From positions 2,294,001 to 2,358,000 of the forward strand of contig NC_089454.1 of assembly GCF_026210795.1 (NCBI RefSeq): 64,000 nt of DNA, written 5' to 3'. Below are positions 1-64,000 of this stretch, in pieces (position 1 is the first letter of the stretch; each line of letters opens with the position of its first letter). The position numbers and the translations under genes were made by a program. This DNA is from Rhizophagus irregularis. Taxonomy: Eukaryota; Glomeromycota; Glomeromycetes; Glomerales; Glomeraceae. A model generated the notes under the pieces. It did no database searches and had not been told where the DNA came from. It saw only the letters and a program-made list of their open reading frames with translations.

Positions 1-3000
1 CAATATATATATATATATATTATATTAAGATATATTCACAGCGTTCCTTTTAAGAATAAGAGATTTATTGTATAAATCAAAAATAAAATATAATTTACGT
101 CAACTATGCATATTTATTTATTAAGTGATTTTAAATTTTCTTATGTATAATCAAATAACGCGTAACGCGATTTTCCAGTCAACTGCGGGCTATATTGTCA
201 TGACGACTTTTTTTTCCTATGATCATGTGGATCTCATGTGTAAGTATGTAAAAGATTTGTTATTTTCACATACAAAGTAAGTTTATAAAGTATATTGTAC
301 TTTAGGAAGAAAATTGTAAGAACTAGGCCTTCCTTCCTTCCTTCAACAGATCAAACTTATCGGTTTTGTCAAATATTATGAATGAAATAGAAATAATTTT
401 GAAATAGAAATAATTTGAAGAAATGTCTTTTTTCGAAGAAGTGAAAACCAATAGAACTTGAATATCGAAAATGAGAGAATGCGAATATTTAATTCATCAG
501 TTATTGAAAATTGTACAAAAGAAAACAAAGTCGCACTTAATGTGACTCATGATTACCTTTATACTAATTTCTATAATTCTACATACTTCATATTGGTGGT
601 GGTTTTGAATTAGTGATCTTCGAAAGACTACATTTGCGAAACTCAAATTATTAAAAGCATAAAAAACCCATTTCGCTGACAAGAACCACATTTACTCACC
701 ATATAATAATTATTATGTTTGCAATAATATGAATATTTTTGTATTGAAATTATTGTGAAGCACGCGGTTGATTTTTCACTTTAGGTAAAGTTATTAGCAG
801 TTGTGAAATTACTTAGATATTGATTTGCTTTAATATTTATGGAGTAATTAGCATTTTTTACAATAGTGTATTTAACTCTAAATATTATTCAAGTTATTTA
901 TTGTAAAAATAATAAAATTATTAATATATTAGGGAAAAAAGTCAAAACTGATATTTTTCTTTTAAGATAAACGGTATAATACATGTGTGAAACAATATTG
1001 CGACCATTGCGTCAATTAAAATTCAGACGCCCACAAAATCACGTGGGAGTGAAAATTTTTTTGTGGTGATACTGGAAATGTCATTAAGCCAATCAATGAT
1101 CATCTATAATGACAAAGTTTTAAAATTTTATTTTCGTAATGTTGTAATAATTGATTTAGAATTTAATATTCGACGGATAGATATCTAAAGTGTAATTTGT
1201 GTATAGCAAATCTATTGATATATATAAATTTTAAGACTAAAACATCAATTTCGCAAAAAATATTTATTCCAAAATTTTTTGTTTCAAACACTTATTTGTA
1301 ACTTTAAATTACAATTTTACTGAAAATTCAAACGGATAACGGATTCCCTACTGTAGATCCCATGACAAAATATTATATCAATATTACCAAAAAAAAAAAC
1401 ATCATATTTATTGAATTTTAGATTAAAAGAAATATAGTCAAATTATCAAGATGTAGTCTGCGCCTTTGTTTATATTTGTGTAACAAAAAATAAATTCGTT
1501 AATATGTACGGTTTCGACTACTGTACCAACTTGGTTTTTAACATTCTAATAATTATCATTTTATGCTTAATTTCCGGATTACACAATTCTAATCTTTGTG
1601 GAACATTCATCGTCAAAAAATTTAAAAAAATGGCGAAATCGCAAATTGTAAATTCTACAATGCAGTTATTAATATAATCAATCATACCCTTGTTTTCTTC
1701 TAATAAATAAACAATAAAAAAAAAATTTTTGGCACCATTTTCTAAAAAAAAATAATAACAGATCTCTTTATACTTACAAAACTTATGCAACAAAAAATTA
1801 AATATTATGTTTTGCAAAATCTTTGTATGGTACAATCATTCTTCTTAACTCTTTCTACATTGTTTATGGAATCTATTGCAATTAGACAAATGGTGGAATA
1901 TTTAATAAGGTAAAAATAAATACAATTTTAATTTTGATCACGTGAACTATTTTACGCATTTTACTTGGTCAAAAAACTGTTAAAAACAAGCGACACTTTA
2001 TATCACCTTGCCGATCATATGTCCGTCACGGCGTCACGTTACTCACGCATAAAAAAATGATGGAATAACTTGGTAAAATATTGGTAAAAATATTACAAAA
2101 ATCCTATTTAAACATATTATTATTATTATAACAAAATATATTAAAATTACATCAATAAAAGTAAGTATATTATATACATGTGATGATATGGGGTCATCGG
2201 ATAAAATTGATAGGCGAAAGTGAATACGCATGGGCGAAACTTGAAACTTTGCATAAATATTCCCTGTATTATATACAATCTATTGTAAAAATAATACAGT
2301 AATTCGTTCCATAATACAGGTTTTTAATTATCGGAGAATTTAATTAATAAGTTGCACCATAAAATTAATAAACAATTTAATATACAAATTGTGCTACAAA
2401 ATTACGAAATTTAATAAATTTTTGCTGCGAAATCGGTTTTTGCAAAAAAATAAATATTGTTAGATGTCAGTTCTTATAAGCTTAAAAATAAGCTATACAT
2501 TAAAAAATGTTTATATTTAATAAAGCAGAAGGTAATTTTAAAGATCAACGTATATGTTAAAATCAATCCAATCAGATGTGAATAGAGTATCGCTTCACAC
2601 TGGCGCATACAATCAGACACAAATAAGGGAAAGCAGATTAACCATATAAAACTAAACTTAAAATTAAGGTGTATATTAAAGGGTAAACATTTTATTTATT
2701 AAATTCTTCACACATGTTCCTATTTTGAATTTAGGTCTAATTACAGGTCTATACTGTATATACATAAATTTCCAAACTAAAAATGTTTAACATATGCTAC
2801 ATATGCTATATATCCTATATATGCTATATGTTCTATATATTCCATATATACTACATGTTCTATATATTCTATATATTCTACATATCGGACATATGCAACA
2901 TATCGAACATGTCAAACATATTCGACATTTGCTACATTGATCGGCATCACGGGTCCAGTTATATCACATGATTGCTGCGCAACATTTTACTGCGTAACAA

Positions 3001-4640
3001 TATCACATTTTTTTGGAATAAACGTTATAAACGTCAATAAATGATCGGCAAAATGATCGGCAAATTCATGATGATATAGAGATGTCCGCCCTGTTTATGA
3101 CTCCGAACTCCAGATTCAAACTTTTATTTTTCTGAGCAAAAAAATTGTTAAATCTGACAAGACTCATACATTCAGGAGCACCAGCATGAGTCCCATGTTG
3201 ATTCGAGTGAACAGAAGTATAAATTATGGATCTCTACTTTAGATAAAACTATAATTATAAAAGATAAGGAAATTGGCAAATTATCCTCTTCACTTTCTCA
3301 ATCTACCTTTTAGAATATAGGTAAAAATAAATATTTTGAACAGTTAGGTCAATTTTTGATATTTTTTTTATAAAAAATTAAATATCTTAATTCAGCAGAC
3401 CGCTGTCGAAAAAAAAAATCACTTAATGTACATTCATGCACCTGCTTGGTTGCGGAAAGTAGCGACACGCATAAGCATCATTTGAGTAGCTATAAATGGT
3501 ATAAATGATAATCATTTTATATTTTTTCAAATACGCGCGTCGGCTGTAACGTTAAAATCATGTTGACTAATTACTTTCAACCTATACTTTATTGCATCAA
3601 TATGAAAAAAAATTCAAATTGTTCTTTAAAACATACCATATTTGTAAAAAATTATAAAGTAAAGTTTTAGAATGATTTAAATCTTAAATTGTCATTATAA
3701 ATATAATTGTTTCTTATTGTGGTTAAAATACACTTATTATTCATTCATTAGGCCATTAGGCTAAATGGAATATCAAAAATCGCTAGTAAATTATAATGCA
3801 AATTCGATTCTTTACTTATTTTCCTGGTTATTCAAAGTAAAATTTCCAAATATAGTTATTCAAAGAAAGATGAAAAACATGTAATTAATTAAATTTGATG
3901 CGTTATAATAAAAATGTGTCACCGATGCAGCTTTGTAAATAAACTAAAGATCATGAAAAATGATATACTTTGATTGAAAGAAAGAACCAACTCTTATGAA
4001 AATTATTTTACGTACCTTGTGTCATTTTGCATTATATAATTAATTTAACCATTTTAAGATTCTAGAAAGAACCGAAGGTAACACGGGTAAGAATAAGTGA
4101 TCTTCGGAACTTTGTAATTTTATTTGAAAATTCACAACTTTGAATAAAAATTTTGATTGGTTGATCAAAAACGAAATTTAAACTACACCAAATAAAAAAT
4201 ATCGTAATGCATTTGATGAAAGTCAAAGATATTGATGATAGCAAGATATGCGATACTTTTGGGACATTTTATAAAAAACCAAATATATACAAAGCCCAAA
4301 TAATGGGGTTAAAAAGTTCACATAAATATTACAAAATTAAAAGTGTAATCTGTCATTCGTTCCACAATTTATTTTAATTTAATAAAGTAATGGAATAGCG
4401 CGTCTTCTTAAAAAGTTCAGATGAGATAGACATATAAAATACTGAATGATATCAAAATCAATTGATTATAAGCTTTTCGTTAAAATGGCGTATATTATCA
4501 ATGGGTTATTACAATGCAGAAATATCATTTTACATCACCTCTTAAATTGTTTATTTCTTATCTACGTGTAAATCGGTTCAATATACAGTATTATAGTATA
4601 ATAGAACCATTTATCTCCTATTCATTTTTTTTACATCATA
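1..4640. other. AT-rich intergenic region, no gene seen
   Basis: No ORF in this stretch has recognisable domain content; those present are short and of AT-biased composition. It opens with an (AT)n run at the window edge. It contains a minisatellite near 2780-2940 and, from about 3540, a block that recurs before the second HMG gene (about 7540 onward). Confidence 0.6.
2780..2945. repeat. Degenerate CATATGCTA/TATATTCTA minisatellite
   Basis: About 160 bp of imperfect 9-10 bp units built from CATATG, CTATATAT and TTCTATATA words. Read in frame it gives a low-complexity Tyr/Ile/Cys peptide, so the ORF spanning it reflects the repeat rather than a gene. Confidence 0.7.
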
Positions 4641-4647
4641 AGCATAA

Positions 4648-4684
4648 TCGGAATTTAATTCCGAAACTTAAAAGTGTATATAAA
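4648..4684 (+). promoter_or_regulatory. Palindrome plus TATA box upstream of HMG gene 1
   Basis: A near-perfect palindrome TCGGAATTTAATTCCGA lies at 4648-4664 and TATATAAA at 4677-4684, about 70 bp before the ATG at 4755. The same arrangement precedes the other two HMG genes (8677 and 13684), so it is probably their shared core promoter and binding site. The factor is unknown. Confidence 0.7.
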
Positions 4685-4697
4685 TATTCCTTCCATC

Positions 4698-4745
4698 ATG
4701 CTTAAATTACCCTCGTTTTTTTGTAAAAAAAAATCATCACTATAA
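4698..4745 (+). promoter_or_regulatory. Possible upstream ORF of HMG gene 1
   Basis: A 15-codon ORF (MLKLPSFFCKKKSSL) starts 21 bp after the TATA box and stops 9 bp before the HMG start codon. HMG gene 2 carries a near-identical ORF at 8727-8771; HMG gene 3 lacks its ATG. Whether it is translated depends on the transcription start, which could lie downstream of this ATG. Confidence 0.35.
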
Positions 4746-4754
4746 TATTTAAAT

Positions 4755-5186
4755 ATGACCGCTAACGAAATTCCACTCATCAACGTACCTTATCCACCGG
4801 AATTGACTGTCGAAGAGATTTTAAGCCGTAGATCCGAGGATAAACTACGATCGAAAGCTCCAAATCAGTTTTTAATTTATAGGTTAGCGTACATAAAAGA
4901 ACTCAGAAAAATGATCGGTGAAAACATCTCTATGACCAAAATATCGCGCCAGATAAGTTCTTCTTGGGCTAGAGAACCTCCTGAGATAAAGCAAGCTTAT
5001 AAAAATCTCTCTGGCCTAGCAGAAAATCGGTTGAAGGAAATAAGACAAAATAATTCATTAGTAATTATACATGAAAATTTTTCCTCACCACTACCACCAC
5101 CAATCAATAATAATATAATTGATGAGCCGACCTTCTTCTATCCTTATTCCGAATATTATTATAATAATTATTATTATTTTTATTAA
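4755..5186 (+). CDS. MATA_HMG-box protein, copy 1
   Basis: Single-exon gene for 143 residues. After a conserved N-terminus (NEIPLINVPYPPELTVEEIL), residues 26-98 form a MATA-type HMG box: APNQF.IYR opens helix 1, the second helix holds SMTKIS..ISSSW, and the EPPEIKQAYKNL motif leads into helix 3. Such boxes bind DNA and bend the minor groove. MATA_HMG genes are greatly expanded in arbuscular mycorrhizal fungi, and most copies are not proven mating-type genes. The C-terminus has a short proline run and then a Tyr/Asn-rich tail ending YYYFY. It is close to copies 2 and 3, and the shared promoter palindrome suggests common control. The ATG follows an A-rich leader, TTTAAAT. Confidence 0.9.
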   Translation: MTANEIPLINVPYPPELTVEEILSRRSEDKLRSKAPNQFLIYRLAYIKELRKMIGENISMTKISRQISSSWAREPPEIKQAYKNLSGLAENRLKEIRQNNSLVIIHENFSSPLPPPINNNIIDEPTFFYPYSEYYYNNYYYFY

Positions 5187-5279
5187 TTATGTTTCCTTTT
5201 TTCAATTCGATTATTATCATAACTTTTATTTAAATTTTTTCGTCTGCCGTTTTAGTAAATAAACATTTTTTACCTTTTT

Positions 5280-5575
5280 CATTTATTCGATATCGTTGAT
5301 GAGCTGGAATTCCTTATTCTTTTTTCGACAAATATGCAATTATTCCGTTTTAATATTTTACTTTTTCGTTATTATTGATGAGTTGGATTTCTTTCGATTA
5401 ATATCCCTGTTTCGCTTATTTGATGATATTAGACATTCCTTTCTTTTCTTTCGATTAATATCCCGGTTTAATATTTAATATTATAGTATCCCGGCCTAAT
5501 ACTCTTCTTTTTTCGCCTATTTGATAATATTAGTCATTCCTTTCTTTTCTTTCGACTAATACCCCGGTTTTATAT
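5280..5575. repeat. Tandem repeats downstream of HMG gene 1
   Basis: Two copies of a segment of about 60 bp (TTTCGCTTATTTGATGATAT... and TTTCGCCTATTTGATAATAT...) lie at 5410-5470 and 5511-5570. A shorter related GATGAG(C/T)TGGA unit occurs at about 5297 and 5378. This is probably 3' UTR or spacer sequence. Confidence 0.65.
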
Positions 5576-8500
5576 TTAACTTTTTTTCGTAACTAAACTT
5601 TTATGCACTAAGTTTAAATAAGATTAAGTTCAAATTATTAGTTTTTTTTTTCAAAGTACAAAAAAATATATATATATACATACAGCATACAATTTTTTTT
5701 TCGTTTTTTTACATACGTTTTCGACTTTTTTCGTTACCGAAATTTACAGTTAAAATTCATAAACAAATTTTGTGATCAATAATTACTTTTATGAACAATT
5801 AAGAATCCAAATAAAAAAAAAAGCAAAATAAAATGATAAAATAATTTAAGTTTACTAAATACTATTATCTATTTGTTATGTGTATTCAGTGATAGGAAAT
5901 AACTTCAAATTTTCTTAAGTCATAAATCAAAAAAAAAAAAATTACTGTACTTACTATATTGAATATAAATATTTGAGAAGTTTCAGAAGTTGCAAGTTTT
6001 CTGCAGGATGTACAAATATAATTGAGATCTATTGTGGTGAGCGTTAAATCAAGGTGACAAATCAGATTTTGATAAGATCTACATTTCTGTATTACCAAAA
6101 TTCTCTTTTTTTAGAAAATATGTGATGTCAAAATTTTTGATTACAATTTCCTTTTATAGTAATAAAATTTAAATTGTAATACTGTAGTTCTTTCCTTTTA
6201 TAAAATCGATCGAATTCACAATTTTCGGAATTTCAACACCGCCACGTATAGCACACCGTAATCAGTGGTCAGAGTCCAACGTGATTAAAACGTGACTACT
6301 GCGGTCACACTTTTTTTATTTGCTGTTATTTTTTATTTTATCACATGTCTGGGATGTGTTAATGGAAATAAATAGAACGATAAGGAATTGGCGGGAACAA
6401 ACTTCATAAATTATTCATTGTATCAGTTAATTTTTACATTTAAAAGATCAAAGCCTAAACAATTATTTCATCAACATCTATATACGGCCATACTCCTTTC
6501 TTCTATATATATGTCGTACCTTCGTACCAGACCCCAAAAATAAGGTAACTCGAAATTATTATCAGATTTATGAATTTTCGGGTGTACTGTATAAAATATT
6601 TATAAATCACGTGATACCGGATCCCGCGTTTTTGCTGTTTATATTATCTGAGGGACTTTAAACTTTTTTATTGCCTTCCCAAAATTATTTTTTCACATCC
6701 CCTTAAATGTCACCGGTCACGTGGGATACAATTTTGAGTTTCAACGGTAAATTAAATCACTTCGTACCAAATAACTAAAGTCTTTATTTTGATTAGTTTA
6801 ATGAAATTCGTATATTTTCACATCTTTTAAAATAAATGTTAATTTATATTTATGTATTTTTTTTTTTTTGATTGTACAATATAAGAAATATGAGAACTTT
6901 TTAATGCTTAAACTAATTATAAGCACATACTAAAAAATTTCTGCAAAAAAAAATTCCAAATTATTGCAGTAAGAGAAGATTCTCATGGAAAAGTATTATA
7001 TCAATATTACCAAAATCATATTTATTTGATTATTTTATATGGGGGATAAGGTACTTAAAAATGAAATTACTAAATAGTCCGAATCCACTGTGCTTAAAAT
7101 ATAAAAAATACCTTCCTATAAGCTCGAATTTAGAATTATTTTTAATTTTCAAAAAATACTTAATTGGTAAATGTACATATAATCAATAATTATATATTTA
7201 TATTTATAGACGTGATAGTGTCGATCTTATCCGGGTTAGTAATTAAAGTCTCCAATACTAATTTTCGCCCCAGTTCCTATTGGATCCGACATGGAATTAG
7301 CTCGGATTCCATATATTGACGGCAGAAGACATGGGACCGGATGATTATAAATGATTACAAATGATTACAAATCAAAAAATTCCAGTTGTTGGTCAATCGG
7401 ACTCAGTTCATCAGCCAGAATCAAACGCGAAAATTAGTATAGACTTTATAATACAATTTTGATCACGTGACAAAACCTTAATTTCGGCAGTTTCCGTTTC
7501 AATAATGACTAATAAGTTTAATAAGTTAATAGGGCGGCAATTTTTAATACTTTCAACCTATACTTTATTGAATCAATGTAAAAAATTTAAATTGTTCAAA
7601 ACCTTCTATATTCGTAAAAAAAATTATAAATCATAAATTATATAATTATTAATTGTTATTGTAATTATAATTGTATCTTATTATGGTAAAAATTCATTCA
7701 TTATTCATTTTCATTAGGCTGAAATGAATATATTAAGAAAATAATCTTTTTTGTCAACAATCAATAATGAAAAATTTCAAAATTCGTTTCTCCGCGCCAA
7801 TTGTTTTCCTGGTAATTCAAAGTAAAAAATTTCCAAGTCTAATTGTTCAAAGAGAGATGTAAAATTTAAAGATTATTTTATATGAAAACTATATAATTAT
7901 ATATATTACACATATCCTATTATGATAATGAAGAGGAAATATTTCACGTATATTGTGTCATCTTGCATTATTTAATTATTAACCATTTTAAGTTTCTCTT
8001 GAAAGGGTCTCTCCACAATAATCATGTCGACATTGTTCATGCGAACTACTGCAATTTTATCCGAAAAATAATAATGAGATGGTATGGTACAAATTTCAAC
8101 AGGTCTGTCATATGAATAAATTTTGATTGGTTGATCGGAAAACAAGGTTTGAACTACGCCAATGCAAATAAAAAAATATGATTCATATGATAAAATAGTA
8201 AAAGTAAAAAAAAATAAAGTCGAAGATATTGATGATAACAAGATATGTGATATTATTATAACAAAAACAATAATTTATAAGAAACCAAATATATACAAAG
8301 CCCAAATAATGGGGTTAAAGTTCACATAAATATCATAAATTGAAAGTGTAATCCGTTACTCGTTCCACAATTTATTTTAATTTAGTAAATTATACGACTT
8401 AAAAAGTTCAATAAAAATTATTGATAACATTCCATTCGATTGTTACAGTGCAGAATGTGATTTATAAAATTACACCATTGCTTATTTTTTATCTACGTGT

Positions 8501-8676
8501 AAACCGGTTTAATATACTAGTATTATAGTGTAATAGAACCATTTATCTTTTATGTGATAAATTTTTGATGATTCAGTATTTTTATGTACAGTAAAATTAA
8601 AGTACGCAATTACTCAGTCACCATCACTATCGGTTATCAATTTATCAATTCATTTTTTTTTATATCATAAGCATGG
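5576..8676. other. Intergenic region between HMG genes 1 and 2
   Basis: No gene is supported. It contains a TIR element at 7245-7447, a CACGTGATACCGGAT segment near 6605 that recurs at about 29384, and from about 7540 a diverged copy of the block that precedes HMG gene 1. Both copies include a segment reading ATATACAAAGCCCAAATAAT, at about 4286 and 8291. Confidence 0.55.
7245..7447. mobile_element. Short TIR element (MITE-like)
   Basis: Inverted ends: AAAGTCT then ATACTAATTTTCGC at 7245-7268, and the reverse complement GCGAAAATTAGTAT then AGACTTT at 7427-7447. The 14-bp inner arms are perfect; the left arm carries a 3-bp insertion. The interior, richer in GC than its surroundings, has three tandem ATGATTACAA-like units near 7341-7372. 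There is no transposase and no clear target duplication. Confidence 0.55.
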
Positions 8677-8713
8677 TCGGAATTTAATTCCGAAACTTAA
8701 AAATGTATATAAT
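8677..8713 (+). promoter_or_regulatory. Palindrome plus TATA box upstream of HMG gene 2
   Basis: TCGGAATTTAATTCCGA at 8677-8693 is identical to the site of HMG gene 1. TATATAAT follows at 8706-8713, and the start codon is at 8781. Confidence 0.7.
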
Positions 8714-8726
8714 TGACCCTTCCATC

Positions 8727-8771
8727 ATGCTCAAACAACCCTTATTTTTTTGTAAAAAAAAATCACTATAA
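8727..8771 (+). promoter_or_regulatory. Possible upstream ORF of HMG gene 2
   Basis: A 14-codon ORF, MLKQPLFFCKKKSL, stops 9 bp before the HMG start. It matches the uORF of gene 1 in length, position and most residues. Conservation may simply reflect recent duplication. Confidence 0.35.
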
Positions 8772-8780
8772 TTTTTAAAT

Positions 8781-9254
8781 ATGAACGCTAACGAAATTCC
8801 ACTCATCAATGTGCCTTATCCACCGGAATTAACGGTCGAAGAAATCTTAAGCCGTAGATCTGAGGAGAAACTACGGTTAAGAGCACCCAATCAGTTTTTC
8901 ATTTATAGATTGGCGTACATAAAAGAACTCAGAAAAATAATCGGTGAAAACATCTCTATGACCAAAATTTCTCCCCAAATAAGTTCTTCTTGGGCTAGAG
9001 AACCTCCTGAGATAAAGCAAGCTTATAAAAATCTTTCTGACCTAGCAGAAAATCGGTTGAAGGAAATAAGACAAAATAATTCATTAGTAATTATATACGA
9101 TAATAATTCCTCCCAACCACCACCACCTCCTAGTACTAATAATGATATAGTTGATGAATCGAATTTCTTTTATCCTTGTTACTATTACTTCGATTACTAT
9201 TACGATTATTATTATTACTATGATCATTACAATGATTGTTATTATTTTTATTAA
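8781..9254 (+). CDS. MATA_HMG-box protein, copy 2
   Basis: Single exon, 157 residues. The N-terminus and HMG box (residues 26-98) differ from copy 1 by only a few substitutions, including RLRAPNQF for RSKAPNQF and KISPQ for KISRQ. The second half is unordered: a polyproline run near residue 113 and then a tail made almost entirely of Tyr, Asp and Asn, ending CYYFY. It is about 4.0 kb from copy 1 in the same orientation, and the upstream kilobase is duplicated too, so the pair arose by segmental tandem duplication. DNA binding is inferred from the HMG box. The tail may be a by-product of a TTA/TAT microsatellite. Confidence 0.9.
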   Translation: MNANEIPLINVPYPPELTVEEILSRRSEEKLRLRAPNQFFIYRLAYIKELRKIIGENISMTKISPQISSSWAREPPEIKQAYKNLSDLAENRLKEIRQNNSLVIIYDNNSSQPPPPPSTNNDIVDESNFFYPCYYYFDYYYDYYYYYDHYNDCYYFY

Positions 9255-9795
9255 ACTGCTTCGACTATTATAAACTATTATCCCAACTTTTTTTTATTTA
9301 TTTGATATCGATGACGAGCTAGTATTCCTTATCTTATTTTTTTACTTTTATTAAAATTTTTTTAATCGTTTTAATATTTTTACCTATATCGTAACTGACA
9401 TCCCGTATATGCATTTAATATAAACAAGATTTATTAGCTTTTTATAAGTGCAAAATATATACTGTATACAGTATATACAGCATACAAATTATACAAATAT
9501 TTCTTCTACGTTTTTCGCCATTTGATCACAAATAAGATATGAATTTTAACTGTAAATTTTGATTTAAAATAAGCACTTTTAAGAATAATTAAGAATCTAA
9601 ATAAAACAAGTAAAACAAAACGTTAAAGTAATTTAAGTTTACTCAAATACCCTTTTCTATTTGTTATATTTGTTATTTAATTAATTGTATATTCGGTTAT
9701 TACTAATTAAGTAGGAAATGACTTTAAAATTTCCTATAGTATAACACTAAAGAATAATGAGTGGAGTCTGCATGTTACAAGCTCAATTTTATTAA
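9255..9795. other. Spacer 3' of HMG gene 2
   Basis: No gene is seen. The part just after the stop resembles the spacer after HMG gene 1 (GATATCGATGACGAGCT, and a GTATACAGTATATACAGCAT stretch near 9460). Confidence 0.5.
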
Positions 9796-10610
9796 CCTTG
9801 GAGCCAAGGATAAATGAGAAAGGAAGAATGTAGAAAGATAAAGAAGGCGAGAATACAGAAAATGTAGAAAAAGTAAATACGTCGTCTTCAGAAAGAGAGC
9901 TTATGGAAATCAATTTGAACGATGAGAAAGTGTCGGAAGAATTCACAGTTAATAAATGTAGGAAAGGTTTGATTGATGACCGTCAAGTCAGTTTCTATCT
10001 CTATAATGCTGCCGTCTTCGCAAAATACATCAGCAAAGTATGCGATTAAAAAATTTAAAGATCATTAAAAAAGTACGTTATTGATTATCTGTTATAGTCT
10101 CATTTTCGATATCGTATTTATATAATTATTAATTCTCAAAAAATTTTATCCGTTATTTCTGTAAAAACTTCGTAAAAATGAATAAAATGAACCCTTCACG
10201 GATCAATTCACGGAAAATATAAATAATTCGATAAATACTGTGGTATAAGGTAATTAATTCCAGAATTATGAGCCTTTTACGGAAAAAAAGATGGAATATA
10301 AAAAACGGATTGACTTTTTTTTGTGTAGGGTACTATATATAAAGGAATATACGACGCCTAAACTAGTAGAAAAAATTATTAAAGACATGCGCAAGGAAAG
10401 TCAAGCATCGAAAAGTACGTCTTTGGAACAGCGGGTCTCGGATAACAGTAGCTTGATCGTTGACAACTACAAATCTTGAGAAACATGTATCAGAAACGAA
10501 CCGTCAAAAGAAGAGATCACCGGAAGAAATTAAGAGATTCAACGAACTTAATACAAAGTACCAAAACATATACAGGGATTTGATAGCGTAAGAAAGTCAA
10601 ACAAAGGAGG
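9796..10610 (+). pseudogene. Relic of an unknown coding sequence
   Basis: Two fragments read in the + direction. One runs to 10050 and reads ENVEKVNTSSSERELMEIN... to ...AAVFAKYISKVCD. The second starts at 10291 (MEYKKRIDFFLCRVLYIKEY) and ends at 10479. A frame change just before that stop continues as EKHVSETNRQKKRSPEEIKR to about 10595, consistent with one 1-nt shift. The encoded sequence is charged and of normal complexity, unlike the AT-noise ORFs around it. I do not recognise the family; a host repeat-family protein or a transposon-associated ORF are both possible. A hAT-like element sits at its 3' end. Confidence 0.4.
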
Positions 10611-10616
10611 TTATAT

Positions 10617-10829
10617 CAGTGTTGGCACTTGGCCGTTTGGCCGGGGTTGGCCATTTGGCCGTTTGGCCAGTTTGGCCGGCCAAACTGGCCAAAAAAACCT
10701 TTGGCCGCGGCCAAATGCCAATACAGCCTTAATTAAGTATTAGTATTTTGTTATTTGGCCAAAATTTGGCCATTTTGCCCGGTCAAACTGGCCAAAAAAA
10801 ATCTTGGCCGCGGCCAAATGCCAACACTG
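10617..10829. mobile_element. hAT-like MITE rich in TTGGCC repeats
   Basis: The ends are CAGTGTTGGCA and TGCCAACACTG, an 11-bp perfect TIR of hAT style (CAGTG ends). The flanks GGTTATAT and AATTATAT match at 6 of 8 positions, as expected for a decayed 8-bp target duplication. The interior is GC-rich for this window and is dominated by TTGGCC/GGCCAA words in both orientations, so most of the element can fold back on itself. There is no ORF, so it is non-autonomous. Confidence 0.75.
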
Positions 10830-10837
10830 AATTATAT

Positions 10838-13680
10838 ACTAAGGATTGTTTTTGATAACATATAGCTATGACAATTAAAACTCGCAATAGTATATAGCTT
10901 TAAACCATTTATTTGGTTTAATTCTGTTTCTATATGATCATGTATTATTTTATAATAATTATTCGATAAGAAACGCGTTTAATAATAAAAAATTTTCTTA
11001 TGGTCTAAATCAAAAAAAAAAAAATGCTGTGCTTATACTGAATAGCTTGTATTCATAATGAAAATAAGTTAATACCGTCTCTTATTTTGCTGCGTTGAGC
11101 GACCTGGTCATGTGAAAATATCTTGGTCATGTGATGCCATTTTTTTTTTTCAATATTCATTTTTTTTCTTGGGCAAAAATTTGTCAATCTTCTAAAATCA
11201 GCCAAATAATGAATTTTCCGGTTTCTTGGGTCAATTTTTTGATTTTTTTTTTTTTACTAAAAATTAATACTTCATTTATTAGACTCCGAATTTTTTATGT
11301 TGCTCATGGTATGTGCGTTTCAATAGTTTCATGCACAATTTTTTTGTGCGAGCGGGAATTCCAAATTTGTGATTGGGGAATGATAATCCGAAATTAATTA
11401 TCTATAATTGGTTTTTTTGAAAATCGATTTCATGTGCTTTCAACATGATACTTGCATGATTTGATAAAATATAATAACTTATATGAAAAATAAGAAGGGA
11501 ATTATTATAGTAATATTATTCTTAATTTACATTTTTTGAAAGGCTTTAAAAATATTTCTTTAAGACCTTTAAAACCTATATTTGTAAATATAATAAAGAA
11601 AAAAATAAAACCCCCAAACAGAACAAACGTGATAATTTTCGTTGTTATTTGTATAATCATACATCGTATAGTTTCATTATATTAATTACTTATTATTACG
11701 GATAAATCATTTATCATTCATTTCTTTGTATTTATATAAGATACAATTTGTTTTATCAATTTAAAATCACCAGTACACTGACAACAAAAAATTTGAAAAT
11801 TTGATCCTTTGCGCAAAACTGTTTTCCTGATCCAAAGTGAACAATTTTCAAGTTTAATTATATAAAAAATTAATATATAATTTTAATATTGTTGACAAAT
11901 TAGATTTCTGCGCTAATGCGTTTTCGAACATGAAATAATAATATATTTGGAAATTTCTGATTGAAGGATCGGCTAAGATTAATTTTTAAGGAAAAGAAAA
12001 CATTTAAAACATTTTACGCATCTTGCATCATCCAATATTATTTACACATTATTTAAATATTATTTAAATATTTATTATTTTAAGAACCGACCTTATAACG
12101 GTAATTAGCGTTAATTCGATCGGCAGTGCCACCCATTTGAAAATATTAATTTTCAGAAAAATGATCACGTGTCTGAGTTTCATCGGAATAAAAACTTCAT
12201 TTATCAGAGTTATTTTTTATAGGGCTGATGCAAATAAGCCTAGTAATCCCTTTTCATTAATAATTTAGTTGTTATATAAAATAAGATTGGTTGATCGAAA
12301 TTAAGATAGAAATGCGTCAATTAAAATGTATTAATGAAACAGCATTAAACAAAGGAGATTATGATAGTATTATCCTTAATCTACACTTTATTGTATATAT
12401 ATGAAAGACTTTAAATTATTCCTCAAAACCTTTAAAACCCTATATTCGCAAAAAAAACAAAGCGAAAATATCCTGAATGTTCGTAAAGAGAACAAGCGTC
12501 ATAAATTATAATGATTTCATTATTAATTATTCATATTTGTATAGTAATATATCGTATATTTTTATTATATTCATATATTATTACGAATAATTCATTTATT
12601 TGTATTATATGAAACAATTTATTATATCAATTCAAGATCGCTACTAGTACACTGGCAACGAAAATTTTGAAAATTGGTTCCTTTGCGCAAAAATTATTTT
12701 CTTGATTCAAAATGAAAATTTTCAAGTTTAATTATATAAAAAATGTAATATATAATTTGGAATATTTATTTACTTATTAAATTTAGTGCTAATGCGTTGA
12801 AAGTCATGTTACATAAAATAAAAATATATTTGGAAGTAAATGATTGAAGGATCTTCCTAAGATTAGCGCATCTTGCATCTTCCAATATTATTTAAATATT
12901 ATTTGATAACCATTTTAAGAACCGAGTAGAACCACCTTCGCTTTGAAGCGAAAATAATTATCGGCAACTATTGTATGCGTTAATTCGATTGGTTAACGAA
13001 AAATAAATAATAAATGATGTAAATAAGTCTAGTAAGTCCTTCACATCAATAAGAACTGTGTTAATGAAACAGCATTAGTAAAAAAAAATAAAGTGAAAGA
13101 TATTCCGATAACTGTACATGTGCTACCAATTGTAACTATGAATATTAACCCTTTGAAATAATACCATATTATGAAATTAAAAGTGTAACGTTTAAATTTT
13201 GAATAGTCACATCTTAAAATCATCCCTTGATATATTTCATTAAAATTAAAAAGGTATATACTGTATAATTATAATTAACAGTTATATTATTAAATCTCTT
13301 GTTATTATTATTTATTAATCTCGCTAAAAATAAGTGATATAAGTTTTATTATTTTTTATATAATAAACCGTTTAAACAGGTGAAAAATGATAAATTTACA
13401 AATTCACAACTTTATGAATGACACCGTTAAACGGAAAAATAGATTGATATTCAGATAATCTTTAATCTTTAATCTTTCATCTCCCTCTAATTCTGGTTTA
13501 GCTTTATTAAAAAAAGTTTTAAATGGTTAACTGATTTAATTAATTCATTTTATATACAAGATATTTAAAAAATTGTTGGTGTAATGAATAATATAATATG
13601 TGACTTGAGAATTGTGCAACAAAAAATTTGTCACATAAACCATCCATTAATTTAGTAATTTTACATTTACATTATAAGCA
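10838..13680. other. AT-rich spacer with duplicated blocks
   Basis: No gene is supported. Segments at about 11500-12100 and 12350-12960 are diverged copies of each other: both hold an AAACCTATATT/AAACCCTATATT segment, an AATTTTGAAAATT..TCCTTTGCGCAAAA segment, and a CATCTTGCATC-TCCAATATTATTT segment. They also resemble the blocks upstream of HMG genes 1 and 2. A short hairpin TTCGCTT-TG-AAGCGAA is at 12937-12952. Confidence 0.5.
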
Positions 13681-13683
13681 TAG

Positions 13684-13722
13684 TCGGAATCGGTTTCCGA
13701 AATATTTAAGAATGTATATAAA
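13684..13722 (+). promoter_or_regulatory. Palindrome plus TATA box upstream of HMG gene 3
   Basis: TCGGAATCGGTTTCCGA at 13684-13700 keeps the TCGGAA/TTCCGA arms of the other two sites although the centre differs. TATATAAA follows at 13715-13722, with the ATG at 13778. Conservation of arms but not centre argues for a bound dimer site. Confidence 0.7.
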
Positions 13723-13777
13723 TAATCATTCCCATCTTAACAGCCAAGAAAAAGTCATTCCTATAATTTTTTAAAAA

Positions 13778-14281
13778 ATGAGTATCAACGAAATTCCACT
13801 CATCAACGTACCTTACCCCCCAGAATTGACGGTAGAAGAGATCTTAAGTCGTAGATCCGAGGAGAAACTGGGGTCAAAAGCTCCAAATAGATTTTTTATT
13901 TATAGGGTGGCGTATATAAAAGAACTTAGGAAAAGGATCAGTAACAATATTTCTATGACCAGAATATCGCCATATATAAGTTTATCTTGGTCAAAAGAGC
14001 CTTCTGAAGTAAAAGAAGCTTATAAAAGACTTTCTGAACTGGCAGAAAATAGGTTGAAGGAAATGAGACAAAGGGATACTACTCCAATATTTATTCATGA
14101 AAACTTTTCGCCCCCATCACCACCACCTAGTCAACCTAACAATGATATCATAACTAACAATAATATCATACCTAACGATAATATCATAGTTGATGAACCG
14201 TTATTCTTTTATACTTACTTCGACTATTATTACGATTATTATTACTATGATTATAACAATAATTGTTATTACTTCTATTAG
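13778..14281 (+). CDS. MATA_HMG-box protein, copy 3
   Basis: Single exon, 167 residues, the most diverged of the three copies. The N-terminal INEIPLINVPYPPELTVEEI block is intact. The HMG box spans residues 26-98, with substitutions such as NRFFIYRVAYIKELRKRISN and SLSWSKEPSEVKEAYKRLSE. The C-terminal half holds a Ser/Pro run, three imperfect NNDIIT/NNNIIPN/DNIIVD units (residues about 118-137) and a Tyr-rich tail ending CYYFY. As in the other copies the tail is encoded by TAT/GAT/AAT codons. It lies about 5.0 kb beyond copy 2 in the same orientation. Function in mating or development is inferred only from the family. Confidence 0.9.
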   Translation: MSINEIPLINVPYPPELTVEEILSRRSEEKLGSKAPNRFFIYRVAYIKELRKRISNNISMTRISPYISLSWSKEPSEVKEAYKRLSELAENRLKEMRQRDTTPIFIHENFSPPSPPPSQPNNDIITNNNIIPNDNIIVDEPLFFYTYFDYYYDYYYYDYNNNCYYFY

Positions 14282-14605
14282 CATTTTTCTATTATCCGTT
14301 TTAATAATTAAATCTTTTTTATCTTTTCGTCTACCATCACTATTTTATATCGAATATTATTCTCATTATTTATTACGATTATTATTATTTTTCGACTATT
14401 TATATTCCCATTATTTATAAGTATTTATTATGATTATTATTATTTTTACTATTATTTATTACGAATTACGATTATCATCCCATTATTTATTTCGATTATT
14501 ATTCTATTATTCATTACGATTATTATTCCATTATTTATTTCGATTATTACTATTATTCCCGATTATTATTATTATTCCCATTATTTATTACGATCATGAG
14601 ATGCG
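14282..14605. repeat. TTATT/CGATTATTATT microsatellite after HMG gene 3
   Basis: About 320 bp of imperfect ATTATTTATTACGATTATTATT units directly continue the codon pattern of the Tyr-rich tail past its stop codon. The overlapping ORFs in this stretch are translations of the repeat, not genes. Confidence 0.75.
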
Positions 14606-15616
14606 TTCCAAACTTATCGATTGGGAACGCTTATCGATTGGGAGTACGATCATTATTAATATTGCAATAATTAATATTATCATTAACATTTTTATTAGTC
14701 GTTTCAATAATTTAAGTTTTTTTTTTTTACTTTTACGAAGTTTTAACTATGCGTTTAATTAAGAAAAGGGATTTATTAAAGTATAAATGTATATAAATAA
14801 GAAAACTAAAGGCAATTATAAGAAAGAAACATATTTTTTAGGTAAAATTTTTAAGGAATTTATTACTCTAAGTCAAAGGCAAAATAAAACGAAAAAATTT
14901 ATGGCTACTATTTCTTACATGAAATGTAATTTTATATATTGCGAAATACTATTTATTGAAAGAAATAGTATTAATATTGAGTGATCATACAATTAACTAC
15001 GCATTTTTTCAGAGCTGGAATTACATAATTCCGTCTGATGTTATTAAAGATCCAATGAAGTGATTAGGTTGCTAAAAAATAAAATTCACTGTGTATAAAA
15101 AATAACGAAAATGAGGAGAACAATAAAATAATTTCTTTTAACTACGCCAAAGGATATTATTTCATTTTTAATTTTGTCTATATTTATCGGTTAAAGATTT
15201 TAAAATATCAATGCCTGAAAGAGTGCGACAAGCTAAGCCTCCTTGTTACATAGCACTTTTCAGTTTCCTTTAAAAATAAAGTTTTTAATAGATGTATCTT
15301 TAACTGATCTAGGAACTTACTTGGAGTTCGGAAGGACCGCCGAAGGAGATTTTAATACTTGTTTTTTGAACTCAGTATATTATATCGTCTTTGCCGATCA
15401 TTTCCAGGGCGAAAAAAAGTTTTTATCAAGCAAGTAAATTGGTATTCATAACTGCCTTTGTCACACTAAGTAAACTTGCAGAGCAGCCAAAATTATATTT
15501 ACTTAGACGGTATAATACATATTAAGAACATTTCTTCTTTTTGCGATTCTCTACTGTGCCACAATGAGAGGCTTAAAATGATCTTCCCCCAGCAAATTTT
15601 TCTTCCTATGTGGCGC
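14606..15616. other. Intergenic region with a degenerate dispersed repeat
   Basis: No gene is seen. A segment at about 15240-15530 (containing TATCGTCTTTGCCGATCATT and later AAACTTGCAGAGC) is a diverged relative of the interior of the TIR element at 28275-28718. Confidence 0.45.
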
Positions 15617-15860
15617 AGTGTTCAGCAAATGACTTGAAATGACCAAATGATTCAAATGACAAATGACCTTGGTCATTTGAATGTAATTTTGGCAATTTTT
15701 GCCTACATTACATTCATTATTTTTTAATTATAGTCACATGATTATTTATGTGATAAATATTAGCCAATCAAAATCAAATGATTGAAATGACTAAATGATT
15801 ATGAATAATTTCATAAATCATTTAAATGGTCAAATGACCAGGTCATTTCCGAACACTGAT
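15617..15860. mobile_element. hAT-type MITE with perfect 8-bp target duplication
   Basis: The ends are AGTGTTC...AAATGAC and GTCATTT..GAACACT. The element is flanked by identical 8-bp repeats TGTGGCGC at 15609-15616 and 15861-15868. The interior is made of AAATGA/TCATTT words in both orientations and has no ORF. An exact duplication implies a fairly recent insertion. Confidence 0.75.
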
Positions 15861-15868
15861 TGTGGCGC

Positions 15869-18800
15869 GATCAGCCTTATTAATTGATTTGTTTATTATT
15901 TACCGTTTACAACAAAATTCTCTCCTTTTTTCTCTTTCCATGTCGAAATAATTTTTTAAAAAAACTATGGAATATTGTTATACTGTATATGTAAGTGCTC
16001 TTTTCTCTAATAAATAAACGCGTTTCAAAATTGTGCTACCCCACCATAGATCATCTGATAAAATATTATTAGATTACAGGACGATTATCAGACAAAATCG
16101 GACAATATTCGTCCTGTAATTATTTATAATCATTCAGTGATCACAACGTACACAGAATTCTGAAAACTGCGACAATTTTAACATTTTAGTTAAATGAAAC
16201 AAGTTTTAAAATATATTTTTTCAAATTTATAGTGTAATTTCAATACTTTAGTTAAATGAAATAGGTCTAGGAGGCTCAAGTAAGGTTCTTCAGCATATAT
16301 GAGATTACTCAAATATTAATTTTTATCAAAATGCTTAAATATTCTCAAAGGTATGGATATTTTTATATAAAATTACTGTGCCGCGCGCAGCTGAATTTTT
16401 CACTTTATGGCGTAATTTTGATATCAGTTTCAATTTTTACTAATATTTTTTAAATAGTTATTTTTTATTGAGTAAATTTATGTCTAGTCCACATGTATGA
16501 TGCTTAGATCTCGCTTTTATCCCATAAAAGGAAATTGTTTATGCCGATCAGTTAATTCTGGCCAGAGTTAAATACGTCACGTGATTAACAAAAAAAAAGT
16601 TTTGTCAAATAAGTCAAAAATGACATTCAAAACCATCTTTGATGCTATGCTTTAAGTAAACTTTCAGAGAAGATAAAATACATATAATGTATATCTTTTA
16701 AAAATGTTTGTATATTAAGAATTTCTTTTTTACAATTTTTTTTAGATTTATTAAAGCATCACACCGGGCGAGATACATATTTATCCTTTTTTATTAACAT
16801 TTTTTTTTTTTAAGATACAATCAAAATTTAGACGACGTGAAGAAAATTTGTTAGTGATGAATTGTTGTTTTATGAAAAGTTCTTTGCTCATTATTGTTTT
16901 TGTCACGTCAGAATCAACCATCGCTATTGTTATGGTTGGATTTTTATAACCTTCGGCCTGTACTATGATTCCAAGATTTGTGATGTTAAATCCTCTATGG
17001 GTGATGTGCTTCTCCTTCGCACATCACTGTCATCCGACTGCTGTGTCATTAGAAGTGATAGTTAAACAATTTTCTGAATTTATAAAATTATTAAATATAC
17101 ATTGTCTAAATTATATGATAATGAAAAAATATAAAAATTGTTAGATACTCCTGGGGCCGAAACTTCTCAATAGCGACCTACTTGTTTTGATGGCTTACCC
17201 GGTTCGCACCTGGTGACCTCCTCGTCTACCCTTTTGACATCTGTCGGTCGGGGTTGGCGATTCATATTTCGTCGCATTTGGCCATCTTGTAAGTATCCTT
17301 GTTCGGCACATCTATCACAACATGATGTCCTTATTAGACATAAAGATGTTCTATTTAATCTGCTTACGATTCATCTTTCATTTTTGATCTCGCTCGGCGT
17401 ATTAATAGCAACCTCTTATTTTTGATTCCTAAGACTGGCAACAACCTCACGTTATCTAATGATCATCCCTTGTTTCAAGCTATTTTACACTTATATCAGT
17501 AAAAAATCAACTCGTTCAAAACTTTTATTGTCCTTGTCAAAATTTCATCGACGATCTTAATACAATAATTTGGAAATCAAGTCAAAAAATGGGCCAAGGT
17601 ATTACCAAGAAGAAAAAGAAATTATATTATCGCTTGAAGAACAACTATCTCATTCTCAAATCTCAATTAAAATGTAAAAATAAGTCAATCTGATGTCACA
17701 ATTTTAAGCTAATCCGTTTGAACTCCAATCCCGTCATAACCAGGATTGGATGTGTCCAGTTATCATATTGAATAGAATTAGTTATTTAAACCAAAATTTC
17801 TTTTACCTTTTTTTCCCCAATATTAGAGAAATTTATTTATTTTAAACTAGTGGAAAAGAAAAGTGTAAAAATGATTTTTTTTTTGTTTATTTTTATTTAT
17901 TTTTTATTACTGTAAAAAAACGATCTTTCATTTTTAAAGAAAAGTTTTAAGTATTACCGTCTACCGGACTAGGGATGAATAGAATCGAGATAACAAGTAA
18001 GAACGCTACTTTTGAAGCCAAAGTCTCACAATTTGCAACTATACTGTACGGAAAAAAAACTATACTGTATAGATTATACTATACAACATCGGAGGTTTTG
18101 AAAGAAATAGAAATTAACATTGATTTACAAGTGGTAAAATCTAAAAAAATACAAGTACTTTAGTAATAATAATTTGTCTTGTCCTCTTTATTCTTTAATT
18201 ATTGAATAGTGATTTTATTACCACGTCATTTTCGTAATTGCAACACACGATTTCCGTATAATCATGATGGTCGAGGTCGATACTCTAATTTTTCGCATTA
18301 GTTTGTTCAATGTATAAAAAAAAAGAGAGATCAAATGACAAATTAAATACAAGAAAAACTATAAAAAAAAAGATTGTTTATTGGAGAATTTTATACTTTA
18401 ATGTTTAACGATTGTTTTTATATGAATCCTTTTACAACAATATTCAAAAGTATAAGTTGATTAGATGAAAATTTATTATTTACTGTAGCATGTTTTCGAT
18501 TTTTGTGTTTATTTTATTTATCACTAAAGTTAAATTTCAATTACTAGAAAATTTTTTGTAAACATTATTAGCGTTTGTTTCAAAGACATGATTTATTAAT
18601 ATTGTTATAACTGAAGCGTGAATTAAATATATTTTATCTCAATAATTATTATTAACAATAGGTGGATTTCTTTGACATACTATTTTATTACTATTATTGA
18701 TTTATTATACTGTTTTATGCTTACTAAAGCTAAAATACTAAATACCATAATTACTTTTTAGTTAACGTCTACTAAAGCATTTTTCGATTCGCTTGAAGGA

Positions 18801-19176
18801 TAACGCTTTTTACGTTTGATTGATTAAAATTCTTCATGCTTTTAATATACATTGGTGCATGAAGAATCTTTTTCAAAAAATTGTGATCAACGTGGAGTAA
18901 CATATATTTGTAAGTATTTTACCCTTATCCTAAGACCCACTTTTCTCAAATTGACTCGAACTACTCAACATAAACATATTATAAATCATTTTAACATTGG
19001 AATAAAATAAATTTGATCAATTACAAACTGATTTTTATTATGTAAAAAAAAAAAGTTTACATACTAATTCTATAATCAGTGTTGAAAAAATTATATATAA
19101 TATATAAAATATATAAATATCTTATTTATCAAAATATAAAATAATGAAAAATATATTATACTGAATTATTTCAGAT
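15869..19176. other. Intergenic region, no convincing gene
   Basis: A repeat near 16080-16160 (GTGATCACAACGTACACAG) recurs near 33450. A GC-richer patch at 17150-17440 gives an ORF (17213-17425) that I cannot assign; it may be a decayed element. A block at about 18590-18960 recurs at about 27415-27780 and forms part of the tandem duplication that involves the following kinase gene. Confidence 0.5.
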
Positions 19177-22100
19177 TCATTGCCAATTTTGCATCGTGTG
19201 CTGTAATAATAATTCCTCTACTGCAATATTATCACTAAATTCGTTATTCTCCACATCCTGAATAAACAAGTCTTCTACTGCCATTTCATCACTGACTTTA
19301 TTATTATCATTATCACTGACTTCATTATTAATATTCTTTGAAAGACCTGTTGTAAAAGAATTAAGCTCCCGAGCTTTATAAATAGCTTGAGGATGAGTAG
19401 TTGATTGCACATAATCTAACCTTCTACAGATTTCTGCTTCTTTAAATTGTTTTTCAATTTCGTAGTGACTTTCGTCTTGAAATTCATATTGTTGACTACA
19501 TGAATCCTCAAATAGTGAAATTACTTCTTTAATTTCAGATATACTTGGTCTATTAGCTGGATTTGAATCCCAACATCTTTTCATCAATTCAATATAACAT
19601 TTTGGTACTTCTGATTCATTAAATTCAGGTCTAATTCCATTACATATCTTCAATGCTAAATTCTCATCATGTGCACAATTGTCAAAAGGCTTTCTTCCAC
19701 CAGTTGCTATAAAATACATAATCATACCAAGACTATATATATCTGATGCTTGAGTATAAGGATTTCCTTCTAATCTTTCAGGAGCTACATAAGGCATAAC
19801 TCCAATAATTTTTGTTTCATCCATATTACCAGCATCTCCGCATAATCCCATATCTGAAATACATACATTGATTTCATCATGAAGCCTAAATAATATATTG
19901 CCTGTATGTAAATCACGATGAAACATATTTTTTTCATGAATTTCTTCAAGAGCATCAACAATGCCAGATAAGACTTCTATTCTACTATTCCAATCAAAAT
20001 TTTCATAATTTTTAATTATCCAATTATTAAAATCTCCTTTTTTTGCATATCGAAGAATTAAAATATAATTTTTTGTATCTGGATTTTGAGATATTCCATA
20101 TATTTGAAGAATATCAATATTAATACCTGAAGTTGAATATGCTTTAACCTATTTATTGAAAAAATTATATTAATAAAATATAATCATACTTTTAAAAAAA
20201 AACTGAATTTACCTCATTTAAAAATTTATCATTAATATTTTGTGAATTGAACAAACATTTTAAAGCAACTATTTCATTGGTTTGTCTTATCCATTCCTTT
20301 TTATCAAGATCATAACATAATGGACCATCTTTCCATGTTGCTGAATACACTTTAGAGAAACCACCTTTACCTATTTCTTTTAAATCGGTAAATTGATTGA
20401 ATGGTATCCATTCAAATATCATATCATAACATGTGTCAATTTTTAATTGTATTTCTTGAATAAGATTATCAACTTTTCCATTTCCACTAGTCCAATTTGA
20501 AAAATTTGATTTTAAATAATTTATTTGACATGATTTACACCATTCACTAAATTTGTCAGTATATTCTTCACCACATTCTTCACAATATACATCTTGAAGA
20601 ATCATTATATAATCTTTTGTATCTGGATTTTGAGATATTCCATATATTCCAATATGATCAGTAATTTTATATTGATCATTTTTCTCATTTTCTAAATACA
20701 TCTTAACCTGTTTAAAGCAAAGAATAAACATTATTATTATATTAGAAAAAAAAAGTTCTAAAATTAATTTACAAGGAAATTCGTACCTCATTTAAAAATT
20801 CATCAATAATGTTTTGTGAATTATATAAAAATTTTAAAGCGACCTTATTGTAAGGGTTTCTCGACCATTTCTTTTCATAATTATCATAATATAATGGACC
20901 ATCCTTCCATATTACTTTACATATTGTAATAGAATTGCCTTTGCTTATCTCTTTAATATATATAAACTGATTGTATGGTATCCATTCAAGTATCTTATCT
21001 TTATAATGATTAATACTTAATTGTATTTCCTGAATAAAACTATCAATTTCTTTATTCTGACTTGTCCAGTTTGTAAAATTTTCTTTAAAATAATTTATTC
21101 GGCATGGTTTACACCATCTATTTTTTATATCAGTATATTCTTCACCACATTTTTTACAATATCCATCTTGAAAAATCATAATATAATCTTTTGTGTCTGG
21201 ATTTTGAGACATTCCATATATTTCAAGATAATTGGGTTTGTTACGTTTTTGAGCAAACATATCAAGATAATTAGTATCACGTTGAGCTATTCTATGCATT
21301 TCAAGAATAGATGTATGAACAACATAGTCATCATCGTAATTTTGAATATTTGTTAAATGTATTTCAACCTATTAGAAATAAAGATTAAATAATATGCTAA
21401 AAGTATTATTTTAAATTAAATTCATGAAAAAATATCATACCTCATTTAAAAATTTACCAGTAATATTTTGTGAATTATTAAAGCATTTCAAAATAACCAT
21501 TGTATTGGATTCTCTTGTTAATAATTCCTCGTCATATTCTTTGTAACACAATGGTCCATCCTCCCATATTGCTGAATATATTGTAATAGAATCATCAATA
21601 TTGCTTATTTTTTTAATATCATTAAATTGAGTGTAAGGTACCCATTCAAATACTAAATTATTATGATAATTAATTTTCAATTGCATTTCTTGAATGAAAT
21701 CATCAATTTCTTCATTTCCACTAAACCAGCTTGCAAGATTTTTTTTCAAATGGTTTATTTGACATGGTTTACATAATGCATTCATTTCATTATTATTACT
21801 TACAACATTTTTACCACAATTTTCACAATATTTATTTTTAAGAACCATGATATAATCTTTAGTATCCGGGTGTTGGGATATTCCATATATTTTAGAAATT
21901 TTGTCGCTATGAAATGATATTATCCATGCAGTTGAATATGTTGCAACCTAATAAAAGAATAAAATAATAATTATTATATTAAAATGATTGAATCTATAAA
22001 GAAATGTTAAATCCGTACCTCATTTAAAAATTCATCAATAATATTCTGTGAGTCATATACACATTTTAAATCAACCGTTTGATTCAAATTTCTTACATAT

Positions 22101-22953
22101 TCCTTTTTATTGGCATTATAACGTAATGGACCATCCTTCCATTTTGCTGAATATACTGTAGCAGAATCATCTTTATCTATTACTTTTATATTATCAAATT
22201 GATCATATGGTATCCATTCAAATAGTATATCGACACCACTATTCATACTTAATTGCATTCCTTGAATGAAATCATCAATTTTTTTATTTCCACTAGTCCA
22301 GTTAGTAAAATTGATTTTAAACTTATTTGTTTGACATGAATAGCACCATTCCTTATTTGTATATCTTTTATTACAACTTTTACAATAATCATCCTGAAGA
22401 ACCATAAAATACTCTTTCGTATCAGGATTTTGAGTTATTCCATATATTAAAAGTGCCTCATCATCATCAAGATTTGTTGAATATGTTTTAACCTTATTAA
22501 AATATAAAAAAGAAAATTAAAATGTAAATAAATTATTATATTAAATTAAGATGTTTAAACTAAATTCATAAAAAATTTACGTACCTCATCTAGAAATTCA
22601 GTAGAACATTTTAAAACGATATTTTTATTTGATTTTCTAATATATTCATTAACTTTATTATCATGATATAATGGTCCATCCTTCCATATTGCTGAATATA
22701 TTAAAGTAAGGTCATCTTTAATTATTTCTTTAATATCATTAAATTGATTGTATGGTATCCATTCAAATATTATATCAGATGAGTTATCAATATTTAATTG
22801 CATTTCTTGAATGAAATTATCAAGTTTTTCATTTTTACTGGTCCAATTTGTAAAATTTTCTTTCAAATAATTTGTTATACATTGTTTACACCATTTCTCT
22901 TGTATATCTGTATATACTTCGCTACATTTTTTGCATGTGTTTTGAGAAGACAT
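19177..22953 (-). CDS. Kinase with five tandem zinc-ribbon/N-lobe modules
   Basis: Six phase-0 exons: 22585-22953, 22019-22492, 21441-21947, 20787-21368, 20213-20707 and 19177-20148. All lengths divide by three, giving about 1132 residues. Exons 1-5 each encode a CxxC..CxxC zinc-ribbon-like segment, the NFTNWTS...IDxFIQE.QL helix, and a kinase N-lobe up to the start of helix C (FLNE). Exons 2-5 also begin with the end of the preceding lobe (IYGISQNPDTKDYIM). Only the fifth lobe has a glycine loop (GKGGFSKVYSATW); the others read IKDDLTLIYSAIW, DKDDSATVYSAKW, NIDDSITIYSAIW and SKGNSITICKVIW, yet all keep the beta-3 lysine. Exon 6 encodes the C-lobe with HRDLHTGN, SDMG in place of DFG, and APE. 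The catalytic residues look complete, so an active TKL-like kinase is plausible. A TATA box lies near 22999-23007. A gene caller could split this locus into several genes. Confidence 0.8.
20213..22953 (-). repeat. Five-unit N-lobe exon array
   Basis: Units are the five exons at 22585-22953, 22019-22492, 21441-21947, 20787-21368 and 20213-20707, separated by introns of about 70-90 bp. Each unit is symmetric (phase 0 at both ends), so units could be added without disturbing the frame. They are more diverged from each other than the units of the array at 56194-62765, so this array looks older. Confidence 0.8.
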
Positions 22954-23760
22954 TATATTTATTATTTTGAGGTTTACTTTGACGCTAGAATAACCTGCTT
23001 ATATATTTTTGATTTTCATGTCGATCAACGCCTTAATGAAGGGAATTAATACGGGCTTAGCTTTTTTTGTGTGCCAAAGTCAACTGATCTGGTCAACTGA
23101 TCAGACAGATCAGGTCAGTCGACCATGATAACATGGTAATCACCATTTAACCTGGCTGGCACATGCAAAACGTCATTATTACGTCATATTTCGTAACCTT
23201 GTTTACAGTACAAAAATATTATGCGAGGGCCGGATTATATAGTTATTCAGTACGGTACGATTTTGAAACCTGTTTGATCATTTTTCCAAAAATTTCAAAA
23301 TTCCGTACTTGTATATTCTCTATAATTAAAAAAATAGTGTTTGTGTGACGAACCTTTAGATTAGTCTGTATAAATTAATTTTGAATTGCTGACGGCAAGT
23401 CATGTTGTACATCTAATCCAATTCCGGTTAATGAAATTTTAATCGGAATTTTTAATATTTATTTTTTTTTTCGGCTTTTTTTCCAATCTGAAATTTTTTT
23501 CCCCTTTTCCTTTTTCGGGTTGGTTTTTTTTCTTTCAAACCGAACTGAATACATTCTTTCACCATTTAGGTGATCGGATCAATGTTGCGACGCCACGGCA
23601 ATTGCCGATTCTTATTATTATTAATAATAACTGAATATTATTTTTTTGTATCAAACTCAATAAATAATAGACTAACATAATTACTTATTTATTTATTTTT
23701 TGTAACAATAGATCGTTATACAGTAATTAATTTTTCGAGGTAAATTTTTTTTTATTTTAT
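22954..23760. other. 5' flank of the array kinase, first copy
   Basis: Holds the TATA box and a flank duplicated at about 26094-26860. Shared landmarks are GAGGTTTACTTTGACGCTAG, GCTGACGGCAAGTCATGTT and AATTAATTTTTCG. A 100-bp stretch at about 23610-23710 is absent from the second copy. No gene is seen on the + strand. Confidence 0.6.
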
Positions 23761-23768
23761 TTTATTAA

Positions 23769-24660
23769 TAGAAACGTTTTCTAACGTTTCTTTATCTTCT
23801 CTTGTAAGGTTCTTGAGAATTTGCTGGATTGGGTACCATTGGAATGTGGAAATGGTAAGTTTTGTTACGAAACTTATTATTTTATATTTATATATAATTA
23901 GAAACGTTAACTAGCGTTTCTTCTTTTATTCTTTTGTAGGTGCTCTCTGGGTTCTTTCTAATACTGGATAATGGTTAGTTTTCGAAGTTCGTTTTGAACT
24001 TCAATTCTTTTTTAAAAAAAAATTTCTTTTTTTAAAAGAAATGTACTAAAATTTCTTTATTTATTTTGTAGGTTCCCTCCAGCCTTGATCTTGGATTGGG
24101 ATAGCAGTTTTCGTAAGTTTTGGGAGATGAGTAGGGATTTGAGGAGACTTGAAGTTTCGTAACAGTTTTGTTACGAAGCTTTAAAGTTTTTTTTTGCATT
24201 TTAAAGGAATGTTTCTAACGTTCTTTATTTTTATTTTTTTTTTGTAGGTTTTGTGATACAACATTCCGAAATGGTGAAATAATGGTAAGTTTCTCATTGC
24301 AAAACAATTTTTTTTTTTACTAAGAAACGTTCTAACGTTTCTTTTTTACTTTTTTAATTTTAGGTACTTTGGGGTTTCAAATTCGCTAATTCGCTGAATC
24401 AGAACTGGTAAGTTTCTTAACTTACCTTTTTTTTTATTTTTTCAGAAACGGTTTAACATTTATTTTCTTTTTTCATGTAGGTTCTAAGACTATTTTGGGT
24501 ACTGGATATTGAAATGGTAAGTTTTACAAATTATTCTGAAGCTATTATTAATTTATTTCATTTTAATTAGAAACGTTTATTAACGTTTCGCAACAGGGAA
24601 ACTTTGATTTAATATTTTAATAGAAACGTAAACTTCACTTGTAGGTTTAGATTAGATTAG
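23769..24660 (+). repeat. Array of exon-like microsegments with palindromic introns
   Basis: Six complete units and one partial share a layout: an AGAAACGTT...AACGTTTCT inverted repeat, a T-rich tract ending TAG or AAG, a 34-46 nt segment starting GT, then a strong donor (GTAAGT or GTTAGT). The segments are 23809-23854, 23940-23973, 24072-24112, 24248-24284, 24364-24407, 24481-24516 and one starting at 24645. The inverted repeats are at about 23770, 23900, 24037, 24203, 24322, 24444 and 24569. Segment lengths (46, 34, 41, 37, 44, 36) are mostly not multiples of three, so a coding role is doubtful. It could be a spliced non-coding transcript or a decayed composite element. Confidence 0.55.
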
Positions 24661-24856
24661 ATTAGTATACAGTATATTTAGTATAGATTTAAAAATGTAT
24701 CATTTGTTATTGAATAATGCAATAAATAAAATAATCTAACAATCTAAAATTATTAAATACAACAATATTTAACTATAAATAATATAACGCTATTTAACCT
24801 GCAGTCAATTTTTAACTGTATCGACAATTTAATCTGATATATGTCACGTGATATTT

Positions 24857-26093
24857 TCATCGATATATATCCCATGAAAAAATTTCCTGATGTATTTGAC
24901 ATGATTCACATAATGTATTCATTTCATTATTATTACTTACAAAATTTTTACTACAATGTTCACAATATTTACTTTTAAGAACCATGATATAATCTTTTGT
25001 ATCTGGGTGTTGGGATATTCCATATATTTTAGAAATTTTATCACTATGAAATGATATTAACCATGCTTTTGAATATATTAAAACCTAATAAAAGAATAAA
25101 ATAATAATTATTATATTAAAACGATTGGAATCTTATAAAGAAATGTTAAATCCGTACCTCATTTAAAAATTCATCAATAATATTCTGAGAGTCATATACA
25201 CATTTTAAATCAACTGCTTGATTCAAATTTCTTACATATTCCTTTTTATTGGCATTATAACGTAATGGACCATCCTTCCATTTTGCTGAATATACTGTAG
25301 CAAAATCACCTTTATCTATTACTTTTATATTATCAAATTGATCATATGGTATCCATTCAAATAGTATATCGACACCACTATTCATACTTAATTGCATTCC
25401 TTGAATGAAATCATCAATTTTTTTATTTCCACTAGTCCAGTTAGTAAAATTGAATTTAAACTTATTTGTTTGACATGAATAGCACCATTCCTTATTTGTA
25501 TGTCTTTTGTTACAACTTTTACAGTAATCATCCTGAAGAACCATAAAATACTTTTTCGTATCAGGATTTTGAGTTATTCCATATATTAAAAGAGCCTCAT
25601 CATCATCAAGATTTGTTGAACATGTTTTAACCTTATTAAAATATAAAAAAAAAAAATTAAAATGTAAACAAATTATTATATTAAATTAAGATGTTTAAAC
25701 TAAATTCATAAAAAATTTTCGTACCTCATCTAGAAATTTAATAGAACATTTTAAAACGATATTTTTATTTGATTTTCTAATATATTCATTAACTTTATTA
25801 TCATGATATAATGGTCCATCCTTCCATATTGCTGAATACATTAAAGTAAGGTCATCTTTAATTATTTCTTTAATATCATTAAATTGATTGTATGGTATCC
25901 ATTCAAATATTATATCAGATGAGTCATAAATATTTAATTGCATTTCTTGAATGAAATTATCAAGTTTTTCTTTTTTACTGGTCCAATTTGTAAAATTTGC
26001 TTTCAAATAATTTGTTATACATTGTTTACACCATTTCTCTCGTATATCTGTATATACTTCACCACATTTTTTGCATGTGTTTTGAGATGACAT
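24857..26093 (-). pseudogene. 3'-truncated copy of the N-lobe array kinase
   Basis: Exons at 25725-26093 and 25158-25631 have exactly the lengths of exons 1 and 2 of the gene at 19177-22953, with few substitutions. The third exon starts at 25084 and departs from the parent after the second zinc-ribbon cysteine pair (near 24885), stopping at 24857. The product would be about 356 residues with two N-lobe modules and no kinase C-lobe. The parental TATATAAG box is changed to TATTTAAG, so expression is uncertain. I call it a pseudogene, but a short zinc-ribbon/N-lobe protein cannot be excluded. Confidence 0.7.
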
Positions 26094-27789
26094 TATATTT
26101 ATTATTTTTGAGGTTTACTTTGACGCTAGAATAACCTGCTTAAATATTTTTGATTTCATGTCGATCAACTCCTTAAATAGTAGCTCCTTTATTGTCATAA
26201 ACAATTTTTATGAAAAGTTTTAAACGACATAATAATTTAAAAATCATATGGAATATTTTTCATATTAAAATGTAAAGAATTGAAGGGGGTTTAGCTTTTT
26301 TGTGTGCGATCTGGTCAACTGATCTGGTCAGCCGACCATGAGAACAATGGTGATCAGTGATCACCATTTAAGCCTTGGCTGGCACATGCGAGACGGCATA
26401 ATATTTTCGTAACCTTGTTCACAGTACAAAAATATTGTGTATCATTTTTCCAAAAATTAAAAATTTCAAAAATTCCGTACCGTACCGTACTTGTTCTATC
26501 TTCTATATAATTAAAAAAAAATGGTGTTTGTGTGACCTGTATAAATTACTAATTTGAATTGCTGACGGCAAGTCATGTTTCAATGTTTCATGCTGTACAT
26601 CTGATCCAATTCCGGTTAATGAAATTTTAATCAGAATTTTTATTTTATTTTTTTTCGGTTGACTTTTTTTCCAATCCGAAATTTTTTTTTCCCTTTTCCT
26701 TTTTCGGTTTGGTTTTTTTTTCTTTCAAACCGAATGATTTTTCCCGAATACATTCTTTCACCATTTAGGTTGGATCAGTGATCAAGATCAATGTTGCGGC
26801 GCCACGCGTAGTTAATGATTTGTAGATCGTTATAATTAATTTTTCGGGGGAATTTTTTTTTTCATATTAATTAGTGATGATATTTTTTTCTCTAGAGGAT
26901 GTAATTTTTTTAATGCTACAATGGAAATTTTTAAGATAAGAAAAAAAAAGATTTTTTTTGTAATAATGTAACAATAAACTACTTATACAAAATTGTTTTT
27001 TGTAATGAATTTGTAAACTTCACAGTACTGCAACATTTGTTTCGTGTGATAAATAAAATTTGCATTTAATAATAATATTTCATATACTGTATAACACTTG
27101 CACACAATTCATTATTATTTGTATAATCATATAAATTGTATAATTTATTACATTTATTTCCTACTAATGCCATCATAATAATAGTAAAAAACTTATTCAC
27201 ACTGCACTGCATGGCAAATAAAATGTAAGTGTGTTATTACTCTCTTACTTGATGGGCAAGTATCATCCCCGGCGCAACGCATATTATATTTATTATAGAG
27301 CCAGTACAGTACGGTACGGTAATTTTTTTTTTTATATAAATATGTCCAAATAACCACGTACATTAACGTCCAAATAACCACCATAGTTGAATGGACATTG
27401 GTGTCCAAATAAATAATTTATTAATATCGTCATAACTGAAGCGTGAATTAAATATATTTTATCTCAATGGCTGGTACTAATTAATGGGTGGATTTTTTAA
27501 TATACTATTTTATTACTATTATTGATTTATTATGCCTTTTGATGCATGCTAAAGCTAAAATACTAAATACGTTTACTAAAGCATTTTTCGATTCTCTTAA
27601 AGATAACGCTTTTGCTTTATTTACGTTTGATTAAATAAAATTCTTCATGCTTTAATATACAGTAGTGCATGAGGAATCTTTTTCATCAACGCGGTTTATA
27701 GATTTTTATTATGAAAGGAAACATATGCTTGTAAGTATTTTAACAAGAGCACCCTTATCCACTTTTATCATATAATTGGTTTTAGAAGC
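26094..27789. other. Duplicated kinase 5' flank and spacer
   Basis: From 26094 to about 26860 this is a diverged copy of 22954-23760. From about 27415 to 27780 it is a copy of 18590-18960, which lies 3' of the full kinase gene. The order suggests a third, mostly lost, repeat of the same tandem unit. Confidence 0.55.
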
Positions 27790-27944
27790 CAAAGATCATC
27801 GTAAGAAAGGAGAACGATAACATACATATGAGCACAGAATATTTTTACATTCGGGTCCTCATCAACTTCAATAGTAACATCATAATTTTCATCATCTCCC
27901 AATATTTTGATATAATTTTGATTTTGAAAAAATTTAACAGACAT
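27790..27944 (-). pseudogene. Fragment of a BTB-domain gene
   Basis: Reads MSVKFFQNQNYIKILGDDEN, then YDVTIEV..DPNVKIFCAHM, the start of a BTB/POZ domain as found in BTB adaptor proteins of this fungal group. After HM the frame is lost; another frame continues CYRSPFLR, the expected next BTB residues. No further domain follows, so this is a 5' fragment. The ATG is at 27944. Confidence 0.6.
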
Positions 27945-28140
27945 TTTTTAGTATATTTTTCAGTGGAAAAGAAAAAATAAAATTACCGCATGATCGACTT
28001 AAACTGCAGATTATTTATGTTATTATGAAAATCCGAAATACACATGATATTTAAAAATAATTTTTTTTTATTTTAAACCTAATAGATTTGTCATAAACAA
28101 CGGATCTAACCTAATATAATATAAAATGAAGAAAAAAATT

Positions 28141-28220
28141 AGTTATTGGGTAAGGGGATTGAAATATTACCGAACTGCGAAGCAGTTCGGATGATATTTT
28201 AACCACCATACCTAATAACT
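28141..28220. mobile_element. 80-bp foldback element with GAA-loop hairpin
   Basis: Starts AGTTATTGGGTA and ends TACCTAATAACT. The two halves pair along most of their length and centre on a perfect 9-bp stem CCGAACTGC-GAA-GCAGTTCGG at 28170-28190. There is no ORF and no visible target duplication. Confidence 0.5.
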
Positions 28221-28274
28221 GTAGACGTCCAAGATCATGTTCATATGAAAGCATAGTAAACATGTGATAATTAA

Positions 28275-28718
28275 GCACGTCTGAAATGTGTGCCAGGTTG
28301 ACGGCGCAGTGTGGCGCAGTAATTTCAAAAAGATTTAAGTTAAAGATTTTCTTTTTAATGTAAAGCTTTCAAATTTACACATTAGATGTATTTTCATCTG
28401 TTTTACAAAATTCACTTATAAATGGAAGGAGGTTTTGGAAGTAGATTTTGACTTTAGTATATAACAACCGATTTTATCGTCTTTGCCGATCATTTCCAAA
28501 ATTGGATTTGTCGAAAGAACAGTTTTTGTTAAATAACTCGAAAATGGCCTTCTAAACCACCCGTATATGCTCTAAGTAAATTTGCAGAGCGGACAAAAAT
28601 ACACCTAATGCAGGAATTTAAAGGTTTTATTTTAAATAAAAAAATTGCAATTTAATTTTTTTGGAAAAAATCGCAGCGCCACACTGCGCCATTAACCTGG
28701 CACACATTTCAGACATGC
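28275..28718. mobile_element. MULE-like MITE with 9-bp target duplication
   Basis: TIRs of roughly 40 bp begin GCACGTCTGAAATGTGTGCC on the left and, as the reverse complement, GCATGTCTGAAATGTGTGCC on the right. They continue to GGCGCAGTGTGGCGC with few mismatches. The flanks are perfect 9-bp direct repeats GATAATTAA at 28266-28274 and 28719-28727. Long TIRs with 9-bp duplications are the hallmark of Mutator-like elements. The interior has no transposase and is related to the degenerate repeat at 15240-15530. Confidence 0.8.
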
Positions 28719-29229
28719 GATAATTAATCTATATGACGTAATGAAAAATATCAAGATATTTACGCAATATTAATTTATCTAAAAATATCAGTATGTTATG
28801 ATCCTATTTGGCTGCATAATAAATTTTTATTAATAATAAAATAAAAAATATCCTTTATTCTAGGCTCACTATAAAAATTAATCATTACTGATCTGGTATG
28901 ATTTTGGTAGGTGTAATCATGCTAACAATAATTTCAATTTCATTATTTTTTTTTTATTTTTATTATTTAGTAATAAAATATAGCAAAAATATTAATTTTA
29001 ATTTTAAAATAAAAAATACCAATTTATATATCAATCAGGCTGATCATTTCATTCAACCTAAGAGGATTATATTGAAAATAATTTAATAATTATTTATTAT
29101 TGGATGATTTAAACTATATAATAGTCTAATAACGTACTATATTATCTATATTATCAGTTTGACGGGACCGTTCATGCAATTTTTATAATAAACTCCCGTT
29201 TCTATCCAATAATTTTATTACTTAATAGT

Positions 29230-29405
29230 TATTCGGCACGAAGTGCCGAATAAGTGATTTATCCGGTATCCCGTGATTTGAATATTGCGAATTTTGCCTG
29301 ATACACGATTTTTTTGCCTGATACACGAATTTTTGCTTGATACACGATTTATTATAACCATTTTTAATTATAAAATCACGTGATACCGGATAAATAGTAA
29401 TATCA
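29230..29405. repeat. Hairpin plus inverted CCGGTATCACGTG repeat
   Basis: A perfect 10-bp stem TATTCGGCAC-GAA-GTGCCGAATA at 29230-29252 adjoins ATTTATCCGGTATC-CGTGATTT near 29258. The latter recurs inverted as AAATCACGTGATACCGGATA near 29381-29400. Between the arms are three tandem copies of a TTTTTGCCTGATACACGA-like unit (about 29292-29350). The AATCACGTGATACCGGAT word also occurs near 6603. Confidence 0.5.
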
Positions 29406-30449
29406 GATAACCGACCTAAAAAACAATTATGTAAGGTCTGCATGAATTTATGAGGATAACTGATAATGACTAATAATGTATTATTTTCATTAATAATAAT
29501 AAAAAAAGTATTTAAAAATTTGTAATAATAATTTTTATTAAAAAAGTTTCAAATGGAGTGACTCATCAATCTACTGATTTATCTTTTTTTTAAAAATTAG
29601 TAATTAAACAAATAAATACTAAAGAAAAGATGAAATAAATTTAAAAAAGAAAAAATATATTAGTATCAGTAATTAAAAAACAGGAGGATGAAAAATGTTA
29701 AAACTACCCAGCGTACATTAAGTGTGGCGTCCATGTGACAAATAATGTAAACAAATGGGATTTGTCAACTGAAAAAATTCATCTCAAAATATTTATAGAA
29801 AATGAAAAGCAGCATGACATGGTGAAAAAAAATTAGTTTATTAACCAACTTTGCTTAGATTGGTCAATCAATTTATTCACACAATTTTACTCACACTAAT
29901 CGATCATAGCAATATGAATATTGAGTTTTTTTTATGCAAAATATTATTAAAATGTCAGACATGAACAATAAACATAAATAATTAAATAATTTTACATCAG
30001 CTCAACATACTAAAAAAAATCAATAATGGCTTATGTATCAACAATATAATTTCTTTATTCATAGAATTGGCATTAATTATTTGTAAGTTTACCATTGTAA
30101 TAAATGGAATTTAATAATAATAAAGTTGAATATCCATTTTTTCTACAAAATTGATCAATCAAGGTCAATCATTTTTGATCGATCACGATGTCCTATTAAT
30201 AAATTTAGAAAAATATTATCTTCTACTTATTACATTGTTTCACAACCTCTTCAGGAAATTTTTTTTACTTAAAATGTAAATATGTGGAAATCTGAATAAT
30301 TTCAATATTTTCCGAGTACCTGTGACAAAACACATGGTATTTTCGGCGTAGATCTACGGATTCGAATATTAAAATATTGGATCCATGTAAGATATATGGG
30401 AATGTATGAAATTCCACATATTTCTGAACCAATCCATATGGAATTACAT

Positions 30450-30850
30450 GGACTAAAAATTACAATAATTCTGTAAATAATTATTTGTATAATTCTTTTC
30501 TAAGTTATTTATGAAAACAGATTTTTGAAGGTCTAGTAATTGGAAACAATCCGCAGCATCAAAAGGTTCGATTATATTATATTTTGTTAAGGTTTCATCT
30601 TTAATTGATCCGGTATAAAAGTATTCTAAAATAGTTCCCATAACAGAGGAATTAATTGTTGGAAAAGAAATTTTTGGTTCACTATCTTCTTTCATCCTAT
30701 AATAAAGTAATTTGCCAAACATTTCAGATTTCGTAGCCAAAATCATTCTACAACCATATAATTTCTTTTCATTACATAAAATTTCTATATCACTATAGAT
30801 TATTTATTAGTAAACCTTAAATCTTTTTCTAAAGAATTTTCTTCATTATT
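30450..30850 (-). pseudogene. BTB fragment 1 of a decayed BTB-SPRY family
   Basis: Reads YSDIEILCNEKKLYGCRMIL, then a 97-residue BTB stretch ending YLQNYCNF. It is homologous to residues 18-130 of the copy at 31598-33002. The start region (LEKDL..TNN) is out of frame, and the BACK and SPRY parts are missing. Confidence 0.65.
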
Positions 30851-31597
30851 TTTGAATTTCTTTAGGAAAGAAAGGTTCTGTAGTTTATTTCAGCAGTGAT
30901 TCTATTCAGTATATCTTACAAATAAAGTGTAGAGTCGATTTTACAAATTTAGAAATTTAATTAACAAAGTAATTACTTAATTAGTAGATATAATCAAACT
31001 AAAAATGGATAGCCATTTTATAATAGTCTTTTTATCAAAGAATAAAAGATTAGATTTCAACAATAATATAATCTATAATAAATTAAGTGTTCAAAAATCA
31101 TAACGAATCTCGGCTGTCAAATGACAAAATATTTTGATCGGCTTTGTTATTTTGCTTATAATGGTAGTTAGCCAAAAAATGGAGACGAATTCCTGATTGC
31201 TGATCATCCGGAGCCAGTTTAATCGCAGAAAATCCACTGGAATTCCAGACGATCTACGCCTGAGCCAGGTCCGGATCACGTTGCGGCTAATTATTTTTCG
31301 GCTAACTACACCATTATGTGGCTTAGTGGCTTAGAAGGATTTATTTCCTGATTTAGCACATTAAAATATTTGTTAGTTGCAGAAACATTAATCAATCAGT
31401 TATTTTAACATCATATTTATAATATTCAGGTAAGTTTCAATAGTTATGATTCTAAACATTTAAATTAATCGCCATAAAAAACTTTTAAAAAAATATCTTT
31501 AATTAGCTATAACATCACTTGAGTATATTTAACATTGTTTTTCGAATTATCTTTTTCAAGTCCTCATTTTCAGTTCCAATAAAAAAATTTTATTCAA
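30851..31597. other. Spacer with one TIR element
   Basis: No gene is seen apart from the element at 31158-31316. ORFs crossing the GC-richer patch are not supported by any domain. Confidence 0.5.
31158..31316. mobile_element. MITE-like element, about 159 bp
   Basis: The ends are ATAATGGTAGTTAGCC and GGCTAACTACACCATTAT, inverted with a 2-bp indel. The interior is GC-rich and itself contains CATCCGGA/TCCGGATCA arms. It has no ORF, and a target duplication could not be fixed. Confidence 0.5.
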
Positions 31598-33002
31598 TTA
31601 ATTATTTTTTTTATGAGGTTGAATTCTAAATCGACCAGGAGATATTAATGATACTACTGGATAGAGCTTTGATGGTAAATTATTCCATGCTGATACTTCC
31701 AGATATTTTTTTCCATTGACTGTAAAAGCGCAAGTTCTTTATTCATATCTAAATGAACAGTGATTTTTGTGCCATCTCCGAATAATGGACAATAATTTTC
31801 TATATAATTACCAAAATTACAACAATAACCAATGGAACCTAATACCCATCCAGTAGTTTGATTCCCTGCCAAAGTTTCATAATTAAAATTTTTTGATGCA
31901 CATACTCCAACAGCAGCACTTCTACAGGATTTCTCAATAATAACATCCCATTCAAAAACACCTTTATTTCCTAAAACCACTTTAGCACTAACACTTTATA
32001 TTAATTAGAATCATTCAGTGCATATACAACTGTTCCATTATCCTCAATAATAAGTTTTGATCACATGCTGATTCATCATAAACATAATTAGGCATTCCTC
32101 GGTTATCATTTAAATCTGAATTAAATGATAATGTATTATATCGATAAACATTTAAAATAATTTCAATTGGGTAATGCCAAGCGGCTCAATAATATGAACT
32201 AATATTTGACCTTTAATTCGCCTAAAATCAATTAATTTAACTAAAGGCTCCAACTCTTTAGCAACTTTTTGGTGACTGACAAAAATTTTATTTTCTATTT
32301 GTACTGGATTCTCTTGTCTTATCTGTTCTAAAATCAGTAACTGTTCCATAAGAGTAATATATGCTTCATTCGAAACTTGTTTGCTGCAAGGATAGCGCCA
32401 TATCGAAAAACTTCATATTCTGGGATTGCAAAGGGAGTTTCTTCTTTTTCATGTGTACAAGATAAAAGATATTTAAGTCCTGTAATAGACAATCGACCAA
32501 ATTCAATGGTGTTTAATGGAATAATTGCTACTGCTTCAACCAATAAATTTAGTAGAATATTATCTTCTGTTAATAAAATTTTCTCCGCAAGTTTAGATAG
32601 TAATTCTGGTGAATAATTATCATCACAATTTTTTTCTAAAGTATTTTTGAATGTTTTCATAATAAAATCCTGAAGATCTGGTAATTGAAAATAGTCAGCA
32701 GCGTAAAATGCTTCAATTATATTATCCTTTTTTAATGATTCTATTTTAATTGAACCCGTATAAGTATATTCTAATATGATTTTCATACCAACAGAATTAA
32801 TCTTTGGAAAAGAAATTTTGGTTTCATAATTTTCTTTCATTCCATTATAAAGTAATCTGACAAATACTTCAGATCTTGCTGCTAAAATTGCTCTACAACC
32901 ATATAATTTCTTTTCATCCTCACATAAAATTTCTATATCACTATATTTTGGATTATTTATTAATAAGCTTAAATCTTTTTCTAATAAATATCCTCTCGTC
33001 AT
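31598..33002 (-). pseudogene. BTB-BACK-SPRY gene with several frameshifts
   Basis: Begins MTRGYLLEKDLSLLINNPKY at 33002. An intact BTB (residues about 18-125) and BACK region run to residue about 215. Then a missing A near 32380 (GCAGCAAACAAG where the family reads GCA GCA AAA CAA) shifts the frame. The linker continues as MEQLLILEQ...FRRIKGQILVHIIEPLGI, is broken again near 32165 and 32060, and meets a stop near 32008. The SPRY-like part (NKGVFEWDVIIEKSC...GWVLGSIGYCCN...ITVHLDMNK) is open from 31980, with another 1-nt loss near 31735. The last frame ends YPVVSLI..GRFRIQPHKKNN at 31598. The domain order is that of a substrate adaptor for cullin ubiquitin ligases. With at least four lesions it is a pseudogene unless these are assembly errors in A-runs. 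Confidence 0.75.
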
Positions 33003-33030
33003 TTTTTTTTTAAAAAAAAAAAATTTTAAA
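33003..33030 (-). promoter_or_regulatory. T-run/A-run junction abutting the BTB start codon
   Basis: Read on the minus strand, a run of about 12 T is followed by about 9 A and then directly by ATG. The same arrangement precedes the F-box gene start at 49604. It may mark a nucleosome-free promoter or 5' leader. Confidence 0.4.
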
Positions 33031-33544
33031 AGAAAATGAAAATATATAAATGATTATATTTTAGGAATTTAAATACTTAATTTGTATTTGTTTGCATTTG
33101 TGCCATGTTGCACAATTCCCATGGGAAAAAATATGAAGGAGAAGAATCGACCTACACCGGTTAAAAATTGGAGTACATTATTATTATCCAGCGAGACCTG
33201 CCTGATGTACACATTCTTGAAGGATTAGATATGTCAATTTATGCTGGTAAACAATTGCATTAATTGGAGTTGGATCATGCGACTGACCGATAAATTAATT
33301 AATAAAACCTGCTGTGTATTTTTTATTCCATAACGCTCGCTCTAATTTACTTATCGCCATTTTCAGAATTCTACTACCCATACAAATTACTTATTAAAAT
33401 AAAATTACAAGACTTTTACCGGACAAAACCAGATGTTCCGTAATTATAATCACTTAGTAATCACAACGTACACAGAAATCTAAAAACTGTAATAAATATA
33501 GATTTAAATAATGAATATGATAAAATTGTGTTATTCTGATACAC
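33031..33544. other. Spacer, no gene seen
   Basis: Contains a copy of the AATCACAACGTACACAGAAAT repeat near 33452 that also occurs near 16140. Confidence 0.45.
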
Positions 33545-33725
33545 TTAAATCACTCCGATTCAAGAGTTTTCTCAAACATTTCAGATCTCGCAGCCTAAAT
33601 TGTTCTACAACCATATTGTATAATTTCTTTTCATCCTTACATAAAATTTCTACGTCACTATACTTTGGATTATATAATTAATAATTTTAAGATCTTCTCC
33701 TAATGAATATCCTCTCATCATTTTT
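33545..33725 (-). pseudogene. BTB fragment 2 of the BTB-SPRY family
   Basis: Reads MMRGYSLGEDLKIIN, a frame change, then NPKYSDVEILCKDEKKLY, a further change, then AARSEMFEKTLE. It corresponds to the first 50 or so residues of the neighbouring pseudogene. Nothing of the BACK or SPRY parts follows. Confidence 0.6.
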
Positions 33726-35131
33726 TAAAGTTTCTTTTTTCTTTAGAAAAAAAAAAAATTTATTTTGTAATTCATTTCAGTGCTTCCATTTAAGGATATT
33801 TTATGGTTAAGGGTTTGGTTACAAATAAAATTAGATTACTGATTTAGTAAATCGACAAAGTAACTGTGGCTAACATAATTTTTATTTATGTCACTATCTT
33901 CGATGTATGAGATCTAAAAATAGAAAGATTAATGTCCTATCAAAACGTTTACATCATATTTACATTATGAAACATTTAGCTAAACGCAAGACTTAGACTT
34001 ATTATAATAATATATCAAGGTTATTTAAGAATGTTATAAGTCTAAGAATTTCATGTTTTGTTCATGTGGTTCGATCAATTAAGAAAAAAAGAAATATAAA
34101 AATAGAACTAATATCATTTCGTACGTAAACATATTTTTTAAATGAATTAAATCTCGATCTACTAAAAAGATTCTTTTAAATTCCCAAACTTTTGTTGTTT
34201 TACGTAGAAGAGAGGTATAAGTGATCAGATCATTTCCAAATTTATCCATTTTTCCACATAATTTGGATAGTGTTGTAAATGATCGTCAAGAGTTGATATG
34301 TTTTTTGATCAATTTTGGAAAAGCTCAAATAAAAATTTGAGTTGCGTTTTATAATAATACTTAATGCTTTATGATTAGATCACGAGTACAAGTACGAGTT
34401 GTTGTAGACAAATCATAATCATAATCATAATGCATATGCTTATGCCTCTTTGACATCAAAAGAATAAAATTGCGATTTAGAGCTTCCTGTGCCACTTTCG
34501 TTGTAAGTTAATTTGGACCATCAAAAAATAGAATCATGAATTTTTGATGATCTACATACATAAAAAAATAAAAATTTTTCCGTATGATGATTATTTTTAT
34601 TAATCAATAAATTAAGTACCATTATTAAAGGTCCAAGAAAAAATTCATACAAATTATATTATGAAAATTAAATATCATTTTTTTTATTTTTTTTTTTAAA
34701 AAAGAAAATTATTTTCAATAAATATATTTTCTAATTTTTTTGTACAATAAATATAATAAATTATTTTATTATTTTTTTTTTCGTAAATTGAAATTTTTAA
34801 TAATCTACTGTACATAAACAAATGTCACTTGATTTATTAATTTTGGCTTTTTTTTAAAAAAAATATTACATTACCAAATAAAATATTTTTGTTTTTTATT
34901 ATTCAATAGTTACAATAATTATTATTAAATATTTACCATAGAATATCAATTATTTTAAAATTAACCAATTAAAATTTAGAACATTTTTACTGATGATCTA
35001 CGTGAATAAAAATTTCAATCTTATACAATTACTGATTTTTTGTTAATCTTTATGAAAAAAGTTAAAAAACGTACCATAGTTTTTATTTAATAAAAAAATT
35101 ATTTTATTTTATTTTATTTATTTTATACAAT
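33726..35131. other. AT-rich spacer, no gene seen
   Basis: No ORF of normal composition is present. Long T and A runs occur near 34675-34700 and 34850. Confidence 0.5.
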
Positions 35132-35580
35132 GATTAAAATGATGGCAAATATATTTTCATTTGAAAATTTATTAGCTAATCAACAAAATCCCAAACAATT
35201 ACTAATAAATTTATTATATACTTGTCAAATTTATCTTTTAGACAATCAAACAAATTTTTATTATTTTATTATATAATAATAGAATACAAAATATAATTTT
35301 ACATAAACATTTCATATGTTAATTATATATTACAAATTATAAGGAATCTACTGCGCCAAATTCTTTATTGGTTATGCAACTGGCATAACTGGCATAACAA
35401 AATTAAATGAAAATGATTCAATACAAGCATTCAACATAACTATTTTTTATCCAATTGACCCTTCAACACCATGTTATATCCCAAAACTAACAAATAGCCA
35501 AGTTCTATCAGTAAATAATTGTAAATTTTCGTTGGGAAATAACAATGAAATTGATGTAAATATTTTTTTATTATTTTTTA
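35132..35580 (+). pseudogene. Partial two-exon-like relic of unknown function
   Basis: A 46-codon ORF starts at 35132 (MMANIFSFENLLANQQNPKQ). A second open stretch from about 35360 to 35566 reads FFIGYATGITGITKLNENDS, then AFNITIFYPIDPSTP and ending SLGNNNEIDV, with a possible donor GTAAAT after GAAATTGAT. The composition is that of real protein, resembling a small beta-rich domain. I cannot name it, and no start or end exon is evident. Confidence 0.35.
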
Positions 35581-35986
35581 ATTCACTTTTTATTTTTATT
35601 TATTTTTATTTTATTTTCTTTCATCTTCACTTATGATTTTATTATATTTTAATTAAACAAATGACAATTGTCCATTAAATTATTGAGCATTACTGACAAG
35701 GTTGTCCAGGGACGGAGTCCCTGGTGTTAGACGCATTTCTAGTTTTTTTGTGAAACAAGTATTTTTGTTTGGGATTTATAAAAAAGGAAATTCTTAATAA
35801 TCTGTGATTTTTGTGATCATCAGCTGACTTATTGAACATTTTATTGTTTTGACCTAAATAAAAATGATTTTGTCAATCGCTGCTGTGTAACTGTAATACG
35901 TTTTAAAAGGCGTTTTTTTTTTCTAAAAAAAAAAAATCTTTTTTTCTGTCTAGACGTAAAATTGAAGTCACATTTATTAATCCAAT
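35581..35986. other. Spacer before the kinase gene
   Basis: Holds a perfect 8-bp hairpin CCAGGGAC-GGA-GTCCCTGG at 35706-35724 and T/A runs at 35910-35945 just upstream of the kinase start. No gene is seen. Confidence 0.5.
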
Positions 35987-37727
35987 ATGGAAGAATTTAT
36001 ACTTACTGATGATATATTTGAGCAAATAAAAGATTTTGATCATAAGAACCTAACTAAAAAACAAATTTTGTTAATTGATAAGTTAATATTCAATAAAAAA
36101 TTTAAAATACGTTATATAAAAAATGGTTTATGCATAGAATGTAAGCAGCCTAATACTGCTTATGTAAGTAAATTTAATAGTTGGTGTATGTCATGTAATG
36201 CTAAGACTTTTCAGAAAAATTTTAAAAATTGGACTAGTGGAAATCATAAAATTGATAAGTTTATTCAAAAAGTACAACTTAACGCTAAAAATTATAGGGG
36301 AGTTTTAGAATGGATTGAATATGATAGATTTGAAAATGTTGAATACTTGACAAAAGGAGGATTTGGAATTATTTATAAAGCAATTTGGAAAGATGGATTT
36401 ATAGAAAGTTGGGATTTTGAAAATAATAAATGGATAAGAATTAAATATTATTGTAGGCAATATGAGAATTTTCCAGTTATTTTAAAATGTTTAAATAATT
36501 CTCAAGATATTACATCCGATTTTTTAATAGAAGTAAGTTACTTATTTTGTATATAATTTCAAGATATTGTCCTATTATAAATGTTAAACTATCTATTAAT
36601 TATTGTTATTATGGATTCTTTTTTAGATTGGAATACATAGTTTTTTTTCAAAAGAGGATTATGGTAAACCTAGTTTAACATCACGGTGTTTTGGCATTAC
36701 TAAAGATCCAGAATCTAAAAATTTTATGATGGTAATGGGATATGCAAAAGATGGTAGTTTAAGACAACATTTAAATAATAGTTTTAAAACAACAAAATGG
36801 TTTGAAAAGTTGGATATTTTAAAAACAATTGCAAAAGGCCTTGAGTATATTCATCAAAAAGGGTTAATTCATCGTGATTTTCATTGTGGTAATATATTAA
36901 AAGATGACGATTATACTTTCATTACTGATTTGGGATTATGTCGACCAGTGAATGTAAAATCATCCCAAAATGAATGTAAAGAATTATATGGAGTATTACC
37001 CTATGTAGCACCAGAAGTTCTAAGAGGAAAAGGATATACTCAAGAAAGCGATATTTATGGATTTGGAATTATTGTGTATGAAGTTTGTACAGGGCTCCCT
37101 CCTTACCATGATATTGTTCATGATAAATTTTTAGCTATTAGCATTTGTCAAGGACTTAGGCCAAAATCAAATTATAAAATTCCTCAATTAATTCTAAACA
37201 TAATTAAACAATGTTGGGATGCTGATCCTTTAAAACGACCTAAAGCAAAAAAATTATCAAGTTTATTACACAATTTATGGGAAGGATCATATTATGATAA
37301 TGAAACTGAAATCAAAAAGCAAATTGAAGAAGTAGATAAAATTAATGAGAAGTTAACTTCTTCTTCATTATTATATAATGGACCTACTCTTTCATATACT
37401 ACAAATCCTCAAGCAGTTTACACGAGTAGACTTTTAGATTTTAAAAATCTTCCAAAACCAAAAAATGCTATTGATAACAAGGATGATGATAATTCATTTG
37501 GAGAATATTCAGGTAATTAATTTCTTAATTTAACTTTACAAAAGCATTCTTTAAATATTTTATTTGATGTATATACTTATTTTTTATATATATTATAGAA
37601 TCAATAGAAGCAATAGATTTTACCAAACTAGACCTAGGTACTTATATACATTAACCTTTTATATGATTTATTTTATTAATAATATTATTTAATAATTTAT
37701 TTTTCACTTATAGATAAAAGTAACTGA
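35987..37727 (+). CDS. Single-module zinc-ribbon protein kinase
   Basis: Four exons: 35987-36532, 36627-37512, 37599-37637 and 37714-37727, about 494 residues. Exon 1 carries two cysteine pairs (C49/C52, C67/C70), the NFKNWTSGN..IDKFIQKVQL segment and the N-lobe with KGGFGIIYKAIW near 123-134, the beta-3 lysine in VILK (K167) and a candidate helix-C glutamate (E182). Exon 2 carries the C-lobe: IHRDFHCGN (catalytic D266), TDLG in place of DFG (D283), PYVAPE and SDIYGFG. The tail reads EYS-ESIEAIDFTKLDLDKSN over two small phase-1 exons. All catalytic residues are present, so a Ser/Thr or dual-specificity TKL-like kinase is likely; substrates are unknown. This is the family's ordinary one-N-lobe form and serves as the reference for the two arrays in the window. 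Confidence 0.88.
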
Positions 37728-39104
37728 ATTGAAGAAAGGAAAGGGATCTTGGGTATAAATTTCTTTATTATTTACTACTATATATTTTTTTTAACATTAC
37801 TACAGTATGATATTTTATTGGAATATATTTTTTATGATTAAATAAAGTATTTATAATTATATGAAAAATAAATATAATGAATTGCATTGCATGTATGATG
37901 TTTTAAAATTCTAACAAAGTAAAAAATTACATTATATTTTATGTTAATCTTATTATAAAGTTATCAAACTCAAAGGGAGGCCAAAAACCTATCAAGAAAA
38001 ACGATTATAGGGTCAGTAAAATAATTGTCAGTAAAATGAATGCGACCCATTAGTAAGGAAAAAGTAAACCATCATTGGGAAAAATAATATAGTGAATATA
38101 GAAAATTCGTTTAACGTGTTTGAGCTGGAGCTTGTAACAATTGAAGCAGTGGTAATTATAAGATAATTACAGTATCTTTGAGCATAACTACTTTTGACGT
38201 TATTAAATTATTATATTTTTAAATTTTTAAGAAAATAATTAATATGTCATTAATAACAATTTGTTTTATAATAAAATTTCTTTTTATTAGGAAAAATGAT
38301 ATTAAAATAGATGGAAATTTTAATAATTTATTGTTTTATCATAATTATTTTTTTATTTACAAGCAGGTTGAAATTTTTATGAATATTACCTATTTTAATG
38401 ATGAATTATATTACAACTGAATTCATTCATTAATATGAATTTCCTTAATATAATAATGGTGAAATATTTCTTTCAGTTTTATATAGATAGATTTAAAGCA
38501 ACTAAACTAATTGAATAATAAAATTTTTTAATCTAACAATTTTAACATGATTCTAATTATAGCACATTGTTACTGATAATGATATGATCGATTTATATAT
38601 AAAAAGGAAAAGTCCGAATGTAAGACAATAGAAAAAGAAAATCAGTATTTTTCTTTTTTGTGAAAATTGTGGGATAGTGATTTTAAACTATCTTTAATAA
38701 GTTAGTTAAATGAAATAACTAAAAACAATTGTAATTTATTATTATTGTATATTTTTTTTAAAAAAAAAATTATCTAAAATTTTTTTTTCATTTTCATCAT
38801 AAAATTAAGCTAATATGACCATAAAAATAATCATGGAATTTTTTTTCAATATACAATTACTTTGCATAATCTTTATTAACTAAATTAAGTAATTAAATAA
38901 AAGTATTTTATTATTAAAATTCCAATTTAACTAAACCAGAAAAAGATAGTATGAGTTCTCTTTTTAAAAATTTGTAATCCGATGCTTATTGACACCATTA
39001 TACAGATCACGCTATATAGTTAATGATATCAGGTGATCTTCATATATTTCTTGTAATTGGTTGTTATGCTGATCGTGCTATCCTGGAAAGGAAGGAAAAT
39101 TTTA
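37728..39104. other. AT-rich intergenic region, no gene seen
   Basis: No ORF with domain content. A T-run/A-run junction lies near 38750-38772. Confidence 0.5.
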
Positions 39105-39850
39105 CTATAGGATACATTAGGATAACATAATGATGCCACTGGATAAAGCTTTGATAGTAAATTATTTCATGCTGATACTTCTGGATATTTTGTACCATTG
39201 ACCGTAAAAGCGCAAGTTCTTTTATGAATAATGGATAATAATTCTTTATATAATTACCAGAATTACAACAATAATCACCGGAACCTAGTTGATTGAGTTC
39301 CTTGCAAAAGTTTCATAATTAAAATTTTCTGATGAACATACTCCAACCCAAGCATATGTACAATTTTTCTCAATAATAACATCCCATTCAAAATGCTTTA
39401 CCTTCTAGTATCATTTTCGTCCTAACATTATGCCATAATGTTATTTAGAGAATAGTAAACGATTTTTCCATTATCTTCAATAATAAGTTTTAATCCATGT
39501 GCCAACTCATCCCAAACGTAATTAGAACAATTTAATATTTGTACTCCTCGAATATAATTTATGTTGAAATTACTTGACCTTACTTTTTACCGATAAACAT
39601 CTAAAATTATGGGTCAATGATGTCGGTCAAAACTTGTCCCTCAACTCTTCTGAAATCAATAAATTTCAATACTTTAGAAACTTTATGGTGATCGGTAATA
39701 AATTTATTTTCATTTTCTACTTGCTTGTGTTGGGTTTTCTATTTGTTTTATGTTTTCTAAGGTTGGTAACCGTTTCATAAGGGCATAATTACGTCGTTAG
39801 AAACTTGTTTTTCTGCGCACAATATCGAAAAACTTCATATTCCGGAGTAC
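39105..39850 (-). pseudogene. BACK-SPRY remnant of the BTB-SPRY family
   Basis: On the minus strand this reads ALMKRLPTLENIKQIENPTQ, then ITDHHKVSKVLKFIDFRRVE-GQVLTDIID, followed by SPRY pieces (CTYAWVGVCSSENFNYETFA-like and a GNYIKNYYPL-like stretch) in several frames. It matches the 3' half of the copy at 31598-33002 and carries many indels. No BTB part is found at its 5' side. Confidence 0.6.
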
Positions 39851-40180
39851 AATAAATATTTTTTTATTACTTGTAATATCAGCATTTGAATATTTTACAT
39901 TTCATAACGTAAAATAATAATCAAATGAATGATTTATAAATTATTTTTTATTGTAAAATACTAATGCGTTGTTACAGAATTACTTTTACACATAATATTT
40001 TATAATAATTTATAATTATCTTTATTTAATAATTGAAAAGTCCTATTAAAAAAAATAGAGAATTGAATTATTTAAATTACAAACTAAGAATCTTTTTTTA
40101 CTACTCTAATCTCAGTGTTTAAATAATTTCAAAATAAGAATATAAGATAATAAATATTGAAAATGAATTCTGCTTTCAAA
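39851..40180. other. Spacer, no gene seen
   Basis: AT-rich, with no coding signal. Confidence 0.45.
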
Positions 40181-40343
40181 TCCCAGTAAATAGTTTTTGT
40201 ATAAATTTGTACCAAACGGGCTCATTGGCTCAAAATTAGCTTAAATTTATGCAAAAAATAATCCAAATTTAAGCCAATCTAGAGCCAATTATATATGGAT
40301 GAGCCCATTTGGCACAAATTTATACAAAAACTATTTACTGGGA
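40181..40343. mobile_element. MITE, 163 bp with long TIRs
   Basis: Inverted ends starting TCCCAGTAAATAGTTTTTGT and continuing ATAAATTTGTRCCAAAYGGG-CTCAT pair over about 45 bp with only two or three differences. They leave a short central part with a further GCTC/GAGC pair. There is no ORF and no clear target duplication. The close match of the arms suggests recent activity. Confidence 0.7.
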
Positions 40344-40437
40344 ATTGATTGAAAATTAATTTAAAATCCGTCTAAAAGAAATAATTTACATTAGTAAATA
40401 AATATATTTTATTATTTTAATTTTATTAAAAAAATAT

Positions 40438-42629
40438 TTAAATTATAAACAAACCATCGGGAGTTTTATCTTTATCTTCTGAATGAAGATTTGGATTATT
40501 TTGTACTTCATCTATTAATATACAGTAAATAAGATAAATTAGAATAATAATACTCTATCATTATTATAAATAATAATTTATTCTACTTACCATTAATACT
40601 AATATTTGATCGTTGTTGCATTATTTCTCTCTTATCATAGTCATTTTGTACGTCTACTATTATAAAATAAATCAAAATTTAATAAAATATTCATTCTTAT
40701 CTTCAAACGAAAATTATAATTAAATATTTAAGGTTTTTACCATTCTCCATTTTCAATTTTTTAAATAATCTGGATGATTCTTTACTATCATTATCTATAG
40801 TAATTAAGATATAAATTAGTATTTATTCATAATAAACTTTAATATAAAAATAAATTACCTTTAAAGTTAATTTTACTTGATTTACTATGATTACTAGCTA
40901 TAATGAAAACCAATCAATAGAGTATTATATTTTTATAAAAATTCAATATTATTTTAATAAATACTTACTATTATCAGAAAGACTAAAATCATTTGATCTA
41001 CTGATATAAAATGCTATTTAAAAAAAAAAAAGATTATCTCAATATATTTAATTAAAGGATTTATACAATAAAATTATTAACTTTATATTACCTTTTTGTT
41101 CTATTATTATTTAATTAAAAAAGGTATCATTAATTATAATGTTAAAGAAAAAAAATTAAATAGTTAATAAACATTAAAAAAGTATACCTTCTGTTGCATT
41201 TTTTGGTTCGGGTAGATTTTCAAATTTATGAATTTTACTTGTAAATAGTTTACTACTTAAAATATTGCTTGTTTTTTTATCTATTTTTGTTATTAATTGA
41301 GGTAATTCATTTGGATTATTCTGATAATATGATTTAATTTCTATAATTTTATTGTGAAGCGTATTAGTATCAGGTCTTTTTAGTAGATTAGCGTCCCAAC
41401 ATTGCTCCATTAAACTTTTATATTCCAAAGGAATTTCTGATACAATTTTTGGTCTTATACCATCAATGATATCAATTGCAAAAATATAATCATGTTCATA
41501 ATTCATAAATGGAGGTTGTCCAAATGAAATTTCCCACATGAGCATTGCAATACTATAAATATCAGAACTAAAAGTATAACCTTTTCCGTTAATAACTTCA
41601 GGAGCTATATAGGGAAGATTTCCATATATACTCGTTGATGGTTTGTCTGCGGGACCACAAAATCCAAGATCACTAATCCGCCAAAAATCTTTAAGCTGTG
41701 AATATAATATATTTCCAGAATGCAAATCTCTATGAATTGAATTCACTTTATGAATAAAATAAAGTGCATCAATTATCAAAAAAGTAATTTTAATTCTTTC
41801 ATTCCATGTAAGTTGATTATGATTTTGTTGTAAATAGTCTCTTAAATTAATATTAAACTTCCTCATTACAAGTAAATAATTTCCATTTAATGGATTTTGT
41901 GTTAAACCAAAACATTGAACAATAGATGCATATTTGTTGCTTAAAGTTAAATGTGATTTAGCCTTTAAAATAATAAATTTTATCATTAATAATTAAATTT
42001 TAAATTTTAAGTTCTTTAAATATTTTTAACTTACAAACCTCTTCAAACCAACTTTGACTTGCATTTTCAACATTTTTTAATTCTTTAAGTATTACAGCAT
42101 GAGTTCCAAATCTCATTAATTGTTGTTCTTTAGAATTCCATTCTTCATATCCACCATCAATCCAATCTGCTGTATAAATCTCTGAGAATCCACCTTTTGT
42201 CAGATATTTAATATTTTCTAAATTATTATATGGGATCCATTCAATAATAGCATTTGATGTAAGTGTTTCCATTTGACAATTTTTTATTAAATTATCAATA
42301 ACATTATTTCCAGAAGTCCAATTTGAAAAATTATATTTTAAATAATTTCGAACACAATATTCACAATATAATGTAGCTAAACATTTTTGGTTACAATTTT
42401 CACAAACTCTTCTTGTTCCTTTATTATAAATAAGTTTATTTCGGTCATAATTTTTATTAATTATTCTTATTGCTACAGTTTTATCTTCTTCTGTAATAGA
42501 ATTATCAGCAAGAACGAATTGTTTACGAAATTCGGTTTGTTCATAAAAGTTAACGTAAATATTATAATCAATTGATGTATATGATCTACTAAATACTGCT
42601 CGTATTAATTCTTCCCTAACATTAGACAT
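40438..42629 (-). CDS. MSN-type zinc-ribbon protein kinase
   Basis: Eight exons: 42039-42629, 41188-41962, 41092-41100, 40969-41013, 40859-40897, 40741-40794, 40591-40656 and 40438-40511. They close in frame for about 550 residues. I prefer the start MSNVREEL at 42629 because this N-terminus is typical of the family; an ATG at 42689 would add 20 hydrophobic residues. Exon 1 has cysteine pairs C76/C79 and C89/C92, SNWTSGN..ID.LI, the glycine loop TKGGFSEIYTADW and the beta-3 lysine K182. Exon 2 carries IHRDLHSGN (catalytic D276), SDLG (D295), PYIAPE and LPEPKNATE. The tail is spread over six small phase-1 exons, one only 9 nt long, encoding ...EQKAFYISRSNDF... to ...NNPNLHSEDKDKTPDGLFII. An active kinase is likely. 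Confidence 0.85.
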
Positions 42630-42689
42630 TTTTGTAAAAAAACAAATTATTTTTAATAATGCAAAAAAAAAATAAAGCCTCCTAAACAA

Positions 42690-43954
42690 ATAAGTTGTGC
42701 AACCACCAAAATTTTAATATTGTCTCCTGTCATGTGCTGCATTGTAAACAAAATGATGATCATCATCTGATCATACAAAAAAATGTCATTACCGGCAACT
42801 TGGATCTTCCATTATTCTTTTTTGATGTAAAAACTACAAAGGTACAAAAGACGTTAAAGTTAAGCTATTATAGACTAGAATTATTTTCTGTAAATTTAAT
42901 TTTGAAGATGTTTTTGGAAAGAAACCAATCTTAACAAATCATCATAGAACCCAAAAAATGGAAACACCTTTAAATTCATAGTAAAATAAAATTTCAATTG
43001 CCGTATTTGTGATAATGATTGTCTTTTATTGCAATTGATTTTTAAATGAGCCAAATTTGAAGATTCGAATGAAAAATCGAAAATTAAAAATTCTTTGATT
43101 ATAAAGTTTTATCTGTATAACATTTCGAAATTATAATACAATAACATATTTTTCAGGCAAAATTTTATTGCCTTTTTCACGACATAATGAGCTTGTAAAA
43201 ATTAAAATTCAACTAATTTTCTTTACTCAATGAAACTTTTTTAAAAAAAAATTCGGAGATAAATATTATTATAGTTGGAGACAAATATTTAATAGTATAA
43301 GACAATAATACATGGGTATATCTGGATAGCATTATTTATGGCTATATCTATTCGATGAGCGCTCTATAAAATGATCCTAAAAATCATCCACCATTTGCGT
43401 AAAATTCTTAAAGAAAATCCTGATGGTCATGAGTTTTTTGTGAATTATCCAAAATATCGAGCAAATATAAAACAATAAATATTATTATTAGCAAATTATT
43501 TAATCATTAATGCATTTTTAACAACTTACAATATCCTAATACTATTTGTTTATTTAATTTATTAATAAAAGTTGGATTTAATTCAATTTATCATATCTAT
43601 ATCTTAACTAAGACAAGAGGCTTTTGATAATTAACTATTATCATACCATTTTATTTGGTAACAAATTTATGTTAACCTATTATTACCTTAAACGGAAATT
43701 GGGCCAAAAATAATCTATCATTTCCTTTAAACGAAGAAATTTTATTAAATCATATTAGTACAGTAAGTGTAAGAGCGATACTAAATTTATATCTACCACT
43801 AATAATTTCAATTGAATTAGTAATTTGTCTAATTTCAGGACAATTCTTAATAACTAAGATTAACTTTTACTGCCTCAACATTTTCTTCCAGATGTTTGCT
43901 TTTTCTGAGAATAACAACCACATTATCTCCCTGTAAAAAGTATATGAAATAGAG
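42690..43954. other. Intergenic region, no gene seen
   Basis: A short open stretch near 43360-43480 (MILKIIHHLRKILKENPDGH...) has normal composition but is too short to assign. Confidence 0.45.
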
Positions 43955-44405
43955 CTGGGATACAATCCGGGTATTTATGAGTATCCGGGTTATGGAATAA
44001 CAAACAGGCAAAAATGGGTAATGCCCGTTTTGTATCCATTTTACGTTGACATATACTGTATATACCCTCGGGCCTCGGGTAATTGCTTCATAAAATTTGC
44101 CAGAATTAAGATGTTAACTCTGGCCAGAATTTTAATGCCGGCCAGAATTAATGTTTGTATATCATGAATGTCGTAATCGTTACTAGTCACCACGAAATTT
44201 CGGCCAGAGTTAGGTGATGTGTTGATGATCACTACTACTGGTGAGTTTTAGCAATACTTTCTAAAAGACTTCTTATATTTGATAAATATCTTAATTAATA
44301 TATTTATTGAGGTTTTTGTCCGAGTAATACCCGGGCCATATCTAACAAACAGTTAAACGGGTATAAACGGGCAATACCCGTTTTGGAATCGGGTAACACA
44401 TTTTT
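43955..44405. mobile_element. Repeat element with GGGTAAT/ATTACCC arms
   Basis: CCGGGTATTTATGAGTATCC near 43967 and GGGTAATGCCCGTTTTG near 44019 recur as GGGCAATACCCGTTTTG near 44369 and, inverted, as GAGTAATACCCGGG near 44323. The interior carries CTGGCCAGAATTTTAATGCC and GGCCAGAATTA words also seen in the element near 50000. No ORF. Boundaries are approximate. Confidence 0.45.
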
Positions 44406-44482
44406 TTGATTTAGGTACTATGATCCGATTATCTAAGGTATTTAAACCGTGGTAAGTTATTTATTAATTATTTAAAAATATA

Positions 44483-44682
44483 GGTATTCAAAATGATCAT
44501 AAAAAAGAAATAATGCGACAAACGAAAGGATCAGTTAATGATGAGTAAAATTTATGCCATAAATTTTTAATTTTGCAATTTTTAAACTAAATATTTTTGT
44601 CCTCTAATAGATGATGACGAAATATATAATAATCCAAACCTTCATTCAAAAGATCAAGATGAATTGGTGATTCCTGATGGTT
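44483..44682 (+). pseudogene. Orphan C-terminal exons of an MSN-type kinase
   Basis: After an acceptor at about 44483 the sequence reads IQNDHKKEIMRQTKGSVNDE. After another acceptor near 44610 it reads DDDEIYNNPNLHSKDQDELV-IPDG and stops at about 44682. These match the last two exons of the kinase at 40438-42629 (VQNDYDKREIM.. and DEVQNNPNLHSEDKDK..). No kinase domain lies upstream. Confidence 0.6.
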
Positions 44683-47600
44683 AGTTTTCTTAATTTAGAT
44701 GGATTTTAAAATTATATTTATAAGTAAATTATTTAAAAGCTAACGCTAAGGTTAAGAATAGTAAAATATTTTACGCGGTTTCTTTGTTTGTAATTTAAAT
44801 AATTTTTTTATATATTATATTTTATCAATAAATCTAAAATTAATATCTTTATATATTAAAACAAAGAAAAAACAAAGAAAAAAAGTCAATGAGAAAGAAA
44901 TGATAAGAAATATCATGCATGTAAAGATTAAAAACAAGATTCCAGAAAAAAATAAAAATATTAATAATAATTGACTAATAGGCGTATTTTAATAAAATTT
45001 TTTTTTTTCTTCGGGTTAAATCATGATTTTAAATTTTGATTAACTAATTGTGACGTCACTTAAAGTATAGCAAACTTTTTTTTTACCAAGGGGTTAATTA
45101 TCTCGTTGATATCCGGAACTTTTTGTAGTATATCATAAAAGATCTAGATTTTTTGTTTTTAATGTATTATTATGAAGTATTTCTGTATAAATTATTTATT
45201 TATTAAAATCTTATAAAAAAAAATAAAATTTTACAATTCATATTACGCGAAACATTTAAAAATTATTATTAATAAACTTGAGTAAATCCTTCATATTAAA
45301 TTTAATTCAAAAAATAACTCTCTTGCTTTATGTTTACTGTTAATTTGTTAGTTAAATAGATTTTATAAAATCAATAAATTGATAGTATTTTTTATAATTA
45401 TAATTTCTGCTTAAGCAATATAAAATATTAGTCAAATGATATATAATTTAATAATTGCACAAATTGCACAATATCATAAATCATATGTATTATAAGCCAC
45501 AATTATACATTATTAATCATCATTAAGCTATAAATTAATTGATGTAATAGAAGTGACTCATACATGATCTAAATTTTTTTTAAGAGTCACTAAGTATTCA
45601 AAAGGTTTTTAAAAATATATATATACCCTCAAACTTTCAAATATACAAAATCAAATTTCAAATCAAATTTTTCAAATTTTCAAATTTTTTTATAATACAA
45701 AATGTCTTATCAAATGTGCCCAAATTTCATTATTACTCCTTTAAATAATATTCCTATTGACAAATGCTATCCTTATCATTTCCAAACCGAACCATTTATT
45801 TAAAATCCATAATTAATACATTCTTTTTTCTTTCTTTAAATCTCTCTCTTTCAAATCTCTATCTTCTCCTTCATCCACTTCATCTATCAAATCTCTCTCT
45901 TTTTGAATATTTTCTTATTTCAAATCTTTCATTTTTAAACATTTCTATCTCTCTTACTACCTTCCATATTATCCCCAATATTCTCCTACTTTATCAATTC
46001 TTCTTTCATTCTTGATTCTCTTCTTCATTTTCTTAATTTTCTTTATGAATTTACTCATTCTATAATAAATGTTTCTTACATCTTTTCTTCATTTTTTCAA
46101 ATATAATATTGATTTAACAGTCAAAAAAAAAATGCCCTTAAAAACTCCCAAAAGAAACAACAGTTGATCCTATGCAACTCCTATCTAATTAAATAATTTA
46201 ATATTATGTACTTCATGATGTTGAATTTTTACATGAAGTGAAAGATCAAAGTAACATTGCATTTCATTCTGATAATCTAAGCTTAGCAGAAGTAAAATTG
46301 TTACTTTATAATCAAATTCCTGATGAAATGAATCAGTACTAGCCTTCTTTACAGAAGGTACTGAATGCAATCAGTAAATGGACAAGCTAGGTCCATTGCT
46401 TACAAAATATAGCATGGAAACATAATACTTTTGGTCAACTGTGAATTACTTGGCCAGGGGATCATTTGCATCACCCATAAAGCATTGCACCACGCTAATT
46501 GGTGTCAGAGAGATTCTTTGTTTTGTAAAAATTTACCCTTTATTGATCATTTGATCTATCTCATGTAATTTTTATTCTTCACATGTGATACCCTTTATTT
46601 TGTTCCTTTGTTGAGTTCTCTCCTTAATAACTTATCAACTCAACAATGATAATCCATCACCGTTGGTTCCACAATTATTGTGTCCAAGTTCAATTCTTGG
46701 AGGTGATTTTTTTTACTATAATAAGTTTATTTTTTCTTTTTTTTCTCTTTTTAGGTGACTTCATCAGTATCTTTAGATGAGGTGTGATTAGTTTTCAAAA
46801 AAAAGTTATATAATGCTTTTTATTTTATCTTATAGGAATCCGGCCAAATTTCGTTCTAGAGCCATAGATAATTTTTACGAGTTGGAATTCTAAAACTTTC
46901 TAAAAAAAAAACCATGATAGGAAATTTCGTAAAGGGTCCAAATTTTCCTTTATTTTTCAACAAAACATTAAAACATTAAGCGACCTTCTGTTTTTTCAGG
47001 TTTTTGAACGGGATTCAGAAGTAATCAATTTTTTTTTTAATTTAACGAACATCACTTTTTTATAAGGAAATCGGAAATTTTTTTAGGCAGACAGTTTCCA
47101 GCTATTTGAACAGATTTGGCAAGTAAAAAAATCTTTCTATTTTGGCGCTTATTTTGTATAATTTAATTTATTTTTATTTATAAATACCATCGATCCTATT
47201 GGGCCATGCGATAATATAATTAAATAAATAACTTGCACCTTATATTATCAAGAATTTAGTATATATGTATTATTCCTAAATTAGAAACATTTTAAAATTT
47301 CTAAGTTGAAGCGAAGCGCGACAACAATGACACATAATGACAGCCATTAATTGCGATATCTTCTTTATCTTCTTTATTTAAGTTAAAAAAAAGTGGTTCT
47401 GGAATCTCATGATGGGTTATTAACGTAAGCTTTTTGTTCCGGTTTCAGCGTAAAATTACACAGGGGCGTGACAACAATGACACATAATGACAATAATGTA
47501 ATCAGTGAAATTTAACTACCCCAGACCGCACTGGCAAAATTGGGCCGAATTACGACATTATGCACTAACACGAGTTATTAATAATTAAAACTTATAATTT

Positions 47601-48158
47601 TATAATATAATCTGTTGAATAACTTGATATTTTAATATGATATTTATGATTTTTTTGTTGTTGTTCGTGATAAATTTTAAAATCGCGTGGCGCAGTAATC
47701 GTAATAATCCCCTTTACAAAATTATTCATATATTGCCGATTCCTACAAAGAATCTTACAAATTCAAATTAGTTATCTAAACGACATCAACGAGTAATTTG
47801 CCAACAGTTTCTGGGCTTCTGTTACCTAGTGAAAGTGGCTATTAAAAAATATTTTTTCTAGAATCAGGTCGAGTTTGCGTCAAAGTAAAAAAAATCAGGA
47901 AAATCTTTCCTTTTATAGATAATGCCTAGTGATCCTGACCGAAATTATCATAATTCCTGAACCGAAAATAAAAAAATGCGTAACAGCTATTAAATAGTAA
48001 AAAAAAATATTAAGTCAAAATTATTTATTTTATTTTATAGTCAAATATTTCAAATCAATGACTGAACTTGAATTTAATGGCTTTTTTATTTTTTAAAATT
48101 GGTTTAAGAAAAAATGATTGGTAGAATAATAATAATATAAAAATCATAATAAATTCAA
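44683..48158. other. Long region without an intact gene
   Basis: A 32-codon ORF at 45703-45801 (MSYQMCPNFIITPLNNIPID..) follows a CAAATTT-rich leader and is succeeded by a CT-rich stretch with an open frame at 45764-46015; it may be a decayed gene that I cannot name. Fragments near 46330-46480 (AFFTEGTECNQ, MDKLGPLLTKYSME) read like a relic of a repeat-encoded protein. From about 46700 to 47130 there are several acceptor-like TTTTTAG/G and donor-like sites. Confidence 0.4.
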
Positions 48159-49604
48159 CTATAAATCCCATTCAAACTCATCAATATGACTATATGATTG
48201 AAAATCAATAGAATAATTTCTAACTATACCTTTTTTTTTATAATCTTTAATTAAATTTTCTAATTGATGTTTAAATTTCACTTTAAAATAATAATTTCCA
48301 ATATATAATTTTAATAATAAAGAATTTCTATCTTTCCAATTATCAAGAAATAATTTTATATTTTCTAATTTAATCGTATTATGATAAAAACAAAATTTAA
48401 ATTTAAATAAATTATTTGATGATGATTTTGTTAATATTTTAAAAAATTCATCCCAATTAAATTCATTATTTTTATCCTCATCTATTTCAATAATTAATCC
48501 ATTTAAAAGTTTACAATTAATTAATAAATTCTCAATTTCTGAATTAAGAGTATTAAAATTTGAAAATATTGTTAAATTAAGATATTTTAAATTTGGACAA
48601 TTTTGATAAATTGTTTTAATAAGTATCTTATCATCATAAAATGCGCTGATTTCTGAAAGAGTTTCTTTCGTATTTTCAATTAATTTCGCTAATACTTTAG
48701 ATGGAACTTTTGCAACTTTTAAAAATTTTAAAACGGGTAATGATAAATTTTCAAAATAATTCACATCATTCCATTTAATATAACCATCAATAAAGTAAAA
48801 TTCTAAACTTAATAAATTTGTAAAGTGAGAAAGAAATCTTGTAATAGGTTTCCATCCAATTTTCAAATGTTGAATAGTATCTGCATGTTTAATCAATGAT
48901 TCTTCAAGAGTTTTGTAAATTGATTCATCTTCTATCATACTGGCAAACTTAACATCATTTAGATTTGTTTGTACTTCAATTAATTTAACAATATCATTCA
49001 CATCAGTAAAAACTCTAACACTTAATTTTTTAATTGATTTGCATATTTTAGCCAATCCTTCTAAATGATGTTGATTAATTTTGGTAAAACAACGAAGGGA
49101 TTGAAGTTCTGAAAGGCAATTTTCGGCTCCCGAAATATGATGTAATCGATTATCAAAATCATATGGAAGAGAAAGGTGAATTAATTTTGTATTCCTATTA
49201 ATAAATACTTTTAATATCTCATTTTTTATAATGGATAATTTTGATTCTTCAACTTTTTTTGAAGTTGAAGAAATTATTACACTTTCTAAGTATGATAATT
49301 CTAAATATTTCCAAAAAAAAATATAATTAAATAAAGGTTTTTGATATGTTTTTTCTGTAATAAGATTATTAATTCCTTGATCTTTCAAAATATCTCTTGA
49401 TTCTTTTGATAAATGTGAAATTATTACATTAAATAATGAAATAATCTTTGGACTATCATCTCTAATAAAAGGATTTTTCCATAAAATTGGTATCGTTGTT
49501 TCACACCATGTTCTGTTAACTAAAAGGCATGAATAAAGTGATTTTTTATCTTTTTTTAATTCTTCAAAAATTAGGAAAAGTATGTCTTTGTTGAGATATA
49601 CCAT
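48159..49604 (-). CDS. F-box protein with leucine-rich C-terminal region
   Basis: Single exon of 481 residues from the preferred start MVYLNKD at 49604; an ATG at 49631 would add nine residues encoded by the T/A run. Residues 1-45 form an F-box (LNKDILFLIFEELKKDKKSL, SCLLVNRTWCETTIPILWKN). The F-box binds Skp1 in SCF ubiquitin ligases. The rest is rich in Leu/Ile/Asn with irregular leucine-rich repeats such as CPNLKYLNLTIF, LLSLEFYF and SIKKLSVRV, the likely substrate-binding side. The C-terminus ends SHIDEFEWDL. F-box/LRR proteins are strongly amplified in these fungi; no substrate can be inferred. The gene stands alone between repeat-rich spacers. Confidence 0.85.
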   Translation of the reverse strand: MVYLNKDILFLIFEELKKDKKSLYSCLLVNRTWCETTIPILWKNPFIRDDSPKIISLFNVIISHLSKESRDILKDQGINNLITEKTYQKPLFNYIFFWKYLELSYLESVIISSTSKKVEESKLSIIKNEILKVFINRNTKLIHLSLPYDFDNRLHHISGAENCLSELQSLRCFTKINQHHLEGLAKICKSIKKLSVRVFTDVNDIVKLIEVQTNLNDVKFASMIEDESIYKTLEESLIKHADTIQHLKIGWKPITRFLSHFTNLLSLEFYFIDGYIKWNDVNYFENLSLPVLKFLKVAKVPSKVLAKLIENTKETLSEISAFYDDKILIKTIYQNCPNLKYLNLTIFSNFNTLNSEIENLLINCKLLNGLIIEIDEDKNNEFNWDEFFKILTKSSSNNLFKFKFCFYHNTIKLENIKLFLDNWKDRNSLLLKLYIGNYYFKVKFKHQLENLIKDYKKKGIVRNYSIDFQSYSHIDEFEWDL

Positions 49605-49625
49605 TTTTTTTTTAAAAAAAAAAAC
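49605..49625 (-). promoter_or_regulatory. T-run/A-run junction at the F-box start
   Basis: On the minus strand about 12 T are followed by about 10 A and then ATGG. It matches the arrangement at the BTB pseudogene start (33003-33030). Confidence 0.4.
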
Positions 49626-49783
49626 CGACAAAAAGAAAAACCCCCTTGATTTATTTAAATTGCGAACGGCTTATTTGTGTAACAATTATTACATGGCACT
49701 ACATGGCAATTAAAAAGCCGATGGACATGCATGAAGATCCATGCAGTATTGCAGAATGGCTTATGTGAACTATTCCTATTGCG

Positions 49784-49872
49784 GTTGGTCAGGCCATATT
49801 TTTTTTTTTGTTATATAAAAAAATAATATGCTGTGGTCAGGCCATTTTTTTTTTCGTTATATAAAAAAAATT
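49784..49872. repeat. Two-copy tandem repeat
   Basis: GGTCAGGCCATATTTTTTTT..GTTATATAAAAAAA occurs twice, about 49 bp apart, with minor differences. Confidence 0.65.
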
Positions 49873-49934
49873 GATATAAGATCCAAAGCAATATAGAGTT
49901 TTGTCCGTAATTAACGATTATCAGGATTTATATT

Positions 49935-50270
49935 CGGCCAATCCGGATATAAATTTATCCGGATAAATATCCGACAGATTTTTAGAAGGTTAGTTGTAAT
50001 TCTGGCCAAGACTATAACGCCGGCCGGAATTACAAACTTTATTGTAACTTAAATTTAAATTTTATGTAACATCACTTAATACGCCGATCAGATATCGCGT
50101 TATTTATAATTTTCATAATTTGGGCCGGCACTACAGAGGAAAAAAATTTTTTTTTTTTGCGGATTTAAAAGGGTAAATTTTGATATCCGGATGTTATCCG
50201 CGTTTATCCAGATTAAAATCGGATGTTACACAAAATTGGATATTATCCAACGGATCCAGACTCTAGATTT
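49935..50270. mobile_element. Repeat element with ATCCGGATA arms
   Basis: TCCGGATATAAATTTATCCGGATAAATATCCG near 49957 has inverted counterparts GATATCCGGATGTTATCCGC and AAATCGGAT near 50182-50225. The interior shares TCTGGCC(A)...GCCGGCC(A/G)GAATTA words with the element at 43955-44405. No ORF; the ends are approximate. Confidence 0.45.
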
Positions 50271-50843
50271 GATTTTAAATAGAATTCTTATTATTATAAA
50301 TATTACAAAGATTCATAATATTTTCGGTCATACGGTTGATCTTCAATAATAATGCACTTCTTTCATTTGGAATAATAAATTTAACTTGGAGCCTACTACA
50401 AATTAATGGAATATCATAAAACATGATATATTTTGATGAAAAATAAACTGAAAATTATTTGCGTAATTTATTAATTTAACTACTAAAAATAAAAATTTAT
50501 ATTCATGAGGGACCAAACATTCTAATTCTAGTTATTTCTCCATTGCCTAAAATGATACTAAAAAAAACTGCATTTAGCTCGATATTACATCAAATTATAG
50601 ATATTTCACGCGAATAAGAAAATTTTTAAATTAATTAGTTAATTTTAAAAATATTGGTCTTAATTATAACAACATCCAGAATTTTGTAAAATATATTTAT
50701 TAATAAAAACAAAATTAATTTCTTAAAATTAAAATACTTGATACAATTAAATTCCATAAAATAATATTCAATTAACTAATTCAATACGCCACTAAAAATC
50801 CATTATTATGAAACAAATAAAGTAGTAAGCAAAAAGAAAAATT

Positions 50844-52356
50844 TTAATCAGAAAATAATTGCATTTGGAATGGAATATTTGATACCTTGTTATTACTTTC
50901 ACTTCCATCCCCAGAACAAGAAACTTCTTGAGATCCATCACCTAATAAGACAGCATGACTGTATAGTGCTGATTTGTTAGTTTTGTTATGGAAGAGACCA
51001 ATAATATCACCATTCATTAAATGACCAGTGTCATAAGAAGTAGTTGGATTATAACGTCGTATAAGCCATTCATCATCAACACCAATTTCGCCTGGACGTA
51101 AAGTTACTAATTATTAAAATTATAAATTGTTAGTACAGTAGATGTATAGTAGTATAAACCTATCTTTAATCAACTAAACAATACCTTGTTGTTGCTTTGA
51201 TATTGGCGTGACTTTTCCATTATTAGTATTATGAGAATGTAAACAATATCCTGTTGATTTATGTTTAAATCCAATAATATTATTAAGAGACACGGGATCC
51301 CCTTCATTTATACCTTTACCGCTAGTTCCAATTAAAGTCCAAACATCATTTTCTGTATCTATTTCCTGACCATTACAAATAATCTTTATAATTTTGAAAA
51401 AGTGTTAATTTTTTTTTAATATGGATAATTACGAAAAAAAATATTGATAAATACCATATATTGTTGATTATTTGGGCCAAAGTCATATTTAATTCCTTTA
51501 GTAGATAAATATTTTCCAGTTGATAAATGTATAAGAGCAATTTTTGATCCATATACAATCGGCTTTCTTTGAAATTCATTCTTTTTTTTTTAAAAAAAAA
51601 AATTACTAAATAGTTCAATTGTAAAAGTTTAAGATGTGAAATCACAAAATATCTTACGATAAAATCTTCCATTACTTCTTCAGGAGATAAGCGCCAATTG
51701 AAATAACGAACATTGCTTATATAAAAAGTTATTTAATGTTTTATATTTAATTAAATTAAATTACTACAATTTCAAATCGTACCTAATTTCACCATTAAAC
51801 CCATGATGATAGATAGCACGCCCAATATGCAATGGTCCATCATTAAAGACAACTTTATTCGTTTTAACTTTCTCAATGCAATAAAATCCAGCCCATTCAC
51901 CATCTAAATAAATATCTAATCTTTTTTCGGGATCAGAAAGTGTATAAGCTATATGGTGCCATTTGTTTAACGTAAGTACATCATCAAGTTCTCCAATTCC
52001 AACATTAGACCCCCAGTTGCCTGTGAATCGAGCATGCAATGAGGATTTATTTGGCGTCAACTGGATAATGGGAGTACGGATTGAATGTTCGGTACCTAAA
52101 ATATTTTATTTTTTTACGATTAAAGAAAGTATAAATTAAAAATATTCAAAAGCCAATCAATGTAATTAACCCTACCCTTGTGAAAAACTGTAGACCAATC
52201 AGAAAAATGTTTATGAATTTTCAGACGTAATGTTATTGAAAGCTTATCTTTTACTGCAGGCAAATCAGCATGTTTAAAGATTCGTTGATCCTGTTCTTTC
52301 ATGGAAATAGGACCTGAAATTAGTTCTGCCCACTCTTTAACAGCAAATTTCATCAT
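50844..52356 (-). CDS. ConA/LamG-like lectin with MIR domain
   Basis: Six exons: 52176-52356, 51783-52095, 51658-51715, 51455-51580, 51185-51383 and 50844-51106. Together they encode about 379 residues and close in frame. Residues 1 to about 180 form a concanavalin A/laminin-G-like jellyroll: MMKFAVKEWAELISGPIS, then NKWHHIAYTLSDPEKRLDIY, LDGEW, GPLHIGRA and FNGEISNVRYFNWRLSPEEV. Residues about 190-379 contain MIR repeats: YGSKIALIHLSTGKYLSTKG, then GDPVSLNNIIGFKHKSTGYC-LHSH and LMNGDIIGLFHNKTNKSALY-SHAV. MIR modules occur in protein O-mannosyltransferases and ER proteins; here there is no membrane segment and no signal peptide. Carbohydrate or protein binding is inferred. Exon 4 starts just after a T11/A11 run that ends in the acceptor AG. 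Confidence 0.82.
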
Positions 52357-55063
52357 CTTTTTTCTAAAGAATGATCAGTATAATATTTTGTTTATAATAG
52401 AAATAAATTAAATTTAATTTTTAAAAAATGCAAAATTTTAAATTCCTTGTAATAAAGTACCAAAATTTGCAAGTATTTTTACCAATAAAAAAAAAAAAAA
52501 AAAAATTGTAAAATTTGTAAAAAGCTATGAACCAATCTTATATATTGTAGTCTAATGTTGCCGATCTCACAATATCGGTAAGTTTCACAAGGGCTAAAAT
52601 TCTACATGCAGTTACCGTGCACAAAAATTGTAGTACAAATTGTTTAACAGATAGAATAACTGTTTCAATTTTCACATATTTAAATATGAAGTAGGTTATT
52701 TTATTAATCTACTTTGATCTTTGTGTTGTAGCGTTCTTTAAATTAAATTTTTCTACATATCTTTAGAAAATTTTTCTCAAATTTTCAAGTTTGATCTTCA
52801 TTTTTGAAATAAATAAAAAAGGTTCATATAAAAAGAATAGTATTATCGTTCAGTGAAAGATGAAAATGAAACTTGAGCAGAATAATGAGTCTGTACCTAA
52901 GAGTTAAAATTAATCTTTGTATAATTGAAACAAGGTATAAGAAGGTTACTTGAAGTTGTAGTACTGCGCCATATTACTCAGGCTCGCAAAATCAATAAAA
53001 TTAAACGCAGCCTAGAAAAATTTTAATGGTTAAAATTATAAACTGAATGAGTGAAAGATAGTTAATATAGTTGTGTTTGAAGCATGTAAAATTATTTGAA
53101 TAACAATCATTAAAACCTCTTTTAAAGAATGAAATTTATTCAATTGATTGGTTGATCTAATAATTAAAAGTCTTTATAAATATTATAAGGTTCATTTAGT
53201 TTTTTGATGATTTTGACCAACGAATACACTTTACATGTAAAAGTTAACATTGTATTAACTTTTTCTAATTATCTAATAATGTATCTAATGATACGTTTTG
53301 ATTTTACTTTTAATAAAATTCCTTTTTGTATATTATATTCTCAAGGTTAGCAAAACTCAAATTATCATCATAAAATTGCTCTTATTAATTGGTTCATACT
53401 TTATTTACGTCATGATCCTTTAGTAAAATTGTTTAATGTGATATTATAATATTCCGGTCATTTATTTTGTTGAATAAGTATCGTTCAACGTGTTTGGAGA
53501 TATAAAACGAATTGGTAAAATTGGTTTTGCCAAAGTGTGTTCTGCAATATAAATTGAGTAATAAGTAAAATATTATAAACAAGAAGAACTTGAAGAAAGC
53601 ATTAAATTATAGATCACAGAATACATCGTCCGAGTATTAAATTTAATTCATACTAATTTTAATGCAAGTGTATCCTTTCAATTAATAATATCAATTGACG
53701 TTAAAATTATTAGTTTCATACCGAAAAGATAATCAAGACTTCGCGTTTATTTTAATCAATGAAAATAATGAGTTTATCTAGAATGTAGCGAAGGGCACTA
53801 TATTTCTACGCACTATAAAGAAGTAGAGTCACATGATGGTTTTACAGTCCGTTATAAATTATTTTTGATTTTCTCTCACCATCTAATTTTTTTTGCTTTC
53901 CTAGTTTAACAACATTGCCAAAAACGATTAGACGGATTAAGTAACTAACGTAATTAAGGGTAATACAACTTATGTTACTACTGTTACTACTAAAATAATT
54001 ATCAGAATAATGTAGTAATGTAAAATATTCGATTTATTCACAACTTGGTGTTTCAAGTATTACAAATATTTGTTGGAATATTTATAACTTAGTCATTGAA
54101 TTTAATGCATCATGAAAATACTTATTATGGAAATACTTATTATGTAACTTGATAATATCCTTTGGTATCGCGCGCCCATTATGCATAGAATGAAGGTTTA
54201 TGAGCAATAAATGTTCGTTCTTATATAGGGCTGTTCTGCATCAACAAATAGTAATATAACAAAAAGAGTAATATCTGTCTGTAGTTATATAAGCAAGTTA
54301 TGTGAAAGTGCATTTCATACCTTTTTAAATACATTTTAATTATTTAATTTTAACTCTGCTTTTCATATAAAAAGTCCTTTTACCTCTATTTCAGTGTTAT
54401 AATTGCTGTATTTCTTTCATAAAATAACAACAACGATATGCTGATATCTTTTATTCACTTTTTAGTTTTTATTTCCAGATTTTTGTATTAAGAGTATTAA
54501 TACAAATAAGACAAAGTTAATTGCTTTTTTTTTAATATAAAAATAAGTGTCAATTTATCATATTTTCATTTATCCAAAAACACGTACTTCAATATTAATT
54601 TAGATAAACTTGTGAATACTAAGTTATATTTATATTGTTAAATCATGTGCCTACTGTGACATTGTACAACCTCTACTTTTGACTAAACAAAATTATTTTT
54701 TTTTGCAATAATTATCACTTTGGTAAATTCTGATTAAGTTTTTAAAAAATCTCATGACTTTGTATAAAATTTTAATGGTTAATTTATTTAATAAATAATG
54801 AAAATATTACATAGAAAATAATATATATAATTAAGTATATGACCATTCAAAACTTAAAATTCTGTTTAACATTATTCAATTACATACAAAAAAAAAAAAT
54901 TGCCATCTCATAAACTTGGAGTAACAATAAAAAAAAAATATTTTGAGTCACAGTGAGAATAAGAAATGTTAATGTTAAACAGAATTTCAAATTATAATGG
55001 TATAAAAAAAAAGGAAAAAAATTATTGAAAATAATGCAATTTACCAATTACTTGTTTTGGTTT
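52357..55063. other. Long AT-rich region, no gene seen
   Basis: I see no ORF of normal composition, no splice-linked coding fragment and no clear TIR element in these 2.7 kb. Confidence 0.55.
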
Positions 55064-58000
55064 TTATTCTAAGCTTTTTTCTTCGTCTTTAAATTCATTA
55101 TTGTTACCTATAAAATAAAAAAAAAATTAAATATGAATAATAAAATTCAAGTTAATTAATAAATTAAAAATATTCACCATGCTCATTTAAAAAATTATAT
55201 TTTAATGAATCTATTTAATGAATTAAATTATGTTAATATTAAATTGTTAATAATAGATTTTTTTTTTAGTAATAACTATTAATTAATACCTGAAAATTTT
55301 ATGCTTATTATATCATCATTTTGTTCATAATAATCTTCAGAATTTTTTGGCTCTGGAAGGCTAATAAAACTAAGCAAACTACTGCCAGTGTAATTAGCTT
55401 TTGAATGCATTTTATATGATGAACTAGTTAAAGTTATATTATTATCATTTATTACTTGTAATTTTATCGAATTATCATACTTAAACTCCCATAATTCATC
55501 TCTAACTTCAATTGCTGTTGGTCGATTTAATGAATTTGCATCTAAGCATCTTTTAATTAAACGCACAATTAATGGAGGTACTTTAATAGTGTTAAACCTT
55601 GGTCTAAGTCCTTGGCAAATTTTCGCTGCTAAAAAGTCATCATTAATTAAATCGTGATATGGAGATATTCCTGAAATAACTTCATACATAACTATCCCAA
55701 AACTGTAAATATCAGCAGCTTTAGTATAACTTTGACCTCGTAAAACTTCGGGAGCAACATAAGATAAAACACCATATATATTATTTTTTGAATTTTCTAA
55801 GCTGTTATCTGCGGGTTTACATAATCCCATATCAGTTATAAGAATAGTTTCGTAATTTTTTAGTATATTGCCAATATGTAAATCTCGATGAATTATTTCA
55901 TTTCCATGAATATTTTCAAGTCCAGATGCAATATTGTATAAATAATTGATTTTAATTTTCAAATCTAATTTATCATTTTCCTTTAAAAAATCTCGTAAGC
56001 TTCCATTCTCTGCATATTCCAAAACCATCATATAATTCTTTGTCTCTGGATCTTGAGTTGTTCCATATAATTTAATAATAAATGAATTATTATCAACTTT
56101 ATTATGTAATGCAATCTGTATAAAAATATAAATAATATGTCAATAATAAAATTAAACTCTTAAATTTCATTAATAATGAAAAATAAATTATACCTCATTC
56201 ATAAATTCTAATGTGACATTTTTTGAATTATTTAAACTTTTTAGGGCTACAAACATATTTTGGCCTATTCTTTTCCAGTTTTGATATTTATTATCCCAAA
56301 AAATTATATTTCCATCAATCCAATTTGCTTTATATACTTTACCAAACCCACCTTTTGCAATATACTCAACATTATAAAGTTTATTGTAAGGTATCCATTC
56401 TAATGCTTTTTTAACATCATCTTTATGAGATGATAGTTGAGTATCTTGAATAAATTTATCAATATCATAATTACCACTAGTCCAATTATTAAAATTTTGT
56501 TGAAAATGTATTGAATAACATACTTTATTGCATTTTTTACATATATCACTTAAAACCAACATATAATTTTTTGTTTTTGGATTCTGTGTTATTCCATAAG
56601 CAATATAGATCTATAAATATCATTATATATTAGCAAAAAATTAAAATTTATCAAAAATTTAATAAAAATATATTTATTATACCTCATTTATAAATACTGA
56701 TCTAATATCTTTTGCATTATTTAATTTTTTTAACACCGCAATGATATTTTGACTTCTTTTCCAATTCTTATTTCTACCATCCCAATCAAATATATGCCCA
56801 TCTCTCCAATTTACTTTATACTTATTTTCTGCAATATATTTAATATCATAAAATTTATCATAAGGTATCCATTCTAATGCTTTTTTCACATCATTATGAG
56901 CTGATATCTGAGTATCTTGAATAAATTTATCAATTTCATCATTACCACAAGTCCAATTATTGAAATTCTGTTGAAAATGTATTGAATAGCATATGTTGTT
57001 ACATTTTTTACATTTTTCATTCAAAACCATTATATAATCTTTTGTTTCTGGAATTTGTGTTATTCCATAAAATATATAATCTGTTTTAATCTACAAAGGA
57101 TAATATATTATCAAAAAATTAACATTTATCAAAAATTTTAATAAGAGCAAATTTATCATACCTTATCAAATAATAAAGTAATATCTTTTGTATTATTCAA
57201 TTTTTTCAGTATTACAACCATATTTTGATCTTCTCTTATCCAATTCTGAATACTTTCATTCCAATATTCTATATTTCCATCCCTCCAATTTGCTTTATAC
57301 TCATTTTCTGCAATATATGTGATATCACAAAATTTATAATAAGGTATCCATTCTAATACTTCTTTTAAATTATTATGAGATGATAACTGAGTATTTTGAA
57401 TAAATTTATTGATATCTTCATTATCACTAGTCCAATTATTGAAATTTTGTTGAAAATATATTGAATAACATATTTTATTGCATTTTTTACATATATTACT
57501 TAAAACCATCATATAATCTTTTGTTTCTGGATTTTGTGTTATTCCATAAGCAATAACAATCTATAAATATTACATATTAGTAAAAAATTAAAATTTGTCA
57601 AAAATTTAATAAAAATATATTTATTATACCTCATTTATAAATACTGATCTAATATCTTTTGCATTATTTAATTTTTTTAACACCACAATGATATTTTGAC
57701 TTCTTTTCCAATTCTTATTTTTACCATCCCAATCAAATATATGCCCATCTCTCCAATTTGCTTTATACTTATTTTCTGCAATATATGTAATATCACAAAA
57801 TTTATCATAAGATATCAATTCTAATATGTTTTCTAAATTATCATGAGATGATAGCTGAATATCTTGGATAAATTTATCAATATCATCATTGCCACTTGTC
57901 CAATTATTGAAATTTTGTTGAAAATGTATTGATGAACATATATTATTGCATTTTTTACATTTATCACTTAAAACCATCATATAATCTTTTGTTTCTGGAT

Positions 58001-61000
58001 TTTGTGTTATTCCATAAAATTTATAATCTGTTTCAATCTACAAAGGATAATATATTAGCAAAAAATTAACATTTATCAAAATTTTAATGAGAGCAAATTT
58101 ATCATACCTCATCCACAAATAATAAAGTAATATCTTTTGTATCATTTAATTTTTTCAGTATCACAATCATATTTTGACCTTTTCTTATCCAATACTGAAT
58201 ACTTTCATCCCAATAATTTATATTTCCATCAATCCAATTTGCTTGATATCTGTCTTCTGCAATATATGTAATATCACAAAATTTATCATAAGATATCAAT
58301 TCTAATATGTTTTCTAAATCATCATGAGATGATAGCTGAATATCTTGGATAAATTTATCAATATCATCATTCCCACTTGTCCAATTATTGAAATTTTGTT
58401 GAAAATGTATTGAATAACATGTATAATTACATAATTTACATTTATCACTTAAAACCATCATATAATCTTTTGATTCTGGGTTTTGAGTTATTCCATAAAA
58501 TATATAATTTGTTTCAATCTACAAAGAATAATATATTAGAAAAAAATTAACATTTATCAAAATTTTAATAAGAGCAAATTTATCATACATTATCCACAAA
58601 TATATCTTTTGTATTATTTAATTTTTTTAGTATCACAATCATATTTTGACCTTCTCTTATCCAATTCTGAATACTTTCATCCCAATAATTTATATTTCCA
58701 TCAATCCAATTTGCTTGATATCTGTCTTCTGCAATATATGTAATATCACAAAATTTATCATAAGATATCAATTCTAATATGTTTTCTAAAATATCATGAG
58801 ATGATAGCTGAATATCTTGGATAAATTTATCAATATCATCATTACCACTTGTCCAATTATTGAAATTTTGTTGAAAATGTATTGATGAACATATATTATT
58901 GCATTTTTTACATTTATCACTTAAAACCATCATATAATCTTTTGATTCTGGGTTTTGTGTTATTCCATAAAATATATAATTTGTTTCAATCTACAAAGAA
59001 TAATATATTAGAAAAAAATTAACATTTATCAAAATTTTAATAAGAGCAAATTTATCATACATTATCCACAAATATATCTTTTGTATTATTTAATTTTTTT
59101 AGTATCACAATCATATTTTGACCTTCTCTTATCCAATTCTGAATACTTTCATCCCAATAATTTATATTTCCATCAATCCAATTTGCTTGATATCTGTCTT
59201 CTGCAATATATGTAATATCACAAAATTTATCATAAGATATCAATTCTAATATGTTTTCTAAAATATCATGAGATGATAGCTGAATATCTTGGATAAATTT
59301 ATCAATATCATCATTACCACTTGTCCAATTATTGAAATTTTGTTGAAAATGTATTGATGAACATATATTATTGCATTTTTTACATTTATCACTTAAAACC
59401 ATCATATAATCTTTTGTTTCTGGATTTTGTGTTATTCCATAAAATTTATAATCTGTTTCAATCTACAAAGGATAATATATTAGCAAAAAATTAACATTTA
59501 TCAAAAATTTTAATAAGAGCAACTTTATCATACCTCATCCACAAATAATAAAGTAATATCTTTTGTATTATTTAATTTTTTCAGTATTACAATCATATTT
59601 TGACCTTTTCTTATCCAATACTGAATACTTTCATCCCAATAATTTATATTTCCATCAATCCAATTTGCTTTATACTCATTTTCTGCTATATATTTAATAT
59701 TATAAAATTTATCATAAGGTATCCATTCTAATGTTTTTTTCAAATCATAATAACTATTATGAGATGATAACTGAGTATTTTGAATAAATTTATTGATATC
59801 TTCATTATCACTAGTCCAATTATTGAAATTTTGTTGAAAATATATTGAATAACACATTTTATTGCATTTTTTACATATATCACTTAAAACCATCATATAA
59901 TCTTTTGTTTCTGGATTTTGTGTTATTCCATAAGCAATAACAATCTATAAATATTACATATTAGTAAAAAATTAAAATTTGTCAAAAATTTAATAAAAAT
60001 ATATTTATTATACCTCATTTATAAATACTGATCTAATATCTTTTGCATTATTTAATTTTTTTAACACTGCAATGTTATTTTGACTTCTTTTCCAATTCTT
60101 ATTTTTACCATCCCAATTAAATATATGCCCATCTCTCCAATTTGCTTTATACTTATTTTCTGCAATATATTTAATATCATAAAATTTATCATAAGGGATC
60201 CATTCTAATGCTTTTTTCATATCATTATGAGCTGATATCTGAGTATCTTGAATAAATTTATCAATATCATCATTACCACTAGTCCAATTATTAAAATTTT
60301 GTTGAAAATATATTGAATAACATATTTTATTGCATTTTTTACATATATCACTTAAAACCACCATATAATCTTTTGTTTCTGGATTTTGTGTTATTCCATA
60401 AGCAATAACAATCTATAAATATTACATATTAGTAAAAAATTAAAATTTGTCAAAAATTTAATAAAAATATATTTATTATACCTCATTTATAAATACTGAT
60501 TTAATATCTTTTGTATTATTTAATTTTTTCAGTATCACAATCATATTTTGATCTTCTCTTATCCAATTCTGAATACTTTCATCCCAATCTTCTATATTTC
60601 CATCAATCCAATTTGCTTTATACGTCTTTTCTGCAATATATGTAATATCATAAAATTTATTATAAGGTATCCATTCTAATACTTTTTTCACAACTTTATG
60701 AGATGATAATTGAGTATCTTGAATAAATTTATCAATATCATCATTTTCACTAGTCCAATTATTGAAATTTTGTTGAAAATGTATTGATGAACATACATTA
60801 TTGCATATTTTGCATTTTTCACTCAAAACCATCATATAATCTTTTGTTTCTGGATTTTGTGTTATTCCATAAGCAATAGCAATCTATAAATATTACATAT
60901 TAGCAAAAAATTAAAATATATCAAAAATTTTAATAAAAAATAAATGTTATACCTCATTTGTAAATTCTAAAGTAATATCTTTAGTATTATTTGATTTTTT

Positions 61001-62765
61001 CAGTATCACAATCATATTTTGACCTTTTCTTATCCAATACTGAATACTTACATCCCAATAATTTATATTTCCATCAATCCAATTTGCTTTATACTTATTT
61101 TCTGCAATATATGTAATATCACAAAATTTATAATAAGGTATCCATTCTAATACTTTTACATCATCATGAGATGATAACTGAGTATCTTGAATAAATTTAT
61201 CAATATCATCATTATCACTAGTCCAATTATTAAAATTTTGTTGAAAATGTATTGAATAACATACTTCATTGCATTTTTTACATATATCACTCAAAACCAT
61301 CATATAATCTTTTGTTTCTGGATTCTGAGTTAAACCATAAAATATATAATTTGTTTCAATCTACAAAGAATAATATATTAACAAAAAATTAAAATTTATC
61401 AAAAATTTTAATAAAAAAAAACCTATTCAGTTATACCTTATTCACAAATTCTAATGTAATATTTGTTGAATTGTTTAATAACTTCAGTTTTACATTCATA
61501 TTTTTATTTTTTCTTTCCCAGTTTTGATTATAACTAATCCAATCTTTTATATTTCCATCAACCCAATTTGCTTTATACTCATTTTCTGCTATATATTTAA
61601 TATTATAAAATTTATCATAAGGTATCCATTCTAATGCTTTTTTCAAACCATAAAAATCATGAGATGATAACTGAGTATTTTGAATAAATTTATTGATATC
61701 TTCATTATCACTAGTCCAATTATTGAAATTTTGTTGAAAATATATTGAATAACATATTTTATTGCATTTTTTACATATATCACTTAAAACCATCATATAA
61801 TCTTTTGTTTCTGGATTTTGTGTTATTCCATAAGCAATAACAATCTATAAATATTACATATTAGTAAAAAATTAAAATTTGTCAAAAATTTAATAAAAAT
61901 ATATATATTATACCTCATTTATAAATAATGATTTAATATCTTTTGCATTATTTAATTTTTTTAATACCACAATTATATTTTGACCTCTTTTCCAATTCTT
62001 ATTTTTACTATCCCAATCTTTTATTTTTCCATCAATCCAATTTGCTTTATACTCATTTTCTGCAATATATGTAATATAATATAGTTTATCATAAGATATC
62101 CATTCTAATGCTTTTTCCAAATCATTATCATGAGTTGATAGCTGAATATCTTGAATAAATTTATCAATATCGTCATTGTCACTGGTCCAATTACTGAAAT
62201 TTTGTTGAAAATGTATTGAATAACATGCATAATTACATTTTTTACACTTTCCATCTAAAACCATCATATAATCTTTTGTTTCTGGATCCTGAGTGATTCC
62301 GTAAATTTTATTATCTATTTTTGTCTATAAATATAATAATTAGTAAAAAATTATAATTTATCAAATTTTAAATAAAAAAAAAATTTATCATACTTTTTCC
62401 ATAGATTTTAACATAATATTTTTTGGATCATTTAATCTTTTCAGTTCTATAATCATATTTTGACCTTCCCTTTTCCAATTTTTATTTTTACTATCCCAAT
62501 CAATTATGTTTCCATCATTCCAACTTGCATAATACCTGTCTTTTTCAATATGCTCAATATTATAAAATCGATCATAAGGTATCCATTCTGATGCTTTTTT
62601 CACATCATTATGAGCTGATAGTTGGGTATATTGAATAAAATTGTCAATATCATTATTACCGCTGGTCCAATTTTTGAAATCTTGTTGAAAATGTCTTGTG
62701 TAACATATGCGATTACATATTTTGCATACGTTATATGACAACTTAATTTTTCTCTTTTTATCCAT
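55064..62765 (-). CDS. Kinase with 14 tandem N-lobe modules
   Basis: Seventeen exons. Exon 1 is 62394-62765 (MDKKRKIKLSY..); thirteen further module exons run down to 56194-56610; then come the C-lobe exon 55290-56115 and two small tail exons 55178-55210 and 55064-55107. The lengths give about 2186 residues in one frame. Each module has one CxxC pair (CKKCNKICYS), HFQQNFNNWTSGN.DIDKFIQ.TQL, EWIPYDKFY and an N-lobe ending at the start of helix C. Modules 1-13 lack the glycine loop, reading IAENEYKANW where module 14 reads IAKGGFGKVYKANW, a 4-residue deletion. The beta-3 lysine (VILKKLNN) is kept throughout. The helix-C glutamate is replaced in modules 1, 3, 8, 9 and 12. The C-lobe has IHRDLHIGN, TDMG and YVAPE, so module 14 plus the C-lobe looks like a working kinase. 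A TATATAAATAAG box lies about 65 bp upstream. Every module begins near a Met, so annotation pipelines may split the locus. Confidence 0.8.
56194..62765 (-). repeat. 14-unit exon-plus-intron tandem array
   Basis: Module exons from 5' to 3': 62394-62765, 61914-62324, 61437-61844, 60953-61360, 60482-60883, 60014-60412, 59534-59944, 59061-59462, 58589-58990, 58108-58518, 57630-58037, 57162-57560, 56683-57090 and 56194-56610. All are 372-417 nt, multiples of three, phase 0 at both ends, with a period of about 470-485 bp. Two intron lineages alternate irregularly. One ends TATTTATAG and precedes an exon starting I-V-I-A-Y-G (modules 3, 5, 6, 7, 12, with 14 similar). The other ends TTTGTAG and precedes I-E-T (modules 4, 8-11, with 13 similar). 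Confidence 0.88.
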
Positions 62766-64000
62766 TAAGCTTTAATAAATAAAAAGAAGACAACAGAAAA
62801 AATAATTTTTTGTTTCAGCCAGCTTATTTATATATTTTGCGTAGATTATTCTTATGTATGGTTGTGTCAATATGCATTTTTTTTTTATCATGTGTTTATT
62901 TCTACTGATGATCTTTTGCATACATTACGCCACTTATTTAATTTGTTACACAAATATTACAATAAAGGTTAGAGTAGAGTTTTGGTTAACCATTTTTGAA
63001 ATTGTAATTAAATTAGTATTTAAATTTCGCATTTTATTCATGTATGACACGTAATTTTATGCCACTAATACGTACAAGTACAAGCTATATTAAATTTTAA
63101 ATTTTTTGACACCCATTTTAATAGAAAATTTACAAAACTTCGTTTTAAAATCAATAGTTCTTGACATAAATAAACATAAGCAATATTCCTAAAAAATTCT
63201 TAACGTTAAAAGAATCGCTAGGAAAATAATTAGAACTGCAAAAGAATTTTTTAAGTCAACAACTGTTATACTACATTTCGTGTGATTAATAATTAGTGAC
63301 GTCATAACGTGTACTTTTTTGCTATATCTTTAAATAAACATAATTAAAATAATTACAAAAACATGTTTTTACTAAACTTTATCTATATTTACTTTCTATC
63401 ACCTATCCACTGTCACTTCAGGGAGTTTAATAGTATTTATCCGTTTATTTTAATGGTACCAACTTACTATTTTTAACGTAGGCTAGGCTGTTTTGCATAA
63501 CATAATTGCATATGCAGTTACTGCACTCCTATGCACATCATTAGTAAGAGCACATTTGAAAAGTACACTAAAATAAATGGATCTCCGCTAAGCCACTGGG
63601 ATCAACATTCCAATACCCCCAGTTCCCCAAAAATACCTAGGAAAAAACAAATCATAATAACAAAACTTCTAACCATTTATAAATATGTATCTTATCGCAA
63701 AGATTATTTTTATCAAAGTATTTCTAATCATAAATAAATAATTTTTTTCTTTAATATAACGATTTAACAAAAAAGAAGAAATTTTTATCTATTTTAGTAG
63801 GTATTCTTTGGCTTTGTTAAATTTTCTCATCAAAAAATATACAAAATTTCGAATAACAAAATAAATCAATTAAAAAAATTTCAGTATTTTCTCAAATAAA
63901 AGTAATAAAAGTACATTTATAAAGTAACAAAATAATGAAATTTTTTTCAGACATGTATGTAATACATGACCAAAAAATAATATTTTTCTTCAGTAATATA
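62766..64000. other. Promoter side of the array kinase and edge spacer
   Basis: A TATA box (TATATAAATAAG on the minus strand) lies at about 62822-62835. Beyond it no ORF has recognisable content up to the window end. Confidence 0.5.

What the first reader, a model, noticed from the sequence alone, without database searches (positions are those of the whole stretch)
55064..62765. A kinase gene that multiplies only its N-lobe exon: 13 loop-less lobes before one complete kinase
Seen: 14 consecutive phase 0-0 exons encode a zinc-finger remnant plus a kinase N-lobe, and a single C-lobe follows. Modules 1-13 share a 4-residue deletion of the glycine loop but keep the beta-3 lysine. Known: the glycine loop holds ATP phosphates and a kinase needs both lobes; lobes without C-lobes are not a standard architecture. 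Inference: the array is a repeat scaffold of pseudo-N-lobes, perhaps for binding partners or ligands and coupled to one catalytic unit. It would be analogous in layout to receptors with variable repeats. I know of no named system with this design.
Basis: partly seen in the sequence, partly recalled or inferred. Interest (0 to 1): 0.95.

Follow-up and report, generated by a model that had tools for sequence, protein, structure and literature searches.

The report
Fungal kinases with half-kinase repeat arrays
In a mycorrhizal fungus, many genes encode one working-looking kinase preceded by a row of half-kinases, often a dozen or so, that have lost their ATP-gripping loop; the layout appears undescribed and standard domain searches miss it.

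Summary
The gene at 62765..55064 (minus strand) has 17 predicted exons and 2186 codons: 14 phase-0 N-lobe exons, one C-lobe exon, two tail exons. Exons 2-14 start with strands β4-β5 of the preceding N-lobe, so each N-lobe is completed across a splice junction. The genome matches the long-read Rhizophagus irregularis DAOM197198 assembly (inference). The architecture is a gene family: two searches gave 300 non-overlapping module exons at 134 loci on 24 of 32 scaffolds, a lower bound. In all 35 arrays examined, internal modules end in one terminal module and one C-lobe. The glycine loop is kept in 34 of 34 intact terminal modules and 2 of 245 full internal ones. Set-1 internals also lose the β3 alanine but keep the β3 lysine (159 of 177). 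Constraint is real but weak (omega about 0.5). I read the array as a scaffold of nucleotide-binding-dead N-lobes serving one kinase. That function is inference: there is no RNA or biochemical evidence, and the multi-module structure prediction failed.

The parts
62394..62765 (-). exon 1: start codon, Cys motif, b1-b3, half aC (internal module 1; no preceding b4-b5)
   Evidence: ORF and splice sites
61914..62324 (-). exon 2, internal module 2
61437..61844 (-). exon 3, internal module 3
60953..61360 (-). exon 4, internal module 4
60482..60883 (-). exon 5, internal module 5
60014..60412 (-). exon 6, internal module 6
59534..59944 (-). exon 7, internal module 7
59061..59462 (-). exon 8, internal module 8
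   Evidence: 99% identical to exon 9, and the introns that follow the two are identical
58589..58990 (-). exon 9, internal module 9
58108..58518 (-). exon 10, internal module 10
57630..58037 (-). exon 11, internal module 11
57162..57560 (-). exon 12, internal module 12
56683..57090 (-). exon 13, internal module 13
56194..56610 (-). exon 14, terminal module with intact loop (IAKGGFGKVYKANW), VALK and aC Glu
   Evidence: its ZnF-aC part joined to the C-lobe exon matches PF07714 at 7e-46 over residues 62-327
55290..56115 (-). exon 15: rest of aC, b4-b5 and the only C-lobe (HRDLHIGN, DMG, APE)
   Evidence: ORF PF00069 5e-39; splice sites
55178..55210 (-). exon 16, short tail exon
   Evidence: splice sites and frame; donor in the same place in other arrays
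55064..55107 (-). exon 17, tail exon with stop codon
19177..22941 (-). second array in the window: 4 internal modules, 1 terminal module (IGKGGFSKVY) and one C-lobe; 4-Cys (zinc-ribbon-like) subtype
24977..26081 (-). partial duplicate of the 5' part of the second array (2 internal modules; no terminal module or C-lobe found next to it)
   Evidence: 96% protein identity to the second array's module

Best explanation
The gene encodes a repeat protein whose repeat unit is half a kinase domain. Tandem duplication of a phase-0 exon built a row of 13 Cys-motif plus N-lobe units that probably no longer bind nucleotide, and one complete TKL-like kinase follows at the C-terminus. SHOWN by sequence: the architecture, its recurrence across the genome, the split between internal modules (glycine loop lost) and terminal modules (kept), and retained frame and fold signature. 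INFERRED: the row works as a multivalent scaffold that binds partners, possibly lobes of related kinases or their substrates, and so brings them to, or gates, the single catalytic domain. Duplication and exchange through the similar introns change the number and sequence of modules.
For: Recurrence: 300 non-overlapping module exons (4 with an in-frame stop) at 134 loci on 24 of 32 scaffolds, only the best 150 candidates being scored per search. Layout: 33 of 35 arrays showed one C-lobe in the stretch first fetched, and fetching further downstream found one for each of the other two. Split: the loop pattern GG[FYL][GSA] is in 34 of 34 intact array terminals (18 in set 1, L007 typed by eye, 13 in set 2, 2; L017's terminal is a fragment and not counted), against 2 of 177 and 0 of 68 full internal modules. 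The 13 set-2 loci were fetched after the rule was seen in set 1; they are 13 of the 18 loci with three or more hits, chosen by hit number, not by loop. Column counts in set 1, with 2 non-array kinases among the 20 terminals: β3 Ala 17/20 vs 2/177, β3 Lys 20/20 vs 159/177, αC Glu 20/20 vs 108/177. Constraint: omega 0.53 for the 13 focal internals (2ΔlnL 16.9 against omega 1), 0.51 for 45 of 171 internals (92.8), 0.39 for 17 terminals (71.6). Catalytic unit: HRD in 29, a D[LMF]G motif by strict pattern in 29 and APE in 32 of 33 C-lobes. Turnover: the nearest relative of an internal module is an internal module of the same array in 153 of 245, and that of a terminal or single kinase is one from another gene in 25 of 33.
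Against: No transcript, protein or binding data. Constraint is weak: in the focal array differences by codon position are nearly even (1387, 1040, 1240) and exons are hardly more alike than introns (86.5% vs 85.8%). In the 4-Cys subtype the split is softer outside the loop: β3 Ala in 16 of 73 internals, αC Glu in 63 of 74 internals and 13 of 14 terminals. Terminals do not form one clade: the best terminal-only clade holds 9 of 33. An internal N-lobe, spliced, has no Pfam kinase match. The two-module structure prediction failed (pLDDT 35); the single-exon model is only moderate (pLDDT 69) and found no significant Foldseek match. Some arrays hold broken modules (L017; fragments in L001, L008, L013, L018, L022, L025, L034, L035).
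Confidence: 0.45

Rival explanations
1. Recognition repertoire: the arrays are fast-changing intracellular recognition regions (self/non-self at hyphal fusion, or microbes), with the terminal kinase as signalling output, comparable in layout to receptors with variable repeats.
For: Many loci; 4 to 14 module hits in the 33 arrays counted; same-array turnover; near-identical neighbours with shared introns; weak average constraint with variable positions between conserved ones.
Against: No ligand and no strain comparison; variable positions were not tested for positive selection; several other gene kinds are expanded in this fungus and their roles are only proposed (passages of PMC8647823).
Confidence: 0.25
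2. Splicing cassette: the phase-0 exons are chosen or skipped, so one gene makes kinases with zero to thirteen extra lobes or with alternative N-lobes joined to one C-lobe.
For: All 14 N-lobe exons are phase 0 with alike splice sites, so exon skipping among them keeps the frame.
Against: Internal exons lack the glycine loop and, in the focal subtype, mostly the β3 Ala, so mutually exclusive use would give mostly dead kinases.
Confidence: 0.12
3. Passenger repeat: exon duplication has outrun selection, and the internal modules are tolerated, decaying copies that matter little as long as the terminal kinase is made.
For: Flat codon-position spectrum and exon identity about equal to intron identity in the focal array; loop, Ala and part of the αC/β4 join lost; some broken modules.
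Against: 0 stops in the 13 focal internals where about 34 would be expected; 14 of 14 focal N-lobe exons differ in length by whole codons only; omega below 1; three Cys and three Trp columns kept in 171-176 of 177 internals.
Confidence: 0.15
4. Assembly or annotation artefact.
For: Near-identical tandem copies (exons 8 and 9 are 99% identical) are a classic source of misassembly.
Against: 32 scaffolds, a size within 25 kb and a 5,085,394-base scaffold match the Nanopore and Hi-C assembly in PMC10234402; exon pairs average 86.5% identity and 52 of 66 are at about 89% or less; 35 different arrays share the layout.
Confidence: 0.02

Closest known systems
Expanded tyrosine-kinase-like genes of Rhizophagus irregularis (PF07714; 2,533 kinases in a passage of PMC10234402)
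   Same: Same genome (inferred) and kinase type; the terminal kinase is a member, and single relatives lie in this window (35981..37520 +, 42713..41174 -).
   Different: The passages I saw in five papers mention expansion and, in one, tandem arrays of duplicate genes, not N-lobe exon arrays inside one gene.
Plant tandem kinase proteins (wheat Wtk1, Pm24, Pm57)
   Same: Several kinase-derived units in one polypeptide, described as kinase-pseudokinase (titles and starts of abstracts).
   Different: Their units are called kinase or pseudokinase domains; here internal units have no C-lobe and there are 13 of them in this gene.
KIND domain (recalled, no call)
   Same: Half a kinase domain turned into a non-catalytic module.
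   Different: KIND derives from the C-lobe and is not known to me in long arrays; here it is the N-lobe.
RAF/KSR, RIPK2 and JAK-type kinases (regulation recalled)
   Same: N-lobe surfaces or pseudokinase units regulate a catalytic kinase; MLK, BAK1, KSR and RIPK2 N-lobes are among the non-significant sequence matches of the terminal exon (E 0.21-1.9) and RIPK2 is one weak structural match of an internal module (Z 2.2).
   Different: Their regulatory units are complete bilobal domains, not a repeat array.
Fungal NLR-type proteins with conserved repeats (recalled)
   Same: Fast-changing intragenic repeats joined to one signalling unit.
   Different: The signalling unit here is a kinase and the repeat derives from the kinase itself.

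Membership tests
Protein kinase (TKL-like), terminal unit | Glycine loop, β3 Lys, αC Glu, HRD, DxG, APE in one bilobal domain | tested here: met
   Focal terminal unit: GGFGKVY, VALK, FMNE, HRDLHIGN, DMG, APE; PF07714 7e-46 across both lobes
Protein kinase, internal modules | C-lobe with catalytic loop | tested here: not met
   β5 runs straight into the next Cys motif; one C-lobe per array
Pseudokinase, internal modules | Bilobal kinase fold with degraded catalytic motifs | tested here: not met
   Motifs are degraded but only the N-lobe is encoded
Kinase N-lobe, internal modules | Homology to a kinase N-lobe | tested here: met
   Rows of A1 are 38-84% identical to module 11, the focal terminal module 63%; the terminal N-lobe aligns with EGFR. 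No direct Pfam kinase match above cut-off for any of 17 single exons or for one spliced internal N-lobe
Kinase N-lobe, internal modules | Five-stranded sheet plus αC fold | tested here: inconclusive
   AF2 single exon pLDDT 69, strands and helix in the expected order; no significant Foldseek match; pair model failed
Tandem kinase protein | Two or more complete kinase or pseudokinase domains in one protein | tested here: not met
   One C-lobe per array in 35 arrays
KIND domain | Derived from the kinase C-lobe (definition recalled) | tested here: not met
   Module covers β1-αC and β4-β5 only
Zinc ribbon, focal subtype | Two Cys pairs (four ligands) | tested here: not met
   Focal subtype has CxxC..C only; the second window array has two Cys pairs
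Variable-repeat recognition receptor | Repeat number or sequence varies between strains, with a recognised ligand | not testable with these tools
   Only one genome of this fungus is held

The most novel reading that the evidence does not exclude
A previously unrecognised class of repeat protein: hundreds of pseudo-N-lobe modules at more than a hundred loci form a fast-diversifying recognition or wiring repertoire of an arbuscular mycorrhizal fungus, each gene carrying a different row of dead N-lobes plugged into one kinase, with module content changing by exchange through introns and possibly by exon choice in splicing.
Probability: 0.3. Interest if true: 0.95.

Novelty: categorically new. 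Interest (0 to 1): 0.82.

Why it matters
A kinase needs both lobes, so multiplying only the N-lobe gives a repeat unit of a kind for which I know no name. It shows how a kinase domain can be turned into a repeat module: the terminal copy keeps the glycine loop, nearly all others lose it, in the 34 arrays with an intact terminal module. It may help to explain part of the large kinase expansion of R. irregularis. Domain searches are likely to miss the rows, since none of 17 single N-lobe exons gave a Pfam kinase match above the curated cut-off.

Tried and rejected
Structure of two adjacent modules with the intron read through: failed (pLDDT 35), not used. Foldseek on the single-exon model: 0 matches at E <= 0.001; VIA-align 2 gave 4 chains at Z 2 or more (3 entries listed, Z 2.2-2.7), the RIPK2 N-lobe among them. 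Profile search of PDB sequences with A1: one chance-level hit. Relatives in prokaryote genome contigs and viral contigs: pattern matches but none confirmed. The mixed alignment with C-lobes (A2) was misaligned and was not folded. The β3 motif counts came from a loose pattern and are replaced by the column counts. With the simpler MG model omega was 0.42, 0.33 and 0.43 for focal internals, terminals and the 45 internals; I quote the model with free kappa.

Typing of modules and dropped rows: set 1 (L001-L020 and the window) had 216 module hits, of which 177 internal, 20 terminal and 5 unclear were full length and 14 were fragments. The 20 terminals include 2 single, non-array kinases. L007's last module, typed unclear, is terminal by eye. 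Set-1 loci were picked mainly for many hits; L017, L019 and L020 had one or two. In set 2 one L026 module was called terminal by the pattern, but its β5 is followed by a Cys pair, so I count it as internal (68 full internals). In one search five full internals whose loop was not extracted were scored as lacking it, and seven; one search searched whole sequences instead. A looser loop pattern also matches GNFA in L025 module 1. One unclear set-1 fragment carries GGF and is in no count. The 45 internals used for omega are a random 45 of 171 full-length ones, so broken modules were left out. L017 has broken frames; one terminal fragment keeps GGF, and it has one C-lobe. HRD is absent in 4 of 33 C-lobes (L005, L026, L027, L033), the D[LMF]G pattern in 4 (L005, L008, L012, L026) and APE in 1 (L006). 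L026's terminal module has Lys at the αC Glu position.

Literature: 10 searches and passages of 6 papers (PMC8647823, PMC4219462, PMC3886924, PMC6123716, PMC10234402, PMC6007072), open-access texts only; I saw no mention of N-lobe exon arrays. The 2013 genome paper and subscription papers were not seen, nor supplementary files.
Full report
WHAT IS THERE. The minus strand of 62765..55064 holds 14 consecutive open frames, each with splice sites in phase 0. The 14 exon lengths are all multiples of 3; of the 14 introns that follow them (69-78 nt), 6 are not. Joined with the C-lobe exon and two tail exons they give 6561 nt, 2186 residues and one stop, at the end. An AG|GTA donor at the end of the C-lobe exon is seen in the same place in 17 of 17 focal-subtype genes whose 3' end was in the fetched stretch (by eye; the window's second array does not show it).

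THE MODULE. Exons 2-14 start with β4-β5 (YGITQNPETKDYMMVL), then a CxxC..C motif, a helical stretch (FQQNFNNWTSGN..IDKFIQ..QL), LEWIPY, β1-β2 (A.W.DG), β3 (V.LK) and the first half of αC. The strand names rest on alignment of the spliced terminal kinase with known kinases (PF07714 at 7e-46; EGFR). Each complete N-lobe is thus split over two exons. Internal modules have 4 residues fewer in the glycine loop (13 of 13 in this gene). From exon start to YG there are 14-24 residues (median 16) in 31 terminal cases, but peaks at 4 and 7 residues in internals (79 and 74 of 228; 12 internals and 2 terminals gave no usable acceptor).

A GENE FAMILY. The window lies in a 146.7 Mb genome of 32 scaffolds. 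Scaffold number, size within 25 kb and one scaffold of 5,085,394 bases, equal to the published scaffold N50, match the R. irregularis DAOM197198 assembly in PMC10234402 (passages); the identification is inference. Two searches with different modules each scored 150 candidates of 4222 and 4706; the two sets do not overlap and lie at 134 loci on 24 scaffolds, 36 loci having three or more hits. Four of the 300 hits contain a stop. I fetched 20 loci, then 13 of the other subtype, then two downstream pieces.

THE RULE. Among 35 arrays (33 fetched plus two in the window; the partial copy at 26081..24977 is not counted), each has internal modules, one terminal module and one C-lobe; in L017 the terminal module is broken. 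The glycine loop is present in 34 of 34 intact terminal modules and in 2 of 245 full internal ones. In set 1 the β3 Ala goes the same way (17/20 vs 2/177), the β3 Lys does not (20/20 vs 159/177), and αC Glu is intermediate (20/20 vs 108/177). In the 4-Cys subtype (set 2 plus the window's second array and its partial copy, by pattern) β3 Ala is 14/14 in terminals and 16 of 73 in internals, Lys 66 of 73 in internals, and αC Glu 13 of 14 and 63 of 74, so there the loop is the main difference. In that subtype the loop is lost by substitution in most modules rather than by the 4-residue deletion, and exon-start-to-YG lengths of 15-20 residues among internals (both subtypes pooled) suggest a full-length αC/β4 join. 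This suggests, as inference, an order: ordinary zinc-ribbon kinase, then 4-Cys array, then the reduced focal-type array.

SELECTION AND TURNOVER. Omega is 0.53 for the focal internals, 0.51 for 45 sampled internals and 0.39 for 17 terminals, each better than omega 1 by 2ΔlnL of 16.9, 92.8 and 71.6. Against this, codon positions differ about equally in the focal array and introns are almost as alike as exons, so constraint is weak or partly offset by diversification. On a FastTree tree without the loop, terminal and internal labels change 17 times against 31.7 in shuffles (minimum 28; shuffles ignore relatedness); terminals with the 2 single kinases have their nearest relative in another gene's terminal in 25 of 33, internals in an internal of their own array in 153 of 245; terminals do not form one clade. 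I infer that modules multiply within an array while terminal kinases descend with array copies. Identical introns with diverged exons (modules 6 and 11) point to exchange within introns.

STRUCTURE. A single exon modelled from 17 window rows gave pLDDT 69 with strands and helix in the expected places. No significant fold match was found; the RIPK2 N-lobe was one of three weak entries in a second look (Z 2.2, 51 residues, 2.4 Å). A two-module model failed.

HOW IT MOST LIKELY WORKS. Shown: architecture, recurrence, residue split, weak constraint. Inferred: the internal lobes lack the phosphate-gripping loop and the whole catalytic lobe, so they are not enzymes; a conserved fold signature in many copies beside one kinase suggests a multivalent partner-binding row. 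Kinase N-lobes are known contact surfaces between kinases (recalled), so other kinases of this kinase-rich fungus are natural partners, but nothing here tests that.

NOVELTY. Internal modules fail the defining feature of tandem kinase proteins, of pseudokinases and of KIND-type half-kinases. I saw no description of the layout in 10 searches and passages of 6 papers, within an open-access library only; a description elsewhere cannot be excluded.

Noticed in passing
window 22941..19177 (-): A second N-lobe array of the 4-Cys subtype: 4 internal modules, one terminal module, one C-lobe.
   Followed up: yes
window 26081..24977 (-): Partial copy of the 5' end of that second array: two modules without terminal module or C-lobe next to them; one module is 96% identical in protein to its counterpart.
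   Followed up: partly
window 4746..5186, 8772..9254, 13775..14281 (+): Three similar HMG-box-like genes spaced over 10 kb (PF00505 E 2e-4 to 6e-4, below the curated cut-off).
   Followed up: partly
window 35981..37520 (+) and 42713..41174 (-): Two single kinases with two Cys pairs and an intact glycine loop, perhaps close to the ancestral form of the arrays.
   Followed up: partly
window 32334..33053 (-) and 48159..49670 (-): A BTB-domain gene (4e-20) and an F-box-like gene (6e-6) among the kinase genes.
   Followed up: no
L018 and L035 (C2:5131000-5142500): A long array whose internal modules keep part of the loop (DDEFGKVY, DEEFGKVY) and recur as near-identical modules.
   Followed up: no
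L005, L026, L027, L033: Terminal kinases with HQD, HHN, HHD or HCD in place of HRD; L026, which also has Lys for the αC Glu, may be inactive.
   Followed up: no
G000 scaffold C2 4.8-5.9 Mb and C14: Scored array modules are concentrated in some regions: 50 of the 300 in C2 4.8-5.9 Mb and 41 on C14.
   Followed up: no
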